Shown here one piece after another: positions 1 to 64,000 of a stretch of 64,000 bases of DNA (position 1 is its first letter; every line of letters begins with the position of its first letter). The stretch comes from Datisca glomerata (taxonomy: Eukaryota > Streptophyta > Magnoliopsida > Cucurbitales > Datiscaceae). The position numbers and the translations under genes were made by a program. The stretch is taken from assembly GCA_003255025.1 (NCBI GenBank), contig QANY01000230.1, forward strand, positions 1,581,374 through 1,645,373, in the 5' to 3' direction. The notes below the pieces were generated by a model that was not told the origin of the DNA, made no database searches, and worked only from the letters and a program-made list of their open reading frames with translations.

Positions 1-3000
1 TAAATTACATATATTCAGGTTTAAATTTAAATTTACCAGATAATCAACGACTACCGTAATAAATGATAATTTAAAAATAAAATAAAATTTGTTTAGAAAT
101 AAATTATAAACAATAAATGTAAATCATTCTTTCCTAAAACAATTAGAGTTTGAAAATCCCTCCCAAACATCAACCACTAGATAAATCATTTTCAATGTCC
201 ATCTTTTTATGTTAATTTAATCACAAAATCGTAAATAAATCAATTAAGTTAAACATAAAAGGAAAAAAAACTAAAATCTAAAAATTATAATTCGTGAAAT
301 AAATCAAATATTACCGATATTCTGATTAATAAATGAATAATGGCATAAGGAAACATTATTGGTTTCAAAAATACCAAAAACAATCTAAGACATTATCATA
401 TAAGTTTAAATTTTAAAAAATCCCTACAAAATCAGCCCTAACATAATCCTTTATTAATTAAAAAATTAAAATAACAATCAAAATATTATTAACCATAATG
501 ATCTAAAATCAATTGAAACTAAAAATATAAATCAATTTTTTTCTAAAAAAAGTAAATATTTGAAAATGTAAAAAATCTCGCTCAAGCATCAACCAGCAGG
601 CAAGTCAACTTCAGTCTCCATCAACCTTCAAAAGCAATTAATAGTATACCAGCAATAATAGTCAATCATCAGCAATATTGTTCAATCGGCTTAACAATTT
701 AGTTTTTTTTATAACAAGATTTTGGTATTGATGAATGAATTGTAAGTTAAAATATAGATGAACGCCGAAGAATGATGTTTGCTTGTGAATTGATAATCTA
801 ATGCCGAAAATGAAGGATATTTTTCAAGGAGTTTTCATAATCGAAAATCTAGAATTATTACGTGATGGTATTAAGATAAATATAATTATAAAATTTGAAT
901 TTAAGAAGCCGTAAATATGTCAACAAATTATTCACTATTCTACTAATGAGTTATAGTGGACCCACACAATCAATAACCAGTAACCACTTATAGAGGATAA
1001 ATTTATCAATATAAAAATGTGATAAATAAACCAGTGACGTGACATTCTGAAAATTTTTATTTACTTAAAAAAAATCGGGCTATTACATAAATCATACTTC
1101 TAGACTGACTATACACTGCAATTTTTTTAGTTTAAAATACTTTAGAAATTTGGATTGGGTTATACCACATTAGATGAACCAATGGTGAATCAAAACTCGG
1201 AACTCGTACAAGTGCCATAGAATTTTCATATTATAGAGATGTTATTATTTAAGCTAGGTATTTTGTGCCTTTATTTAGAAGTGTTTTTTAGCATGTAAAA
1301 CCATTAGTTTAGGTAACGATTATTTTTTTGTCTAAGAGGTAACTAATAATTATTGAGTAAGCATCGTAGCGTCAAACACTATGTCGACTTTAAAACATGG
1401 TTTTACATTTGGAAGCATTTCTTAATAATTATTTGATGATCAAATGCTTCTCCAGCAAGTGCTTTCATGTATAGTAAAATGATAAAAGTAAAGCAAAATC
1501 TTTAATAAATGTAGGTTAATTTAATTTTTTTCATACATGAGAACGCTTTTGAATAGAAGAGCTTTTTTAAACTCACCCTAAGCCTCTTTGCTTCAAGTTA
1601 TCCTCATTTGTAATCTTCTTTTAATTGAAATACTATGTTTATTTGGAGTTATTCTTTAAATAAAACAGTAATTTTAATCTTCATGTAATCCTAGTTTACA
1701 ATCTTTTGAAATAATTGAATTGCGGTAGAAAATGGAATCAATACTAATTTACAATACAATTACAATTCCAATATCAAACAAAATTATTTTCCTACGCTCA
1801 TATAAAATATACAAAGCCACCTTTTTCTCACACTTTCTCTCTCATTATATTAATTTAATTAAAATTTTAAAGTTAGTTTAGCGTTATTAATAAAATATAA
1901 TTAAAATTAATGTTAAAATTTCACGTAAAAATTTTTTTTATTATATTTTTAATTTTATTAATTTAATTAAAATTATTTTTTAAATTTCATGTAAAAATAT
2001 TTTCTATTATATTTTTTATTTTATTAGTTTAATTAAAATTATTTTTTAAAATTTAATCCAACATTATTAATTCGTTTAGATATGAAGAAAAATTAATATT
2101 AAAATTACACGTCAAAATAATTTTTAGATAATATATAAAAAAGAAAATTGAGTAATTTTTTGTTATCTACACAAATTTACAACAAAAGTTAACATATGCA
2201 AAAACATAACAATTATAAATGATCATGTATCACTTCGTAGATTACGATACACAACCAAATATGACAATCATATTTTGAAAGTAATTGAATTGTAATAGTT
2301 ATTATAGATTACTCGAACCAAACGGTTTAAGTGTATTTTAGAAAAGAATTTTGAGATCAGTGGTCACTTTTTAACATACTATCGTAAAGGAGATCTTAAA
2401 TTCAAACTTTATGGTTAAATTGAGCATTAGCAATTCACATCATATGCAACAGTTATTTCACTGCTTGTGTGTTACTCACATGACATGCGCGAGATCCATT
2501 ACTGACACCACATGACATATGTAAGGTGACATTTGTGCGACATTAATTAGTGTAAATAGACCGCGTACAAGTCGCATGGACATAGATCATCATTAAGGAA
2601 TGCATTTTGACTCGTTTAGTTTACGCTTACTATTAATCTAGTCCTACTCTCAATTTTTTAGCAATGATACCCTCTGCTAATAGGCGGTTTAAAACAATTA
2701 AAACTCAGTTTATTTAATGGTTTAAACATTTGAAACTGGTGATTATTTAACAAATTATGATATTTTATTTTATTTCTAAAGTTATAAATTTTATGGAGAT
2801 TAAGAATATTGTAACTCAAACTTAAATTTCTATGACAAGTTATCTAGCTTAATATAATAATATTTTTCAACAACAAATTTTCTTATCAAGTTCACAAACT
2901 GAGCGAAACAGGAGGAGAACTCAAGAAAACTCGAGAGTAACAATAATAAACTACTATTAAAAGGGATTTGGGACTATGGTGAGAGGTGAATTTTTTTTAT

Positions 3001-3181
3001 TTTTTTTCGGTATGGCTCGTTATAATTGACTTCTGAATCATTGAACAAAAACATCTGACTTGAGATCTTATTCTGTCCGTAACTCTTTACTTTCGTATCA
3101 AATGCATTTTTATCTTAAAAAACACCTAACTTGGAAGAGCTTTGCCTTAAAAACTATGAGGAAAAGCAACAAAAAAAATCA
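1..3181. other. AT-rich intergenic spacer
   Basis: No supported gene. The stretch is strongly AT-rich, with stops in every frame and no motif of a known protein family. The only internal structure seen is a degenerate repeat at 1850-2090, listed separately. Confidence 0.6.
1850..2090. repeat. Degenerate AT-rich tandem repeat
   Basis: Units beginning with TTAATTTAATTAAAATT or a one-base variant start near 1850, 1958 and 2024. The last two are 66 bp apart and share a following stretch with TTCATGTAAAAATATTTT-like text; the first unit is longer. This is probably decayed noncoding DNA with no evident function. Confidence 0.45.
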
Positions 3182-3714
3182 GGTATGATCCTGGTTAGTT
3201 AATACGCGTATTTTTGGCGTTCGTCATTTTATGGCATTTTCTGTTTTACTGAAAGATACTGAATAATACGTATTTTTTGGAGTCAACTGTATAATACACG
3301 TTTAATACAAAAAGCGTATTAAGCGCGTATGCTAAAATGGCCAAAATCCCCAAATTTCTCCACTCTTCGCAAAACGTCCTGTTCGGCGCTGCTCTGCTCC
3401 TGCTTCTTGCATCCAGGGCTGGGCTTCGATGGAGCTTCTCCCTCTCAGACGACCTAGGGCTCGAAGATTCTCATTGATTAGCTTCTCTGTCACTCTCGTT
3501 TAAAGACAAAGGAACTTGGGTTTCATTGATTTATAGGTTTAATTCTCTGGTCTCCTTCACTTCAAAATTTGGATTTTTGATTTTATGTTTGATTTGAGGT
3601 TTAATTCTCTCGTCTCCTTCACTTCAAATTCAGAAAAAACTTTCCTATCTGAGTTTTGACTATTTTGATTTTCTCATCGATTTTAGGCGTTTCTGTACTG
3701 GTTTGATTAAATTG

Positions 3715-3930
3715 AATTTTGTTCTGAATTGAATCAGTTGATAGGTAAATTTTGTTCTGGTTGATTCTTGATTGTAGAAAATTTTGTTCTGAATTGAATT
3801 TTATTCTGAAATGAATTTTGTCTGAATTGAATTTTGTTCTGGTTGAATCAGTTGATAGGTAAATTTTGTTCTGGTTGATTCTTAATTGTAGAAAATTTTG
3901 TTCTGAATTGAATTTTGTTGACTGTAGAAA
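3715..3930 (+). repeat. Two-copy direct repeat in the hAT 5' leader
   Basis: A block containing GAATCAGTTGATAGG and ATTGTAGAAAATTTTG occurs at about 3731-3800 and again at about 3844-3920, a period near 113 bp, and smaller units such as GTTCTGAATTGAATTTT recur between. It lies between the element's left end and the transposase, downstream of a GC-richer leader at 3350-3480, and may be in an intron or leader of the transposase transcript. Confidence 0.6.
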
Positions 3931-4130
3931 ATTTTGCGCTTCTCGTGACTTCTCTGAATTGAATTGGATTGTAGAAAATTAAACTGGTTTGGATTGAATT
4001 GGACTTGAATTGGACTTGATTAATTCTGTTTTGGTTAGAGTTGGACTTCTCAGAGTTTCTGTCAATTCAAATTATGTCCTGTTTATAGGTTTTATTGATT
4101 CTATTTCAGTTTTTCTGAATTTTGATTATC

Positions 4131-6221
4131 ATGGTGAGGAAAAAAATATAAGTTTTGGGATTACACTAAACAATCAAATAATCGTTTCAAGTACAAATTT
4201 TGTGAGAGGGATTTTGCTGGAGGGATTTCTAGAGTAAAGTCTCATTTTATCTGGAATTAGTGGTCGTGATATTGATATTTGTAGTAAAGTACCGGAGGAG
4301 GTTCAAGCTGAAGCATATTTTTTAATTAGAGATTCAAGTTCTAGTTCTAATAAGAAAAGAAAAATTGATTTGGTTAATGAAAGTAATATAGGATCAAATG
4401 CTTGCTCTTTGGGTCTATCTAATCAGACTCAAACCACAGTCCCAGAATTCTCTGCTAAGAAAGAGAAGAGCAATGTTGACAAAAAAATTGCTCAGATTTT
4501 CATCATGAACAACATAGCATTTAATATTATTCAGTCCAAGTCATTTCTTGACATGAGTAAAGTTTTAGGTGATTTTGGTTATGGTTATACTGTACCTAGT
4601 TATTCAACGCTTCATACTAAGTTAGTACCTGAGGCAAGAACAGATGTTGAGACTTATGTTGCATGTGTAAAACAATCATGGACTAGTACAGGTTGTACTA
4701 TTATGTCAGATTCTTGGACAGACATAAGAATGCGGTCATGGGTTAATGTTATCGCTAGCTCACCGTTAGGTGCTATTGTTTTGAAATCGTTTGAATGTTC
4801 ACAGGAGAGATTGACTGGTGAGTATCTTTATAACATTCTTTCTTCCATCATCAATGAAATTGGCCCTGATCATGTTGTGCAAATAGTTACTAATAATGCC
4901 TCAAATTATGAGTCTGTCGGTTGCATGCTGATGGAAAAATATCCTCGATTATACAGGACTAAATGTGCAGCTCATGGTATTAATTTGTTATTGAATGATC
5001 ATTATAATCAAATTGAATGAGTGAAAAGTGTGATTGATGATGCGAAAAAAATAGTAGATTACATGTATAAGTATCATATGGTATTGCAATTTATGAGGAA
5101 ATATGCAGATGATAGGGAGTTAAAATTTCTGTGTAAGACTAGATTTGCTTCGAACTTTTTTATGCTTCAATCGATAATTGATCGTGAAAACAATTTGAGA
5201 ATTTTGGTTGCATCTTCTGAATGGAGGGGTTTGAATTTTACTAAGACTGCACATGCTAAGTTAGTGACTTCAATAATTCATAATGAGTCTTTCTGGGTAG
5301 ATGCGAAAGATTATGTGAATGTTGTTGAGCTTCTGGTGAGAGTTCTTCGATTAGTAGATGGTGAGGGATCTACAGCGGGATACTTATATGATGCTATGGA
5401 GAGGGCATGAGAAGCGCTTGATCAATATTGTGTAAAAGATCCTTCTTGTTATTCTCTTATAATGAAAATATTTGAGCAGAGAAGAGAGAAGAACATTCTC
5501 CATAAGGTACATGCTACTATTACACTTCTTAATCCAGCTTATATGGTTAGTGAGAAGTACAAAGAAGACAACATTGACATTATAGAAGGGGTTGAATATC
5601 TTGTTCAACAGTTGGGTTCTTTAGATGAAAGAGATCAGCTGGTAACTGAATTAGTTAAATATCATTTAAAGTTTCCACCCTTGTTCAATTGTACAGCCAC
5701 TGCTATGATAAACACTAGTCATCCTCGTAAGTGTTTCTTCGTTTTGAATTAGATTTTCATATGTTTTATGTTGATTTCATTTCTAATGTAAATAGTTGTA
5801 TTTATAGGTATTTGGTGGCAGCTTAATGGTTCAATATTCCATATATTGCAAAAGATTGCAATTAGAATTTTAAGTCAACCGTGTAGCTCATCAGCTTGTG
5901 AAAGAAATTGGAGTGCATGGGAAGCAGCCCAAATGAAAAAAGAGAAATAGATTGGCAACGACAATGTTAGATGATTTGGTGTACGTGAGAATGAACTCTT
6001 TGATGATGACAATGTATAAGGATCGTGAAGTGCTGGATATGACGCCTATTGATCTTTCTAAGATCAATCCATTTGCTGAAGAAGGATTTGAAGAAGATTT
6101 GTTTGAAGAAGAATCATTTGCTTCAGATGACATGAGCTTGTACAACTGGCCTGAACTTCTTCATACCCCAAACGAATATTGTTTTGATGAAACTTTACCA
6201 CCCGACGATCCCATTATTTGA
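4131..6221 (+). pseudogene. hAT transposase with BED finger, DUF659-like and hAT C-terminal regions, broken
   Basis: A DNA-cutting transposase of the plant hAT superfamily. A BED-type zinc finger reads in one frame at about 4141-4245 (residues FCERDFAGGISRVKSH). The frame then slips by one base in a T-run near 4246-4249. The main body follows (4253-5726), carrying a DUF659-like SDSWTD motif near 4710, VTNNASNY near 4890 and CAAHGINLLL near 4970. In-frame TGA codons at 5018 and 5408 interrupt it. A GT-AG intron of 81 bp (5727-5807) leads to an exon with the hAT dimerisation motif RILSQPCSSSACERNWS (about 5861-5911). A further slip near 5949 joins an acidic tail ending at 6221. The likely start is ATG 4131, which needs another slip in the A-run at 4139-4146. 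Unlikely to be active. Confidence 0.85.
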
Positions 6222-6602
6222 TAGTTTTTATTAATTCAATTATTTTTTATGGATTGAATATTTTGGATTAATGACTATATTTTGTATGAATAGAATACTA
6301 TTAATTGATCAATATATTTTGATTTATAAAAATGTTTAAAAAATTTGTAGAATGATATTTTTTGTCATATTCATAATATATTGTTATATTAATATTTATT
6401 TATAAATTTTAAAGCCGTAATTTTAGTATCGAATTTTTAAAAAGAAAACGTATGACACTCGTTTAAAACCCGTATATGAATTTTTACGTATCACGTATTA
6501 TTGACCGAATTTTAGTCGAATGTTTGACCGTTAAATTCTCAAATTATACATTTCGAAAATACTCTGTATTTTTACTGTCCCCGAATTAACTATAGGCATG
6601 AT

Positions 6603-6905
6603 TGAACCTTTTAATTTCAAAGAGAGAAAAGAGGAGAGAGATTTATTTATTACTAATTAATTAAGTTGCGCTACCACCAGAATTTTGAAAGGCCAGATTA
6701 ATTTCTAAAAGGCAGCAATTTTATTTAATTTCTAACAGATTTAATTCCTAATGATTCAATATCATCTTCTTTTTCTGTGCAAAACAGCAAAAAAGAAAAA
6801 CCCAGATTTCTTAATTGTATGCTGCCGCCTGCTACTGCTCCTCCTTTTTCATACTTTTATTATTAGCACTGTACAAAAGAAAGTTCCACTTCTTCTACTC
6901 TTTTG
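6603..6905. other. 3' flank of the bHLH gene
   Basis: A short spacer between the hAT right end and the stop codon of the minus-strand bHLH gene. It presumably holds that gene's 3' untranslated region on the minus strand; no separate gene is seen. Confidence 0.5.
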
Positions 6906-9821
6906 CTATTGCTGCCTGTTTGTACAGCTACACTTTGCACGAGAATCTGAGAGTTTCTGCAATCAAATAAAATCCCAAAAAAAAAACGAGCTTTATCAAG
7001 GAAAATAATATAATATATAATTTCTGATTTTTTTTTTAGTTTTTTCTCGTAATATTTGGAGTCCAAATATGGTAAAGGGGTTTTGATTTATGTACCTGCA
7101 CTTGAGTCTGTAGGTCCTTAATATAATCTACGGCCAGGTCTAACATGTCTGATGTGTTGGTTTGCTGCAAAAGAAGGAAAGGAAAGGCTGTAGAATAAAG
7201 ATTTTGAACGGTTTGATTCGGTTCAGTTATTATCATCAAACATGTAACTTAATTGATTTGGTCAGTTCGTTTATAACCTGAAAAGTTTTCGACTTTGCCC
7301 AAAAAATCCTGGACAACACCGTTCTTTCGATTTAATTTCACGGCATTCGATTTTTTGAACACTCCTGCTATAGAATTAGAAACCTCACAAGACCTTGTAA
7401 ACTTCCGTAATCATGTGAGAGAAAAACATTACCTTATCCATATTAGGCACAAGATCTTGTAGTTTCCTCATCCGTTCACTGATTTTTGTTCTTCTAACCT
7501 GTAAAACTTGATCGACTATGACAAATATTTCATATAAACTGCATATTCTATGCATTTGATATGATCACAACACCTCAAGTTATGATAACAAAATTCCTGA
7601 GCACCAAATGAGATATTGTCTTGTTAAATTATCAGTTATCATAAAAATTAAACTGTTAACTAAAATAAATTTAAGTTAATCATTTAAACTCTCTCAAAAT
7701 TTCGTCTCAAATGTAAGCTTAAACTTTTTTTTTTCATCTAAAAGGTCTGTAAAAAACATAATTTTAAATGAGAAGAAATTTTGTAGTACAGAAATTTTAA
7801 ACTCATGACGTCTCTTTACAAATTAGTAGAAACAAATTAGATTAAGCAATCAAAGTTACCCTCTCGGCAATGCTTCTAGGGTGAGTCGCGAAGCCTCGCT
7901 TGGCACGGATTTTACACGGTACGGAATCAGAGAACTGCAAAAACTTCTCAATGGCATTCATTTCCGCTGAAGTGTTTGGCAAACTGAGTTGATGAGCCAA
8001 TGGAGAAGGGCGACTTCCAGCCTCCGTATTCTGATTAGTTAACAACAAATCTTCAATAAGACCATAGAGCAAATACAATACAGTCGTTCTATGTATTTTC
8101 AGTCAGCTTCAGTTAACAATCTCGTATACGTGTATAAATTTTGTGCGATATAAATTTTCTATACTTATACAAATTAACTTGTAGATCTTCTAACCACGTT
8201 AAAAGAGAACAACGAGAATAGGGAATTTTTATCCAACTACAGATATGTTAAGTGCGGTCGACTAGAACTGAATGTAAGGATCATGACGATACAAATTAAA
8301 AAAAAAGATATTATGACATGTTGAAAGAGAGAGATTAATTAGCAATGAATATGCAAAATTTTATTACAGATCATATTAAGTGCATTCAACTAGGGGTATG
8401 TATGGTCAGCTCGGTCCAGTTTTTATGCTGATCAATTATGTATATACATACCGAACATTTATGTGCATATAACTCAAACCGACCGAACCGTGAAATAATT
8501 AATCAGTTCGGTCGGATTTTATGGTCCATAAAGAATTTTTATTTTTCAGAGTCTTATCAATAAATTTATATCATTTTAAAAAAAAATTAAATTTTTCATA
8601 TATTTCTATAGAAACTCAAAATTTAAACCGAAAAATTTGAAATGAGAGAAATAATAAAGAAAAGAAATATGAGAAAATAAATTAGTTATACTCGTCAGTA
8701 CCTGGGTTTCTGATGTGCTTAGATCAGTAATGTTATCGGCTATAAGAGAAGAGTCGTCCCAAGAACCAACTGGGAAACCCGTGAAGAAATCATTACTACG
8801 ATTTTCTGCTAACATTTCATTTCCTGGATTACTTGATCCCAAGTTTTTGTCCTCAATTTCAGCAATGGGACTCATTAGACCTGATGAAGAAGAAGGTAGC
8901 CTGGGAGAGAAATTATTCATCCTGCCCGTCGGAGAAAAAGATGTATCCTCCTTTGTTCGATTTCCGGCCACGAAATTCCCGACGCCTCTCATTGAAGCAT
9001 ACTCTGCAAATCACTGAGAATTGTTTAGCATTTCTAGAAATTTGCTCAGTTTTTCACTCAGGCAACCAACTTTAAATTTTATTTTCATAGAATTTCATGG
9101 ATCTTTACTTGAGCAACTATAAAGAAAATCTAGATTCTAGACTCGAAATTTATACAGAAAGTGCAGCAAAAAGTTAACAATTATGATTTTTTGGGTTTTT
9201 TCTTCGTTTCTCTCGTTTTCTCTTCGCCAAACAAGATTCTGGGAAAAATTTCTTTCTAGAAGAATATGAAGAAGAGTGTATAGGGTATATACCACTCTCA
9301 ATATTGATTTGGGAAAACCAGCCAGCAGGAGAGCTACTATGCCGAATAAGGTTAGAACTACTGCTGGTACCGGTCTTCATTGACGGCAACCGATTCATTG
9401 CCATCGAATAGTTTCCTCCTTCCATACTTGAACTCAGACTCTGATTCGGCAGAGGTGGTTTCAGAGGAGTTTGGTATAAGCCCTGTGAAGAAGGAGAGTA
9501 GCTGCTGATATTATACTGAGCTTGCTGATTGCCCTCTGCGGCGTCGCCAGCCGGAGAAATCTTCGGAATCTCAGACAGAGTTTCAGGTGCTGTTTCCGTT
9601 GCTCCGGCACCACTGGTTATAAACTCGGCGAAAATCCGTTCAGTTTCCGGGCTCGACGTAATGAATTGCTCACATAATTCTCTGTCCATCAGAGTGTTGA
9701 AATACGAGCTCGGCGCTGATCGATACCGCATCAAACTGGAGTTCGCCGGCGGTTGATTCTGCTGCGGTTGATGATCATGACGAATACGAAATTGTTGTTG
9801 AAGATCCGACTCCATCATCAA
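6906..9821 (-). CDS. bHLH transcription factor, bHLH122/AKS1/FBH3-like, six exons
   Basis: A nuclear DNA-binding regulator of the plant bHLH subfamily that includes bHLH122, bHLH130 and the FBH proteins, known to act on E-box promoters in stomatal potassium-channel and flowering control. Exons on the minus strand: 9821-9293, 9003-8702, 8030-7860, 7498-7433, 7164-7096 and 6956-6906. All five introns are GT-AG and the phases agree, giving 395 residues and a TAG stop. The N-terminus has RYRSAPSS (residue 35 is the serine) and SPETERI; RHSSSPAG lies at 160-167. Both RxxS sites fit the phosphorylation/14-3-3 contexts known in AKS1. The bHLH runs from about 327 to 377: basic region with E333 and R336-R337, helix 1 RMRKLQDLVP, loop, helix 2 DMLDLAVDYIKDLQ. 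A short Cys-containing tail (AKCSCTNRQQ) ends the protein. The start is the first of three Met codons. It appears intact; expression is not shown by sequence. Confidence 0.93.
7165..7432 (-). other. Intron 4 of the bHLH gene
   Basis: A GT-AG intron splitting the bHLH loop, between exons ending NMDK and beginning QTNT. It contains a GGTTTGATTCGGTTCAG stretch (about 7209-7225), resembling the CGGTTCGG-rich interiors of the plant hAT MITE seen intact at 37520-37926. This may be a small relic. Confidence 0.55.
8391..8560. mobile_element. Possible hAT-MITE relic in bHLH intron 2
   Basis: TAGGGGTATG at 8391-8400 resembles the terminus TAGGGGTGTTC of the complete MITE at 37520. It is followed by GCTCGGTCC, AAACCGACCGAACCG and AGTTCGGTCGG, the same style of interior. 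No matching right terminus or target duplication was found, so it would be a decayed fragment. It lies inside the 671-bp intron 2 (8031-8701) and leaves both splice sites untouched. Confidence 0.35.
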
Positions 9822-10200
9822 GTAAGTGAAAGTCTCGGAAAAGGAAAATGAAAAATCCAGGAAAATTTCTCCAGTAACAAAGACTTCAAACCCTGAATTC
9901 CAGCTCCTTCATGTGGATCTAAGTTCTTAATCAAAAAATTTCAGTTAAGGAAAAAACAAGAAAAAGAGAAAATCGGCAAACGAAGAATAAAACCAGGATC
10001 ACTCTCTCTCTGTTTTTCTCTGTCAGCTCTTTCCTAGAGAATCTCGTCTCTCTCTCTCTCTCTAACTCCTTCTCGATCTTGAGAAGAAGTGGTGGTTGAA
10101 GTTTGGCGCCGGTGAGAGAAAAGATGAAGATTAATGGAAATTTATGAAGTTTTCCATTTGCCTTTTCTCTACTCTACACTTCGTCTATCAGTTCACCAAA
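9822..10200 (-). promoter_or_regulatory. 5' leader and proximal promoter of the bHLH gene
   Basis: The region immediately upstream of the bHLH start codon. On the plus strand it carries CT tracts at about 10001-10022 and 10048-10064, so GA-rich on the coding strand, which is common in plant 5' untranslated regions and core promoters. No convincing TATA box or transcription start could be placed. Confidence 0.5.
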
Positions 10201-11470
10201 TGGGAACTAACGGAGGCCAGGAATTAGAACATGGTCTCTGAGATTTGTTCCTAATGTTTTTATTTTACTGTTTTGCCCTTTTCATTTGGGAGTAATTGCT
10301 TAAATATCATCGCACCAAAAAATAATAATAGTGGTAATTAAAATTAAGAAAATTTGCGGTGAGAAGACATTTCAAGAAGAAAAATTTGAAATTAAGAACC
10401 TTGAACTTTTTTTTAAAAATAAAACGTGACATTTTTAATAGAAAAAGATATTAAGTTATCTCTGAGCTATACTCCAGTCTTGCATTTTCACGTTAATATT
10501 TATACTTATTAGAATAGAGTTTAATAAAATATTTTAATTAGATTACGATCTAGATGTAGCAGTCACAAGTTAAATAGAAAATTCTATACAACAGGCATAG
10601 TCATTTTCCTATAAAAAGTGTCAACTTTTGTTAAAAAATCTAGGGTCATAATTCATTTTTCTGTGGATGGAATCTTTTTAAAATTTACTCTTAAAACAAT
10701 GAAAGAAAAAAACGATTAAATGTTAAAACAATTAAAATCACATCATTGCAAATATTTTTAGTCAATCTAGCAATTTCATTTTAAATATTTTGTAATTAAG
10801 GTCAATGTTAAACATAATTCATATGTGGTTTCTTATTATATTCAAGTGATATTTGGACCATATTAAGTTTTTGATTTATTAATCAAAGATTTGTTTTAAT
10901 TTGAAAGATTTTGTAGTAAAATGCCTTTTGATAGAGAATTAGGTAAATTGTCTTCACTTTTCCTTCTAAAAGCTCGTTTTCTTCTTATAGACTTATACTA
11001 ATGTCTATTATGTGAAGGATTTTTCCATCTTAATCTTTATTAATGATCTCTTATCCACCCTTGATATCTACTCTTGGAACCATGTTCTCTGCTCTGGCGT
11101 CGTCTTCGTCGATGGTTTTGTTTTCAGGGAGCATGCCCTTCTTTTATTTCAGGCCATTTGTTTGTTAAGTCAGTTTAACAAGATGGTTGCAGCTATGGTG
11201 GCTAGCATTACAGGAATTATCGATATTTCAGGACAATTTTGACAATATTACTTAAACATCGCATAATTCAATTAGTAAACAAAACTATAAATATAAAACA
11301 GTAAAAAATAAAAAAAGCTCGTCCATAGATTGTATATTTATATTTTCTCATAAACTTGATTTAACTTTTCAAAACTAGAGAATCTTGATCTATTTTTGGA
11401 TGAAAATACTTCACTATCCTTTTCAATTTGAAGGTTCCCCTAGCTTGGAGGACCACTCCACTGCCTATTG
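10201..11470. other. AT-rich spacer
   Basis: No supported gene. A short open stretch at 11012-11242 has no recognisable motif and is not called. Confidence 0.55.
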
Positions 11471-11474
11471 ACAA

Positions 11475-11870
11475 TTACTGTCCTATCTTTCTATTATCTC
11501 TTTTCTTATTTCTTTTTCCTTGTTTACTTTTTAAGAATTTTTTTCTAACACACCAGCAGTGGAATAAACTTCTACTTATCCAAGAGATTTTACAATTGCT
11601 AGCGTGAGTCATTTTCTTCTTAACCTCCGTAACAATGTTGGTTACTCTCCAATCTATACAAGGAGAGCCTAGCAGCCACTCAAGCACCATCTTCCTCAAT
11701 AGCCATTAATTCTCCATACTCAACGAGAAAACCATGGATTGATTTGGCAGTTATTAGCAGGCTATCTCCTTCAAAGTTTCAAACTATGGCTCTAATTTCA
11801 CATCTTCCTTTTATAACATCATAGGATGCATCATAATTTATCTTGACATAGCCTACCTCTGGTGGCCTCC
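11475..11870 (-). pseudogene. Fragment of an RNase H-like domain (RVT_3 type)
   Basis: Read on the minus strand from about 11868, one frame gives RPPEVGYVKINYDAS, then GELMAIEEDGA and RLESNQ. This is the D...E...(D/N) spacing of the plant RNase H-like domain found at the end of LINE polyproteins and in some short host proteins. Internal TGA/TAA codons interrupt it (for example after EIRAIV and after EEDGA) and nothing upstream resembles a reverse transcriptase. It is best read as a decayed LINE tail or a dead RNase H-like gene copy. Confidence 0.6.
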
Positions 11871-14027
11871 TGTGTCTGCAACCTTTGTGGGCAGAGCTGT
11901 GAAGACCTGCTATTGGTTATTATAAACTTAAAACAATAACATTTTGCAAGTAAAGTGTCAAAAAATGAAAATTAAAGTTGATTGGAAAAAAGTGCACATA
12001 AACCAAATAACTAATAAGAAAAGAATAGTATGCACCCGATATACTTTCTCCTTCGTGGTTGCATTGGCTATCGCAATATTCACTTTAAAGAAAACAAAAG
12101 GTTAATTTAATTCCAATCTGATCCTTGGCAATACAAAGAAATTACAGAAAACCCACCAAGAAAAGACAGAACAGAAAATAAACAATTCATGGATAATATA
12201 AATTGTTGTAAACCTAAATAAATAAAGTTTTAGCAGATAACTGTACTAGCATACTGAAAATATATATTATCGGTTTATTCTATGAATAATTTATATTAAA
12301 AAATTTGTCTCGGACTTCAATTGAGATAGAAAGGGATTAATTTTAAACTTAGTTAATTATGCACAACATGTATCATTTTCGGATATGGTTTGATCTTTCC
12401 GATTAATTGATATGAAGAGTCTATGTTTAATAGCTAAGATCAAATTTTGACCAAATATTTTTATTATTAAATTCGTTGAATATTTTTAAATATTTTCACT
12501 GATCTAGGTCATTGAAAAATAAACCAACCACTCATATCTCTTAAACATACACTCTTTTCAATAGAACTAGAAAGATACATTTCCATATTCTTCATACCAA
12601 ACTGCCAGCTAATGATATATAATTAAGTAGTTAAGTAAGCACACGCCTTTCCCACTAATTATATATCTGTCTTATCGTGCCCTTTATCATATGACAACAT
12701 TATAATTAAAAAAAAATCAGGTCACCAATAATTAAAATTTCTTAAATTATTATCATGAATATACGAATAGATAGTAAAATATTTTTCATCAAATCTATAG
12801 CATATATAAATTGAGCTAAGTAAGGAGAAATATTTTCAGACAAAAATATACCCCCACTACCATTTGAAATTTCTTAATTGTCATTCACAACTTTAATAAT
12901 TTTAAATTATCAATAATCAATTGTATAACTTTAATTCAAGTATGATAACATATCTTATGATGCATAAGAAACAAGATTAAGAAAAAACATAAAAAATGAT
13001 TTAAATATAAATCTATTAGGTAAAACGTACCATTAAAATTTTAAAGAGTTTGAAGAAATTATATATGTTAAAAGAAAATCTAACATTTTTTTAAAAATTC
13101 TACAAACATTTAATACTTTATGTAATTTCTTATTACTTATATGTTTAACTATTGTATAATCAATACATTTTCTTATCGCAAGTACTATGGATTATTATAT
13201 TAAAATTTTCTTATTGCAAGTACTATGAATTATTATATTAAAATATATCATATCATAATTTGATTAGTTTATTAAAATGTATCACATCATAATTTAAATT
13301 ATTGATATGAAAATTGTCAACAATTATTTACACCACATGCGAAGTGAACTAATAAATTATAAATAACTTGTCGAAAATAATTATAATATCGATATTTTAA
13401 TCTCATATATGTATATTAAATAGTTGATTTGAAGAAAAAATCAGAACTCAAATCCAATCATTAATAGCTCTCAAAAGCAAATCGCACCTCAAGTTAATTA
13501 TCTAAATCCAACTCTTTTCCCCCTACGAATAAGTTGCGATAAAGACTCATATTTGCTCAACTAGATATAACCAACTTAAATATTTAAATTATTGCACTAT
13601 ATCTGAACTTTTCTTAATATTTAATTTCGTGTCATCACCATAGCCAAAATCAATAAAGAAATAAACAAAATCCTCCCTAAAAATTGGAGAGAAAGGTCAA
13701 TGACAATATCTTTTTCATTGATTAAAGTAATTTGTGGTTTTTTGTGTGGTTGAATTATAAAGTAATTAGTGGTTGAATTATTCTGTCCCCTTAATTATAG
13801 ATACAAGCGCTACTCACATGCTTGCTATTTTATTTCAAAAGGAATAGTTTTTTGTCCTTTTGATGACACGTGAGCGAGACTTATGTGCCACGTGTTACTT
13901 TATTAGCATATATTCATTTTTAAATTAGTCAATGATTCATTAGTAATTGAGACTTTATGTCATACTTATAAAGTAATGATAAACTCATTTCACTTTCGTA
14001 TGAGATCACTTCAATAATCTTTTTTGT
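11871..14027. other. AT-rich spacer with a small tandem duplication
   Basis: No gene is supported. A 38-bp unit beginning TTTTCTTATYGCAAGTACTA is duplicated in tandem at 13168-13205 and 13206-13243, with three visible differences. Nothing else structured was seen. Confidence 0.55.
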
Positions 14028-14284
14028 TACATATCAGGCTTTAAGCCGGATAATCATCGATTTTCTTTCTTCGATTGGACTAGAGATTTGTTGGCTAACC
14101 TCCTTAACAACCTCTCCATCACACATCAGACTTTAAGTAATAGCAATCAACCCGGATTAGGCTATTGACTTGTTGGCTAATATTCCCAACAATCTTCTCT
14201 GTCACACATCGGATTACGAGTCTAATAACACCACTGATCCACTTTCTCGGTTTAGGCTAGAGATTTATTTGTTAACCTGCTCAT
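14028..14284 (+). repeat. Three degenerate tandem units of about 85 bp
   Basis: Units start near 14028, 14117 and 14201. Each begins with an ACACATCRG-like word (ACATATCAGGCTTT, ACACATCAGACTTT, ACACATCGGATTAC). Each contains a GATTGGACTAGAGATTTGTT-like core (varied) and a TGTTGGCTAAC or TTGTTAACCT word. The copies differ at many positions, so the array is old. Confidence 0.65.
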
Positions 14285-14430
14285 ACAAGTGTTGGGTGAT
14301 ATTGTACATTCTCGACTCAAAAAATTAGCTTGTGAGATGAAACTTTTTATTATACTTATGAATTGATCACCGGTTCTTTCACGCACCCGATGTGAGATTG
14401 GCTTAATAAAAAAACTCCATCTTTTTAGAA
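14285..14430 (+). repeat. Probable dispersed-repeat or LTR fragment
   Basis: The block starts with TGTTGGGTGATATTGTACA (14291-14309) and runs through TTGATCACCGGTTCTTTCACG (varied spacing) to CCCGATGTGAGATTGG near 14398. The ordered, GC-richer text resembles an LTR fragment, continuous with the tandem units to its left. No partner LTR, primer site or target duplication was found, so the superfamily is unassigned. Confidence 0.4.
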
Positions 14431-14769
14431 GACGAACCCTTTATTTTTTTTAACGTTGTTAATTAAGTAATTTAACATGAAGAAGATGAGCTCTCTTATA
14501 TTACATACCATTGAACAAATTTAACTTGTCATACATATCACAAAACCTAATTAGTTAGAGTGCGTTCGAAAGTTGAAAATTCTGGGGTATATACTTTCTA
14601 AAAAAATATTATATATATTATAATCTTTATTTGATTTCATAATTTGCATTTCTTGACCTAGATTCTCGAGGACAGTGTGACATCACCAATGTCTATGGGT
14701 GCTCTTTCATAACCTACAGATGGAAAAGGCAAAATGTAAGAGATCGAAGTAGGGAGTGGTCTCATTTTT

Positions 14770-14834
14770 ACTCCTCTGAAGCTTAAGTCAGTTCCTCTGA
14801 AGCTTAAGTCAATTCCTCTAAAGCTTAAATCAGT
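14770..14834 (+). repeat. Three 21-bp tandem units
   Basis: TCCTCTGAAGCTTAAGTCA-type units start at 14772, 14793 and 14814, each exactly 21 bp apart, with the third slightly changed (TCTAAAGCTTAAATCA). The regular spacing indicates a small minisatellite. Confidence 0.85.
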
Positions 14835-14839
14835 TTGAA

Positions 14840-15470
14840 TTGAGAGCAAGGAGATCAAGTGTAATGGTAAGAGAGTAGTTTGGTTTCATACCTTAATGAG
14901 TGTCATTATTCCTCTTCATACAATGTTAGTTCGAGCAATTAGGGGAGCTAAGCTGCTAGTGTGTGGACCGAGGTAAGCTTTCCCATAATAGTTTCTCATG
15001 GTAGAACATTCGACCTCATCCATGACATTCCATCATCCAGGCGGCGTACACAATGATGTCGTGCGTCAAGCCTCCTTTTATTGTCCCTGGCTTGGGGAAA
15101 TCCATTGGCTCTGACTTGGTCGCATGCATTTAGTGACCTTGGGGGAATGTCAGCGTGGCTAGCAAGAAACGCTCATAAGGTCCCCAGGGCCTTAAATTCC
15201 ATCTCTACTGGTTTAGAGACATCCTCGTGCTTTGGAATGCTGAGCATGAGTAGGGAGTTTACCAGCATTTCGGAGACCCCTTCGGATCTTGTCTTAGCTA
15301 ATATGGTAGAGGACCCTTCAGACTTAGGCAAATCTAGGTTCTGCAAAAACATTAGGTCTTAACTTGCAATGAGCTTAAGCGACCTTGGTTTCCTAGAGGT
15401 CTGAAGACTTTGCTTCCAAACTAGCTTCTTCTTGACTTCACCGACAACTTTGACTTATTAACTTAGTTAT
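14840..15470. other. GC-richer block without a recognised gene
   Basis: Base composition rises clearly compared with the flanks. An open stretch on the plus strand at 15081-15362 (93 codons) shows no known domain. It could be a captured gene fragment or the interior of an unidentified retroelement. No start context, splice pattern or homology visible by eye decides this. Confidence 0.35.
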
Positions 15471-15718
15471 CTAACCATATTGGATATATTTTATTAAGAT
15501 GAAATTATTTTCTAATATTAATTTGGAATACATGGAAAGCCGCTAATTCAACTCAAATCAATCCAATAATTGATGGTTTGGTTTAGATTGGTTTGTAAAT
15601 ATAATTGGTTTGGTTTAGATAACTAAATCGCGAAAGCAAATATACTAGTTGTTTGTTAAAAAATTCATGTAAAATATAAAACTAAACGCCCAATGAACAC
15701 CACAAAACCCGTTGTGTG

Positions 15719-18700
15719 CACTACAAGAAAAATAACATTTCACGGCGGTTTTATGCTGACAGTTAGGAAACCACTGGTAAAAAAACAGTGAGGATGTTGT
15801 CGATGGTTTTTATTAACCGCCACTAAAGATATTATTTTTGCGGCGGTGTGTTCCCATATTAGCCAGCGGTTCATTAACCACATCTAAAATGTCTTTAAAT
15901 CCCTAAATTTTCTCCTTACTAGTGATTTACTTTTCCTTCTTCACACTCTCAGGCAATTCAGAGATCCGATCGCTCATCCACGCCTCGTCTCTTCCCTGTC
16001 GATCACCGCTCATCCACACCTCGTCTCTTCCGCCATCGGTCTTCCCCGTGAGTCTCTCTCTATCTCTCACTCTCTGCCCTATGCTATGGAGCTTTTCTTT
16101 TTTGTTTTGTAAATGAATTGGGTCTCTATCTGCTAATGAAATCTGAAGGGATTAAATCACCCTCGTTTTAAATTTTTTTACTTCTTGGAAGTATTGTGAG
16201 ATATCAATTTTCAATAATATCATCTAGTCAACAGAACAATCTCATTAGTGTACATGAACACTTCAATGGAAGAAAAACCATAGAAACTGCTTATTCAAAA
16301 AGCTCCATGGAAGAGCCAACAATTTTATCGCTTCACTGGAAAAATTTTGCATATCATTTCATAGATGAGTCCTAATACCAGGAACCAAATCAGGCTTTAA
16401 AACCAAATTGTTGTTTAACTACTTTATCTTAAAAAACCAACCTGATGGCTTCCAACGGGAGTGTCTTCGTCAAAACTCTAACATATATCTATAACTCTCC
16501 AACATGTATCATTTAAATAAAATATACATTTTCAAAATGTTCTCTAGCATAGACATCTCTAAAACATCTAGAATTTATTTTTCAATTTTGGATACCTCCT
16601 AACACAGACACAAATTCAGACACAAGCTGATGTGATTGGGAAAATTTCAACTTTTCCCATAATTGTTTCAAAAGTAAAATAAAAACCAAGCTATTCTTAT
16701 TTTTTTTAAATAGACAATGTTTTGATATTTAGATCAAGAAATGTAAATGCCGGATGAACTAGAGATCCTGCTAATTAAAATAATTTATGAGATGTGTAGA
16801 TAATAAAATACCTTGTGTTGTATTGTATGCTTGCCTCTACCTGAGATCATTTTTCATTGGATTTCAAAATATAACTGTGGATGCAAGAAATGATGTTCGA
16901 TTGGCGTCAAATATAACTGTGGATTCAAGAAAAGATACATGAATATCTCTGATGCAGAATTCAAGCACCCAAACACTAAAAATCCCGCAAGACATGAAAG
17001 AGTTTTGGATCTCTATTTGCTAATGAAATCTGAAGGGATTAGTGAATATCTATTATAATGTGTTCAGATTGATTTTAATATAGATAAAAATTAGATTGAA
17101 AAATCTCAAGTTAGTCAAGATTATCTTAATGAAGTTGAGGAGTTTCTTGATTTTACTTTTGAAAGAGTTTTTGTAGAGGGTAATATTTTATGTTCATGTA
17201 AACGTTGTGTGAATACACTGAGAATGAATAGGGAGAGTGTGCATGGGCACTTCGTGTGTAATGGGTTTTGCATGGTTTATACATGTTAGTTTTTTCATGG
17301 TGAATCCATATTACAAAATTCAAATGGAGAAGAGCTTAATAAAAGAAATTTGAACCATACATATGTGTATGAAGCTTGTAATGACAATATGCATGAATTA
17401 TTGCGTGATGCATTTGGAGTTATGGATAATGAGAAAGGAACAAATGATGTGCAAACAGAACCAACTGCTAATAATATAAATGAGCAACTAAATGATGCTC
17501 AACACGCAGAGGTGAATGATTTCTCTAACTTAGTTAGAAATAGTAATTAACCTTTATATCTAGGATGCAAAAGTTTTTCAAAACTCTCCTTCATTGTGCA
17601 TCTTTACCATCTCAAGTGTCTTCATGGATTGAGTAATGAGGCACTGTCGGGATTGCTTGAGTTATTGCGTAAAGTTGGATGAGAGTTGCAAAAAACATTT
17701 TATAAAGCTGTAAAGATTATAAAAAAGTTGGGTCTTGGTTATGAAAAGATACATGCTTGTCCAAATGACTGCATATTATATTGGAAAGACAAAGAACTAG
17801 AACAATCATGTTCTACTTGTGGTACTTCAAGGTGCATAACCAAGGAGGGTGAGAGTACATCTCAATTTCAAGGAAAAAGGAAGAAGAAGCCAAAAGTTAC
17901 TAAAGTGATGCATTACTTTCCTTTAAAAGGAAGGTTACATAGATTATACATGTCGTGTAAAACTGTTGACGATATAAAATGACATCATGTAGAGCGTACT
18001 GAAGATGGTGTTTTAAGACATTCTTGAATTCAGCATAGTAGGACAATTGATCAAGGATCAAGCATCTATGTATACGAGATTTTTGGCTTCACTAGGACGC
18101 ACCTACAATCTATTGTCGATCACCTATGAAAATTGGAAGTGTCTGAAATGTATGAGAACGCAATATGGGATATTGTGAAGGTATAAATGCTTATTTGTAA
18201 TTGTCTCTTCCATTGTGTATTTACTAACGATGCCTTTATAATTTTTCAGAGTAATTGGAAAGTTACTGACGCCAACCGAAGGTTTGCATTGTCTTCAATT
18301 AATAAAAGTTGGAAGGACGGTAAAAGTAAATTGAGAACACTGAATACGACAAAATATCCGAGTGAAGAAGAAGGCCTAAGACATAAACCTAAAATCTGTG
18401 ATATGGAATGTTTTCTGAAACAAGTATTTTTAAAAATTATGGGATGTTTAAAATACATAAATTTTTTTGATGAAATTTCAATTTATAGCGACGATTTTTT
18501 GGAGCCTATAGAGGCGGTTTAAAACCGTCGAGAAAGATTTTTTTTTTTTTTCAGTTTTTGGGCATTTGATAGCGGTTTCAATTAATTAATATTTATCAGC
18601 TGTTACAAACCGTCAGTAAAGTGAAAAAAATCACCGGCAATGACCCTCATGTGCCCGCAGTCCTCCGGCGGTTGAAAAAACCACCGCCAAAAATATTTGC

Positions 18701-18751
18701 GGTGGTTTATGACGAAAAAAACCGCTGTCATAATCTATTTTTCTTGTAGTG
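15719..18751 (+). mobile_element. CACTA (En/Spm) DNA transposon with both termini
   Basis: The left end reads CACTACAAGAAAAAT from 15719; the right end is its complement, finishing TTTTTCTTGTAGTG at 18751. Both are classic CACTA termini. Subterminal regions carry GGCGGTT/AACCGCC words in both orientations (for example near 15745, 15816, 18510, 18668, 18700), the usual transposase-binding pattern. The interior holds the broken transposase at 17080-18520. The 3-bp flanks (GTG left, GCA right) do not match, so no target duplication is preserved. The size of about 3 kb is short for an autonomous member. Confidence 0.9.
17080..18530 (+). pseudogene. CACTA transposase (TNP2-like) remnant
   Basis: In plant En/Spm elements this protein binds and cuts the termini. 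At about 17119-17310 one reading gives a transposase-associated domain with LCSCKRCVN and VHGHFVCNGF, ended by a TAG. From 17553 a second part reads PFYLGCKSFSKLSF and LKCLHGLSNEAL. It continues after a stop near 17680 to KIHACPNDCILYWKD and a CSTCGTSRC zinc-binding-like pair, then HYFPLKGRLHRLYMS, to a stop at 17980. At 18050-18530 a further part joins across a likely GT-AG intron (GTATAA at 18180 to TTTCAG at 18250) to NWKVTDANRRFALSS, resembling a plant transposase_24-type region. The central catalytic part is largely missing and stops are numerous, so it is inactive. Confidence 0.75.
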
Positions 18752-19608
18752 GCACGAACAATTATAACACATTACAAAATATTTTAAGCGTACTTGGAAG
18801 CTTTATTTATTTATTTATTTAAAAGACATTTTAAGTGTTTTTTGAAAAGGTGATTAAAAGTGTTTTAGATAAAAACACATTCGTTCCAATTACATAAAAT
18901 TACTTTTAAAACAGAAACATTCTCAAGCGATAGTGAAATTTCTCTTCTTACTTTCGAGCTTGGCTATCTTTTTCTGTTCTTTGGGGTCAACTCTTGATTT
19001 TAACAGGCGAAATATCTTTTCTCAAAAGTTATGTAATGTATAATAGGCTATATTATATGACATAACAGGTTTTTCTTCATTTACTATACAAACTAAATTA
19101 ATTGTACATAAAGTTAGAAAATTTAATTATATAGTGTGATATATTACTATTTGACTATTGGTGTTAGGGAACATGACTCAAAAGTTTTATAATCTGTAAT
19201 GTAATAACGTGAATTAATAAATGTGAATATTAAACATTCTTTTATCATTTCTTCAAAGGAAAAAAGTTACACCAACCATTTAATAAACTAATCTAAAAGG
19301 TTAATTTTTGCTTATAGTGCTGATTCACGGGGCATCAGATTAAAATATAACTCAAGATTAGACCTAAAAAGGGTGAGAGGGCCAAGCTGATCGGTGATTA
19401 TTATATTTTGGATTACATCGTGTTAGAATCCCTAAACTTGATTTAGGTTTATAATTTGCTTAGTTTTAGGTTTTCTTTTTTAATTATTAATTAAAATATA
19501 TTAATCAAACCAATCACCTTGATTAGAGTGGAGCAGAAGCACTTCTTAATTATACTATCAGCTAATGTTGTGTTTTCGAAGGAAAGTTTTCTCCATCCTT
19601 TTTTAATG

Positions 19609-19636
19609 ACACACACACATATATATATATATATAT
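19609..19636. repeat. Compound CA/TA microsatellite
   Basis: ACACACACA followed directly by an alternating AT run of about 18 bp. Probably length-variable between individuals. Confidence 0.9.
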
Positions 19637-20309
19637 TAAGCAACATTTGTAATTTTATGTATACTCATTAAATTATCTAATATATACCTGTAGTTAAGGC
19701 CTTATATATATATACTATTCAAAGTCATGACCACTTAGATATAAATTTAAGAGTCTAATTATCTCTGTCAACTCATTTTATCAATTAATGTCTCATGAAC
19801 CCATTAACTTTTGTTTAGAGTTGCGACGATAAGCTAATTTTCTCTAAATTTAATTGTAAATCGTTATGCAACAAAAATATATCCCAAAAGATCGATTGAT
19901 TAATGTCAAAATAAAGATAAAAGAGAAATATGGTAATGAACGGAATTAATAATCAAGTATCCACTTTACACATAATTTAGAAGTACTCCTCAACATAATT
20001 TAAGAATAAATATAAAAACATTCAAATTTAAAAATTCATTCATCCTTTAGAATAAAATATTAAATTTATTTTGACAAATCGAAGAAGGGGGATTGAATTA
20101 GTATTAACTTTTTTTTTCTATAAATTAAGTAAAATATTTGTCTTAAAATTAAAAGGTAGCATTCTTTCTCTTCTCTTTTCTTCTTTTATTTGCAGATAAA
20201 GTAAGTTATCCTTATCAAAGTAAAGCAAAATATTTTAATTAAGGAAGAAACTAGAATCGGTGTGTGACTCGTGACATAATTAGGACCACATTCGTTCATT
20301 TTTCTTTGT

Positions 20310-20312
<3 letters not shown>

Positions 20313-20344
<32 letters not shown>
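20313..20344. repeat. AT dinucleotide microsatellite
   Basis: An uninterrupted alternating AT run of about 32 bp in spacer DNA. Confidence 0.95.
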
Positions 20345-20347
<3 letters not shown>

Positions 20348-21399
20348 TTAAGGTTGGGTCACCTAAAAGCCATATCTCACTTAGGTTAGGTAATAACGCC
20401 CAAGTCGCGGCGATCTAAAAGTTAAAAGCTCTATTATTAAGTAATTAACTAAGGATTTAAATATTTTCACTATTACCCAATTTTCATTTTAGTTCCTACT
20501 TTTCTCCCACTATGGTCTCTAAGTTGATATAACATTTTTAAGCCACGTATTGTTAAAAGTCATTATTCTAAACGCTTAAACTATTAGCTTAAAGTGAAAC
20601 AAAAATTTTAAATTAATTCTTTAACGACCTTTCATGTGTAGGCTTGAAAATTTCTTAATGGTAAAACATGTAAAATTTTAATTTTATATTCGGAAGACAA
20701 TTGTTGATGGGAGGGTTTATTTTAACTCACAACACTGTCTACTCTGAAATTATATATTTGAAGATGAATTTATATGTTCGAGTTAATTATTAACAATGAC
20801 TAAAGTGAAAAAAGTGTTGTTAGTTTATGGACCATGGAGAAGAGAAAAGAAAAGAAGGAAAGTTTAGCGAATAAGATAAAAACTGATAACAGGTTAGGGG
20901 CTAAATAAATATTTAAGCGTTAGTTAATATTGTAAAAAAGAGTAATTAATATAATACTCTTTTAAAAAACTAATTATTATGTTTTAATTTGTTTTTATAT
21001 TAGGTAATGGTACTTAAACAATAATTATATACTGATGGACAATCACGTACTACTCACATGTTAAAATCATTGTGTTCGTAAAATATATTGAAAAATTATT
21101 ATCAACAAAACGAGACCATTAGAAAATTACAACATTTCAATAAATTCAAAAAAAGCTTAAGAATATGTTAAAAGCAATATGAAGTTTTGTTTGTTCTACT
21201 CTTTAGTTGAATAGTCAAAAATCACGTGCAAAATTATACAATAAGTTTTAAATTATTATTAATGTTGAAATAAATATGTTAGATTTGAAAATGTTGTATA
21301 TCTAAAACAAAAGAAAATAATAATGGTAATTTTTTCATATTCACAATGTAACTATTACAAATAAAATAATTGAATAGGTCGTGCATCATCTATCACTTG

Positions 21400-21719
21400 T
21401 GTTAAGAACAGAAATAGTGTAAAAGAAGAAGAAGAAATTGAGAAGAGAAGAGAGAAAGTGTGAAGAAGCTTGCTGTAGAATTATGCAATTTGCTTCATTA
21501 CCTCATAATTGAATAAAGATATCAAATATATATGACAAGGGCTAGCTCAACCACTAAGCTAACTATACTAACTCTCTAACATAGAGTAGTTAGACACGAG
21601 CTACAATATTATATAAATAACACTAAACTAAGCTTCAACTGATAGTTGAGCTTTACTGATATGGCAGAGGTAGTCTCTGCTGAGGTGGCAGCTGATGTGG
21701 CTGTGGCTTTAGCTGATCA
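21400..21719 (-). repeat. 3' LTR of the copia element
   Basis: On the plus strand it begins TGTTAAGAACAG and ends AGCTGATCA, so on the coding strand it starts TGATCAGC and ends TTCTTAACA, the TG...CA rule. It matches 28336-28642 along most of its length, apart from substitutions and a few indels (320 against 307 bp). Confidence 0.93.
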
Positions 21720-21731
21720 TTCCCTTCAAGC
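21720..21731 (-). promoter_or_regulatory. Polypurine tract of the copia element
   Basis: On the coding (minus) strand, CTTGAAGGGAA stands directly before the 3' LTR. This is the position and composition expected for the plus-strand primer site. Confidence 0.65.
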
Positions 21732-21763
21732 TCAAAGGGTGATAACTACTTGCAGCTTGTTCT

Positions 21764-23306
21764 TTAGGTAGAGAAATCGAGGGCAGAAACATGCTTGGTT
21801 AGTATATCAGCTAGTTGACCTACTGAGGGTATAAATCTGACTTCTAAGCTTCTGTTTGTAACCTTATCTCTTATGAAATGCACATCTAGTTCTATATGCA
21901 TTCTTCTAGTATGAAGGACTGAATTTGATGCTAGGGAGATGGCACTGATGTTGTCAACCCATAAAACAGGGGGTGAACTTGATTTAAAAGACAATTCAGT
22001 GAGTACGTTTTAGAAGTATTGGATTTCTGCAGCAGCAATTGACATGGATCTATACTCACTCTCTGTATTGGATCTTGACATTACTTGTTGCTTCTTTAAA
22101 AACCATGACATTAGATTATCACCAAGGAGAATTAGATAAGCCCCTATAGACCTCCTATCATCCAAAACACCTACCCAATCAGCATAAAAAATGCTGTAAT
22201 GCTCACTGATTTAGATGGTTTGATGAGTAGTCCTTCATTGATAGTACCTTTTAAATACCTAAGATCCGTTTATAAGCCTGCCAATGGATGTGTTGGTTTA
22301 TGTAAGAACTAACTTAGTTTATTCACTATAAAGGCAATATAAGGCCTGATGATTGAGAGATATTGTAAATCACCTATAATGCTTATGTAAAGAGTTATAT
22401 TTGTCATGGGGTCCATTCATTAAATGACAGCTAAACACTTGAACTAGTAGGTTTTGCTCCATCCCTGTTTGTTCTTCTAAGAAGATCACCAATGTATTTG
22501 TTTTGAGTAAGATTCATACCAGAAGAGCCTCTGTACACTTCAATTCCCAAAAAATAATGCAGGCTGCCAAGATCCTTTAAGGAAAAAGTGTTATTCAACT
22601 TGCCAATAAGGTGTTGGTTCTTAGATTTCCTGCTACCTATGACAAGAATGTCATCAACATATATAAGAAGTAATAAAGTATCATAACCTTCGATTTAGAA
22701 TTAGAGAAGCCCCAATCCAGTAGATATCTTCTTAACCTGTCTTACTAGGCTCTTGGAGCCTATTTTAGGCCATAAAGAGCCTATTTAAGGTGGAACACAT
22801 GTTTTGGCTTAATAGGATCCTCAAAATCAGATGGTTGAGCAATAAAAACATCCTCATTAATGTATCCATTAAGGAATGCATTATTTACATTAATTTGTCT
22901 AACTTCCCAATTGTGAGAAACAACAATATGCAAAATCACTCCTACTGTGATTGGTTTTATTACAGGGCTAAAGGTTTCAGTGTAATCGATTCCAGGCTTT
23001 TGATTAAAGCCTTTGGCTACAAGCCTTGTTTTGTACCTTTGTAAACTCCCATCAGAGTTGGTTTTGACTTTGAATACCCACTTGTTGCCAATAAGTGACA
23101 TATCACTAGTGTAGGGGACCAAAACCCCAAGTTATTTTTCTAATGAGAGCATCATATTCATCCTTCATTGCTTTTAGCCAGCAGGGATCAGTAAGAGCTT
23201 GGTGAATTGATTTAGGTTCATTTGGTAATTCAAACAATGATAAATGATGTTTGGTGGTTAATGAGGCTTTAGCTTTGACTATATCACTTTTTGACCTAGT
23301 TTTCAT
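21764..23306 (-). pseudogene. Copia reverse transcriptase and RNase H, broken
   Basis: Descending on the minus strand: the linker EPKSIHQALTDPCWLKAM (about 23220-23160), then after a frame change GNKWVFKVKTNSDGSLQRYK and LVAKGFNQKPGIDYTETFSP (23090-22970) and NNAFLNGYINEDVF. Degraded ALYGLK...APRA text follows near 22780-22750. The RNase H part includes YADWVGVLDDRRSIGAYL (about 22190-22130) and NTESEYRSM. A relatively clean tail, WVDNISAISLASN to SVGQLADILTKHV, lies at 21964-21790. The YVDD catalytic site is degraded and stops are frequent, so this is a dead copy. Confidence 0.9.
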
Positions 23307-23458
23307 AGCATGGGTAGAAATCTAATTTGGTTTGCTTTTATTTCTATTTTACCTAAAATTTCTTTAGAGCTTTGCTGATTGTTATTAATGGGAAGATCAA
23401 TAACAAGTTTGTCTACTGTAAAAGGAAAATCAGGTAAAGAAGTAGGTAATTGAGGTAA

Positions 23459-23705
23459 ATTCTTTTTGTACATTCATCTGTAATTCTTCGATTCTTCGAG
23501 ATCCACCTTCTATTAATAACTTTGGGAATCCCATATAGATTATCACCTGAATGAGATCAATTCTTTTTTGAATCTCGATACGTGCAATTCCCTCAACACC
23601 TGAGAATATTCTTATATTTTTTTGTACATAATTCTTGATACAATTTCTTATTTTTTGATCTTCTTGTAGACCTTCGGAATAGTTTTTTGGTTGTGCAAAC
23701 CAAAT
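23459..23705 (-). pseudogene. Nuclear plastid DNA (NUPT): internal fragment of plastid rps3
   Basis: Between the copia integrase and reverse transcriptase remnants, the minus strand reads as part of chloroplast ribosomal protein S3, for example [48 protein letters not shown] and [13 protein letters not shown]. About 80 residues are open without a stop. The gene's start and the large C-terminal part are absent. Copia linker sequence resumes on both sides ([18 protein letters not shown] below 23459). No target duplication is evident, which fits filler DNA captured during break repair. The uninterrupted reading suggests it is younger than the copia element. Confidence 0.88.
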
Positions 23706-25489
23706 GACTAGACAATTATAAAGATAAGTTACCTGATAAGGACTCACTATGTGAGTTGGAATGATTTGAAGAGGAGCTTACTGATGCAGTATCCATAGAG
23801 GCTTGTACCAAGATGTTTTCTTGTGCTGGAAGCTGGAATTGTTTTGAAATGAAGTATGATGCAAGACTGATGTAAGTGTAGGTATTTTACTGACAGATTC
23901 AATATCAGAGGTTTTATTTTGATAGAACATAGTATTATAAGGAAAAATTGACTCATTGAATACCAAATTTTCATAAATGTATAACCTATCAGAGGAATGT
24001 AAACATTTATATCGTTTGTGTTCTAAAGAGTAGCCAAGAAATAAGCACAAATCTGATTGAAAATCTAGCTTATGAGTATTGTATGGCTTCAAATAAGGAA
24101 AGCATGCACATCCAAATGTTCTTAAGGTGTTATAGTCTGGCATTTCTTGATACAAAACTTGGTTTGGTGATTTAAAGTCAAGTGTAGATATGAGTAACCT
24201 GTTAATAAGATAGATCTTTGTTTGGAAATATTTCCACCAAAAATCTATATGCATGCTGGCTTGGGCTAAAAGGGCCATGCCTGTTTCAACAAGATGTCTA
24301 TGCTATCTCTCAATTTTTTTTGTTTTGATGATGTGTATGAGGACATTGGTGTCTAAATATGATCCCTTCAGACTGAAGATACTTGACAAAGGGTCTGAAC
24401 TCTCCTCCAAAGTCAGATTGAAACAGTTTTGATAGTACTTCAAACTTTTTTTCATTAAGGGTTTTGAATATATTAAAGGTGTTTAAGGTTTCAGACTTTA
24501 ATTTTAGAGGATACATCCAAATTTTTTTTTACTGAAATCATCAAGAAAGCATACATAATACCTATAACTCTCTTTTGAGAAAATTGGGGAAGGTCCCTAC
24601 ATATCTGTATGAATGATTTCCAAGGGTTTTGATGTTCTGGTGTGAGAAATCGGAAAGGTTAAGGTATAGTTCTTCTCTTTTTGACAGGCAATACAAAAAT
24701 GTGGTGCTTGTTTAACTATGAGAATGTTACTAGACTTTAACAACTTATGCAAAATAGTAGATGTAGGATGCCTTAACCTTTTATGCCATACCAGTTTGAT
24801 TAAGCAATTTTTCAGTAAAGATGCCCATTTTGTGCTTATCTTGTGTGAGAGTATTATTTTACTGATAAGAAGAAACAAGACAACATGGATCTGTAATCAG
24901 AAATGAGACTTTATTGCTTTCATCATTATTACAAATTGAGGAAACATTATAAGTAGAAACATCTTTACAGAGTCATTAACAGCAAACTGAGAGGTTTAAA
25001 GATATTCAAGCTAGAATTATGAAAAACATATTTACTAATGCATTACAAAAAGGCTTTTAACAGACTTTAGTATGACTTTATGGTTTACTTTGAATTCATT
25101 TAGCAAACAGATCAGATTTATCAATTCTAGTAATTGTCAACAAGTATATGCCATCTCTAAGGATCCCTTTCAGCAGTATGGTTCCCAGTTCCTTGTCCTT
25201 CACATAGCAAGCATTAACATGAAACTCAATATATATGTTATTGTCTTTAATCAGTTTAGAGATGCTAACTGAGTTATTTTAATGTCAGGAACTCTTAACA
25301 ACGGAATTAGCTATAAAGGTTGTTTAGAAAGGAATTTAGTAGGTACGAAAGCTGAACCTATATGAGTAATTGACAAGGTCTTACCATTCCCCCACTACTA
25401 GTCTCTCAGCTCCATTGTATTCTTGAGCCATGTTGAGATTGTTGAAGTCTACTGTCAAATGGTTAGTTGATGCACTGTCAACATACCAA
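23706..25489 (-). pseudogene. Copia protease/integrase region, broken
   Basis: Descending from the solo LTR: PTLAWYVDSASTNHLTVDF (25501-25440, bases at the LTR edge) marks the protease region with D-S-A in place of the usual catalytic D-[ST]-G. The integrase zinc-binding part has VWHKRLRHPTSTILHKLL and CIACQKEKNY (24800-24680). The integrase core has FQSDFGGEFRPFVKYLQSEG (about 24420-24360). A C-terminal part follows at 24278-23778 with LRTFGCACFPYLKPYN and KLDFQSDLCLFLGYS. Frame changes and stops separate these pieces. Confidence 0.88.
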
Positions 25490-25494
25490 GCTAA

Positions 25495-27193
25495 TGTTGG
25501 ATCGGATTTTAAAATTGGAGGAAAAATCAACGAACTACGAATGATTCGTGGACGAAAAATAAAAATATTTTCACATCAACTAATTTAATCATATTAAATA
25601 TTAAAACCATACATACAATTATGCATACTAAGTTAAACATATTCAATTGATGTAGAAATAATGTTATACCTTTCTTAAATTGGAGAAATTCTGATTTGGT
25701 GGAATCCTATTAGTCGTCTCAGGTTCTTCATTCTTCGTAGAACTCGAATCAGTCTTTACACTAACAACCATTCGTAAGATTCAGAAGTATATTTCAATCA
25801 GATGTTGATCAAGAATTGAGTGTGGGCTCTCAAAATAACTGGAGAAGAAAAATCAAATTTTCCTTCTCCTCTATGGATTTTAGCGGCAAGCAAAGGGAGG
25901 GAGAAAAACTTTTTTATGCTATGTGTAATCACACACTGTGTAAGGGCTAGGAATGCAACCCTATTTCCATCCCTCATATAATAATTATGAAATTTACACA
26001 CATAACCCAATATGTCAAATTACTGAAAATTCACCTCCTAATATTTTCTATTGCTGAAATTTGGATATCTATCTAGAGTCAACGTTATGTCCAAATTCAT
26101 CAATCTAAATTGATGAATTAAATTGATCTACATGAATTAATTAATTAGTTTCTTTTATTTACTAATTATCCAATAATTAGAAAATAATTAATTAATTAAT
26201 TTGAACATTAATACTTGTTCTTCACTAATTAAGTGACAACATCCATCACATATGAGTTCAGAAAATATACATTGGTCCAAAACACGTTTTTGGTTCAACT
26301 GGTGTTGTTTTTCATTCATGTCCTTATGAGCTACTCCTGAGACTTAATTGACCCACATGAATAAAGCTATAGGACTCAAATACTCACGAATTTATCTCCA
26401 TAAATTCCTGACCTATTTAATTATGACATCGTTTAACTCCACTATGGGTCCGATGCCGAATCAACTCTCGATTCATGCACCCTACATTTTCTGTTTATAC
26501 AAATAAACTATTTTACTTCACGGTCCAAAAAACATTTTAACATATTACTCTTCATGAATATCACTGACAAGAATATTGTTGCATTTACAATCTCGTCACG
26601 AATTTATATATCTGTGAATCACGCAACTCCAACATAGTTAAATCACGATCTTAATAGCTAAGGTATTGTCCGACAATTCAAACTCACTCCTTTGACATAT
26701 GAAAGATTGTCACTAACTAAGTCAAGTTTTGTATTCACCTCAGGATTAAAGTAATTATGAAAACACCCTTATAGGTGCAACAATTAGATTTAAAGCTAGA
26801 TAAACGACTTTCCTCTAAACTAATTAATTACTTGTCTATTCAACATGTTTCACAACATGTTTAGGTCAACCGTTAGAGTCTCCACTCACATACCCTAAGA
26901 CCGGCATCATTTGGTTCAACCTAATAGTCGTAATCGGACTCGATTGTCCAGTTGATCCTAAGACTACGAATAACATTCTGAACTATTTGAGAATAGTTTA
27001 TCTGAAAGTCCCCTCAGACTTTACTCTTCTTACGTTGACAATAGTTCTAGGACTTGAGTAAAATATAAACACACTTTAATTAATAGAAAAACTTTCATTC
27101 ATTCATTAAATTTAGCAATACAAAATGTATGAGAAATAACTAAATACTCATAAAATATTTATTACACCCTACTTTATAGGCATAATTCCAACA
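25495..27193 (-). mobile_element. Solo LTR nested in the copia element
   Basis: This 1699-bp block begins TGTTGGA and ends TCCAACA, the TG...CA inverted terminus of an LTR. It is flanked by a perfect 5-bp duplication, GCTAA, at 25490-25494 and 27194-27198. Joining the flanks restores the host copia reading between the gag tail and the protease. It holds no reverse transcriptase, integrase or internal primer site, so a solo LTR left by recombination of a larger LTR element is the simplest reading. Orientation is uncertain; minus is suggested because TGTTGGAATTATGCC on that strand resembles a typical LTR start. The parent superfamily is not determined. Confidence 0.85.
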
Positions 27194-28310
27194 GCTAAAC
27201 CACACACTGAGTCTGGAGAAGCAATGTGGGCAGATGGTGAAGCAATGTATGCTGCAGGAGTGTAAGAACTCCCTCCAAACTGAGAAAAAGAAGCATTTGG
27301 TCCACTGAATGAGGAATTTCCTCCATTTTGAGGCTGACCATATTGATTCCCCTTGAAAGTTTCTTTTAAGTCTGTAAAAATAGATATTTGCTGCATGCCC
27401 TACCTTACCACAAACTTGGAAAACTAGTCTATTGTTGCATCTGCCTCTACCACCTCTCATTGCTTGGAAACCACATTTGTTGCTATGATTATTGTACTGA
27501 GACCATCTCCTAGAATTTAGGTGAAAATTTCCAAAATTGCCTTGGAACTTAACATTTCCATGGCCACCCTTCTTAAAGATAAAACCTGAGCTTCCAGTTA
27601 TGATATTTGCACTCATCTTTATTAACCCTTCTTACTCACTTAACTGTTTCTCAAGTCTACTCTCAGGGCACATAAGAAGTGACTGCACTTCCTTCATGTC
27701 TAGATTTTCACTTCTTGATGTAATATTCACTATAACAGAATTAATTCTGCCCCTAATCCATTCGTTACATAAAGAATCATTTCTTGTTCACCAAGGGGTT
27801 ACCCTGTCGTAGAGAGACTAGCTGCTATTCTCCTAATCTTCTCACGGAATTAAGAAACAGACATGTTTACCTTCTTGTAGTTTTGAAGTTAATTGGTTTC
27901 TGAGCTCTATCATTCTTGCAAGATATTGACTGGCAAAGTTCCTCTCAGAAGAGCTCTAAACTTCTGTTGAGGTATTGTACTGAGTAACAATACTAAGAAC
28001 TCCTTCTGACATAGAAGTTCTTAACCAACTCAAGAGTAGTTGATATTTCCTAATCCAGACTCTATATTATGTATTAATCTCTCCATTTGCAAGTTTCTTG
28101 CTTGGCTTGCCTTCTGAAACAAAGACTATCCCATCAACTCCATGCCCAATAATCATGAGAATTACTTGAGACTTCTAGAGAACGTAATAACCCCTGTCCA
28201 ACTTGACTGAGAGAGTTGCTCAAATTGTTTGACAAAAAGTTTTGTAAATTGGTTAGAGCTGCTTAAGGCATTATTGTAGTGGAGTTGCTTTCAGTATTAG
28301 CCATAGACAT
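27140..28310 (-). pseudogene. Copia gag remnant with a degraded zinc knuckle
   Basis: The probable start codon is on the minus strand at 28310 (reading MSMANTESNS), just inside the primer site. Stops follow almost at once. Near 27410-27370 the remnant of a CCHC nucleocapsid knuckle reads VCGKVGHAAN, with the first and last cysteines replaced. A Gly/Asn-rich stretch (GGHGNVKFQGNFGNFH) precedes it and a Ser/Pro/Ala-rich tail follows up to the solo LTR insertion. The protein would package the element's RNA; this copy cannot. Confidence 0.8.
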
Positions 28311-28321
28311 TTGTCTTTTAT

Positions 28322-28335
28322 AGGCTCTGGTACCA
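28322..28335 (-). promoter_or_regulatory. tRNA-Met primer binding site of the copia element
   Basis: On the coding strand TGGTACCAGAGCC stands next to the 5' LTR. It differs by one base from the usual plant initiator-Met primer site (TGGTATCAGAGC). Confidence 0.88.
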
Positions 28336-28642
28336 TGTAAAGAACAGATATAGTGTAAAAGAAGAAGAAGAAATTGAGAAGAGAAGAGAGAGAGAGAGAG
28401 TTCAAATAAGCTTGTTCTAGAATTATGCAACTTGCTTCATTACCTCATAACTAAATAAAGATATCAAATATATATTACAAGGGTTAGCTCAACCACTAAG
28501 CTAACTAAACTAACTCCCTAACAATGAGTAGTTAGAGAAATATCACTAAACTAAGCTTCAACTGATTGTTGAGCTTTGCTGATATGGCAGACTTAGTCTC
28601 TACTGAGGTGGCAACTGAAGTGGCTGTATCATTAGCTTATCA
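28336..28642 (-). repeat. 5' LTR of the copia element
   Basis: Partner of 21400-21719. It includes a purine-rich GAAGAAGAAGAAATTGAGAA segment and a GA dinucleotide run (28386-28400) longer than in the partner. It ends at ATCA 28642, followed by the ACTTG duplication. Confidence 0.93.
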
Positions 28643-28647
28643 ACTTG

Positions 28648-29832
28648 GAGATAATATATTTATAATAAAAATATTACAAATAGAAGGAAACTTGAATAAG
28701 CTATACATCATCTCGAGATGATAAATTATCTACAAGAACGCGTGATCCTACCAAATTTATATTGTAAGATAAGGTGAAAAGAAACTAATAAAGAAATTAT
28801 TTGAGAAGAAAAAATTAAATATGACAAACTATTTTACTACGGATAATGGACATTGAAAATTATTATATTTATTATAAAACTAAAAAAATCATGGGTCTCG
28901 AAGAGTAGTTCGATTAAAATCTTATAGATGAATAATAAACTCATTGTTATTGACTGAAATCATGTTTATGATGTAAGAATCTTCAGAATCTTATACATGA
29001 TCATTCACATTCCTAATAAAATAATAAAATTAAATATAAAATTTTATAAAGTTTTAGTAAAAGAATAATTAGTTACTAGAATTATTAATGAATTAAATAT
29101 AAAAAAACTTAATATTATACTATATTTAGTGGGGCTTAAATGGTAAAAGGAAAAATCAAAAGTTTCTCCATCTTAAGCCCATTTTAATATAGTAGAGATA
29201 GAGATGTAATACATATGCAAATGTAACTTACAATATATAGTTTGTGTCACTTTTTCCCCAAGCTTTCACACCATTTAAATCAATAATATTAAGAATAATT
29301 GTACATTAACCAAGTAGTTGACTAACTTTTAAGTAACCAAGTGATGTGTCACTCATATAAAGGTTGACGATTTAAAATATTTTAATGAGTGAGAAAATAT
29401 TAACTTATAAATGATCAACACATCAGTCGAGCTAACCCTTAAAACTTAGTCAATTACTTGGTCAATCTATACTTATTTAAATATTGAAGATAAAGTTACA
29501 AAGATCCACATGAATGAGTAAAAACTCTTCATATAACTTTAGTACATTTTACATTTACATAAATAATTAGTTTTTTTATTTAAATTTATATAATATATCT
29601 AGCATTTTGTGTAAATGTTTCTATGGGTGAAACCGTTAAAGTTTGACTTCTTGGTGCAATATTAATATAATGTAATTAACAAACTCTAATATTACTACAT
29701 ATCATGTGATACATTGGTTGGGTCATATCTCATAGAGAGGTACTATAATTCAAATATATAGGAATGCACATACTATGATATGTATACATATACGTATATT
29801 TATAATAATAATTTTACTGTTTATTGTTGTTA
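28648..29832. other. AT-rich spacer
   Basis: No gene, terminal repeat or domain was recognised between the copia element and the pararetrovirus cluster. Confidence 0.55.
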
Positions 29833-31035
29833 GATAAGATAAAATAGTTTAGTTATCTCTGCAAGTGAAATCAAATTATTTCAATCTAAAATTAGATTTC
29901 TAGGATTTGAAATTTATCATTCTATAATTAAATCAATTGATCGAGTAATACAATTTGTTGACAAATTTCTTGATGAAATCCTTGACAAAACCCAATTACA
30001 AAGATTTCTAGAGTCCCTAAATTATATATATGATTTTTTTAATCAATTAAGAATTGATTGCAAGCCTCTCTTTGAAAGGCTTATGAAAAATCCTCCTCCT
30101 TGGACATCTGTCCACACCAATTTAATTAAGAGAATTAAAACTCATGTTAAGACACTTCATTGTTTTGTCATCCCCTCAAATAATTCTTTTAAGGTATCTT
30201 ATTACAGTACAACTTGTAAGCGTATTTGATGCCTCTGAAATTGGATATGGAGGTATCTTATTACAAAAAATTTCTCCAGATTCTCCAGAACAACTTGTTA
30301 GATTCACATCTGGAACCTGAACTCAATCATAAATAAATTACAGTACAATTAAAAAAGAAATCTCATTTGTTATATTCGGTATACGAAAATTTTAGAATGA
30401 CTTATTGAATAAAAAATTTCTCCTAAAAATTGACTGTAAATCTGCAAAGAACGTTTTGGAAAAAGATGTTAAAAATATTACTTCCAAACATATTTTTGCT
30501 CGATGGCAGTCCATTCTAAGTATTTTTTATTTTGATATTGAATTCAAGGCGTTAATAATTTGATCATTGACTTCCTTACAGTAAATTTTTGCGGGGAAGT
30601 CAAGATGTGGTCTAGGCCCAGGGTCTCACAGAATATAATCAATGGAGAGTCATATACTCCACAATTAGCCCTTAAAGCCCAAATTAAAGAGCAGTCTTCT
30701 ACTCTTAGATAAACTCAAATGACAATGCTTGGGTCCATCAGGCCCAACTATTAATCAGCCCTAATAAATTAATTTGACCCATTCTTAGTCTCCAAACGTT
30801 TTGATCCACAATTGGTCAATCAGCTAATCATAAAATAAAAAAATCATCCCCATATCTTAGAAAAATTTCGAGCAAAAATCTCTTTCATATTGAGTCTTTG
30901 TTTGCTCACTTGAAAAATCCAATTGAAATAGCGAAATCTCATTTCTTTCTAGATTTCCACTTTGTCCCTGATCACAATGACAAAAATCTTGAAAAGCGTT
31001 TTCGAAATTAATTAATCTGCATAAAAACTATTTTT
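29833..31035 (+). pseudogene. Endogenous pararetrovirus block 1: end of RT, RNase H and C-terminal segment
   Basis: Part of a Caulimoviridae-like polyprotein on the plus strand. It starts inside the reverse transcriptase thumb (KIKLFQS-like text near 29870) and continues through the connection/RNase H region (LQRFLESLNYIYD near 30000; KNVLEKDVKNITS and IFARWQSILSIF near 30450-30530). It ends in the post-RNase H segment shared with 44530-43240. Many stops and frame changes. The left edge is viral against host DNA near 29833, where homology to 45190-45119 begins. The right edge flips into an opposite-strand block. Confidence 0.8.
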
Positions 31036-32200
31036 TTGATTTTGATGTGATTAAGGATTTGGATGAAATTATCAATATCTTGATTGTTGACAATAGGTTC
31101 TTCAACCCCATTATCAGAAATTGAGGATTTTTAATTAAATTTTCTATTTTTAAGTGATTTAATTTTTTTATTATTTTTGTGTTTGATTATTTTAATTATT
31201 TTATTTCTTTTATTTCAATTTTAATATTTTTTATTTCTTTTTAAAGTTCTTGTAAAGTAACTTCTTTTTTTTTCCTTTAACTTTGTTGAATTTTTCAAGA
31301 GTTTGTGAAAAGCTTGTGGTAGTATTATTAGACTTAGAATTTTTTTTTTATTTTGAATTATTTTAATAAGTTTTTCAAGATATTCTTATTTTAATTCAGG
31401 ATTTCAATTTTACTAATTAAGTCTAACAAGAGATTTTCTTATTCTTCATTTTTATTTAAAATATTGATATTTTTCTGACAACTGCTATCTCTGCATCCCA
31501 TAGAGATGTTAGGAGAATCATTGTCAGAACTTGAAGAGTTTAATTCATCAGATTTAGAGGATTCAAATTCTTTTAAATTGTCATTACTAATTTCATACTA
31601 ATCTATTGATTCTATGATTCTAAACAATTCGTGTTTATCTTCATCAGAGATTTTTAATTGATTAACTTTATTTTTGACTTGACAAGTATTGGGAAAATGA
31701 CCATTCTGGCCACATTTAAAACACTTAATTTTACTTTTATCAACAAATTCTTCATTGAATTTTCTTTTTGAATAATTTTTATTTCTAGAATAGTATTTGT
31801 CAAAATTTTATTTTTCTGCTTGTGGTAGTTTTTTCCTATAAGATGATAAATTTTCCTATTTTTTGGGAAGGAGCAATAGCAGATAAACCATATTACTCAC
31901 CAAAATTGTCTAACTCATATTTGACAGTTTTTTCTTTTTTAATTTATTTATTAATTTTAATGTCTATGGCATTTTTAGACATTCTTTTTGTATTCTGGTG
32001 ATTATTGTACCATAGGTGGGACTATTATAGTCTATATTTCCTAGATCGTTGCTAAAGACTGATGTAATTTTGTGGGCAAACAAATTTTGTAGGTCATTGA
32101 TGAATTTTTCTTTCCAAAAGGGTTGATTACTATCATTCCAAGACATTACTTTAGACAAAAATATATTTTTGTACCAGTCAAATGAATGGTTCAATAATAG
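31036..32200 (-). pseudogene. Endogenous pararetrovirus block 2: coat protein region with zinc knuckle
   Basis: Descending from 32194: coat-protein core text (YKNIFLSKVMSWNDSNQPFW, then SNDLGNIDYNSPTYGTIIT) and a CCHC knuckle, CFKCGQNGHFPNTC, at about 31726-31683. An acidic/Ser-rich tail and a low-complexity linker follow, to about 31036. It lies head-on against block 1 and back-to-back with block 3, so both edges are inversion junctions. It is a fragment with several stops. Confidence 0.8.
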
Positions 32201-32429
32201 AAGAGTCTTCGACTCAACAATTGACCCTTAAGACCCAAATCAATTAGGAGTCTTTTACTTCTAACCAAGCTTAATTAACAATATTTGGGTCCATCAGACC
32301 CAATTACCAATCAACCATGGTCAATTAATTTGACCATTTCTCAATTACCAGACCTTTTAATACCCAATCATACCATCAGCCAATTGCAAATTACAAAAAA
32401 TCATCTCCTTATTTCAGAAAAATCCCTAG

Positions 32430-33534
32430 TAAAAATCTCTTTTATATTGAGCCATCATTCGCACATTTTAAAGATCCTACTAAGCCCATTTTCTCCCAGA
32501 ATTCCACTTTGTCCGTGGTCACAGAGACAAAAATCTCAATTTCTATAGGGACATTCTCTTAGAAACTAAATCCATTAATATTAGTCCAATAAAAAATACC
32601 GAAGGAAGAATACTCTATCATTCTTTCTATATTCTTAAAATCATAACCATGAACGAATGGAAAGACCATCCTTCAGTTCCCAAAATTCTTTTAAATAAAA
32701 GACAATATAATTATTTTGACTATATTGATGCTTGACACATGATTTTCCTGCATCAAAATAGTGATTTTTCTATTCATCGATTTTAAATTTTGACAAAAAT
32801 TTCAAAATTAATCTTCTCAATTAGTTCTTAAAATGGTGGTCTATCCACGATACTATCTTAGAAATATTTCCAATCAAATTTTAACAAAGTTTTAATTTAT
32901 TTATGAAAACACGCATTCCCTCTTCAATTGAGGTTTCTATGCCTCAATTACACTGCTTTAAAAATAAATACAAAATACCCTGGATTTTAAAGTGGCAATA
33001 CTCAATTGAAGATAAAATTCTTACCAGGCAGTATTATGTTAAATGGTAGGATAAATTTAATACCCAAAAAATTATTGCATCCATCAACCATGAATTTGCA
33101 ACTATCCATCCTAATGTGAGACTAACAAATCATTTTACCCAAGCTCCATTAAAAGTTAATCAACCTATTAACTTAGCTCCACAAATTAAATCATCCAGTT
33201 TAAATTCATCCAAATTCTGAATCCAAACCGAATTAAATCCTCTTCAAAGGGTAAATCAAATGCCACAAAGCCAAAGTCTAAATTGAAGAAGGAATTAATC
33301 CATAAAATGTTTCTCCTCCTAGAAGATAATAATGATTTTGAATCTAAATCATTAGTAGAGTCAAGTCACCCAATCAAACTCAATATCCAAAAAGGTCAAT
33401 CAACTAAAGCTTTCCCTCAGCAATTGAAGGATAAAAATAAATCACAAGGACGCGTCTTACCACAATGGGCTTATGATGCCTTCCAAGACTCACAAGACCC
33501 ATTCGATGACGTCAATCTCAGTGACGATGAATAG
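32430..33534 (+). pseudogene. Pararetrovirus polyprotein C-terminal module (non-AlkB type)
   Basis: Follows RNase H in this virus type. It reads in pieces through KNLNFYRDILLETKS near 32530, YNYFDYIDA near 32710, WWDKFNTQKIIASINHEF-like text near 33040-33100, and the final stretch ELIHKMFLLLEDNNDFES to the stop at 33532. Equivalent text occurs on the minus strand at 44200-43240. I do not recognise a domain of known function; the aromatic YNYxDY and WW residues are conserved between copies. Stops at several places make it a pseudogene. Confidence 0.6.
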
Positions 33535-33968
33535 AAAAAAATAATTCACCTTTGGCAAAATGCCAATGTTGAAATAATTAAGAAATCAAGAAGTTTGAAA
33601 AATAAATATCATAATGACTTTCCATCATAATGCAACGGTCATAAGGATCTTAAGACAAGCGATAATGACTTCTCCGAAATCAACAATCAAAGCACAAGAA
33701 TCCAAGATAGCAACTATCAAGGACTCCAACTTATAGCAATAGTCACAATGAATATTGAAAGACAACAATCATAACAGAGCAATATTGAAGACGCAAAGTC
33801 CAAGATTACAATTATCAAGGAATCTTTGTATTTTGTCAAATAATTAGGCAACTAATTATCCTTTTTACTGTTCTTAGTCAAAAATTATAATATAAAATGT
33901 TTTTACTTTACTAGAAAAAAATAGTGCAGGTAAGTTATGTGTTTCTGGTGAACTCCACTCTCCTTGCC

Positions 33969-33979
33969 TATAAATAGGC
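33969..33979 (+). promoter_or_regulatory. TATA box of the pararetrovirus promoter
   Basis: CTATAAATAGG, followed about 30-40 bp later by the conserved TTGTTCCTTAGAACTTG start region shared with the other copies. Confidence 0.8.
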
Positions 33980-34275
33980 TGCCTTCTCCCATTTGTTCCT
34001 TAGAACTTGTTTTCACTCTTAACGATTTTGAGAGAAAAACTTGTTTTAAGAACAAAGCAATCTTTCTTCCTCCTCTTTTGTAATCTCTTCTTATTTTTCT
34101 TCAACATTAATTAGTGACCACGAGTACTAATTAATCGTTGGCAATTAATTTTCCTCAATACTTGTAAGTTTTAAATCTTACTTAAAATAACAATTTTAAT
34201 GTTTATTGTTGTTTGAAATCTTTCTTCTAATACCCAGTCTTTAATTTCTTAAAATATACGTAATTCTGCCTCTTT

Positions 34276-34288
34276 TGGCATCAGAGCC
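34276..34288 (+). promoter_or_regulatory. tRNA-Met primer binding site of the pararetrovirus
   Basis: TGGCATCAGAGCC, one base different from the usual initiator-Met primer complement. It lies about 45 bp upstream of the first viral ATG (34335). This is the minus-strand DNA priming site expected for Caulimoviridae. Confidence 0.8.
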
Positions 34289-34334
34289 AAACCTGAAATT
34301 TTTAATCATAAGAATAATTTAGTCATCTTGAGTC

Positions 34335-35470
34335 ATGAGTAGATTATTTAGAAGTAATTCTTCTTGTAGCAATAGGTCTACAATGAATACAATACTAGAC
34401 ATAATCAACGAAGAACATTTTGAATACCTAGCAAATGATCAAGTAGATCATAGGGCATGGAATATACCCAGAATTCCTAGTAAAGAAATTTAAAAATCAA
34501 CATGGTTTGTTGCTTTCTTCAAGCCTCAACATTATGTAAAAATAATTGAAAAAATACATGCTCTTGGGAAAGAGTATGAAACATGTCAATTACTTTTCCT
34601 AATGCAATTAAACATCACATTGAATAAGGATATAATTTTCTTCACTTTGGTTTAGTCCAGATTGGATTTAAACCACTCACATGGAGAGGCCTAAATACCT
34701 CTGTCTTGTTAGCCTTGTGAGATGTAATATTTATAAATTTTAATGATAGTATTTCAAGATTAATTAAATCCTCACTTTATAATTGTCCAATCCATTTCGA
34801 TTATTTTCCAGATTCGTCTATTAGTTTAACAAACCCCTATATTCTTAAATTTTGAACTTTAAATATCAAAACTAGTGGTTACCAAATCTGAGAAGATGCC
34901 CAACTCCTAGCTTTGATTTTTAGAATACATTACAAATTAACCAAAAAGAATATGAATTTTCAAGCCATCAATATGAGTCCAAAAAATCAAACCCTGTTGA
35001 TTCAATCTAACCAAAGTAATGTCAATATGAGAGTTTCTAAAATCATTAGGTCGTATGATATTACTTTGCTTAAAAATTGGCTTTTAAAAAATGAAAGCCA
35101 ACCCACTCCAATTCAATGCCCAAATGAAGATATTGATTATAGCGAGCAGTACATGGAGGGTACTGTTAAAATTCATTTCCAATCATCTTCTAATCCTCAA
35201 ATTAAGGAGTCTAGCCAGGAATTCCTTTTCCAGATCATTTGTTAATAATGATCAAGATCTTAGGATTCAACAGTTAGACTAAGAATTAAAAACTAAAAAA
35301 TAAAAAAATTTAGACTTAAAGGCATAACCACAAATTCTCAAGTCAGTCAGCTAATCCTTGATAATAAGACTGAACAGTCTGACGAAGCTGAAACACCCAT
35401 TGAATCGGATTTTCAAGGAACTTTACCTCCTATTAATCCTCAACTTTTAGTTTTGATTTAGGCACCCTAA
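34335..35470 (+). pseudogene. Pararetrovirus movement-protein-like region, broken
   Basis: The reading begins MSRLFRSNSSCSN at the ATG 34335 and is closely matched by 50803 on the minus strand. It is interrupted by TAA at about 34490 and by later frame changes. A middle part (34913-35245) is open and reads MSPKNQTLLIQSNQSN. Position, first in the genome and ahead of the coat protein, is where Caulimoviridae encode the movement protein. The assignment rests mainly on that order and is tentative. Confidence 0.5.
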
Positions 35471-35489
35471 GCCAATAATACAAGCCTGA

Positions 35490-37400
35490 TTGGGAGGGTT
35501 TAACCCAACCACTCGTAATAGATGCAATAGGTTTAGAGAGACAAACAATATGGATCAAAGAAAAATCATCATTGCTGAATGGAAGATGTTCATGCAAGAA
35601 TTTAATATTGATATATTTTTCCTTGATTATATCGAGGATATTTATGAAAAGAATATTAAAGTAATTTCAAAGACTAAATGGGTCAAGGTAGACTCTAGTA
35701 TGGTGTCTGCTAGACATCCCCCACTTGAGAAAATTATAATTAATCATAAAAAAATTTTAATCACTGGTTCTCCTTTTCAAATTTCAAAGGAAGAAGAACC
35801 TTATAAAAGGTTGTTGAACTACTTAATTACACCAATCAAAGTTTAATAACAATAGGAAAATAATTAGACAAAATTAAAAATAAGGTTAATGATCTTCATG
35901 ATCCTAAATCTAATGAATCTCTGTAAGAAACTCCTTTAATAAATCTTTCAGATAAAACTACTTTGAATATTGTTCCCCTCAATAAAAGAATGATAAAATC
36001 CTTCAAAAATTGAAGAATAAATATATTTAATCATCTTCCTCAGTTAAGGTTATTAACTAAGACAGTATTTCTGAATAAAAAAGAAATAGTTCAGAATCCA
36101 CCAATGAATCATCCATAATTGATGAATCTTCAAGCATCCAGAATATTGAAGAAACATTTAAAAATTAACAAATTAACAAATTAGAAAGGATGTGACATAA
36201 AAAGCATATTCCTTCAAATATTCAAATTACAAAATCTTCTTTAGTTAACCAATTTTTTATTTCTACAGAAAAATTGTATGAATAGAATATCGATGGGCTT
36301 TCAAAATAGGAAGTCCTCAACAAATTACAACACATGACTATGGTAGCAAACAGTTACATTACCACACAATGAGGTAATCAAACTTTTAGTTTCAAGATTC
36401 ACAGGAATGCTTCATTCTTGGTGGAAAAACTATTTCACACAAGAATCCAAAAATACCATCATTTCAGCAGTAAAGATTGATGCTGAAAGTACCCCAATCC
36501 TTGGAGAGGATCATAAAATAATGCATGATGTCATTAATACCCTCTTCTACACCATAATGAACATTTCATTGGAATGCCAAATAATGTTACTTCGCGTATC
36601 CATGACCAAATTAATGAATCTTAGGTGCCTTAACCTAAATGATTTAGACTGGTACAAAAATATATTTTTCTAGAGAGTAATGTCAAGAGATGATAGTAAT
36701 CAACCCTTTACCCATTTTAAAAGATAAATTCATCAATGGCTTACCGAATTTATCCGTCACAAAATTAGAACAACCCTTAGTGATGATCTAGGAAATATAT
36801 ACCATAGTAGTCTCACCTACGATATAACTATCACCGCAATACAAAAAGAATGTCTAAAAATGTGCATAGACATTAAAATTAATAAAGAAATTAAAAAAGA
36901 AAAGAAAACTGCCAAATATGAATTAGACAATTTCTGCGAGCAATATGGTTTACCCGCTATTGCTCCTTCCCAAATAAATAGGAAAAAATTCTCATCTTAA
37001 TCCTAAAGGATTTACAAACCTGATAGGAAAAGATACCACAAATAGAAAAATAAAAATTTTGACAAATGCTTTTCTAGGAATAAAATTATTCAAAAAGAAA
37101 ATTCAAATAAATTGTATATGAAAGTAAAATTAAGTGTTTTAAATGTGGCAAGAATGGTCATTTTTCCAATACTTGTCAAGTCAAAAATAAAATTAATCAA
37201 TTAAAAATCTCTAATGAAGATAAATAAGAATTATTTAGAATCATAGAATCAATAGATTACGATGAAAGTAGTAATGAAGACTTAGAAGATTTTGAATCCT
37301 CTAAATCTGAAGAATTAAATTCTTCAAGCTTTAATACTGATTCTCCAAACATCTCTATGGGATGTAACGATAGTTGTTGTCAAAAAATATTAATGTTTTA
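35490..37400 (+). pseudogene. Pararetrovirus coat protein region with CCHC knuckle, broken
   Basis: An N-terminal part is open at 35490-35846 (RKIIIAEWKMFMQEF; ARHPPLEKIIINHKK). The coat core is at 36400-36980, with WWKNYFTQESKN, then GEDHKIMHDVINTLFY, DDLGNIYHSSLTYD and AKYELDNFCEQYGLPAIAPS. After a frame change a CCHC zinc knuckle of the form CFKCGKNGHFSNTC reads at 37137-37178, followed by an acidic, Ser-rich tail. The knuckle binds packaged RNA in this family. Three equivalent coat segments occur elsewhere in the cluster. Confidence 0.8.
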
Positions 37401-37519
37401 AATAAAAATGAAGAACAAGAAAATATCTTGTTAGACTTAATTAGCAAAATTGAAAATCCATAATTAAAACAAGAATACCTTGAAAGACTTAGGAAGGTAA
37501 TTCAAAAGAAAGAGAATAC

Positions 37520-37926
37520 TAGGGGTGTTCAAAACCAACTTGAAGCGGCTGAATCGAATCGAACCAAAAATGGTATGTTTGGTCGGTTTTTTTATGTATG
37601 CTTGGTTCAGTTCAGAAAAATTGTCGAACCGAAGTTTCGGTTCAGTTCAGAATTTTGGTGGTTTTCGAACCGAACCGAACCGAAACTTTAATTTTATATT
37701 TTTTTTATTTTTTATATATAATTTCTTATAAAACCGAACTGAAGCAAAACTTTAGTTTTATATTTTTTTTCGATAATATCATTTATAAATTATTTTTAAT
37801 TAATAACACCAAACCGAATAACCGAACGGAAACGAAACAAAACTCACCGTTCGATTCTTTTAGTATTCACGGTTCGGATTGGTTTTTTGCCAAAAAACTG
37901 ATCAAACCCAACCGTGAACGCCCCTA
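37520..37926. mobile_element. hAT-type MITE inserted in the pararetrovirus
   Basis: A 407-bp element. The left terminus TAGGGGTGTTC and the right terminus GAACGCCCCTA are inverted copies with one mismatch. The flanks GAGAATAC (37512-37519) and GAGAAGAC (37927-37934) form an 8-bp target duplication with one difference. The interior is full of CGGTTCGG/CCGAACCG words and encodes nothing. The 8-bp duplication and TA(G)GGG ends place it with nonautonomous hAT elements. It interrupts the viral text between the coat tail and the protease. Confidence 0.92.
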
Positions 37927-38239
37927 GAGAAGACTAAGTCTAATAACAATACTGCAAGCCTTTCACAAACGCTTGAAAAATTCAAAATTAAATGAAAGGA
38001 AAAAGAAGTTTCTCTATAGGAACTTAAAAAAGAAATAGAAAATCTTAAAATTGAAATAAAAGAATTAAAAGAATCAAACACAGAAATAATAAAAGATTAC
38101 ATATTTTAAAAATAGAACCTAGTAGACTAGGAGAACCTAGTAAATCCCCAATTTATGATAATGAGGTTGAAGAACCTAATGTCAACAATCAAGATGATGA
38201 TAATTTCATCCAAATCCTAAATCACATCAAAATAAAAAA

Positions 38240-38620
38240 TGGCAACATAATGGTCAGAATAATAATTCAATATTTTGATTTCACTATAGTGGCTCTTATT
38301 GATTCAACAGCTGATTTGATTTGTATGCAGGAAGGACTCGTTCCTACCAAGTACTTCAAGTAGATAAAAGAATCTTTGTCCTCTGCCAATGGTACTAGAA
38401 CGCATATCAATTTTGAAATCTTTAAATTTCATATTTACCAAGACAATATATGTTTTAAAATATCGTTTGTCTTAGTAAAAAATATGACAGATAAAATCAT
38501 TTTGGGTTTATCATTCATTTCTCTATTGTATCTATTTATAACAGAGCATGATGGGATAATTACTTATCACATGGATAAACCTGTCAAATTTAAATTTCTT
38601 TCTTTTTTCTCACAATGAGA
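38240..38620 (+). pseudogene. Pararetrovirus aspartic protease, broken
   Basis: Polyprotein-processing protease. The active-site region reads LIDSTADLICMQEGLVP at about 38295-38345, with Thr in place of the Gly of the usual DSGA-type motif. A second part is open at 38376-38618 (KNMTDKIILGLSFISLLY). A TAG at about 38360 separates the two. The equivalent site in the minus-strand copy at 46260-46290 keeps D-S-G-A. Confidence 0.75.
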
Positions 38621-38699
38621 AATGAAAAACATTGAAACAAAATTTTATTTTGAAATCTATAAATTTAATTTCTTGTAAAGAAAAATAATTATGTTTTCT

Positions 38700-39330
38700 A
38701 CAAGACGATATAAAATTCAAAAGAATTGAAGAACAGCTTCAAAATCCTACTCTTTAAAAATAAATTAAAATCTTTGAATAAAGAATTTATTAAAATATAT
38801 GTTTTGACATTTCTAATACATTTTGCAAATCCAGGCAAATGAAATTGATATATACAAAATTACATTTGGTTGTTATAATTGGAATGTAATGCCATTTGCT
38901 TCAAGTAAATTTCAGAATATAATGAATGAAATCTTTAATTAATTTACTGATTTCTCGATTGCTTGCATTAGTAATATTCTTATTTTCTCTAAATATGTTA
39001 AACAATATTGGAAACAAGTTAGATTGTTTGTCAAGATAATAAAACAAAATTGTTTAGTTATCTTTGCAAGGAGAATCAAATTGTTTCGATCTAAGAAAAA
39101 ATTTCCAAGACTTGAAATTTATTATTTCATTATTAAGACAATTAATCAAATCATATAATTTGCATTATTAAATCAAGAATCTCTTTTAAAAACTTATTGT
39201 AAACCTGCAAAATATGTTTTGACATTGCTTATAAACAGAGTTTTGTCAGGTAACAGTCTATTTTTAGCATTTTTCCAATATTAAATTTATTCAAGATATT
39301 AATAATTCAATTCCTAACTTCTTCTCTCAT
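38700..39330 (+). pseudogene. Pararetrovirus reverse transcriptase, internally deleted
   Basis: Only the part around the palm survives: YKITFGCYNWNVMPF near 38855-38900, then FTDFSIACISNILIFSK (about 38943-38993). The catalytic Y-x-D-D is replaced by C-I-S-N. The fingers and most of RNase H are missing; a short tail near 39270-39330 leads straight into the AlkB-like segment. Nonfunctional. Confidence 0.78.
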
Positions 39331-39334
39331 GGAT

Positions 39335-39810
39335 TTATGCAGGAAATCATTTCAAAATTTCGCCATGGAAGAATTTGAGAATTCTGACCCACTAGAATAC
39401 GAAAAGGTAAAACCTAGAATACTCAACCAAAATTCTTTCAAAATTAAGAAACTCAATGGTAGGGCAGCCGCTTTTTGCTGAAAACTCTCATTCATTAAGT
39501 ATGGTCATAATGGATTTGAATATCAAAGAAATGCATGGATTAATGAATTGGATGATATTTTGAAAGATGTTGGGTTGAAGCATGACTTCAATGCAGCACT
39601 AATCAAATGGTATGAAAATGGTGAAAATATAGGTTTACACAAAGATAATGAAATTGGTTATGATGACAGAAAAATTTTAACTGTGAACTTATTAGGACAA
39701 ACAATTTTTAAAATTTAATTTTCAGATAAAACAATCAAAGAATTTTATACTGGAAGGAACTTTCTTTGTCATGCCTGACGGATTTCAAAAAGGTCATAGG
39801 CATTTTCTAT
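39335..39810 (+). pseudogene. AlkB-like Fe(II)/2-oxoglutarate dioxygenase segment in the viral polyprotein
   Basis: After the RNase H remnant the text enters FKIKKLNGRAAAFC, then YGHNGFEYQRNAWINELDD. FNAALIKWYENGENIGLHKD follows, with H at 39638 and D at 39644 giving the HxD iron pair, then ILTVNLLGQTIFKI (about 39675-39716). A frame change near 39762 leads to MPDGFQKGHRHF (39771-39805), where the HRH supplies the second iron histidine. This order is the AlkB/2OG-FeII_Oxy_2 fold pattern, closest in style to the AlkB domains of plant RNA viruses, which reverse nucleic-acid methylation. The final Arg that binds 2-oxoglutarate is lost here because the text jumps to the non-AlkB C-terminal module, but is present in the copy at 41915-42480. 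A TGA follows AAAFC. Confidence 0.72.
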
Positions 39811-40012
39811 ATGGACATTCTCTTAAAAACTAAATCCATTAATATTAGTGCAATAGAAAATACCGAAGGAAGATGAAGAAATGAAAAGACCATCTATCAG
39901 TTCGCAAAGTTATTTTAAATAAAAGGAAATATAATTATTTTGACTATATTGATTCTTGACACATGATATTCCTACATCAAAATAGTGATTTTTCACATTC
40001 ATGGATTTTAAA

Positions 40013-40745
40013 TTTTGACAAGATTCACCGGAATGCTTCATTCCTGGTGGGAAAAATATCTCACAGAATAATCCAAAAATATCATCCTTTCAACAGTAAA
40101 GATTGATGTTGAAGGAACCCCAACCTTTGGAGAGTATCAATAAACAATACATGATGCCAATAATACCCTCTTCTATTCCATAATTGAACATTTGATTGGA
40201 ACGCCAAGTAATGCTACTTCGTGTATCCATGACTAATTAACCAATCTTAGGTTCCCTACCCTAAGTGATTTTGACTGGTACAAAGATATATTTTTGTTCA
40301 GAGTAATGTTAAGTGATGATAGTAATCAACCATTTTAGAAAGAAAAATTCATCAACGGCTTACAAAATTTATTTGCCCAAAAAATTAGAACAATCCTTAG
40401 TGATGACCTAACAAATAGACTATAATAGTCTCACCTACGGTACAAAAATTACCATAATACAAAAAGAAGGTCTAAAAATGTGCATAGACATTAAAATTAA
40501 TAAACAAATTAAAAACAAAAAGAAAACTGTCAAATATGAATTAGGCAATTTCTGCGAGCAATATGGTTTATCCGTTATTGCACCTTCCCAAAAAATAAGA
40601 TAAATTCTCATCTTAATCCTAAAAGGATTTACAAACCTTATAGGAAAAAATACCACAAACTGAAAAATAACAATTGACAAATACTTTTCTAGCAATAAAA
40701 ATTATTCAAAAATAAAATTCAATAAAAAATTTGTTGATAAAAGTA
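40013..40745 (+). pseudogene. Endogenous pararetrovirus block 4: second coat protein fragment
   Basis: The text jumps from the C-terminal piece straight back into coat protein (RFTGMLHSWWEKYL from about 40020). It continues through DWYKDIFLFRVM, EKFINGLQNLFAQKI and, after frame changes, the AKYE-type region near 40540, ending before the zinc knuckle. Its right edge, near 40745, abuts an opposite-strand leader, a convergent inversion junction. Confidence 0.8.
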
Positions 40746-40779
40746 AAATTATCAAACAACAATAAACAGTAAAATTGTT

Positions 40780-41200
40780 ATTTCAAGTAAGATTCAAAAC
40801 TTACAAGCATTGAGGAAAATTAATTGCCAACGATTAATTAGTGCTCCCGCTCACTAATTGAAGTTGAAGAAAAAGAAGAAGAGTTCACAAAACAGGAGGA
40901 AGAAAGATTGCTTTGTTCTTAAAACAAGTTTTTCTCTCAAAATCGTTAAGAGTGAAAAGAAGTTCTGAGGAAAAAATGAGAGAAGGGGGCCTATTTATGG
41001 GCAAGGAGAGTAGAGTTCATCAGGATCTCATCACTTACCTGCAGCATTCTTTTCTGCTAAAGTAAAATATTTTACATTACAACTATGGACTAAGAACAGT
41101 AAAAATGAAAAATAGTTGCCTAATTATTTGATAACTAGTACAATTATTGTAGAAAAAGATAAATTACAAAGATTTCTCGATAATTGTTATCTTGATTTTC
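40780..41200 (-). promoter_or_regulatory. Pararetrovirus promoter and leader (minus copy)
   Basis: Contains CCCATAAATAGG on the minus strand (about 40990-41001), the counterpart of the TATA box at 33969. The same downstream text follows, including TTTTCACTCTTAACGATTTTG and the TTAATTAGTG leader motif. Confidence 0.7.
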
Positions 41201-41459
41201 GTGTCTTTATTCTTGGATGTGATGATTGTCGTCTTAAAAAGTCATTGTGACTATTGTTGTATGTTGAAGTCCTTGATAATTGGTATCTTGGATTATTGTG
41301 CTTTGATTGTTGATTTTAGAGAAGTCATTATTGAGCATCTTAAAGATCATTATGATCGTTGCATTATGCTGGAAAGTCATTATAATATTATTTTCAGACT
41401 TTTTGAATTCTTGATTATTCCACCAATGGTATTTTGCCATAGGTAAATTATTTTTATTT

Positions 41460-41914
41460 ATTCATCGCTGAGTTTAATCTCATCAAACGGATCCTGAGAG
41501 TCTTAAAATGGGTCATAAGCCCATTGTGATAAGAAGCAACCCTCTAGTTTATTTTTACCCTTCAATTGCTGACAGGTAGCTTTTCCAGATGATTGAGTTT
41601 TTTGGATATTTGGTGTAACTAAGTGACTTGACTCTATTGGTAACTCAGAGTTAGGGTTGTTATCATCTTCTAGAAGGAAAAGCATTTTTTGGATTAATTC
41701 TTGCTTCAATTTTTATTTTTTGATTTTATTGTCTTGGACTTTCCTTTTGAAGAAGGTTTTGACTCGGGTCTGGATTCTTTGGATGATTTTGAACTGGATG
41801 ATTTGGTTTGTAGATTTTAATTTATAGGCTCATTAATTTTTAATATGGCTTGAGGGAAAGACTTTGTCAATTTTAACTGAGGATGGACAATTGTGAACTC
41901 ATGGTGAATGGAGG
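41460..41914 (-). pseudogene. Polyprotein C-terminal tail after the AlkB-like segment
   Basis: Links the AlkB-like segment to the common polyprotein end. It reads IHHEFTIVHPQLKLTKSF, a Ser/Lys-rich basic stretch (SSKSSKESRPESKPSSKG), then ELIQKMLFLLEDDNN and PQWAYDPF-type text to a stop near 41461. The same end is found after the non-AlkB module in other copies, so only the middle module differs. Confidence 0.65.
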
Positions 41915-42480
41915 CAGTAATTACACGATTTCTGAAAGAAATGCTGATTCTTTTAATTAAGGATTCCACAACATGCCTATGATTTTTTTTAAATCCGTCA
42001 GGCATGACGAAGAAAGTTCCTTCTAGTATAAATTTTTTTTTGATTATTTAATTTCAATTTTAAAAATTGCTTGTCCTAATAGGTTCACAGTTAAAAAATT
42101 TCTATCATCATAACATATTTCATTGTCTTTGCGAAAACATATCTTTCTACCTTTTACATACAATTGGATGAGTGTTGCATTGAAATCATGCTTCAACCCA
42201 ACATCTTCCAAAATTTTATCCTATTCATTAATCCATGCGTTTCTTAGATATTCAAATCCATTATGACCATAATTAGTGAATGAGAATTTTGAGCAAAAAG
42301 AGGTTGCCCTGCCATTGAGTTTCTTGATTTTAAAACAATTTTGGTTGAGTATTCTAGGGTTGACCTTTCCGTATTTTAGCATGCCAGAGTTCTCAAATTC
42401 CTCCATGGTGGAATTTTGAAATGATTTCCTGCATAAATTCATGAGCAAGGAAGTCATGAATTTAATTATTAATGTCTTGA
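41915..42480 (-). pseudogene. AlkB-like dioxygenase segment, second copy
   Basis: Descending on the minus strand: FKIKKLNGRATSFCSKFSF, YGHNGFEYLRNAWINE (stop at about 42221), then FRKDNEICYDDR with Arg in place of the first iron histidine. FLTVNLLGQAIFKI follows, a frame change, then MPDGFKKNHRHVVES and LIKRISISFRNRV (42005-41920). The last part retains the distal His and the Arg-x-S-x-S-F-R signature that binds 2-oxoglutarate, both absent from the plus-strand copy's end. Together the two copies cover every motif of the family; each alone is broken. Confidence 0.72.
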
Positions 42481-43239
42481 ATAAATTAAATATTGAAATA
42501 AAAAATATTAAAAATAGATTGTTACTTGGAAAAACTTTGTTTGGATACAATGTCAAAACATGTTTTGCAGATTTGTAATTAAATTTTAAAAGAAATTTTT
42601 TATTTAATATATTATCTTGAAATTTATTATTAAACTATATGATTCGATTAATCATTTTAATAATTGAATGATAGATTTCAAATCTTAGAAATCTAACGCT
42701 AGATTGAAACAATCTGATTTTCCCTGCAGAGACAATTAAAATATTTTATTTTACTATCTTGGAAAAAATTAAAATGTTCCCAGTATTGTTTAATAAATTT
42801 AGAGAAAATAAGAATATCTCTAATGCAAACAATCGAGAAATTAGTGAATTGGTTGAAAATTATTTTATGAAACTTACTTGGAGCATTAAATGGCATTACA
42901 TTCCATTTAATGACCAAATGTAATTTTGCACTTATCAATTTCTTTTACCTCGAAAAATCAAAATTTTATGTCAAATTTAGAGAATACATCAAAAATTCCA
43001 ATTTGCTTTTTACGAGTAGGATCTTCAATTCTTTTGAATTTTATTTTATCTTATAAAAAAGTATAATTTTATTTCTTTACAAGAAAATAAATTTATAGTT
43101 TTAAAAATAGAATTTTGTTTTAAAGTATTCAATTTTCCATTGTGAGAAAAAGAAACAAATTTGAATTTGACAGGATTATTCTTGGGATAAGTAATTATCA
43201 CATCATACTCTGTTGTAAATGGATCAAAAATTTCAATTT

Positions 43240-44530
43240 TTGAGGGAAAGTCTTGGATGATTGTCCTTTTTGATTTTTTATTTTAATTGGATGATTTGAC
43301 ACTACTAATGATTCAGAGTCAGAATCAATATTGTCTTCAAGGAGAAGAAGCATTTTTTTTGCATTAACTCCTGCTTTAATTTGGAGTTTGATTTGGTGGC
43401 CTTCGGGTTTTCCCTTTGGAGAGGGTTTTTATTTAGGCCTAGATTCTTTGGATGAACTCAATGATTTAGTTTGTGGGACTGATTGTGGAATTAGTTTGAC
43501 GGGCTCATTAATTTTTAATCGAGCCATAGGAGAAGGATTGGCCAATTCTAATTGTGGATGGATATTTACAAATTCATTGTTTATGGAGACGAGAGATTTT
43601 TAGGGTATTGAATTTATTCCAACATTTAACATAGTATTTTCTGGTGAAAATTTTTTCTTCAATTGAATACGGTCATTTTAAGATCCATGGAATTTTATAT
43701 TTATTTATAAATAAAGTAAATGTGGAAAAAACCTCAACTGGTGAGGGTTTGAACAATTTTAGAAATAAATTAAATTTTGTTGAAGTTCAATTGGAAATAA
43801 TTCTACCACATGTCCATGGATTGACCACCATCTTAAAAACTATTTTGGAAAATTAACTTTAAAATTTTTATCAAAATTCAAGAACTAGGAGTGAGAAAAT
43901 TCATTATTTTGATATAAGAAAATCATTTGTCAGGCATCAATATAGTAAAAATAATTATATTATTTTTTATTTAAAAAGGTGTTTAGAACTGAAGTATGTA
44001 TTTCTCATTCCTCCATGGTTATGATTTTGAGAATGTAGAATGAATGATAGAGGAACTTTCCTTCTGCACTATTTATTGGACTGATATTAACTGGTTTTGT
44101 TTCTAAGAGAATATCCAAACTAAGATTTTTGTCCTTGTGACCATCGACAAAGTGAAAATTTGGAAGGAAATGAGATTTTACTATTTCAATTGGATTTTTC
44201 AAGTAAGCAAATAAGGGCTCAATATAAAAGATATTTTTTCTAGGCGTTTTTCTAAAATATAGGGATGATTTTTTGTATTTTATGATGGTTGATTGACCAA
44301 TTGTAGGTCAAAATGTTTGGAGACTGAGAATGGGTCAAATTGGTTGACCATGACTGATTGGTAATTGGGCCTGATGAACCTAAGTCTTGTCATTTGGGTT
44401 TGTCTAGGAGTAGAAGACTCATCTTTAATTTGAGCCTTAAGGGCCAAATGTGGAGTACAAGACTCTCTTTTGATTATATTCTTTGAAGCATGGGGTCTAG
44501 ACCCCATCTTGACGTCCCTAAAAAAATTCA
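43240..44530 (-). pseudogene. Polyprotein C-terminal module (non-AlkB type), minus copy
   Basis: Directly follows RNase H: open at 44531-44280 (RDVKMGSRPHASKN; LALKAQIKDESSTPRQ) and at 44202-44005 (KSHFLPNFHFVDGHKDKNLS; NSAEGKFLYHSFYILK). Broken YNYFYYIDA, FSHS and WWSIHG pieces follow, down to MLLLLEDNIDSDSES near 43330. Colinear with 30590-31020 and 32205-33534. No known domain is recognised. It occupies the place that the AlkB-like segment has in blocks 3 and 5. Confidence 0.6.
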
Positions 44531-45714
44531 CGAGTAAGGAAGCCAGGAATCAAATTATTAATGCCTTGAATGAATTCAATATCAGAATAAAAAATACTAA
44601 GAATGGATTGCCATCGAGCAAAAATTTGTTTGGAAGTAATATTTTTAACATCTTTTTCCAAAACAAGCTTTGCATATTTACAGTCAATTTTTAAGAGAAA
44701 TTTTTTATTCAACAAGTCATCCTGAAATTTTTGTATACACAATAAAACAGATTAGATTTCTTTTTTTATCTGAAGAATCTCGAGAAATTTTTTGTAATAA
44801 GCTACCTCCATATCCAACTTCAAAGGTATCAGTCTTGACAGTCTTAAAAGAATTATTAGAGGGGATGCCAAGACAAGAAAGTGTCTTAACATAGATTTTA
44901 ATTCTCTAAATTAAATTGGTGTGGACAGATATCCAGGGGAGGATTTTTCGTAAGCCTTTCAAAGAGAGGCTTGCAATCAATTCTTAATTTATTATAAAAA
45001 TCATATATGTAATTTAGGGACTCTAGAAATCTTTGTAATTGGGTTTTATCGAGGATTTCATCAGGAAATTTATTAGCAAATTGTATTACTCGATCAATTG
45101 GTTTAATTATGGAATGATAAATTCAAATCCTAGAAATCTGATTTTAGATTGAAACAATTTGATTTTACTTGCAGAGATAACTAAACCATTTTGTTTTATT
45201 ATCCTAGCAAATAATTCAAGGTGTTTCCAATGATGTTCTACTAATCTAGAAAAGATGAGAACATCATCAATGTAAACAATTAAAAAATCAGTAAATATAT
45301 TAAAGATCTCATTCATTATATTTTGGAATTCATTTGGAGCATTTTAAGACCAAAGGACATTACATTCCACTCATAATGGCCAAATGGAGTTACAAATGCA
45401 GTTTTGTAGTTGTCATTTTCATTTATCTGAATTTTTCAAAACTCGGGCATCATGTCAAACTTAGAGAATATAACAACATCTCCAAGTCTATTGATTAAGT
45501 CATTTTTATTTGGTATTAGATATCCTATCCATTCCAAAATATTGTTAATGGGCTTGTAATTAATAACTAATTGAAGAACTCCTCGTTCAATTTCACTGAT
45601 CTTTTGGACATAAAACGTCGAGCAAGACCAAGGAGATTTGCTACTTCTAATAATATTTTTATTGAGAAGTTCTATAATTTCCTTCTCACAGAACTTAAGC
45701 ATTTCAGAGTTCAT
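44530..45714 (-). pseudogene. Pararetrovirus reverse transcriptase and RNase H, best-preserved copy
   Basis: The fingers/palm part (45714-45436) contains SPWSCSTFYVQK and LGDVVIFSKFDM. The catalytic site VYIDDVLIFS is intact at 45316-45107 and is followed by KIKLFQSKIRFLGFEF. RNase H text includes VLEKDVKNITSKQIFARWQS and GFLTREFF (44742-44520). Stops near 45400 and through 45100-44750 split the gene, so no full enzyme can be made, although the YIDD box survives. Confidence 0.85.
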
Positions 45715-45869
45715 ATGAATCGGCTTTGCCTTTGTTGGGATATTATTTTCATCAAATCCCTTAATGTAAGGCAGATTGGCAGTATGGTGCTTCCTGTGCC
45801 GGAAAGAATTGAGAATGTCAGCAACAATTCTTTACAAATTCTTTGTTCAAAGATTTTAAATTGTTTTTG

Positions 45870-46360
45870 AAGAGCAGTATTTTGAAGTTGTTCTTTAATT
45901 CTTTTCATCTTGTAGAAAATATAATTTTTTTTACAAGAAATTAAATTTATGGACTTATAAATAGATTTTTGTTTTAAAGTTTTCAATTTCTCATTTCGAG
46001 AAAAAGAAAGAAGTTTGAATTTGACAAGTTTATTCATGAGATAAGTAAAAGGATACAACAGAGAAATGAATGGTAAACCTGAAATAATTTTATCTCTCAT
46101 ATTTTTTACCAAGACAAATGATATTTTAAAACATACATTGTCTTAGAAAATATGAACTTTGAGGATTTCATAATTGATATGCATTCGATCACCATTGGCA
46201 GAGCACAAAGATTCTCTTGTCTTCTAGAAATACTTGGTAGTAACGAGTCCTTCTTGCATACAATTCAAATCAGCTCCTGAATCAATCAGAGTCGTTGAAA
46301 TGAAATCATAATCTTGAATTATTATTCTGACAATTATGTGCCATTTTTTTATATTGATGT
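45870..46360 (-). pseudogene. Pararetrovirus protease, minus copy
   Basis: The active site reads TLIDSGADLNCMQEGLV (about 46295-46240) with the catalytic D-S-G-A intact. The second part is open at 46112-45711 (KNMRDKIISGLPFISLLY). A stop and a deletion separate them. Confidence 0.78.
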
Positions 46361-46699
46361 GATTTAGGATTTGGATGAAGTTATCATCATCTTGATTATT
46401 GACAATAGGTTATTTAACCTCATTATCAGGAATTGGGGATTCACTAGGTTCTCCTAGTTCACTAGATTCGTGGTTTTTAATTAAATTCTCTATTTTTAAA
46501 AAATTAATTCTTTTATTATTTCTGTGTTTGATGCTTTTAATTCTTTTATTTCAGTTTTTATATTTTTAATTTCCTTTTGAAGTTCCTGAAAAGTAACTTC
46601 TTTTTTCTTTCCTTTAACTCAGTTGAATTTTTCAAGAGTTTGTGAAAAGCTTGTGATTTTATTATGAAACTTAGTATTTTATTTCTTTTGAATTACCTT

Positions 46700-47297
46700 A
46701 GTTAAAAAACTTTTCCTGTTTGTGGTATTTTTCCTATAAGGTTTTTAAACTTTTCTAGGATATAGATGAGAATTTTTCCTATTCTTTAGGAAGGATATAG
46801 ATGAAAATTGCTCGCAGAAATTACCTAATTCTTATTTACAGTTTTCTTTTCTTTTTAATTTGTTTGTTAATTTTCATGTCTATACAAATTTTTAGACATT
46901 CCTTTTTTATTGTAATGATAATTGTACCGTAGGTGAGACTATTATAGTCTATATTTCCTAGGTCATCACTAAGGATTGTTTTAATTTGTCGGCAAACAAA
47001 GGTAAGCCATTGATGAATTATCATCCCTTATTACTCTGGACAAAAAAATATATTTTTGTACCAGTTAAAATCACTTAGGGATGGACACCTAAGATTGGTT
47101 AATTGATCATGGATATACAAAGTAACATTACTTGACATTCCAATTAAATGTTTAATTATTGTGTAGAAGAGGGTATTAATGGCATCATGCATTGCTTTCT
47201 GACCCTCTCTAATAATTGAGATTCCTTCAGTATCAATCTTTACTGCTGAAAGAATGGTATTTTTAGATTCTTCCGTGACATAATTTTCTCACCAGGA
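46700..47297 (-). pseudogene. Duplicated coat protein fragment inside block 6
   Basis: Descending from 47297 the text returns to the coat core (KNTILSAVKIDTEG; DAINTLFYTIIKHLIGM; DDLGNIDYNSLTYGTIIIT at 47024-46836) although a coat region already ended above it. The knuckle is missing here. The duplicated text meets the linker at 46690-46360, which continues to the protease. A copy-number change by recombination or concatemer insertion explains it. Confidence 0.7.
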
Positions 47298-47879
47298 ATG
47301 ATTGTTGACAATAGGTTCTTCAACCTCATTATCAGGAATTGGGGATTCACTAGGTTCTCCTAGTTCACTAGATTCGTTATTTTTAATTAAATTCTCTATT
47401 TTTAAAAGATTTAATTCTTTTGTTATTTTTGTGTTTGATTCCTTTAATTCTTTTATTTCAATTGTGATATTTTTAATTTCTTTTTGAAGTTCCTATAAAA
47501 TAACTTCTTTTTCCTTTCTATTAACTCTGTTGAATTTTTCAAGAGTTTGTGAAAGGCTTGCGATATTATTATGAGAGTTAGTATTTTCTTTATTTTAAAT
47601 TACCTTCCTAAGTTTTTCAAGGTATTCTTGTTTTAATTCTGAATTTTTAATTTTGCTAATTAAATCTAACAAGAGATTTTCTTATTTTTCATTTTTATTT
47701 ACAACATTGATATTTTTTCTGACAACAACTGTCCATGCACCACATAGAGAAGTTAGGAGAATCAATGTCGGAACTTAAAGAGTTTGATTCGTCAGATTCA
47801 GGAGATTCAAATTCTCCTAAATCTTTATTACCACTTTCATAGTATTCTATTAATTCTATAATTCTAGACAATTATTATT

Positions 47880-49700
47880 TATTTTCGTCAGAGATTTTTA
47901 ATTGATTAATTTTATTTTTAACTTGACAAATGTTGAAAAAATGACCATTCTGGTTACATTTAAAACACTTATTCTTTTGGAAAAATATTTTATTTTTAAT
48001 TTTTATTCTTAGGAAAATATTTGACAAAATTTATTTTTCTGTTTGTGGTATTTCTTCCTATAAGGTTTTTAAACTCTCTTAGGACTTAGATGATAATTTT
48101 TTTCTATTCTTTTGGAAATGAGCAATAGTGGGTAAACCATATTGCTCGCAGAAATTACCTAATTCATATTTGACAGTTTTCTTTTCTTTTTTAATTTGTT
48201 TGTTAATTTTCATGTCTATACACATTTTTAGACCTTCTTTTGTATTGTAGTATTAATTGTACCGTAGTTGAGACTATTATAGTCTATATTTTCTAGGTCA
48301 TCACTAATGACTATTCTAATTTTGTGGGCAATCAAATTAGGTAAGCTATTGATGAATTTTTCTTTTCAAAAGGGTTGATTACAATCATCCCTTAACATTA
48401 CTCTGGACAAAAAATATATTTTTGTGACAGTCAAAATCACTTAGGGTTAAACACATAAGATTGGTTAATTGATCATGAATACGCGAAGTAACATTACTTG
48501 GCGTTCCAATGAAATGTTCAATTCTTGTGTAGAAGAGGGTGTTAATGGCATCATGCATTATTTTCTGATCCTCTCCAATAATTGGGATTCCTTCAACATC
48601 AATCTTTACTGCTGAAATGATGGTATTTTTAGATTCTTGTGTGAGATATTTTTTCCAGCATGAATGAAACATTCATGTGAATCTTGTGACGAAAAGTTTG
48701 ATTACCTCATTGTGAGGCAAATTATGTGTGGTAATGTAATTGTTGGCTACCATAGTCATGTGTTGTAATTTTTTGAGGACTTCATGTTCTGAAAGCCCAT
48801 CAACATTTCATTCATATAATTTTTCTGCAGAAACAGAAAATTGGTTAACTAAAGAAGATTCAGTAATTTGAATATATGGAGGAATAGGCTTTTTATGCCA
48901 CTTCCTTTTTTTTCTAATTTTTTAATTTCTAAAATTTTAAACATTTCTTCAATATTGTGGATGCTTAAAGATTTAAGAATTGTGGATGATTCATAGGTGG
49001 ATTTTGACCTATGACTTTATGATTTAGAACAACTGTCTTGGTTAATAACTTTAATAGAGGAAGATTATTTAACAGATTCATTCTTCAATTCTTGAAGCAT
49101 TTTATCAATCTTTTTATTGAGGGGAACAATATCCAAAGTATTTTTATCTTAAAAATTTATTAAGAGTTTCTTTCATAGATTCATTAGATTTAGGATCATG
49201 AAGATCATCAACCTTATTTTCAATTTTGTCTAATTATTTTCCTATTATTATTAAACTTTTATTGGTGTAATTAAGTTGTTCAACAATATTTTTATTGGGT
49301 TCTTCTTCCTTTGAAAACTTAAAAGGAGAAGCAATGATTAAAGAATTTTTATGATTAATTGTAATTTTCTCAGGTGGGGGATGGCTAGCAGAAACCACAC
49401 TGGAGTCTTCCTTGACTCATTTGGTCTTTGAAATTACTTTAATATTCTTTTCATAAATATCCTCGATATAATCAAGGAAAAACATATCTACTTTAAATTT
49501 TTACATGAACGCCTTCCATTCAGCAAGAATGAATTTTCTTTGATCCATATTATATGTCTCACTGAACCTATTACGACTATTGAGATTGGTTGGGTCATTC
49601 ATATGTTAGGTTAAACCCTCCCAATCAGGCTCGTATTATTGGCTTAGGGTGCCTAAATTTAAAATTAAAAGTTGAAGATTAACAAGAGGTAAGGTTTCTT
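47880..49700 (-). pseudogene. Pararetrovirus coat protein region, minus copy
   Basis: Contains RKFILAEWKAFM-type text near 49540, the coat core open at 48672-48385 (KYLTQESKNTIISAVKIDV; IGTPSNVTSRIHDQLTNL) and a knuckle reading CFKCNQNGHFFNIC at about 47969-47928. In the knuckle the glycine before the central segment is replaced by Asn. Several stops. Confidence 0.78.
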
Positions 49701-49789
49701 GGAAATATGATTCAGTGGGTGTTTCAACTTTGTCAGATTGTTCAGTCTTATTATCAAAGATTGACTTACAGACTTGATAATTTATGGCT

Positions 49790-50803
49790 ATGCCTTTCAG
49801 TCTTAAATTTTTTATTTTTTAATCCTTGTTCTAACTCATGAATCCTAAGATCTTGATCATTATTAACAGATGATCCAGAAAATGAATTTCTAGGAGTACT
49901 AGACTAGCTAAACTCCTTAATTTGAGGATTAGAAATGGAAGATGGTTGAAGATTAATTTTAACAGTATCATCCATACACTGCTGGTTCTGATCAATATCT
50001 TCATTTGGGTGTTGAACTGGAGTGAGTTGGCTTTCATTGGTTAAAAGTTAATTTATAGGCAAAGTAATATCAGACCATCTAATGGTTTTAGGAACTCTAA
50101 TATTAACATTACTTTGGCTAGATTGAATCAACAAGGTTTGACTTTTTGGACTTCTATTGATGGCTTGGAAATTCATATTGGTTATGGTTACTTTGTAATG
50201 TATTCTGAAAATCAAAGATAGGGGTTGGGCACCTTCTATGATTTGGTAACCACTAGTTTCAATATTTAAAGTTGAAGATTTAAGAATATGGGGTCTATTA
50301 GACTAAGAGACAAATCTGACAAACAATCAAAATGCATTGGCCCATTTCAAAGTGATGATTCAATTAATCATAAATACTATTAATTAAAATTTATAAATAT
50401 TGCATCTCGCAAGGCTAATAGGGCAAAGGTATTTAGAACTCTTATTGTGAGTGGTTTAACTCCAATATGGACACACCAAAGTGAAGAAAATTATATCAAA
50501 GTGAAGAAATTATATCCTTCTTCAATGTGAAGTTTAATTGGATTGTGGGGAAGTAATTGATAAGTTTCATGCTCTTTCCCAAGGGCATATATTTTTTTCA
50601 ATTATTTTTACATGATGCTGAGGTTTGACAGACCATGTTGATTTATAAATTTTTTTACTAGGAATTTTGGGTATATTCCATACCCTATGATCTACATGAT
50701 CATTTGCTAAGTATTCAAAATATTCTTCATTAATTATGTCTGGTATTGTATTTATTGTAGACATATTGCTACTAGAAGAATTATTTCGAAATAATCTACT
50801 CAT
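49790..50803 (-). pseudogene. Pararetrovirus movement-protein-like region, minus copy
   Basis: Starts MSRLFRNNSSSSNMSTI at 50803 and is open to about 50567 (EEYFEYLANDHVDHRVWNIP). After a frame change it continues to text near 50190-49830 matching 34900-35245 (RSPKSQTLLIQSSQSN). Identified as the movement protein only by genome order, as for the plus copy. Confidence 0.5.
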
Positions 50804-50832
50804 TGCTCAAAATAACTAAATTATTCTTATGA

Positions 50833-51063
50833 TTAAAAATTACATAATGTATTTTGATATTCAAACCTGCTATGACTTCCACAACCTCTTATGAAGTCGA
50901 CTCTTCTCCCATTTGTCTCTACAACTACCTTACCCTCGGGATTTACGTATCTAAGAGGTCTTATTGGGGTGCTTGAAGCAAACCAAATAGAAACTAATAC
51001 GTTAGATTCACAGATTTGAAAATCAATGATTACAGAGAAATAATCAAGCATAAAAATAACCAT
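50833..51063 (-). other. Extra leader open reading frame between primer site and first viral gene
   Basis: In block 3 the primer site lies about 50 bp upstream of the first viral ATG. Here about 400 bp intervene, holding an open stretch of 76 codons with PIRPLRYVNPEGKVVVE and a basic end. I do not recognise the protein. It could be an inserted host or viral fragment, or a leader lost from block 3. It ends 30 bp before the next ATG. Confidence 0.4.
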
Positions 51064-51210
51064 CCAATTAGGCGGAGAGTCAGATTAAATAAAAATAATT
51101 ATTCAAGTAAGCAATTAAGTAATAATAGAAGTAATAACCAGCCATAAAGGCGGTGAAGAACAATAATAGTACATATATTAAAAAAATAGTAAAATACCCA
51201 ACAAGGTTTT

Positions 51211-51222
51211 GCTTTGATACCA
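51211..51222 (-). promoter_or_regulatory. Primer binding site, minus pararetrovirus copy
   Basis: TGGTATCAAAGC on the minus strand, one mismatch to the initiator-Met complement. It is preceded by CCTCTTTTGG as in the plus copy at 34268-34278. Confidence 0.75.
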
Positions 51223-51284
51223 AAAGAGGTGGAATTGGATATAATTTAAAGAATTAAAGATTGGGTAGAGAAGGAAGAATTCAC

Positions 51285-51545
51285 ACATATGATGGGTTTC
51301 CAGTGAACTCCACTAAACTCACTTATAAATAGGCTGTCTTCTCCCATTTGTTCCTCAGAACTTGTTTTCACTCTTAACGTTTTTTAGAGAAAAACTTGTT
51401 TTGAACAAAACATTCTCTTTCCTCCTCTTTTGTAATGTTTCTTCTTTTTCCTCAACGTTAATTAGTGAGAAGAAGCACTAATTAATTATTGTAAAATAAT
51501 TTTAATACTTGTAAGTTTATTTTCCTTCAATAATATTTGAATTCC
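51285..51545 (+). repeat. Pararetrovirus promoter fragment, plus orientation
   Basis: Matches 33950-34170: GTGAACTCCACT, TTATAAATAGGCTG (TATA near 51333), TTGTTCCTCAGAACTTG and the pyrimidine leader. It has no coding part and forms one arm of an inverted pair with 51546-51865. Confidence 0.8.
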
Positions 51546-51865
51546 TTCAAAAATCGTTAAGAGTGAAAACAAGTTATGTGCAATAAATGGGAGAAGACAA
51601 CATATTTATAGGTGAGGAAAGTAGAGTTCACCAGGAACTCATCACTTACCTGCACTATTCTATTCTACAAAAGTAAAAATATTTAAAATTTCTACTTTTG
51701 ACTAAGAACAGTATATAGTTGCCTAATTATTTGACAACTAGTACAATTATTACAAAAAAAGATAAATTACAAAGATTCATCGATAATTATCATTTTGGTC
51801 TTCGTGTCTTCATTCTTGGAGGCCATGCTTGTTGTTTTGAAAGACAAAGATCGTTAACCAAACCC
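51546..51865 (-). repeat. Pararetrovirus promoter fragment, minus orientation
   Basis: The reverse-oriented counterpart of the preceding fragment: CTATAAATATG on the minus strand at about 51602-51612, then upstream noncoding text like 41050-41220. It ends the viral cluster on the right. Confidence 0.8.
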
Positions 51866-54800
51866 ACTGTTTTTTAAAACTAGTTGCTACTCAGGTGTTT
51901 TTGCACATGTTGAACCACGTTAAAAATTTATTTAGATTTTGAAGATGAAATGATCATTTCATGATTCCTACAACCACTGAATCATTCTTATTCTTATAAC
52001 AAACTTCATTTAATAAAATGTCAATAGATGATAAATTTTCTTTTTCTTTTATTTTTAAGTGCACATTTGTTAAACTAGTTTCTGGATATGTGCATTGCAC
52101 GTGAATATTAAATTTTATATGTTATTATTATATGCCAACTTATTTTTTTAATATATGTGTTTTTATTGTTAGACCAATTTAAATCATCTAAGACTTTTTC
52201 TCTATGAATTTGAATTAGTTAATTTGTTTTGATTAGTTGATACAACATCATCGACAATTAGAAAAAAGTTTATAATTTTATCTCAAATATAAATTAATAT
52301 GTATTCAAATTTTAGTTCTAAAATTATTTTTTTCTTATGTGAAATGTTTCTTAAATATATTTTTACTATCATTCAATATATGTCAAATTGGACTATCAAT
52401 ACATTGTACAATAAATCATAATAACTATCATAAGAAATATGTTCTAAATAATAATTAATTTTATAATTTAAAGTATTAATTATAAACTTTGAGATAATGT
52501 GAATGTTGCCAAATGCACAATTTAATTCATTTGATTCATATTTTAACTGTCAATTAAGTTTTTCTCACTCAAATTTCTATGAAATTTATGAAAGATATTT
52601 CATATCATCCACTATGACGACATAAATTAGTTCTATACCAGAAAATAATTACAAATTACATATTTAGAATCTACAATAATTATTGTTATAATTTCAAAAG
52701 TACGTATTAGTATATATTTATTACCTTTAAAATATGAGTTTCAATTTGTATAGATGATTTTTTGCGCTTTTTGAATTTCAACAAAACTTTATTGAATGAT
52801 AAAAATTTTAATAGCCAATCTCCTAGAACCCATCCAGTTTTGCATTTGACACAAAATTTGCGTTGTAGTTTTCATTTTTGTTAACAGATGAATCTTATGA
52901 AATAATTAAGTGTTTACAAGAGAATTTGCTGTTGAAGGTTGTTAATAAAAATAATATGAATGATTAAGTATAAATATTTTAATAGTTTGTAACCTATATA
53001 TTGTGGTATGAAACGTTAATTTACAATAGTTATAATTTATTCAACATATTATTTTAATCGTGAAATCAATATGTTAATCTAACCGATCCAATTAAATATT
53101 TTATTTGATTTGACTCATCGGTGATGGTTGGTTTTCTCAGCTAAAATTTTAAAGTTGCGATATTAAAACTTTACAAATTCAAATTTTAATTTTTTTCATA
53201 CCATTAATATATAAATAAATTTATTTATTTGAAATTCATAAAAATTAATTTTATGGCATCTAAATTTTTTTCTTCCAGGAATGGCTTCTAATTTTGAAAT
53301 ATACAATTTATGTGTAATAGTTAATAACTTCTTTTAACCGCGTCATACTCATTCTTCCTAAGTGTATATTAATTATGATTTGAGCCTAGAAGTTGTTGGG
53401 TTTCTCCAATTTATTATCAATTTATGTAAAAAGTATTTTCTTAATTTCAATTATTATCTCAATTTATTGTCATTAGGGGTATCTTAGGAATATCATTATT
53501 ATGATTGGATATAATAGTCCAAATAAAGTTTTCCCTATATCCACACTTTTAGAAGTATTAGTAATATCATACATCCGTTACACGTGAACTTAAATTGAAT
53601 ATTTGAGATAAATTTTAAAAAAATTATATTAAGTATTAGCAGCTTAAATGACAATACATTGAATTGGGTTTGGTACATTTCATTAATCTTTTTACTAACT
53701 ATGATCTTGTCAAATTTCTCGTCCGAGCATTTGTATATGACGTATATTGTCATGGTTTTAATTATTTCATTTACAATCAAATAATTAAGTATTAGCAGTT
53801 TTATTTATATATTCATATGCATAGCGTGAATTTCAGAGTTGAAATTTCTTGTCTAAGTTCAATTAAGTGAAAACATCACAAAAGCAAATCCCAATGTCTC
53901 TCTTGATTTTTCTTAGCTCATATATTTTCTAGTTATCAGAGGTAGATGGTGTTTTTATGTTAAAAATTTTGTGTTGCTAGAGAGAGAATAACACTATTTG
54001 AAATTAACACCACATACATTTTAGTTGTTGATTTTCTAAAAAAGCCATCCACTGCTTTGGTTAATGCCATATTTGATTTGACACAGTTCCTCCTAATATT
54101 TTTAATATGGTGCTTATTAACTCTTATTAGCTAGTTTTGTTGTTGTTGTTTTATTGATGAATCTTATTCATCTAAATTAAAATGTAAAATTGAATTGAAG
54201 TGTTAATTTCAATGTTAAATTATTCAAAAATACAAGTTCTTAACCTAATTTATCTATTTAAACCAATATGTCTCTTAATTTTCTATAACTCATATATTAT
54301 TAATAATTGAGATGATAAACGTGATTGTGAAAATGTGTTTAAAAGTAACTACATTGAAATGCTTTAGATATAAAACGTTAAAAGTTAAAATTAATTTTTG
54401 AAGTGAGATAATTAGAAACTTAGAAAACCAGTTGAAGATGAAAGGTCAAAATAAATTTAAATGGTGATTCTATGAGAGATTATGAAGTTTATTAAAATTT
54501 ACTATGTTATTTTGTAATTTAAGATCTTAAATATATTAATTGTAGAATAAGGGTTAAATATGCATTGCCCAATTTGATTCAACCAATTTATTATGTTATT
54601 ATAGTATTACTGAAACTATTAAAATAAATATCATAAGGCTATTGAATTATAGCTACTAGATTATTTTGAAAATTGAGTTCTTAAAAGTATTATAGTAAGA
54701 GTTCTTGAATGTAATTATAAATTATAAGTATTATATCACATTTGTGGTTAACTTATATTCTCAAATATATAAAAATTGTAGAAGACACGTTATTGTCTTC

Positions 54801-55059
54801 TTTTTGTTTACATATAAAAACGTTAAAATGTGATTTTGAATACAATTATAAATTATAATTATATATTATATGTGTTTTAAAATAAACAGTATTGCTTAAA
54901 TTCGTTCAAACAAAGTTGGCTTTGAAACGGTTAAAAAATTTATAGTGCCGTTAACAATACTTAATGCAATCTTAATGAATGATAATTATTGTATGAAACA
55001 AATGTAGTTAAGGACTAATGTCTTATAATAAAGTTTTAGTTAATAAATGTATCAAACAA
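51866..55059. other. AT-rich spacer, start of a long repeat-like region
   Basis: No gene is supported. A stretch at 51935-52060 (ATTTCATGATTCCTACAAC, GAATCATTCTTATTCTTATA, TGTCAATAGATGATA) recurs at 55480-55860. ACTAGTTTC followed by a GTGCATTGCAC palindrome lies at 52075-52100, a layout seen at termini of plant repeats, but no full element could be delimited. Confidence 0.5.
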
Positions 55060-55475
55060 ATGTTTTTCAGAAATGTAAGCTTTTAAATAGTAGTAAGGAT
55101 ATTAACCTTTTATATATTGTAGACGGTTTACGAAAAATAATTATGAAATTTATTTCTAAATTACTAATGGTAAAAAGAATATAATTACATAAATATAAGA
55201 TTTCAATGCATAAAAGAATTAATAAAAAATAATAAAAATTCATATTTAATCTTATGTCCAAATTAGATTTAAAGGGTGCAAAGTTGTAAAAACAGAATAT
55301 TAGTGTTTACATATTGTTAAGGGGTTTTATACACAAAAAATATTGAAATTTATTTTTCTAAATTATTTATATTGAATAAAAATAAATTTTAATCTAGAAA
55401 AGAACTAATGACAAAAAAGATACATATTTTATCCTATATTTATAGGTTTAAAGATTTAAAAAGAAAACAAGAAGT
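55060..55475. repeat. Degenerate AT-rich tandem repeat, left part
   Basis: Two units of about 170-190 bp, each with ATGAAATTTATTT or TTGAAATTTATTT, an AAAATAAATTTTAAT- or ATAAGATTTCAAT-like word, a TTTTATCCTATAT- or TTTAATCTTATG-like word and TTTAAAG. They match two further units at 57355-57700. Confidence 0.55.
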
Positions 55476-55530
55476 TTTGTTTGAAAATGAAATGATTATT
55501 TCATGATTTCTACAACTACCGAATCATTCT

Positions 55531-55767
55531 TTTTTTTTTTGTTAGCCTCGGGTCTTCAGAGCGTAGCTCTCGGACTAATCCCAAGAGTGCATACAGATTC
55601 TTGGTAAGGAGTTTCCCGCAAATGCACCTCAGTTAATTTAGGATATAAATCCACAGTCCAATGACCATGAAATTACAGCGTCTCAGTTCGAACCCGCGAC
55701 CTAGGGAGAGCAAACCCCCAAACCCTCAAACCCTCAATGACCAATTACGCTACAACCTCTCATGATT
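55531..55767 (-). mobile_element. tRNA-derived SINE
   Basis: A 237-bp insertion flanked by a 10-bp duplication, GAATCATTCT, at 55521-55530 and 55768-55777. On the minus strand it starts near a pol III A-box-like GTAGCGTAATTGGT, has a B-box GGGTTCGAAC (rc of 55684-55693), and ends in an A-run (the T-run at 55531-55540). It encodes nothing and depends on LINE enzymes. It splits sequence that is continuous at 51960-52000. Confidence 0.9.
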
Positions 55768-55900
55768 GAATCATTCTTATTCTTATAGCAACCTCCATCC
55801 ATTAAATTGTCAATAGATGATATATTTCATTTTCCTATTTTTTTTTCTTAATACTTAGTTTTACTACAAATGAAAATAAGTTTTATGTGAAACTAGTTTC

Positions 55901-57338
55901 AATAAGGACAGTCTTCCTGTGAAGTATCTTGGCATCCCTCTCATCTCCGCTAAGCTCAGCAAAGTGCATGTGAGATTCTAATGGACAGGATTGTGAAGAG
56001 GACAAAGGTTATTGGGCCAGCTTGCTTATTCTTCCAAAGCAAGTCATGAAGCAGATAAATGATGCTCTCAGAAACATTCTTTGGAATGGAACTCAGGGAG
56101 TTTTAGAGGAGCTGAAGTGTCTTGGGATATGATTTGTACTCCCATAGAAGAGGGTGGCCTGGGAATTAAAAACTTGACTGTTTGAAACCTAGCTAGCTGC
56201 TATTTCAAAACACTTTTGGAGGCTGGTTACTAAATCAAAAGAATCATTATGGATTGCATGGTGCAAGAGCAACTTACTGAAGGACCATTCCATCTTTACA
56301 GTTAAAATGCCAGTTGGTCCTACCTGGTCATGGAGGAGTTTGCTCAAAATTAGAGACAAGGTAGCAGATTGCTATACACTTAAAATTGGGGATGCTTCTG
56401 ATATTATGATATTCACTGGGCTATGGCATCCTGCAGGTATTTTGAATGCTAAGGGAGGTAAAAACTTGGTTATGAGTCACTTGTCTACTCCTTTCTCTAT
56501 TATGATAAGAGAAGGTAGATGGGTCTGTCCTAGCTTAAACCTTGCATCCAGCCTAGCTCATTGGGACTTTCACCAGGACTTAAACCTCCCCTACTACAGG
56601 CAGAATGATACGTGGAAATGAGTTTGGATTCAGGAGGTGCCATTTCCATCAGAAACACTTACAAGGCCCTCCTGCAACAGAAACCAAAGATTGTTTCGTA
56701 TAAAAGAGTCTGGTTTTCTGGTTCTATTCCAAAATGTTCTTTTATAACTTGGCTTGCTTTACTTGATAAGTTAGCTACAAAATCTCATGTGATTAAATGA
56801 TGTCCATATGCTGGCTTATTTTGTGTCTTTTATACTGCTGGGATTGAGTTAGTTGCCCATCTGTTTTGCGAATGTGAGGTTACATAGGGTATTTTGTTTG
56901 ATTTGCTGCAGAATTGTGACCATTGTAATATTCTTTCTTGGGAGGCTATATAACATTGGTTGTTGCAGAGTTCATTTTCAAAACATGATGTCACCCACTG
57001 GAGTAAACTTCTATTCAATATATTTGTGTATTGCATATGGGTAGAAAGGAATAGAAGGATTTTCATAGGAAAGATCGTTGATATTCCTATCATTAGCAAG
57101 AAAATTGTAGAATGACGAGAGATAAATTGTATTTTCTTAATTCTGAAAAAAGTATTCATGTAGACCCTAGCTTCTTGGATAGATGAAATTAGCTTCCAAA
57201 GAGATAGGGACATGTTCCCTGCTTTTGTGTAGTACCTTTTATACTATTTAGTATTTTATAGTTACGGGGCTATGACCATTATATTTGTATAAATTATATT
57301 TTTTTATTAATAAAATTTAACTTTCACACACAAAAAAA
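55901..57338 (+). mobile_element. 5'-truncated LINE (L1-type)
   Basis: Begins inside the reverse transcriptase region (LPVKYLGIPLISAKLSK near 55915-55965) and runs through EEGGLGIKNLTV near 56150. A zf-RVT-like region is open at 56612-56800 (SIRNTYKALLQQKPK; KCSFITWLALLDKLATKSHV), then HLFCECEV near 56863. A short 3' tail has an A-run at 57332-57338. Several stops interrupt it. 5' truncation and a terminal A-run are typical of LINE insertion. No clear target duplication was found. Confidence 0.85.
56307..56800 (+). pseudogene. LINE polyprotein C-terminal remnant
   Basis: Two open parts in different frames: 56307-56621 (TWSWRSLLKIRDKVAD; LKIGDASDIMIFTGLWHP) and 56612-56800. They correspond to the region after the reverse transcriptase that ends in a zinc-binding zf-RVT domain, used by LINEs in target handling. 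Broken and inactive. Confidence 0.8.
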
Positions 57339-57354
57339 TTATGCATTACATATA

Positions 57355-57700
57355 CATATAGTAGAGAGGGTTTAAGAAAAAGAATGAAATTTATTCCAAA
57401 TGATTAACATTGAATAAAATAAGATTTTAATGTATAAAATAATAAGAGAAAGACATATTTTATCTTATATCTAAATAAGATTTAAAATAAAAAATTATTA
57501 AAACGAAAGATTGACCTTTACGTATGGTTTAGGGTTTTCACAAAAAAAAGTGAAACTTATTTTTCAAATGTTAATGAAAAATTGTATTAATAAAAATAAA
57601 TTTTAATATATAAAAGAAATAAGAAAAAATAAGAAATACCTATTTTATTCTATATCTAAATGAAGTTTAAAGAGTGAAAAAGAAAATAAAAAATTCCACC
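57355..57700. repeat. Degenerate AT-rich tandem repeat, right part
   Basis: Two more units like those at 55060-55475: ATGAAATTTATTCC and GTGAAACTTATTTTTC starts, TTTTATCTTATATCTAAAT and TTTTATTCTATATCTAAAT words, then GATTTAAA or GTTTAAAG. The LINE separates the two halves. Confidence 0.6.
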
Positions 57701-58907
57701 TCTATAAACAATTTTTAATACTAAGATAAAATAAGATAATTCTACTTTTATGTGCTAATTAAATAATCCCTCCATCTCCCCCAAATTGTGAGTAGAAAAA
57801 AGAAAATTTCAGATAAAGCCAAATCGAACAATAATCCAATTACTCATCCTAAATTGAAAATTTTAAATCTAATGAGGGCATGCAATCTCTTGTTTTCAGA
57901 TAGCGTAAACCGAAAACTCAATTCGCCTTAAACATCTGTGACTGAGAAATTGACAAGTTAAACTTTAGTCACAAATGAAACAGGGAAAATTGAATTTCTG
58001 ATTACCCACCAGTTTTAGATGCAAAGTTTTGTAACTTCTCAGCAAACTAAAGAGAATATTAAGAGGAAAAGAAGATCACCTAGCCGTCTTAAGAGTAATG
58101 AAAATTGCAGGTAGAGGGTTTCTCGGCTTGTAAATTTATATGAATTTTAGGTATGGTTTTATATTTTGATTGTTTCTCATATATTTATTGTCTATTTAAA
58201 TAAAAATTTCATAAAATATATTTATTTGTAAATAAAATTAGAAAATAATATTTTAATTTTTATAAATTTTACTCATCAAAATTTCTCAAAATAAGTTATT
58301 CGTATTAGAAGAACATACATGCACAGTCTAAGATATAAATAAATTAAACATGTTTTATTTTTTAAATGATAGAATTTTCCGAACATATTTATTATGAAAC
58401 GATAACTTAAAGTGTCATCCCATGTACAAAATAAAATTCAAATTAAGAAGAGGAAAAAATAAAGAGCCTCATAAAAATATACACTATCATTATGAAAAAA
58501 TAAAAAATAAAAATTGACTAATAATAATATTATCTAGTCTAAATAATAATGTATCATTAATGATTTTTACTCTCATTTTATTTTAAATAGATTAAAGATT
58601 AAGGTTATAGGAGACAAAAAAAACTAATGGTATATAAAGAAAGTAAATTTTTTTACTAAAAGCCTCTCCTTGAGATTTTCTCCAAATGGGCATTTAATAG
58701 TACTTTTTATGAAAATTTTCATTTTAAAACCCTCACTAAATATTAAAGTTTATTTAGTTGAACTTTTATTTTGAAAGTCAGTTGAGATGTTTTTGAAACA
58801 CTACCTTAATGATTCATTATCCTTTAACATGAACGTATACATATTACCCAGTTCTTATGATACAAATAGAAAAAAATAATTCCACGTACATCACGGTGCA
58901 AGGCAAT

Positions 58908-58973
<66 letters not shown>

Positions 58974-60212
58974 GAAGAAGAGCATAAGAGTCTAAGTTAG
59001 AAAATCCTTCTAACTTGTTTAGAACACCATCTATTGGGTTAGAAAGAAATGTCAACACATAAATTAAACATTTCCTTTCCAATTATGTTTTGACAATGGA
59101 AAAACTATTACTAGATGCACAATCGTTATATTGATTGTCTTATTTCCAAACATTTTTGTGTGAAGATCATGAATTACGTATGAGAATAATGGAGAAAATG
59201 TACGAAAAATATGAGTGAATTATAAAAATGTCTGATTTTTTCACAAAAATGATGTGACTAAATAATTTAGTTATCAAATTACAGGCGTAACGAACTAATT
59301 TATTTGCTTCAGTGTATCGAAATGAAATTAATTACTTTAGGTCATTTTTACCTAAAGGAGGTTTTTGAGTTTTTCTCTTGTCATTTGCCGATGCAGATGT
59401 TTGAGTTGTCCATAGCTAGTGGGCTTATTTAAATGGGTCAATGCTGGTGCATCAACCTTTATATGCCGGACAGGTCAACAATGGGCTCAATTACATGGGG
59501 TTGTTTTCTGGGCTCTGACTTCTGTCTTCTCATCTTAAGAGGGAGAGTATGTCTACGTACATGGATTTTTTTAATACACATAGTTCCTCGATTAAAAGAA
59601 TTTTAGGGATAATCATGCCTGAACATGAAGCCCATTGAAACCCCTTTGATGTATTTTCTTATATTCTATTATTCTTTATGTACGAATTTTATGCGGTCAC
59701 GTCCATTTTTGTACTAGAGATGAATCATGTGGAGCTAAAGTATCTGTTTTCAAAGATGAACTGATTTCTAAATCGCAACTGGATTGAAAGCTTATTATGG
59801 GCATCAATGTCTCTTACTCTACTATTAATCAGTAGCCTGTATCTATGTGCTTGACATACCGATAAGTTGAAATTGATTAACATAAATGTATTATTTCATT
59901 ACTAAGACTGACATCATATATACATGTTTGTATATGATGAGTTGGTATAGATAGATAAGTCCCTACATGTACAAAAATCAACGTGTCTTAGTCATAATTT
60001 CTACAAGAATTTATATCATAAAATTCGTGTACTGAATACAAAAATTTCATAATTTTTGTAGAATTTAAAACTTTGATAAAAATAAATCAAGTAAGATAAC
60101 TGTTCGAAAAGGAGTTGGATCATCTATCCCAATTGTTTCAAAGATATAAAATCATAAATCAGTGCTTCTTAAAATGCTTGCAGAATAAAAATAAGAAACA
60201 AGTGCTTTGACC
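57701..60212. other. AT-rich spacer with a TAA microsatellite
   Basis: No gene is supported. 57860-58150 is slightly more complex but shows no domain or splice pattern that can be trusted. The microsatellite at 58909-58973 is listed separately. Confidence 0.55.
58909..58973. repeat. TAA trinucleotide microsatellite
   Basis: About 21 uninterrupted TAA units. Likely to be length-polymorphic. Confidence 0.97.
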
Positions 60213-60310
60213 ATGGTATTGTAGCCCAATGGTCATAATTGTGATTTTCAATATCTGGGTCTGAGATTTAATCTCCAATCAGTGTAATCCCCTCTCTTTG
60301 GCAACAAACG
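60213..60310 (+). mobile_element. Possible SINE head or tRNA-like relic
   Basis: TGTAGCCCAATGGTC (60219-60233) resembles a pol III A-box. About 35 bp later GGTCTGAGATTTAATCTCC occupies the B-box position but departs from GGTTCGAxTCC at several bases. No 3' tail or target duplication was identified. Confidence 0.35.
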
Positions 60311-60574
60311 ATACCCGTGCTTCAGATATAGATATTAATTAAATAAATATTTTATGTTACTGTTACACAAACATATTAGGAGCAGAGAGAGAAAAAATTG
60401 AGAGGAGAGATAAACTTTTCTTAATATTCTCTTTCATTCTCTCTCCTCTTTGTATGTTTTTTAAGAACTCCTCATGGTATAATGGTAGAATGACTCAACT
60501 AAATTATTGTTAACTAGATTAAATTTTTATTTTCATTACAAAATAATTATCTTTTTCAAAAAATATATAGATTA

Positions 60575-61240
60575 GAATTTTAAGAGACAAGGGAGGTGAT
60601 CGTGAAGGCGGATAGAGAAGGAGCAAGGCCTCGCTCCGAGTAGAGGCAGACACCTAAAAATGGTTGGGATTGTGGTGAACTTAGGACGCCCGCGACTAGA
60701 AATGGTATAAACAGCAACGAAACCCAGTCACGAGAGTCATCCATTTTTCCAGCGATGCTTGAGAACCCAAGATGGGGACGAGATTCTAAAACTCCGTTGC
60801 TTGCCCCGTGTCTCACCGAAACAATCATGGGGTCCTTCCATACAAATAATAGATGGTACATACTCCAGATCTTCGTCACCCGTCTGCAAAGAAACCCATC
60901 GGGTAACCAGCCTTATCAGAGCAAACTTGCGAGATGGCCAATGAAAATCCAGCCGAGAAGTAACGAAGTACACCAACGTTGAAATAACTTCCCGCGCCTT
61001 GGAATAACCTTCTTGGTTGAAGCCATCATTCGAACTAGAAAGAGTAGAACGCATGTTTAAGAACAGATGCTCCTGCGCCTCCAAAAACCATCGGCTATGG
61101 AGAGGCGGAGCCTCGCCCTGAACTCTAGCGAGCTCAGGGCCAGGCTCGACGGAGATTCACACTCTAAGACCCCGACAACTAGGGTTTGTTTAAGGAGAAG
61201 TCTCTAGAGAGAGATGAGACCCTCTCTCTAAACCCTTCCC
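60575..61240 (-). other. GC-richer block with an unassigned open reading frame
   Basis: Composition rises sharply. On the minus strand 61084-60737 is open for 115 codons from an ATG and overlaps a second open frame (60879-60580). The upstream text (61215-61090) contains a GAGAGGGTCTCATC-like leader and AAACCCTAGTTG, which recalls the 5' ends of plant LINEs or a host first exon. I recognise no domain. Alternatives are a LINE 5' region, a captured gene fragment or a real short gene. Confidence 0.35.
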
Positions 61241-62036
61241 ACCACTATATTTTTCTTGTTAAATAAAATAATTAATACACCACTGTAAGTAAATTACTAG
61301 TTTTATTTCCCCCACAAAATAATTTATATTCAAATGTCCAAAACGCTTTCTGAATAAATAAACATACTTCAAAATAAATCCTAAATTTAGGATTTATTTT
61401 GAATTGAACATAACCGAACTAAAAGTTAAAATTCGATTCAGTCACGTTCACCTCTCCGACTTGGCAGTATCCTATGAAACATTTTCTCATGGAAAGTCTA
61501 ATATAAAAAACCTGAAAAAATCAGCATAAAACGTTCAGATTTCAAATAAAATTACATATACAAACTTAAAAACACAAATTGAACGCATTAAAACACAACA
61601 AGAATGGAAAAAAAAAAAAACAGTACATTCTCAGTCCCACAATACATTATTCAGAACATAGTTGATTGTTGAGACTCCAACAATGTTCAGTCTAAATACA
61701 CTTCAACACATTCTAACAAGTCAAAGGACAACAATATATGTTAAGACAAACTAAAAACACAAAACTCCCAATCTAAAAGTGACTCCGAACTAAAATTACG
61801 AATCGTTGTATATTAATGAAAATTCTTAATTAATGCCAAGGATTCAAACTTCAAAATAGAACCCTTAATAATAATAAAACCTTGAATCAGTTGATGCAAA
61901 ATCCTAAGTGAGGATAAAACCCCGAAATTAAATTAATAAGCTTAAATACACTTACCTTAATGAAAGAGTATGAGAGAGAGAGCTGAGAGAGAGAGAGCTG
62001 AGAGGGAGTTCTAAAAGAGAGAAAATTATTAGAAAT
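61241..62036. other. AT-rich spacer ending in a GA-rich tract
   Basis: No gene is supported. GAGAGAGAGCTGAGAGAGAG-type simple sequence occupies about 61970-62010. Confidence 0.55.
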
Positions 62037-62105
62037 GACGGTCACAATGCGACTCTCTCAGTTTTGTACATAAAACTACCGGCAATTTAATATAGTGTGA
62101 CCGTC
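62037..62105. repeat. Inverted repeat with 10-bp arms between GA tracts
   Basis: GACGGTCACA (62037-62046) is perfectly complementary to TGTGACCGTC (62096-62105) across a 49-bp loop. GA/CT-rich DNA flanks both sides. It may be a terminus-like relic or a chance hairpin. Confidence 0.6.
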
Positions 62106-63773
62106 TCTCTCAATATTCTCTCCTAGAGAGAAAGTACTAAAAGGGAGAGAACTGAGAGAGAGTATAGATAGAGATGGAGAGAGAGAAGGGTCGGTCCGAT
62201 TAATATGGAGGCCCTAGTTGGAGTTTGTTTTACTAAAAATATATACATTTTAGGTTCAAATGCTTATGTAATATTAGTTATTATAATATGATAATTTTTT
62301 TGAATTTTAGTAGCAAATTTATGAAGTAAGTTTTTGTATCAAATTTTGTTGATCTATCATTTTCAGTTTGAAATTTCGTCGATTTATTCAATTTTCTCAT
62401 AACTTATAGTAATGAAATTTAAAATTTATTTCAGAGAAAATAACTATATCAGAAAGTTTCAATAAAATTACATAAGTCTTTTATGTTTTCTATTTTAATG
62501 AGAAAAACTTTTGTTACTAGAAATATTTCTAGTGATTTATTTTAAAATAAGTAGAAATAAAAAAATATTAAAAACTATTTTTTAGAAATGTTTAATCTCT
62601 AAATAATTTTCTCTCTTATTTTTATAATTAAATAAAACTCATGACGTTTTAGCAAAACTTAAGATGTGAAAAATGTTTCCTTTAAGTAAATGTTGAAAAA
62701 AATGAATAGAGGTTAAAACTGAGTCATTTAGAGGGAAAACCCCTTATTAATGAGTTCCATCTTAAATACAAAAAAAGGGCTGGGAAATAAAAATTAAAAA
62801 AATAATATTTTAAGGCTCATTTTTAGTGAGAACTCTAATCCCAAGCCGACATTGCATTATGTTTGGGCCGCCGCAGAGAGAGAAGAGGGAGAGAGAGCCA
62901 TGGAGAGAGAAGGGTAGAGAGAAAGAGAGAGAGAGATTCATAGCTACAGTAGACGAGCTCGACTGCTCAAGAGAGATGGAGACTGAAGTAGATAAAACTC
63001 AGGAACTCAAACCAACGAGCTCGAGAGAAGATTAAAGAGAGTTGTAAACCGGACTAATATGGAACTCGAGAACCAGATGGCCACCAGCGACACTTAATAA
63101 AGATGGAGGAAATTATATAACTAGTGATATAGATGGCACTCGACATTGTCGAGCCGCGCTTGGTTTGTGTGAAGGTTTCAGGAATTGAAGGAAACATGCA
63201 AAAACAACCTAACCTCCCCCCTTATACTAAAGAAAATCGTCGTCGTATGCATGGAAAAGAGTATATGAAAACAATAATATAAAACTATGTCCTTTGCTAT
63301 GTAAGTATAAGTTCATTCTGATTCGGTTCGGTTTGAAATTTGAAGAATTCTCTTAACTGAATTGGAACTATCGTTCTTTGATAATGTCGAACCAAATTGA
63401 ATAGAACTGACTGACAAGTGATTAAGAAATGTCCTGTGGGAAGAGGAACTGAGCAAACATTGAATAGGTGAATTTTACTTTTCTCATAAAAGTAGATTTT
63501 CTTTTCTTAATAATATAAATTAGTTTATAATTAAAAGGAGCCAGAAAAGTTTAAGGATTATTTGGATTAATATATTATTTTCAACTTGTCTAAGGAATTT
63601 TATATTCCTTTTTGAAAATAAAGAATTCTATACCACTGGCCTACCATAATTAACATCAAGCATTGTTCACTCTCTCTTTCATCGTCATTTATTTCCCTTC
63701 CCCATACAAACTTCAAATCTACATAATACTCGTTTCTTTTCTTTTTTTCAACAAAAACGTCATTCTTCTTCTT
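62106..63773. other. Spacer with GA-rich tracts
   Basis: GA-rich runs at 62110-62190 and 62873-62935. A GC-richer patch at 62840-63060 gives a low-complexity open stretch that is not called as a gene. Otherwise AT-rich, with no recognised feature. Confidence 0.5.
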
Positions 63774-64000
63774 CGCCTCCTCCACTTCACCCTCCGTCTT
63801 CGCCTCCTCCACTTCACCCTCCGTCTTCGCCTCCTCCACTCGCCTCCTCCACTTCACCCTCCGTCTTCGCCTCCTCCACTTCACCCTCCGTCATCGCCTC
63901 CTCCACTTCACCCTCCGTCTTCGCCTCCTCCACTTCACCCTCCGTCTTCGCGTCCTCCACTTCACCCTCCGTCTTCGCCTCCTCCACTTCACCCTCCGTC
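63774..64000. repeat. 27-bp minisatellite running off the window edge
   Basis: Units beginning CGCCTCCTCCACTTCACC start at 63774, 63801, 63841, 63868, 63895, 63922, 63949 and 63976, with one 13-bp partial unit at 63828. The period is exactly 27 bp and few bases differ, so the array is young. Since 27 is divisible by three, an uninterrupted array would encode a nine-residue repeat (EEAKTEGEV on the minus strand). The 13-bp partial unit shifts the frame, so coding is doubtful. Confidence 0.93.

What the first reader, a model, noticed from the sequence alone, without database searches (positions are those of the whole stretch)
39335..39810. AlkB-like dioxygenase domain inside an endogenous pararetrovirus polyprotein
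Seen: after the RNase H remnant, the plus strand carries an ordered set of AlkB motifs: FNAALIKWYENGE, an HxD pair (39638 and 39644), ILTVNLLGQTIFKI and GFQKGHRH. Known: AlkB (2OG-FeII_Oxy_2) domains occur in plant RNA viruses such as the flexivirus group, where they act on methylated nucleic acid. I know of no Caulimoviridae member described with one, though I cannot rule it out. Inference: this virus lineage gained the domain from a plant RNA virus or from a host ALKBH gene, fused after RNase H.
Basis: partly seen in the sequence, partly recalled or inferred. Interest (0 to 1): 0.87.

Follow-up and report, generated by a model that had tools for sequence, protein, structure and literature searches.

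The report
RNA-demethylase-like domain in plant pararetrovirus fossils
Viral fossils in this plant genome carry an AlkB-type demethylase-like domain, joined in one reading frame to the polyprotein of a plant DNA virus that copies itself through RNA, a combination I found in no paper searched.

Summary
The AlkB domain is real. The window's own copy is decayed, but its open 78-aa piece matches PF13532 (E 5e-6), and a second, inverted copy lies at 41922-42406(-). The plant genome holding the window gave 150 scored matches, the window copy included. Of 86 distinct copies examined, 28 keep an uninterrupted 161-aa domain. The best-kept pass Pfam's cut-off (up to 41 bits against 31.2), and the HxD...H...RxxxxxR residues are present in 26-28 of 28. 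In 16 of 20 loci picked for long frames, one natural open frame runs from the RNase H remnant through AlkB; in 7 it continues into the next viral domain. Order: capsid, protease, truncated reverse transcriptase (RT), RNase H C-terminus, AlkB, ORF2-like domain, tail. No RT active-site motif or RNase H N-terminus was detected in these 20. That is the layout published for "component B" of bipartite florendoviruses, with AlkB inserted at the RNase H/ORF2 boundary. The host ALKBH-like exons compared are dissimilar. Origin from a plant RNA virus could not be tested. Activity, substrate and dependence on an RT-bearing partner are inferred. In ten full-text searches I saw no report of AlkB in Caulimoviridae; the nearest precedent is an AlkB ORF in orchid Ty3/gypsy elements.

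The parts
39365..39809 (+). AlkB domain, copy P (broken): ATG to GFQKGHRH; HxD at 39638-39646; stops at 39479 and 39716
39482..39718 (+). open 78-aa piece of the AlkB domain, PF13532 5.2e-6
41922..42406 (-). AlkB domain, copy M2 (broken): stop at 42223, first ligand His replaced by Arg, third His and RxxxxxR kept
39159..39337 (+). RNase H C-terminal remnant of copy P; N-terminal part deleted
38820..39158 (+). RT remnant of copy P; fingers region deleted, YIDD replaced by CISN
38055..38618 (+). aspartic protease region of copy P (RVP E 0.033)
36347..36673 (+). capsid region, DUF7746 9.4e-9
35490..35846 (+). DUF7588 piece of copy P (8.7e-5, 22.7 bits, cut-off 27)
34276..34287 (+). tRNA-Met primer-binding-site-like TGGCATCAGAGC, 1 mismatch (5 matches in window, 2.7 expected by chance)
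39801..40021 (+). ORF2-like (X) sequence to which copy P's AlkB is abruptly joined
41588..41921 (-). tail shared with the ORF2 of AlkB-less copies, after AlkB in M2 (X absent)
43046..43224 (-). protease end opening copy M2
42441..42962 (-). RT and RNase H remnants of copy M2 (CIRD for YIDD)
43232..50844 (-). copy M1, AlkB-less type: capsid, protease, RT (RVT_1 7e-16, YIDD), RNase H, ORF2 X and tail; decayed
29834..34229 (+). copy S, AlkB-less type: RT/RNase H, then ORF2 X, tail, intergenic region (interrupted by an inverted piece)

Best explanation
The segment is a decayed copy of an AlkB-type 2-oxoglutarate/Fe(II) dioxygenase domain that an endogenous caulimovirid carried in its polyprotein between the RNase H C-terminus and the ORF2-like domain. 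The AlkB-bearing form has capsid and protease but a dead, truncated RT, so it most likely replicated as a second genome component (like florendovirus component B), served in trans by an RT-bearing component without AlkB. The domain most likely removed methyl groups such as m6A from viral RNA and so blunted a plant methylation defence. Shown: the domain, the in-frame fusion, conserved catalytic residues, loss of RT in the loci examined, many copies, dN/dS below 1 among open copies. Inferred: demethylase activity, RNA substrate, trans-replication.
For: PF13532 over its cut-off in natural frames (4 of 7 frames over 31.2 bits; 20 of 20 domains match at E 0.01 or better, the first and best 41.3 bits). 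Profile match to 11 phage AlkBs 97.9%, 6e-13. Catalytic residues among 28 uninterrupted domains: H 28, D 27, H 26, R 27, R 26. Natural frame from RNase H remnant through AlkB in 16 of 20 loci, into X in 7. RNase H N-terminus and YxDD in 0 of 20. Pairwise dN/dS median 0.34 over 378 pairs. AlkB lies just before ORF2, whose N-terminus follows it (34 of 62 identical to M1 ORF2). Window copies share RT/RNase H lesions but no stop inside AlkB. Component B layout: PMC4241990.
Against: No activity data. The dN/dS set was chosen for open frames; the shared-versus-singleton test was not significant (p 0.13), nor was codon position for the two window copies (p 0.17). Both window copies change frame before the C-terminal part, though by different amounts. 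RT-bearing partners outside the window were not counted, as that search did not complete. The 20 loci were picked for long frames. The primer-site match is within chance. No movement protein was detected by Pfam in the pieces scanned.
Confidence: 0.72

Rival explanations
1. The AlkB-bearing family is a non-autonomous retroelement: after one capture into an integrated copy it was multiplied in the germline by RT from elsewhere, and never was a packaged virus component.
For: 150 scored matches of 2283 candidates; no YxDD in the 20 loci examined; copies cluster with AlkB-less ones (L041).
Against: 16 of 20 loci keep capsid and protease with AlkB, X and tail; dN/dS is below 1 among open AlkB copies; the layout equals published bipartite florendovirus components.
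Confidence: 0.2
2. The domain was taken from a host ALKBH gene, as in orchid Ty3/gypsy elements.
For: Precedent in PMC9289625; host ALKBH-like exons exist in this genome.
Against: The viral profile scores the exons on C760, C888 and C906 at 7.2 bits or less, and each gene is matched in two separate pieces, as intron-split exons would be; viral domains share MPxGFQxxHxH with phage AlkBs, while those exons and human ALKBH2/3 lack it. Two further matches, on C385 and C366, were not classed, and ALKBH5/9/10-type genes were not compared.
Confidence: 0.12
3. A separate later insertion, for example an endogenised flexivirus fragment lying next to the viral fossil.
For: RNA-virus fragments do occur in plant genomes (PMC3136472 passages).
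Against: Same place and same frame relation in 16 of 20 loci, with viral sequence on both sides.
Confidence: 0.02
4. Chance resemblance in AT-rich DNA.
For: The window hit alone is below Pfam's cut-off.
Against: Genome-wide relatives over the cut-off with conserved ligands.
Confidence: 0.005

Closest known systems
Florendovirus bipartite genomes, component B (Geering et al. 2014, PMC4241990)
   Same: Polyprotein with capsid and protease, RT and RNase H N-terminus missing, C-terminal extension homologous to ORF2; compound insertions with the other type.
   Different: An AlkB domain of about 161 aa sits between the RNase H remnant and the ORF2-like part; the word AlkB does not occur in that paper's main text. 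A movement protein, present in component B, was not detected here.
AlkB ORF in Phalaenopsis Ty3/gypsy elements (PMC9289625)
   Same: A reverse-transcribing plant element with an added AlkB domain.
   Different: There it is a separate ORF in an LTR retrotransposon of about 25 kb, ALKBH5-like, with shown m6A demethylase activity; here it is fused in a caulimovirid polyprotein and unlike the host exons compared.
AlkB of plant RNA viruses (Alphaflexiviridae, Betaflexiviridae, Closteroviridae, some Potyviridae; PMC9289625, PMC544882, PMC9452765, passages)
   Same: AlkB domain embedded in a viral polyprotein.
Phage AlkB proteins (11 IMG/VR loci)
   Same: HxD, MPxGFQxxHxH and R-x5-R end; hhalign 6e-13.
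   Different: Stand-alone phage proteins; longer spacing between the third His and the first Arg.

Membership tests
AlkB (2OG-FeII_Oxy_2, PF13532) | Profile score over the curated cut-off | tested here: met
   41.3 bits against 31.2 for the first of 20 domains, all 20 matching at E 0.01 or better; 4 of 7 natural frames over the cut-off; the window piece alone 27.3 bits, below
AlkB (2OG-FeII_Oxy_2, PF13532) | HxD, H and RxxxxxR | tested here: met
   26-28 of 28 uninterrupted copies at each residue; each window copy lacks a part of the set
AlkB (2OG-FeII_Oxy_2, PF13532) | Oxidative demethylation of nucleic acid | not testable with these tools
   needs an assay
Caulimoviridae (endogenous) | Caulimovirid RT | tested here: met
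   AlkB-less copy M1: best solved match 8r0s 'Enzymatic polyprotein' 2e-14, ahead of 4ol8 (6e-11) and Ty3 7q5b (2.5e-10); no tree built
Caulimoviridae (endogenous) | tRNA-Met primer site | tested here: inconclusive
   1-mismatch sites at 34276 and 51211, but 5 matches against 2.7 expected
Caulimoviridae (endogenous) | Movement protein domain | tested here: inconclusive
   no Pfam match in the upstream pieces scanned
Florendovirus component B | RT and RNase H N-terminus missing, capsid and protease kept | tested here: met
   0 of 20 with RNase H N-terminus or YxDD; 16 of 20 with CP, AP, AlkB, X, tail
Florendovirus component B | C-terminal extension homologous to ORF2 of the other component | tested here: met
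   34 of 62 identical to M1 ORF2 N-terminus; X and tail matches
Florendovirus component B | Near-identical intergenic region in both components | tested here: inconclusive
   78.6% over 1197 nt between decayed copies M2 and S; M2 and M1 80.7-80.8% in two shorter pieces
Florendovirus component B | Movement protein in the polyprotein | tested here: inconclusive
   not detected by Pfam in the window pieces scanned; not searched in the other loci
Florendovirus genus | RT falls in the florendovirus clade | not tested
   no reference RT set at hand

The most novel reading that the evidence does not exclude
A divided-genome plant pararetrovirus, with DNA genome and RNA intermediate, used an RT-less component to carry an AlkB RNA demethylase, fused into its polyprotein and taken from another virus rather than from its host, as a counter to RNA methylation.
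Probability: 0.45. Interest if true: 0.9.

Novelty: new variant of a known kind. Interest (0 to 1): 0.8.

Why it matters
AlkB domains in plant viruses were known to me only from positive-strand RNA viruses; a 2025 review table lists them only there (PMC12846519, passages). A fused AlkB in a reverse-transcribing DNA virus would show that RNA methylation pressed on pararetroviruses too. It also gives a possible reason for keeping an RT-less second component: it carries an accessory enzyme.

Tried and rejected
First reading dropped: from the two window copies alone I thought that AlkB had replaced the ORF2-like domain X. The genome-wide loci show that AlkB precedes X and that each window copy has lost sequence there.

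AlkB as a separate ORF2 with its own ATG (good context in both window copies) was weighed. Natural frames elsewhere join it to the RNase H remnant, so I prefer fusion; an internal start is not excluded.

Relatives elsewhere: IMG/VR scans with AlkB, RT, X and the 20-member alignment found none. Protein searches with two AlkB pieces found none; these were limited to proteins of about 43-240 aa, so long polyproteins could not appear. The database does hold plants.

PDB searches with the window pieces and with A3 gave no AlkB, while the phage profile A2 found ALKBH2/3 and AlkB. AlphaFold on the 78-aa window piece had mean pLDDT 48.9; no fold search was run on it. hhalign of A2 with the M2 C-terminal piece (1.1e-7) is partly circular, since A2 was collected with that motif; so, in its C-terminal part, is the A3 match. 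The P middle piece alone gave 0.015 at 2.9% probability; two other window pieces, the RT piece and the RNase H/AlkB N-terminal piece, gave 0.45 and 0.62, so the N-terminal half is not recognised.

Full report
What is in the window. The window is plant DNA (30% GC) from a 678-Mb assembly; a bHLH130-like gene at 9174-9908(-) has its best named hits in rosids (two unnamed metagenome proteins score higher; the rosid label is recalled). Between about 29.8 and 51.8 kb lies a cluster of decayed caulimovirid copies in both orientations. Piecewise Pfam scans give DUF7588 (8.7e-5), DUF7746 (9.4e-9), a zinc knuckle (8.8e-4), a weak protease match (0.033), RVT_1 (7.4e-16) and weak RNase H matches (0.012). 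The RT piece's best solved relative is 8r0s, 'Enzymatic polyprotein' (2e-14), ahead of 4ol8 (6e-11) and Ty3 7q5b (2.5e-10); that 8r0s is the cauliflower mosaic virus RT is my recall. No movement protein was detected in the pieces scanned.

The AlkB observation. The open 78-aa piece matches PF13532 at 5.2e-6, below the curated cut-off. A DNA pattern written from the two C-terminal ends found 2 places in the window, with none in 100 shuffles. In IMG/VR it found 16 stretches, of which 11 encode AlkB-like proteins by eye (two of the 11 are nearly identical); all 11 match PF13532.

The two window copies. Compared with the AlkB-less copies M1 and S, P and M2 share deletions of the RT fingers and of the region up to the RNase H N-terminus, a 16-nt deletion, loss of YIDD, and a stop at one place (S does not reach the fingers and YIDD). 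Site patterns join P with M2 (25, against 2 and 1 for the alternatives). Inside AlkB, by contrast, none of their three stops is shared; both change frame before the C-terminal part, by different amounts. Between the two copies AlkB differs less than the RT/RNase H remnant (50 of 381 against 88 of 458 untrimmed; Fisher 0.02-0.06 depending on trimming) and has no indel against seven (0.018). Codon-position bias is not significant (p 0.17), and dN/dS is 0.54-0.58.

Genome-wide. One answered search gave 150 scored matches of 2283 candidates, the window's copy P among them. I read 88 loci; two overlap others, leaving 86 distinct copies. Twenty were chosen for long frames and the rest taken in rank order, so fractions are not unbiased; 62 of the 150 places were not read in this count. 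28 of 86 have an uninterrupted domain (at least 95% of 161 aa in one match without a stop); ligand residues are H 28, D 27, H 26, R 27 and R 26 of 28. Pairwise dN/dS has median 0.34 over 378 pairs (10-90% range 0.22-0.60); the nonsynonymous share of singleton against shared variants does not differ significantly (p 0.13). Among the 28, nearest neighbours are at most 97.9% identical, so none of these pairs is a very recent duplication.

Layout. In the 20 long-frame loci (two of them wider cuts of places already held), 16 have capsid and protease upstream and X and tail downstream of AlkB on one strand. 16 have one natural open frame from the RNase H C-terminal remnant through AlkB, and 7 go on into X. 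None has a match to the RNase H N-terminus on that strand; 6 have an RT palm match, none of them with a YxDD-like motif. One locus has a 902-aa natural frame with protease end, RT/RNase H remnant, AlkB (from residue 342), X and tail. After AlkB the sequence resumes with the N-terminus of the ORF2 found in AlkB-less M1 (34 of 62 identical). AlkB is therefore best read as an insertion at the RNase H/ORF2 boundary. In the window, M2 has lost X and P has lost the end of AlkB and the start of X.

What it works like. Geering et al. (PMC4241990, abstract and passages) describe florendovirus component B: movement, capsid and protease domains kept, RT and RNase H N-terminus missing, C-terminal extension homologous to ORF2, and compound insertions with component A. 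The AlkB copies match this except that a movement protein was not detected; the florendovirus RT clade itself was not tested. AlkB activity, RNA as substrate and help from an RT-bearing partner are inference.

Source of the domain. A PF13532 search of the genome gave 129 matches (150 scored of 427 candidates), a mixture of viral and host places; 30 of them became loci. The viral profile scores the host ALKBH-like exons on C760, C888 and C906 at most 7.2 bits. The phage AlkB profile scores viral domains among those loci up to 48 bits, and two exons of C906 at 37 and 35. So the domain is not a recent copy of those host genes; phage AlkBs are about as close to the host C906 gene as to the viral domain. 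Matches on C385 and C366 were not classed. ALKBH5/9/10-type genes and plant RNA-virus AlkBs were not compared. That flexiviral AlkBs share MPxGFQ-like ends is my recall, not a result.

Literature. In ten full-text searches I saw no report of AlkB in Caulimoviridae; most listed papers I saw only as titles and abstract starts. Eight papers hold both words. I read the abstract, passages and two sections of PMC9289625, and passages of the other seven: PMC2714080, PMC12846519, PMC10752949, PMC11281624, PMC10194119, PMC6123372 and PMC7874184; none of these passages reports the combination. PMC13308828 was seen as outline and passages (it is not among the eight), PMC10377300, PMC544882, PMC9452765 and PMC3136472 as passages. 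PMC9289625 searched LTR-retrotransposon consensuses from 121 angiosperm genomes, set down 423 further consensuses as Caulimoviridae, and reports the 2-ODD domain only in Phalaenopsis gypsy elements.

Noticed in passing
window 4238-5020 (+), ORFs to 5752: DUF659 protein (1.7e-41), probably a hAT-type transposase (recalled).
   Followed up: partly
window 22781-24302 (-), perhaps to 27631: Ty1/copia-type retrotransposon pieces (type recalled): RVT_2 2.8e-28 and SH3_retrovirus 3.3e-19.
   Followed up: partly
window 37522-37925 (+): About 400 nt in copy P between capsid and protease with no counterpart in M1; no Pfam match for the one ORF scanned.
   Followed up: no
window 31347-32182, 36393-37132, 40019-40751, 46711-47301, 47987-48687: The capsid segment is present about five times in both orientations; two lie close together in M1.
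   Followed up: no
L041 15-797 (-) beside AlkB copy at 3250-3759 (+): A piece with RT palm (78%) and RNase H N-terminus on the other strand from an AlkB copy, like a compound insertion of two components.
   Followed up: no
G000 C760, C888, C906: Host ALKBH-like exons; C906 resembles ALKBH2 and the other two another ALKBH class (class names recalled).
   Followed up: partly
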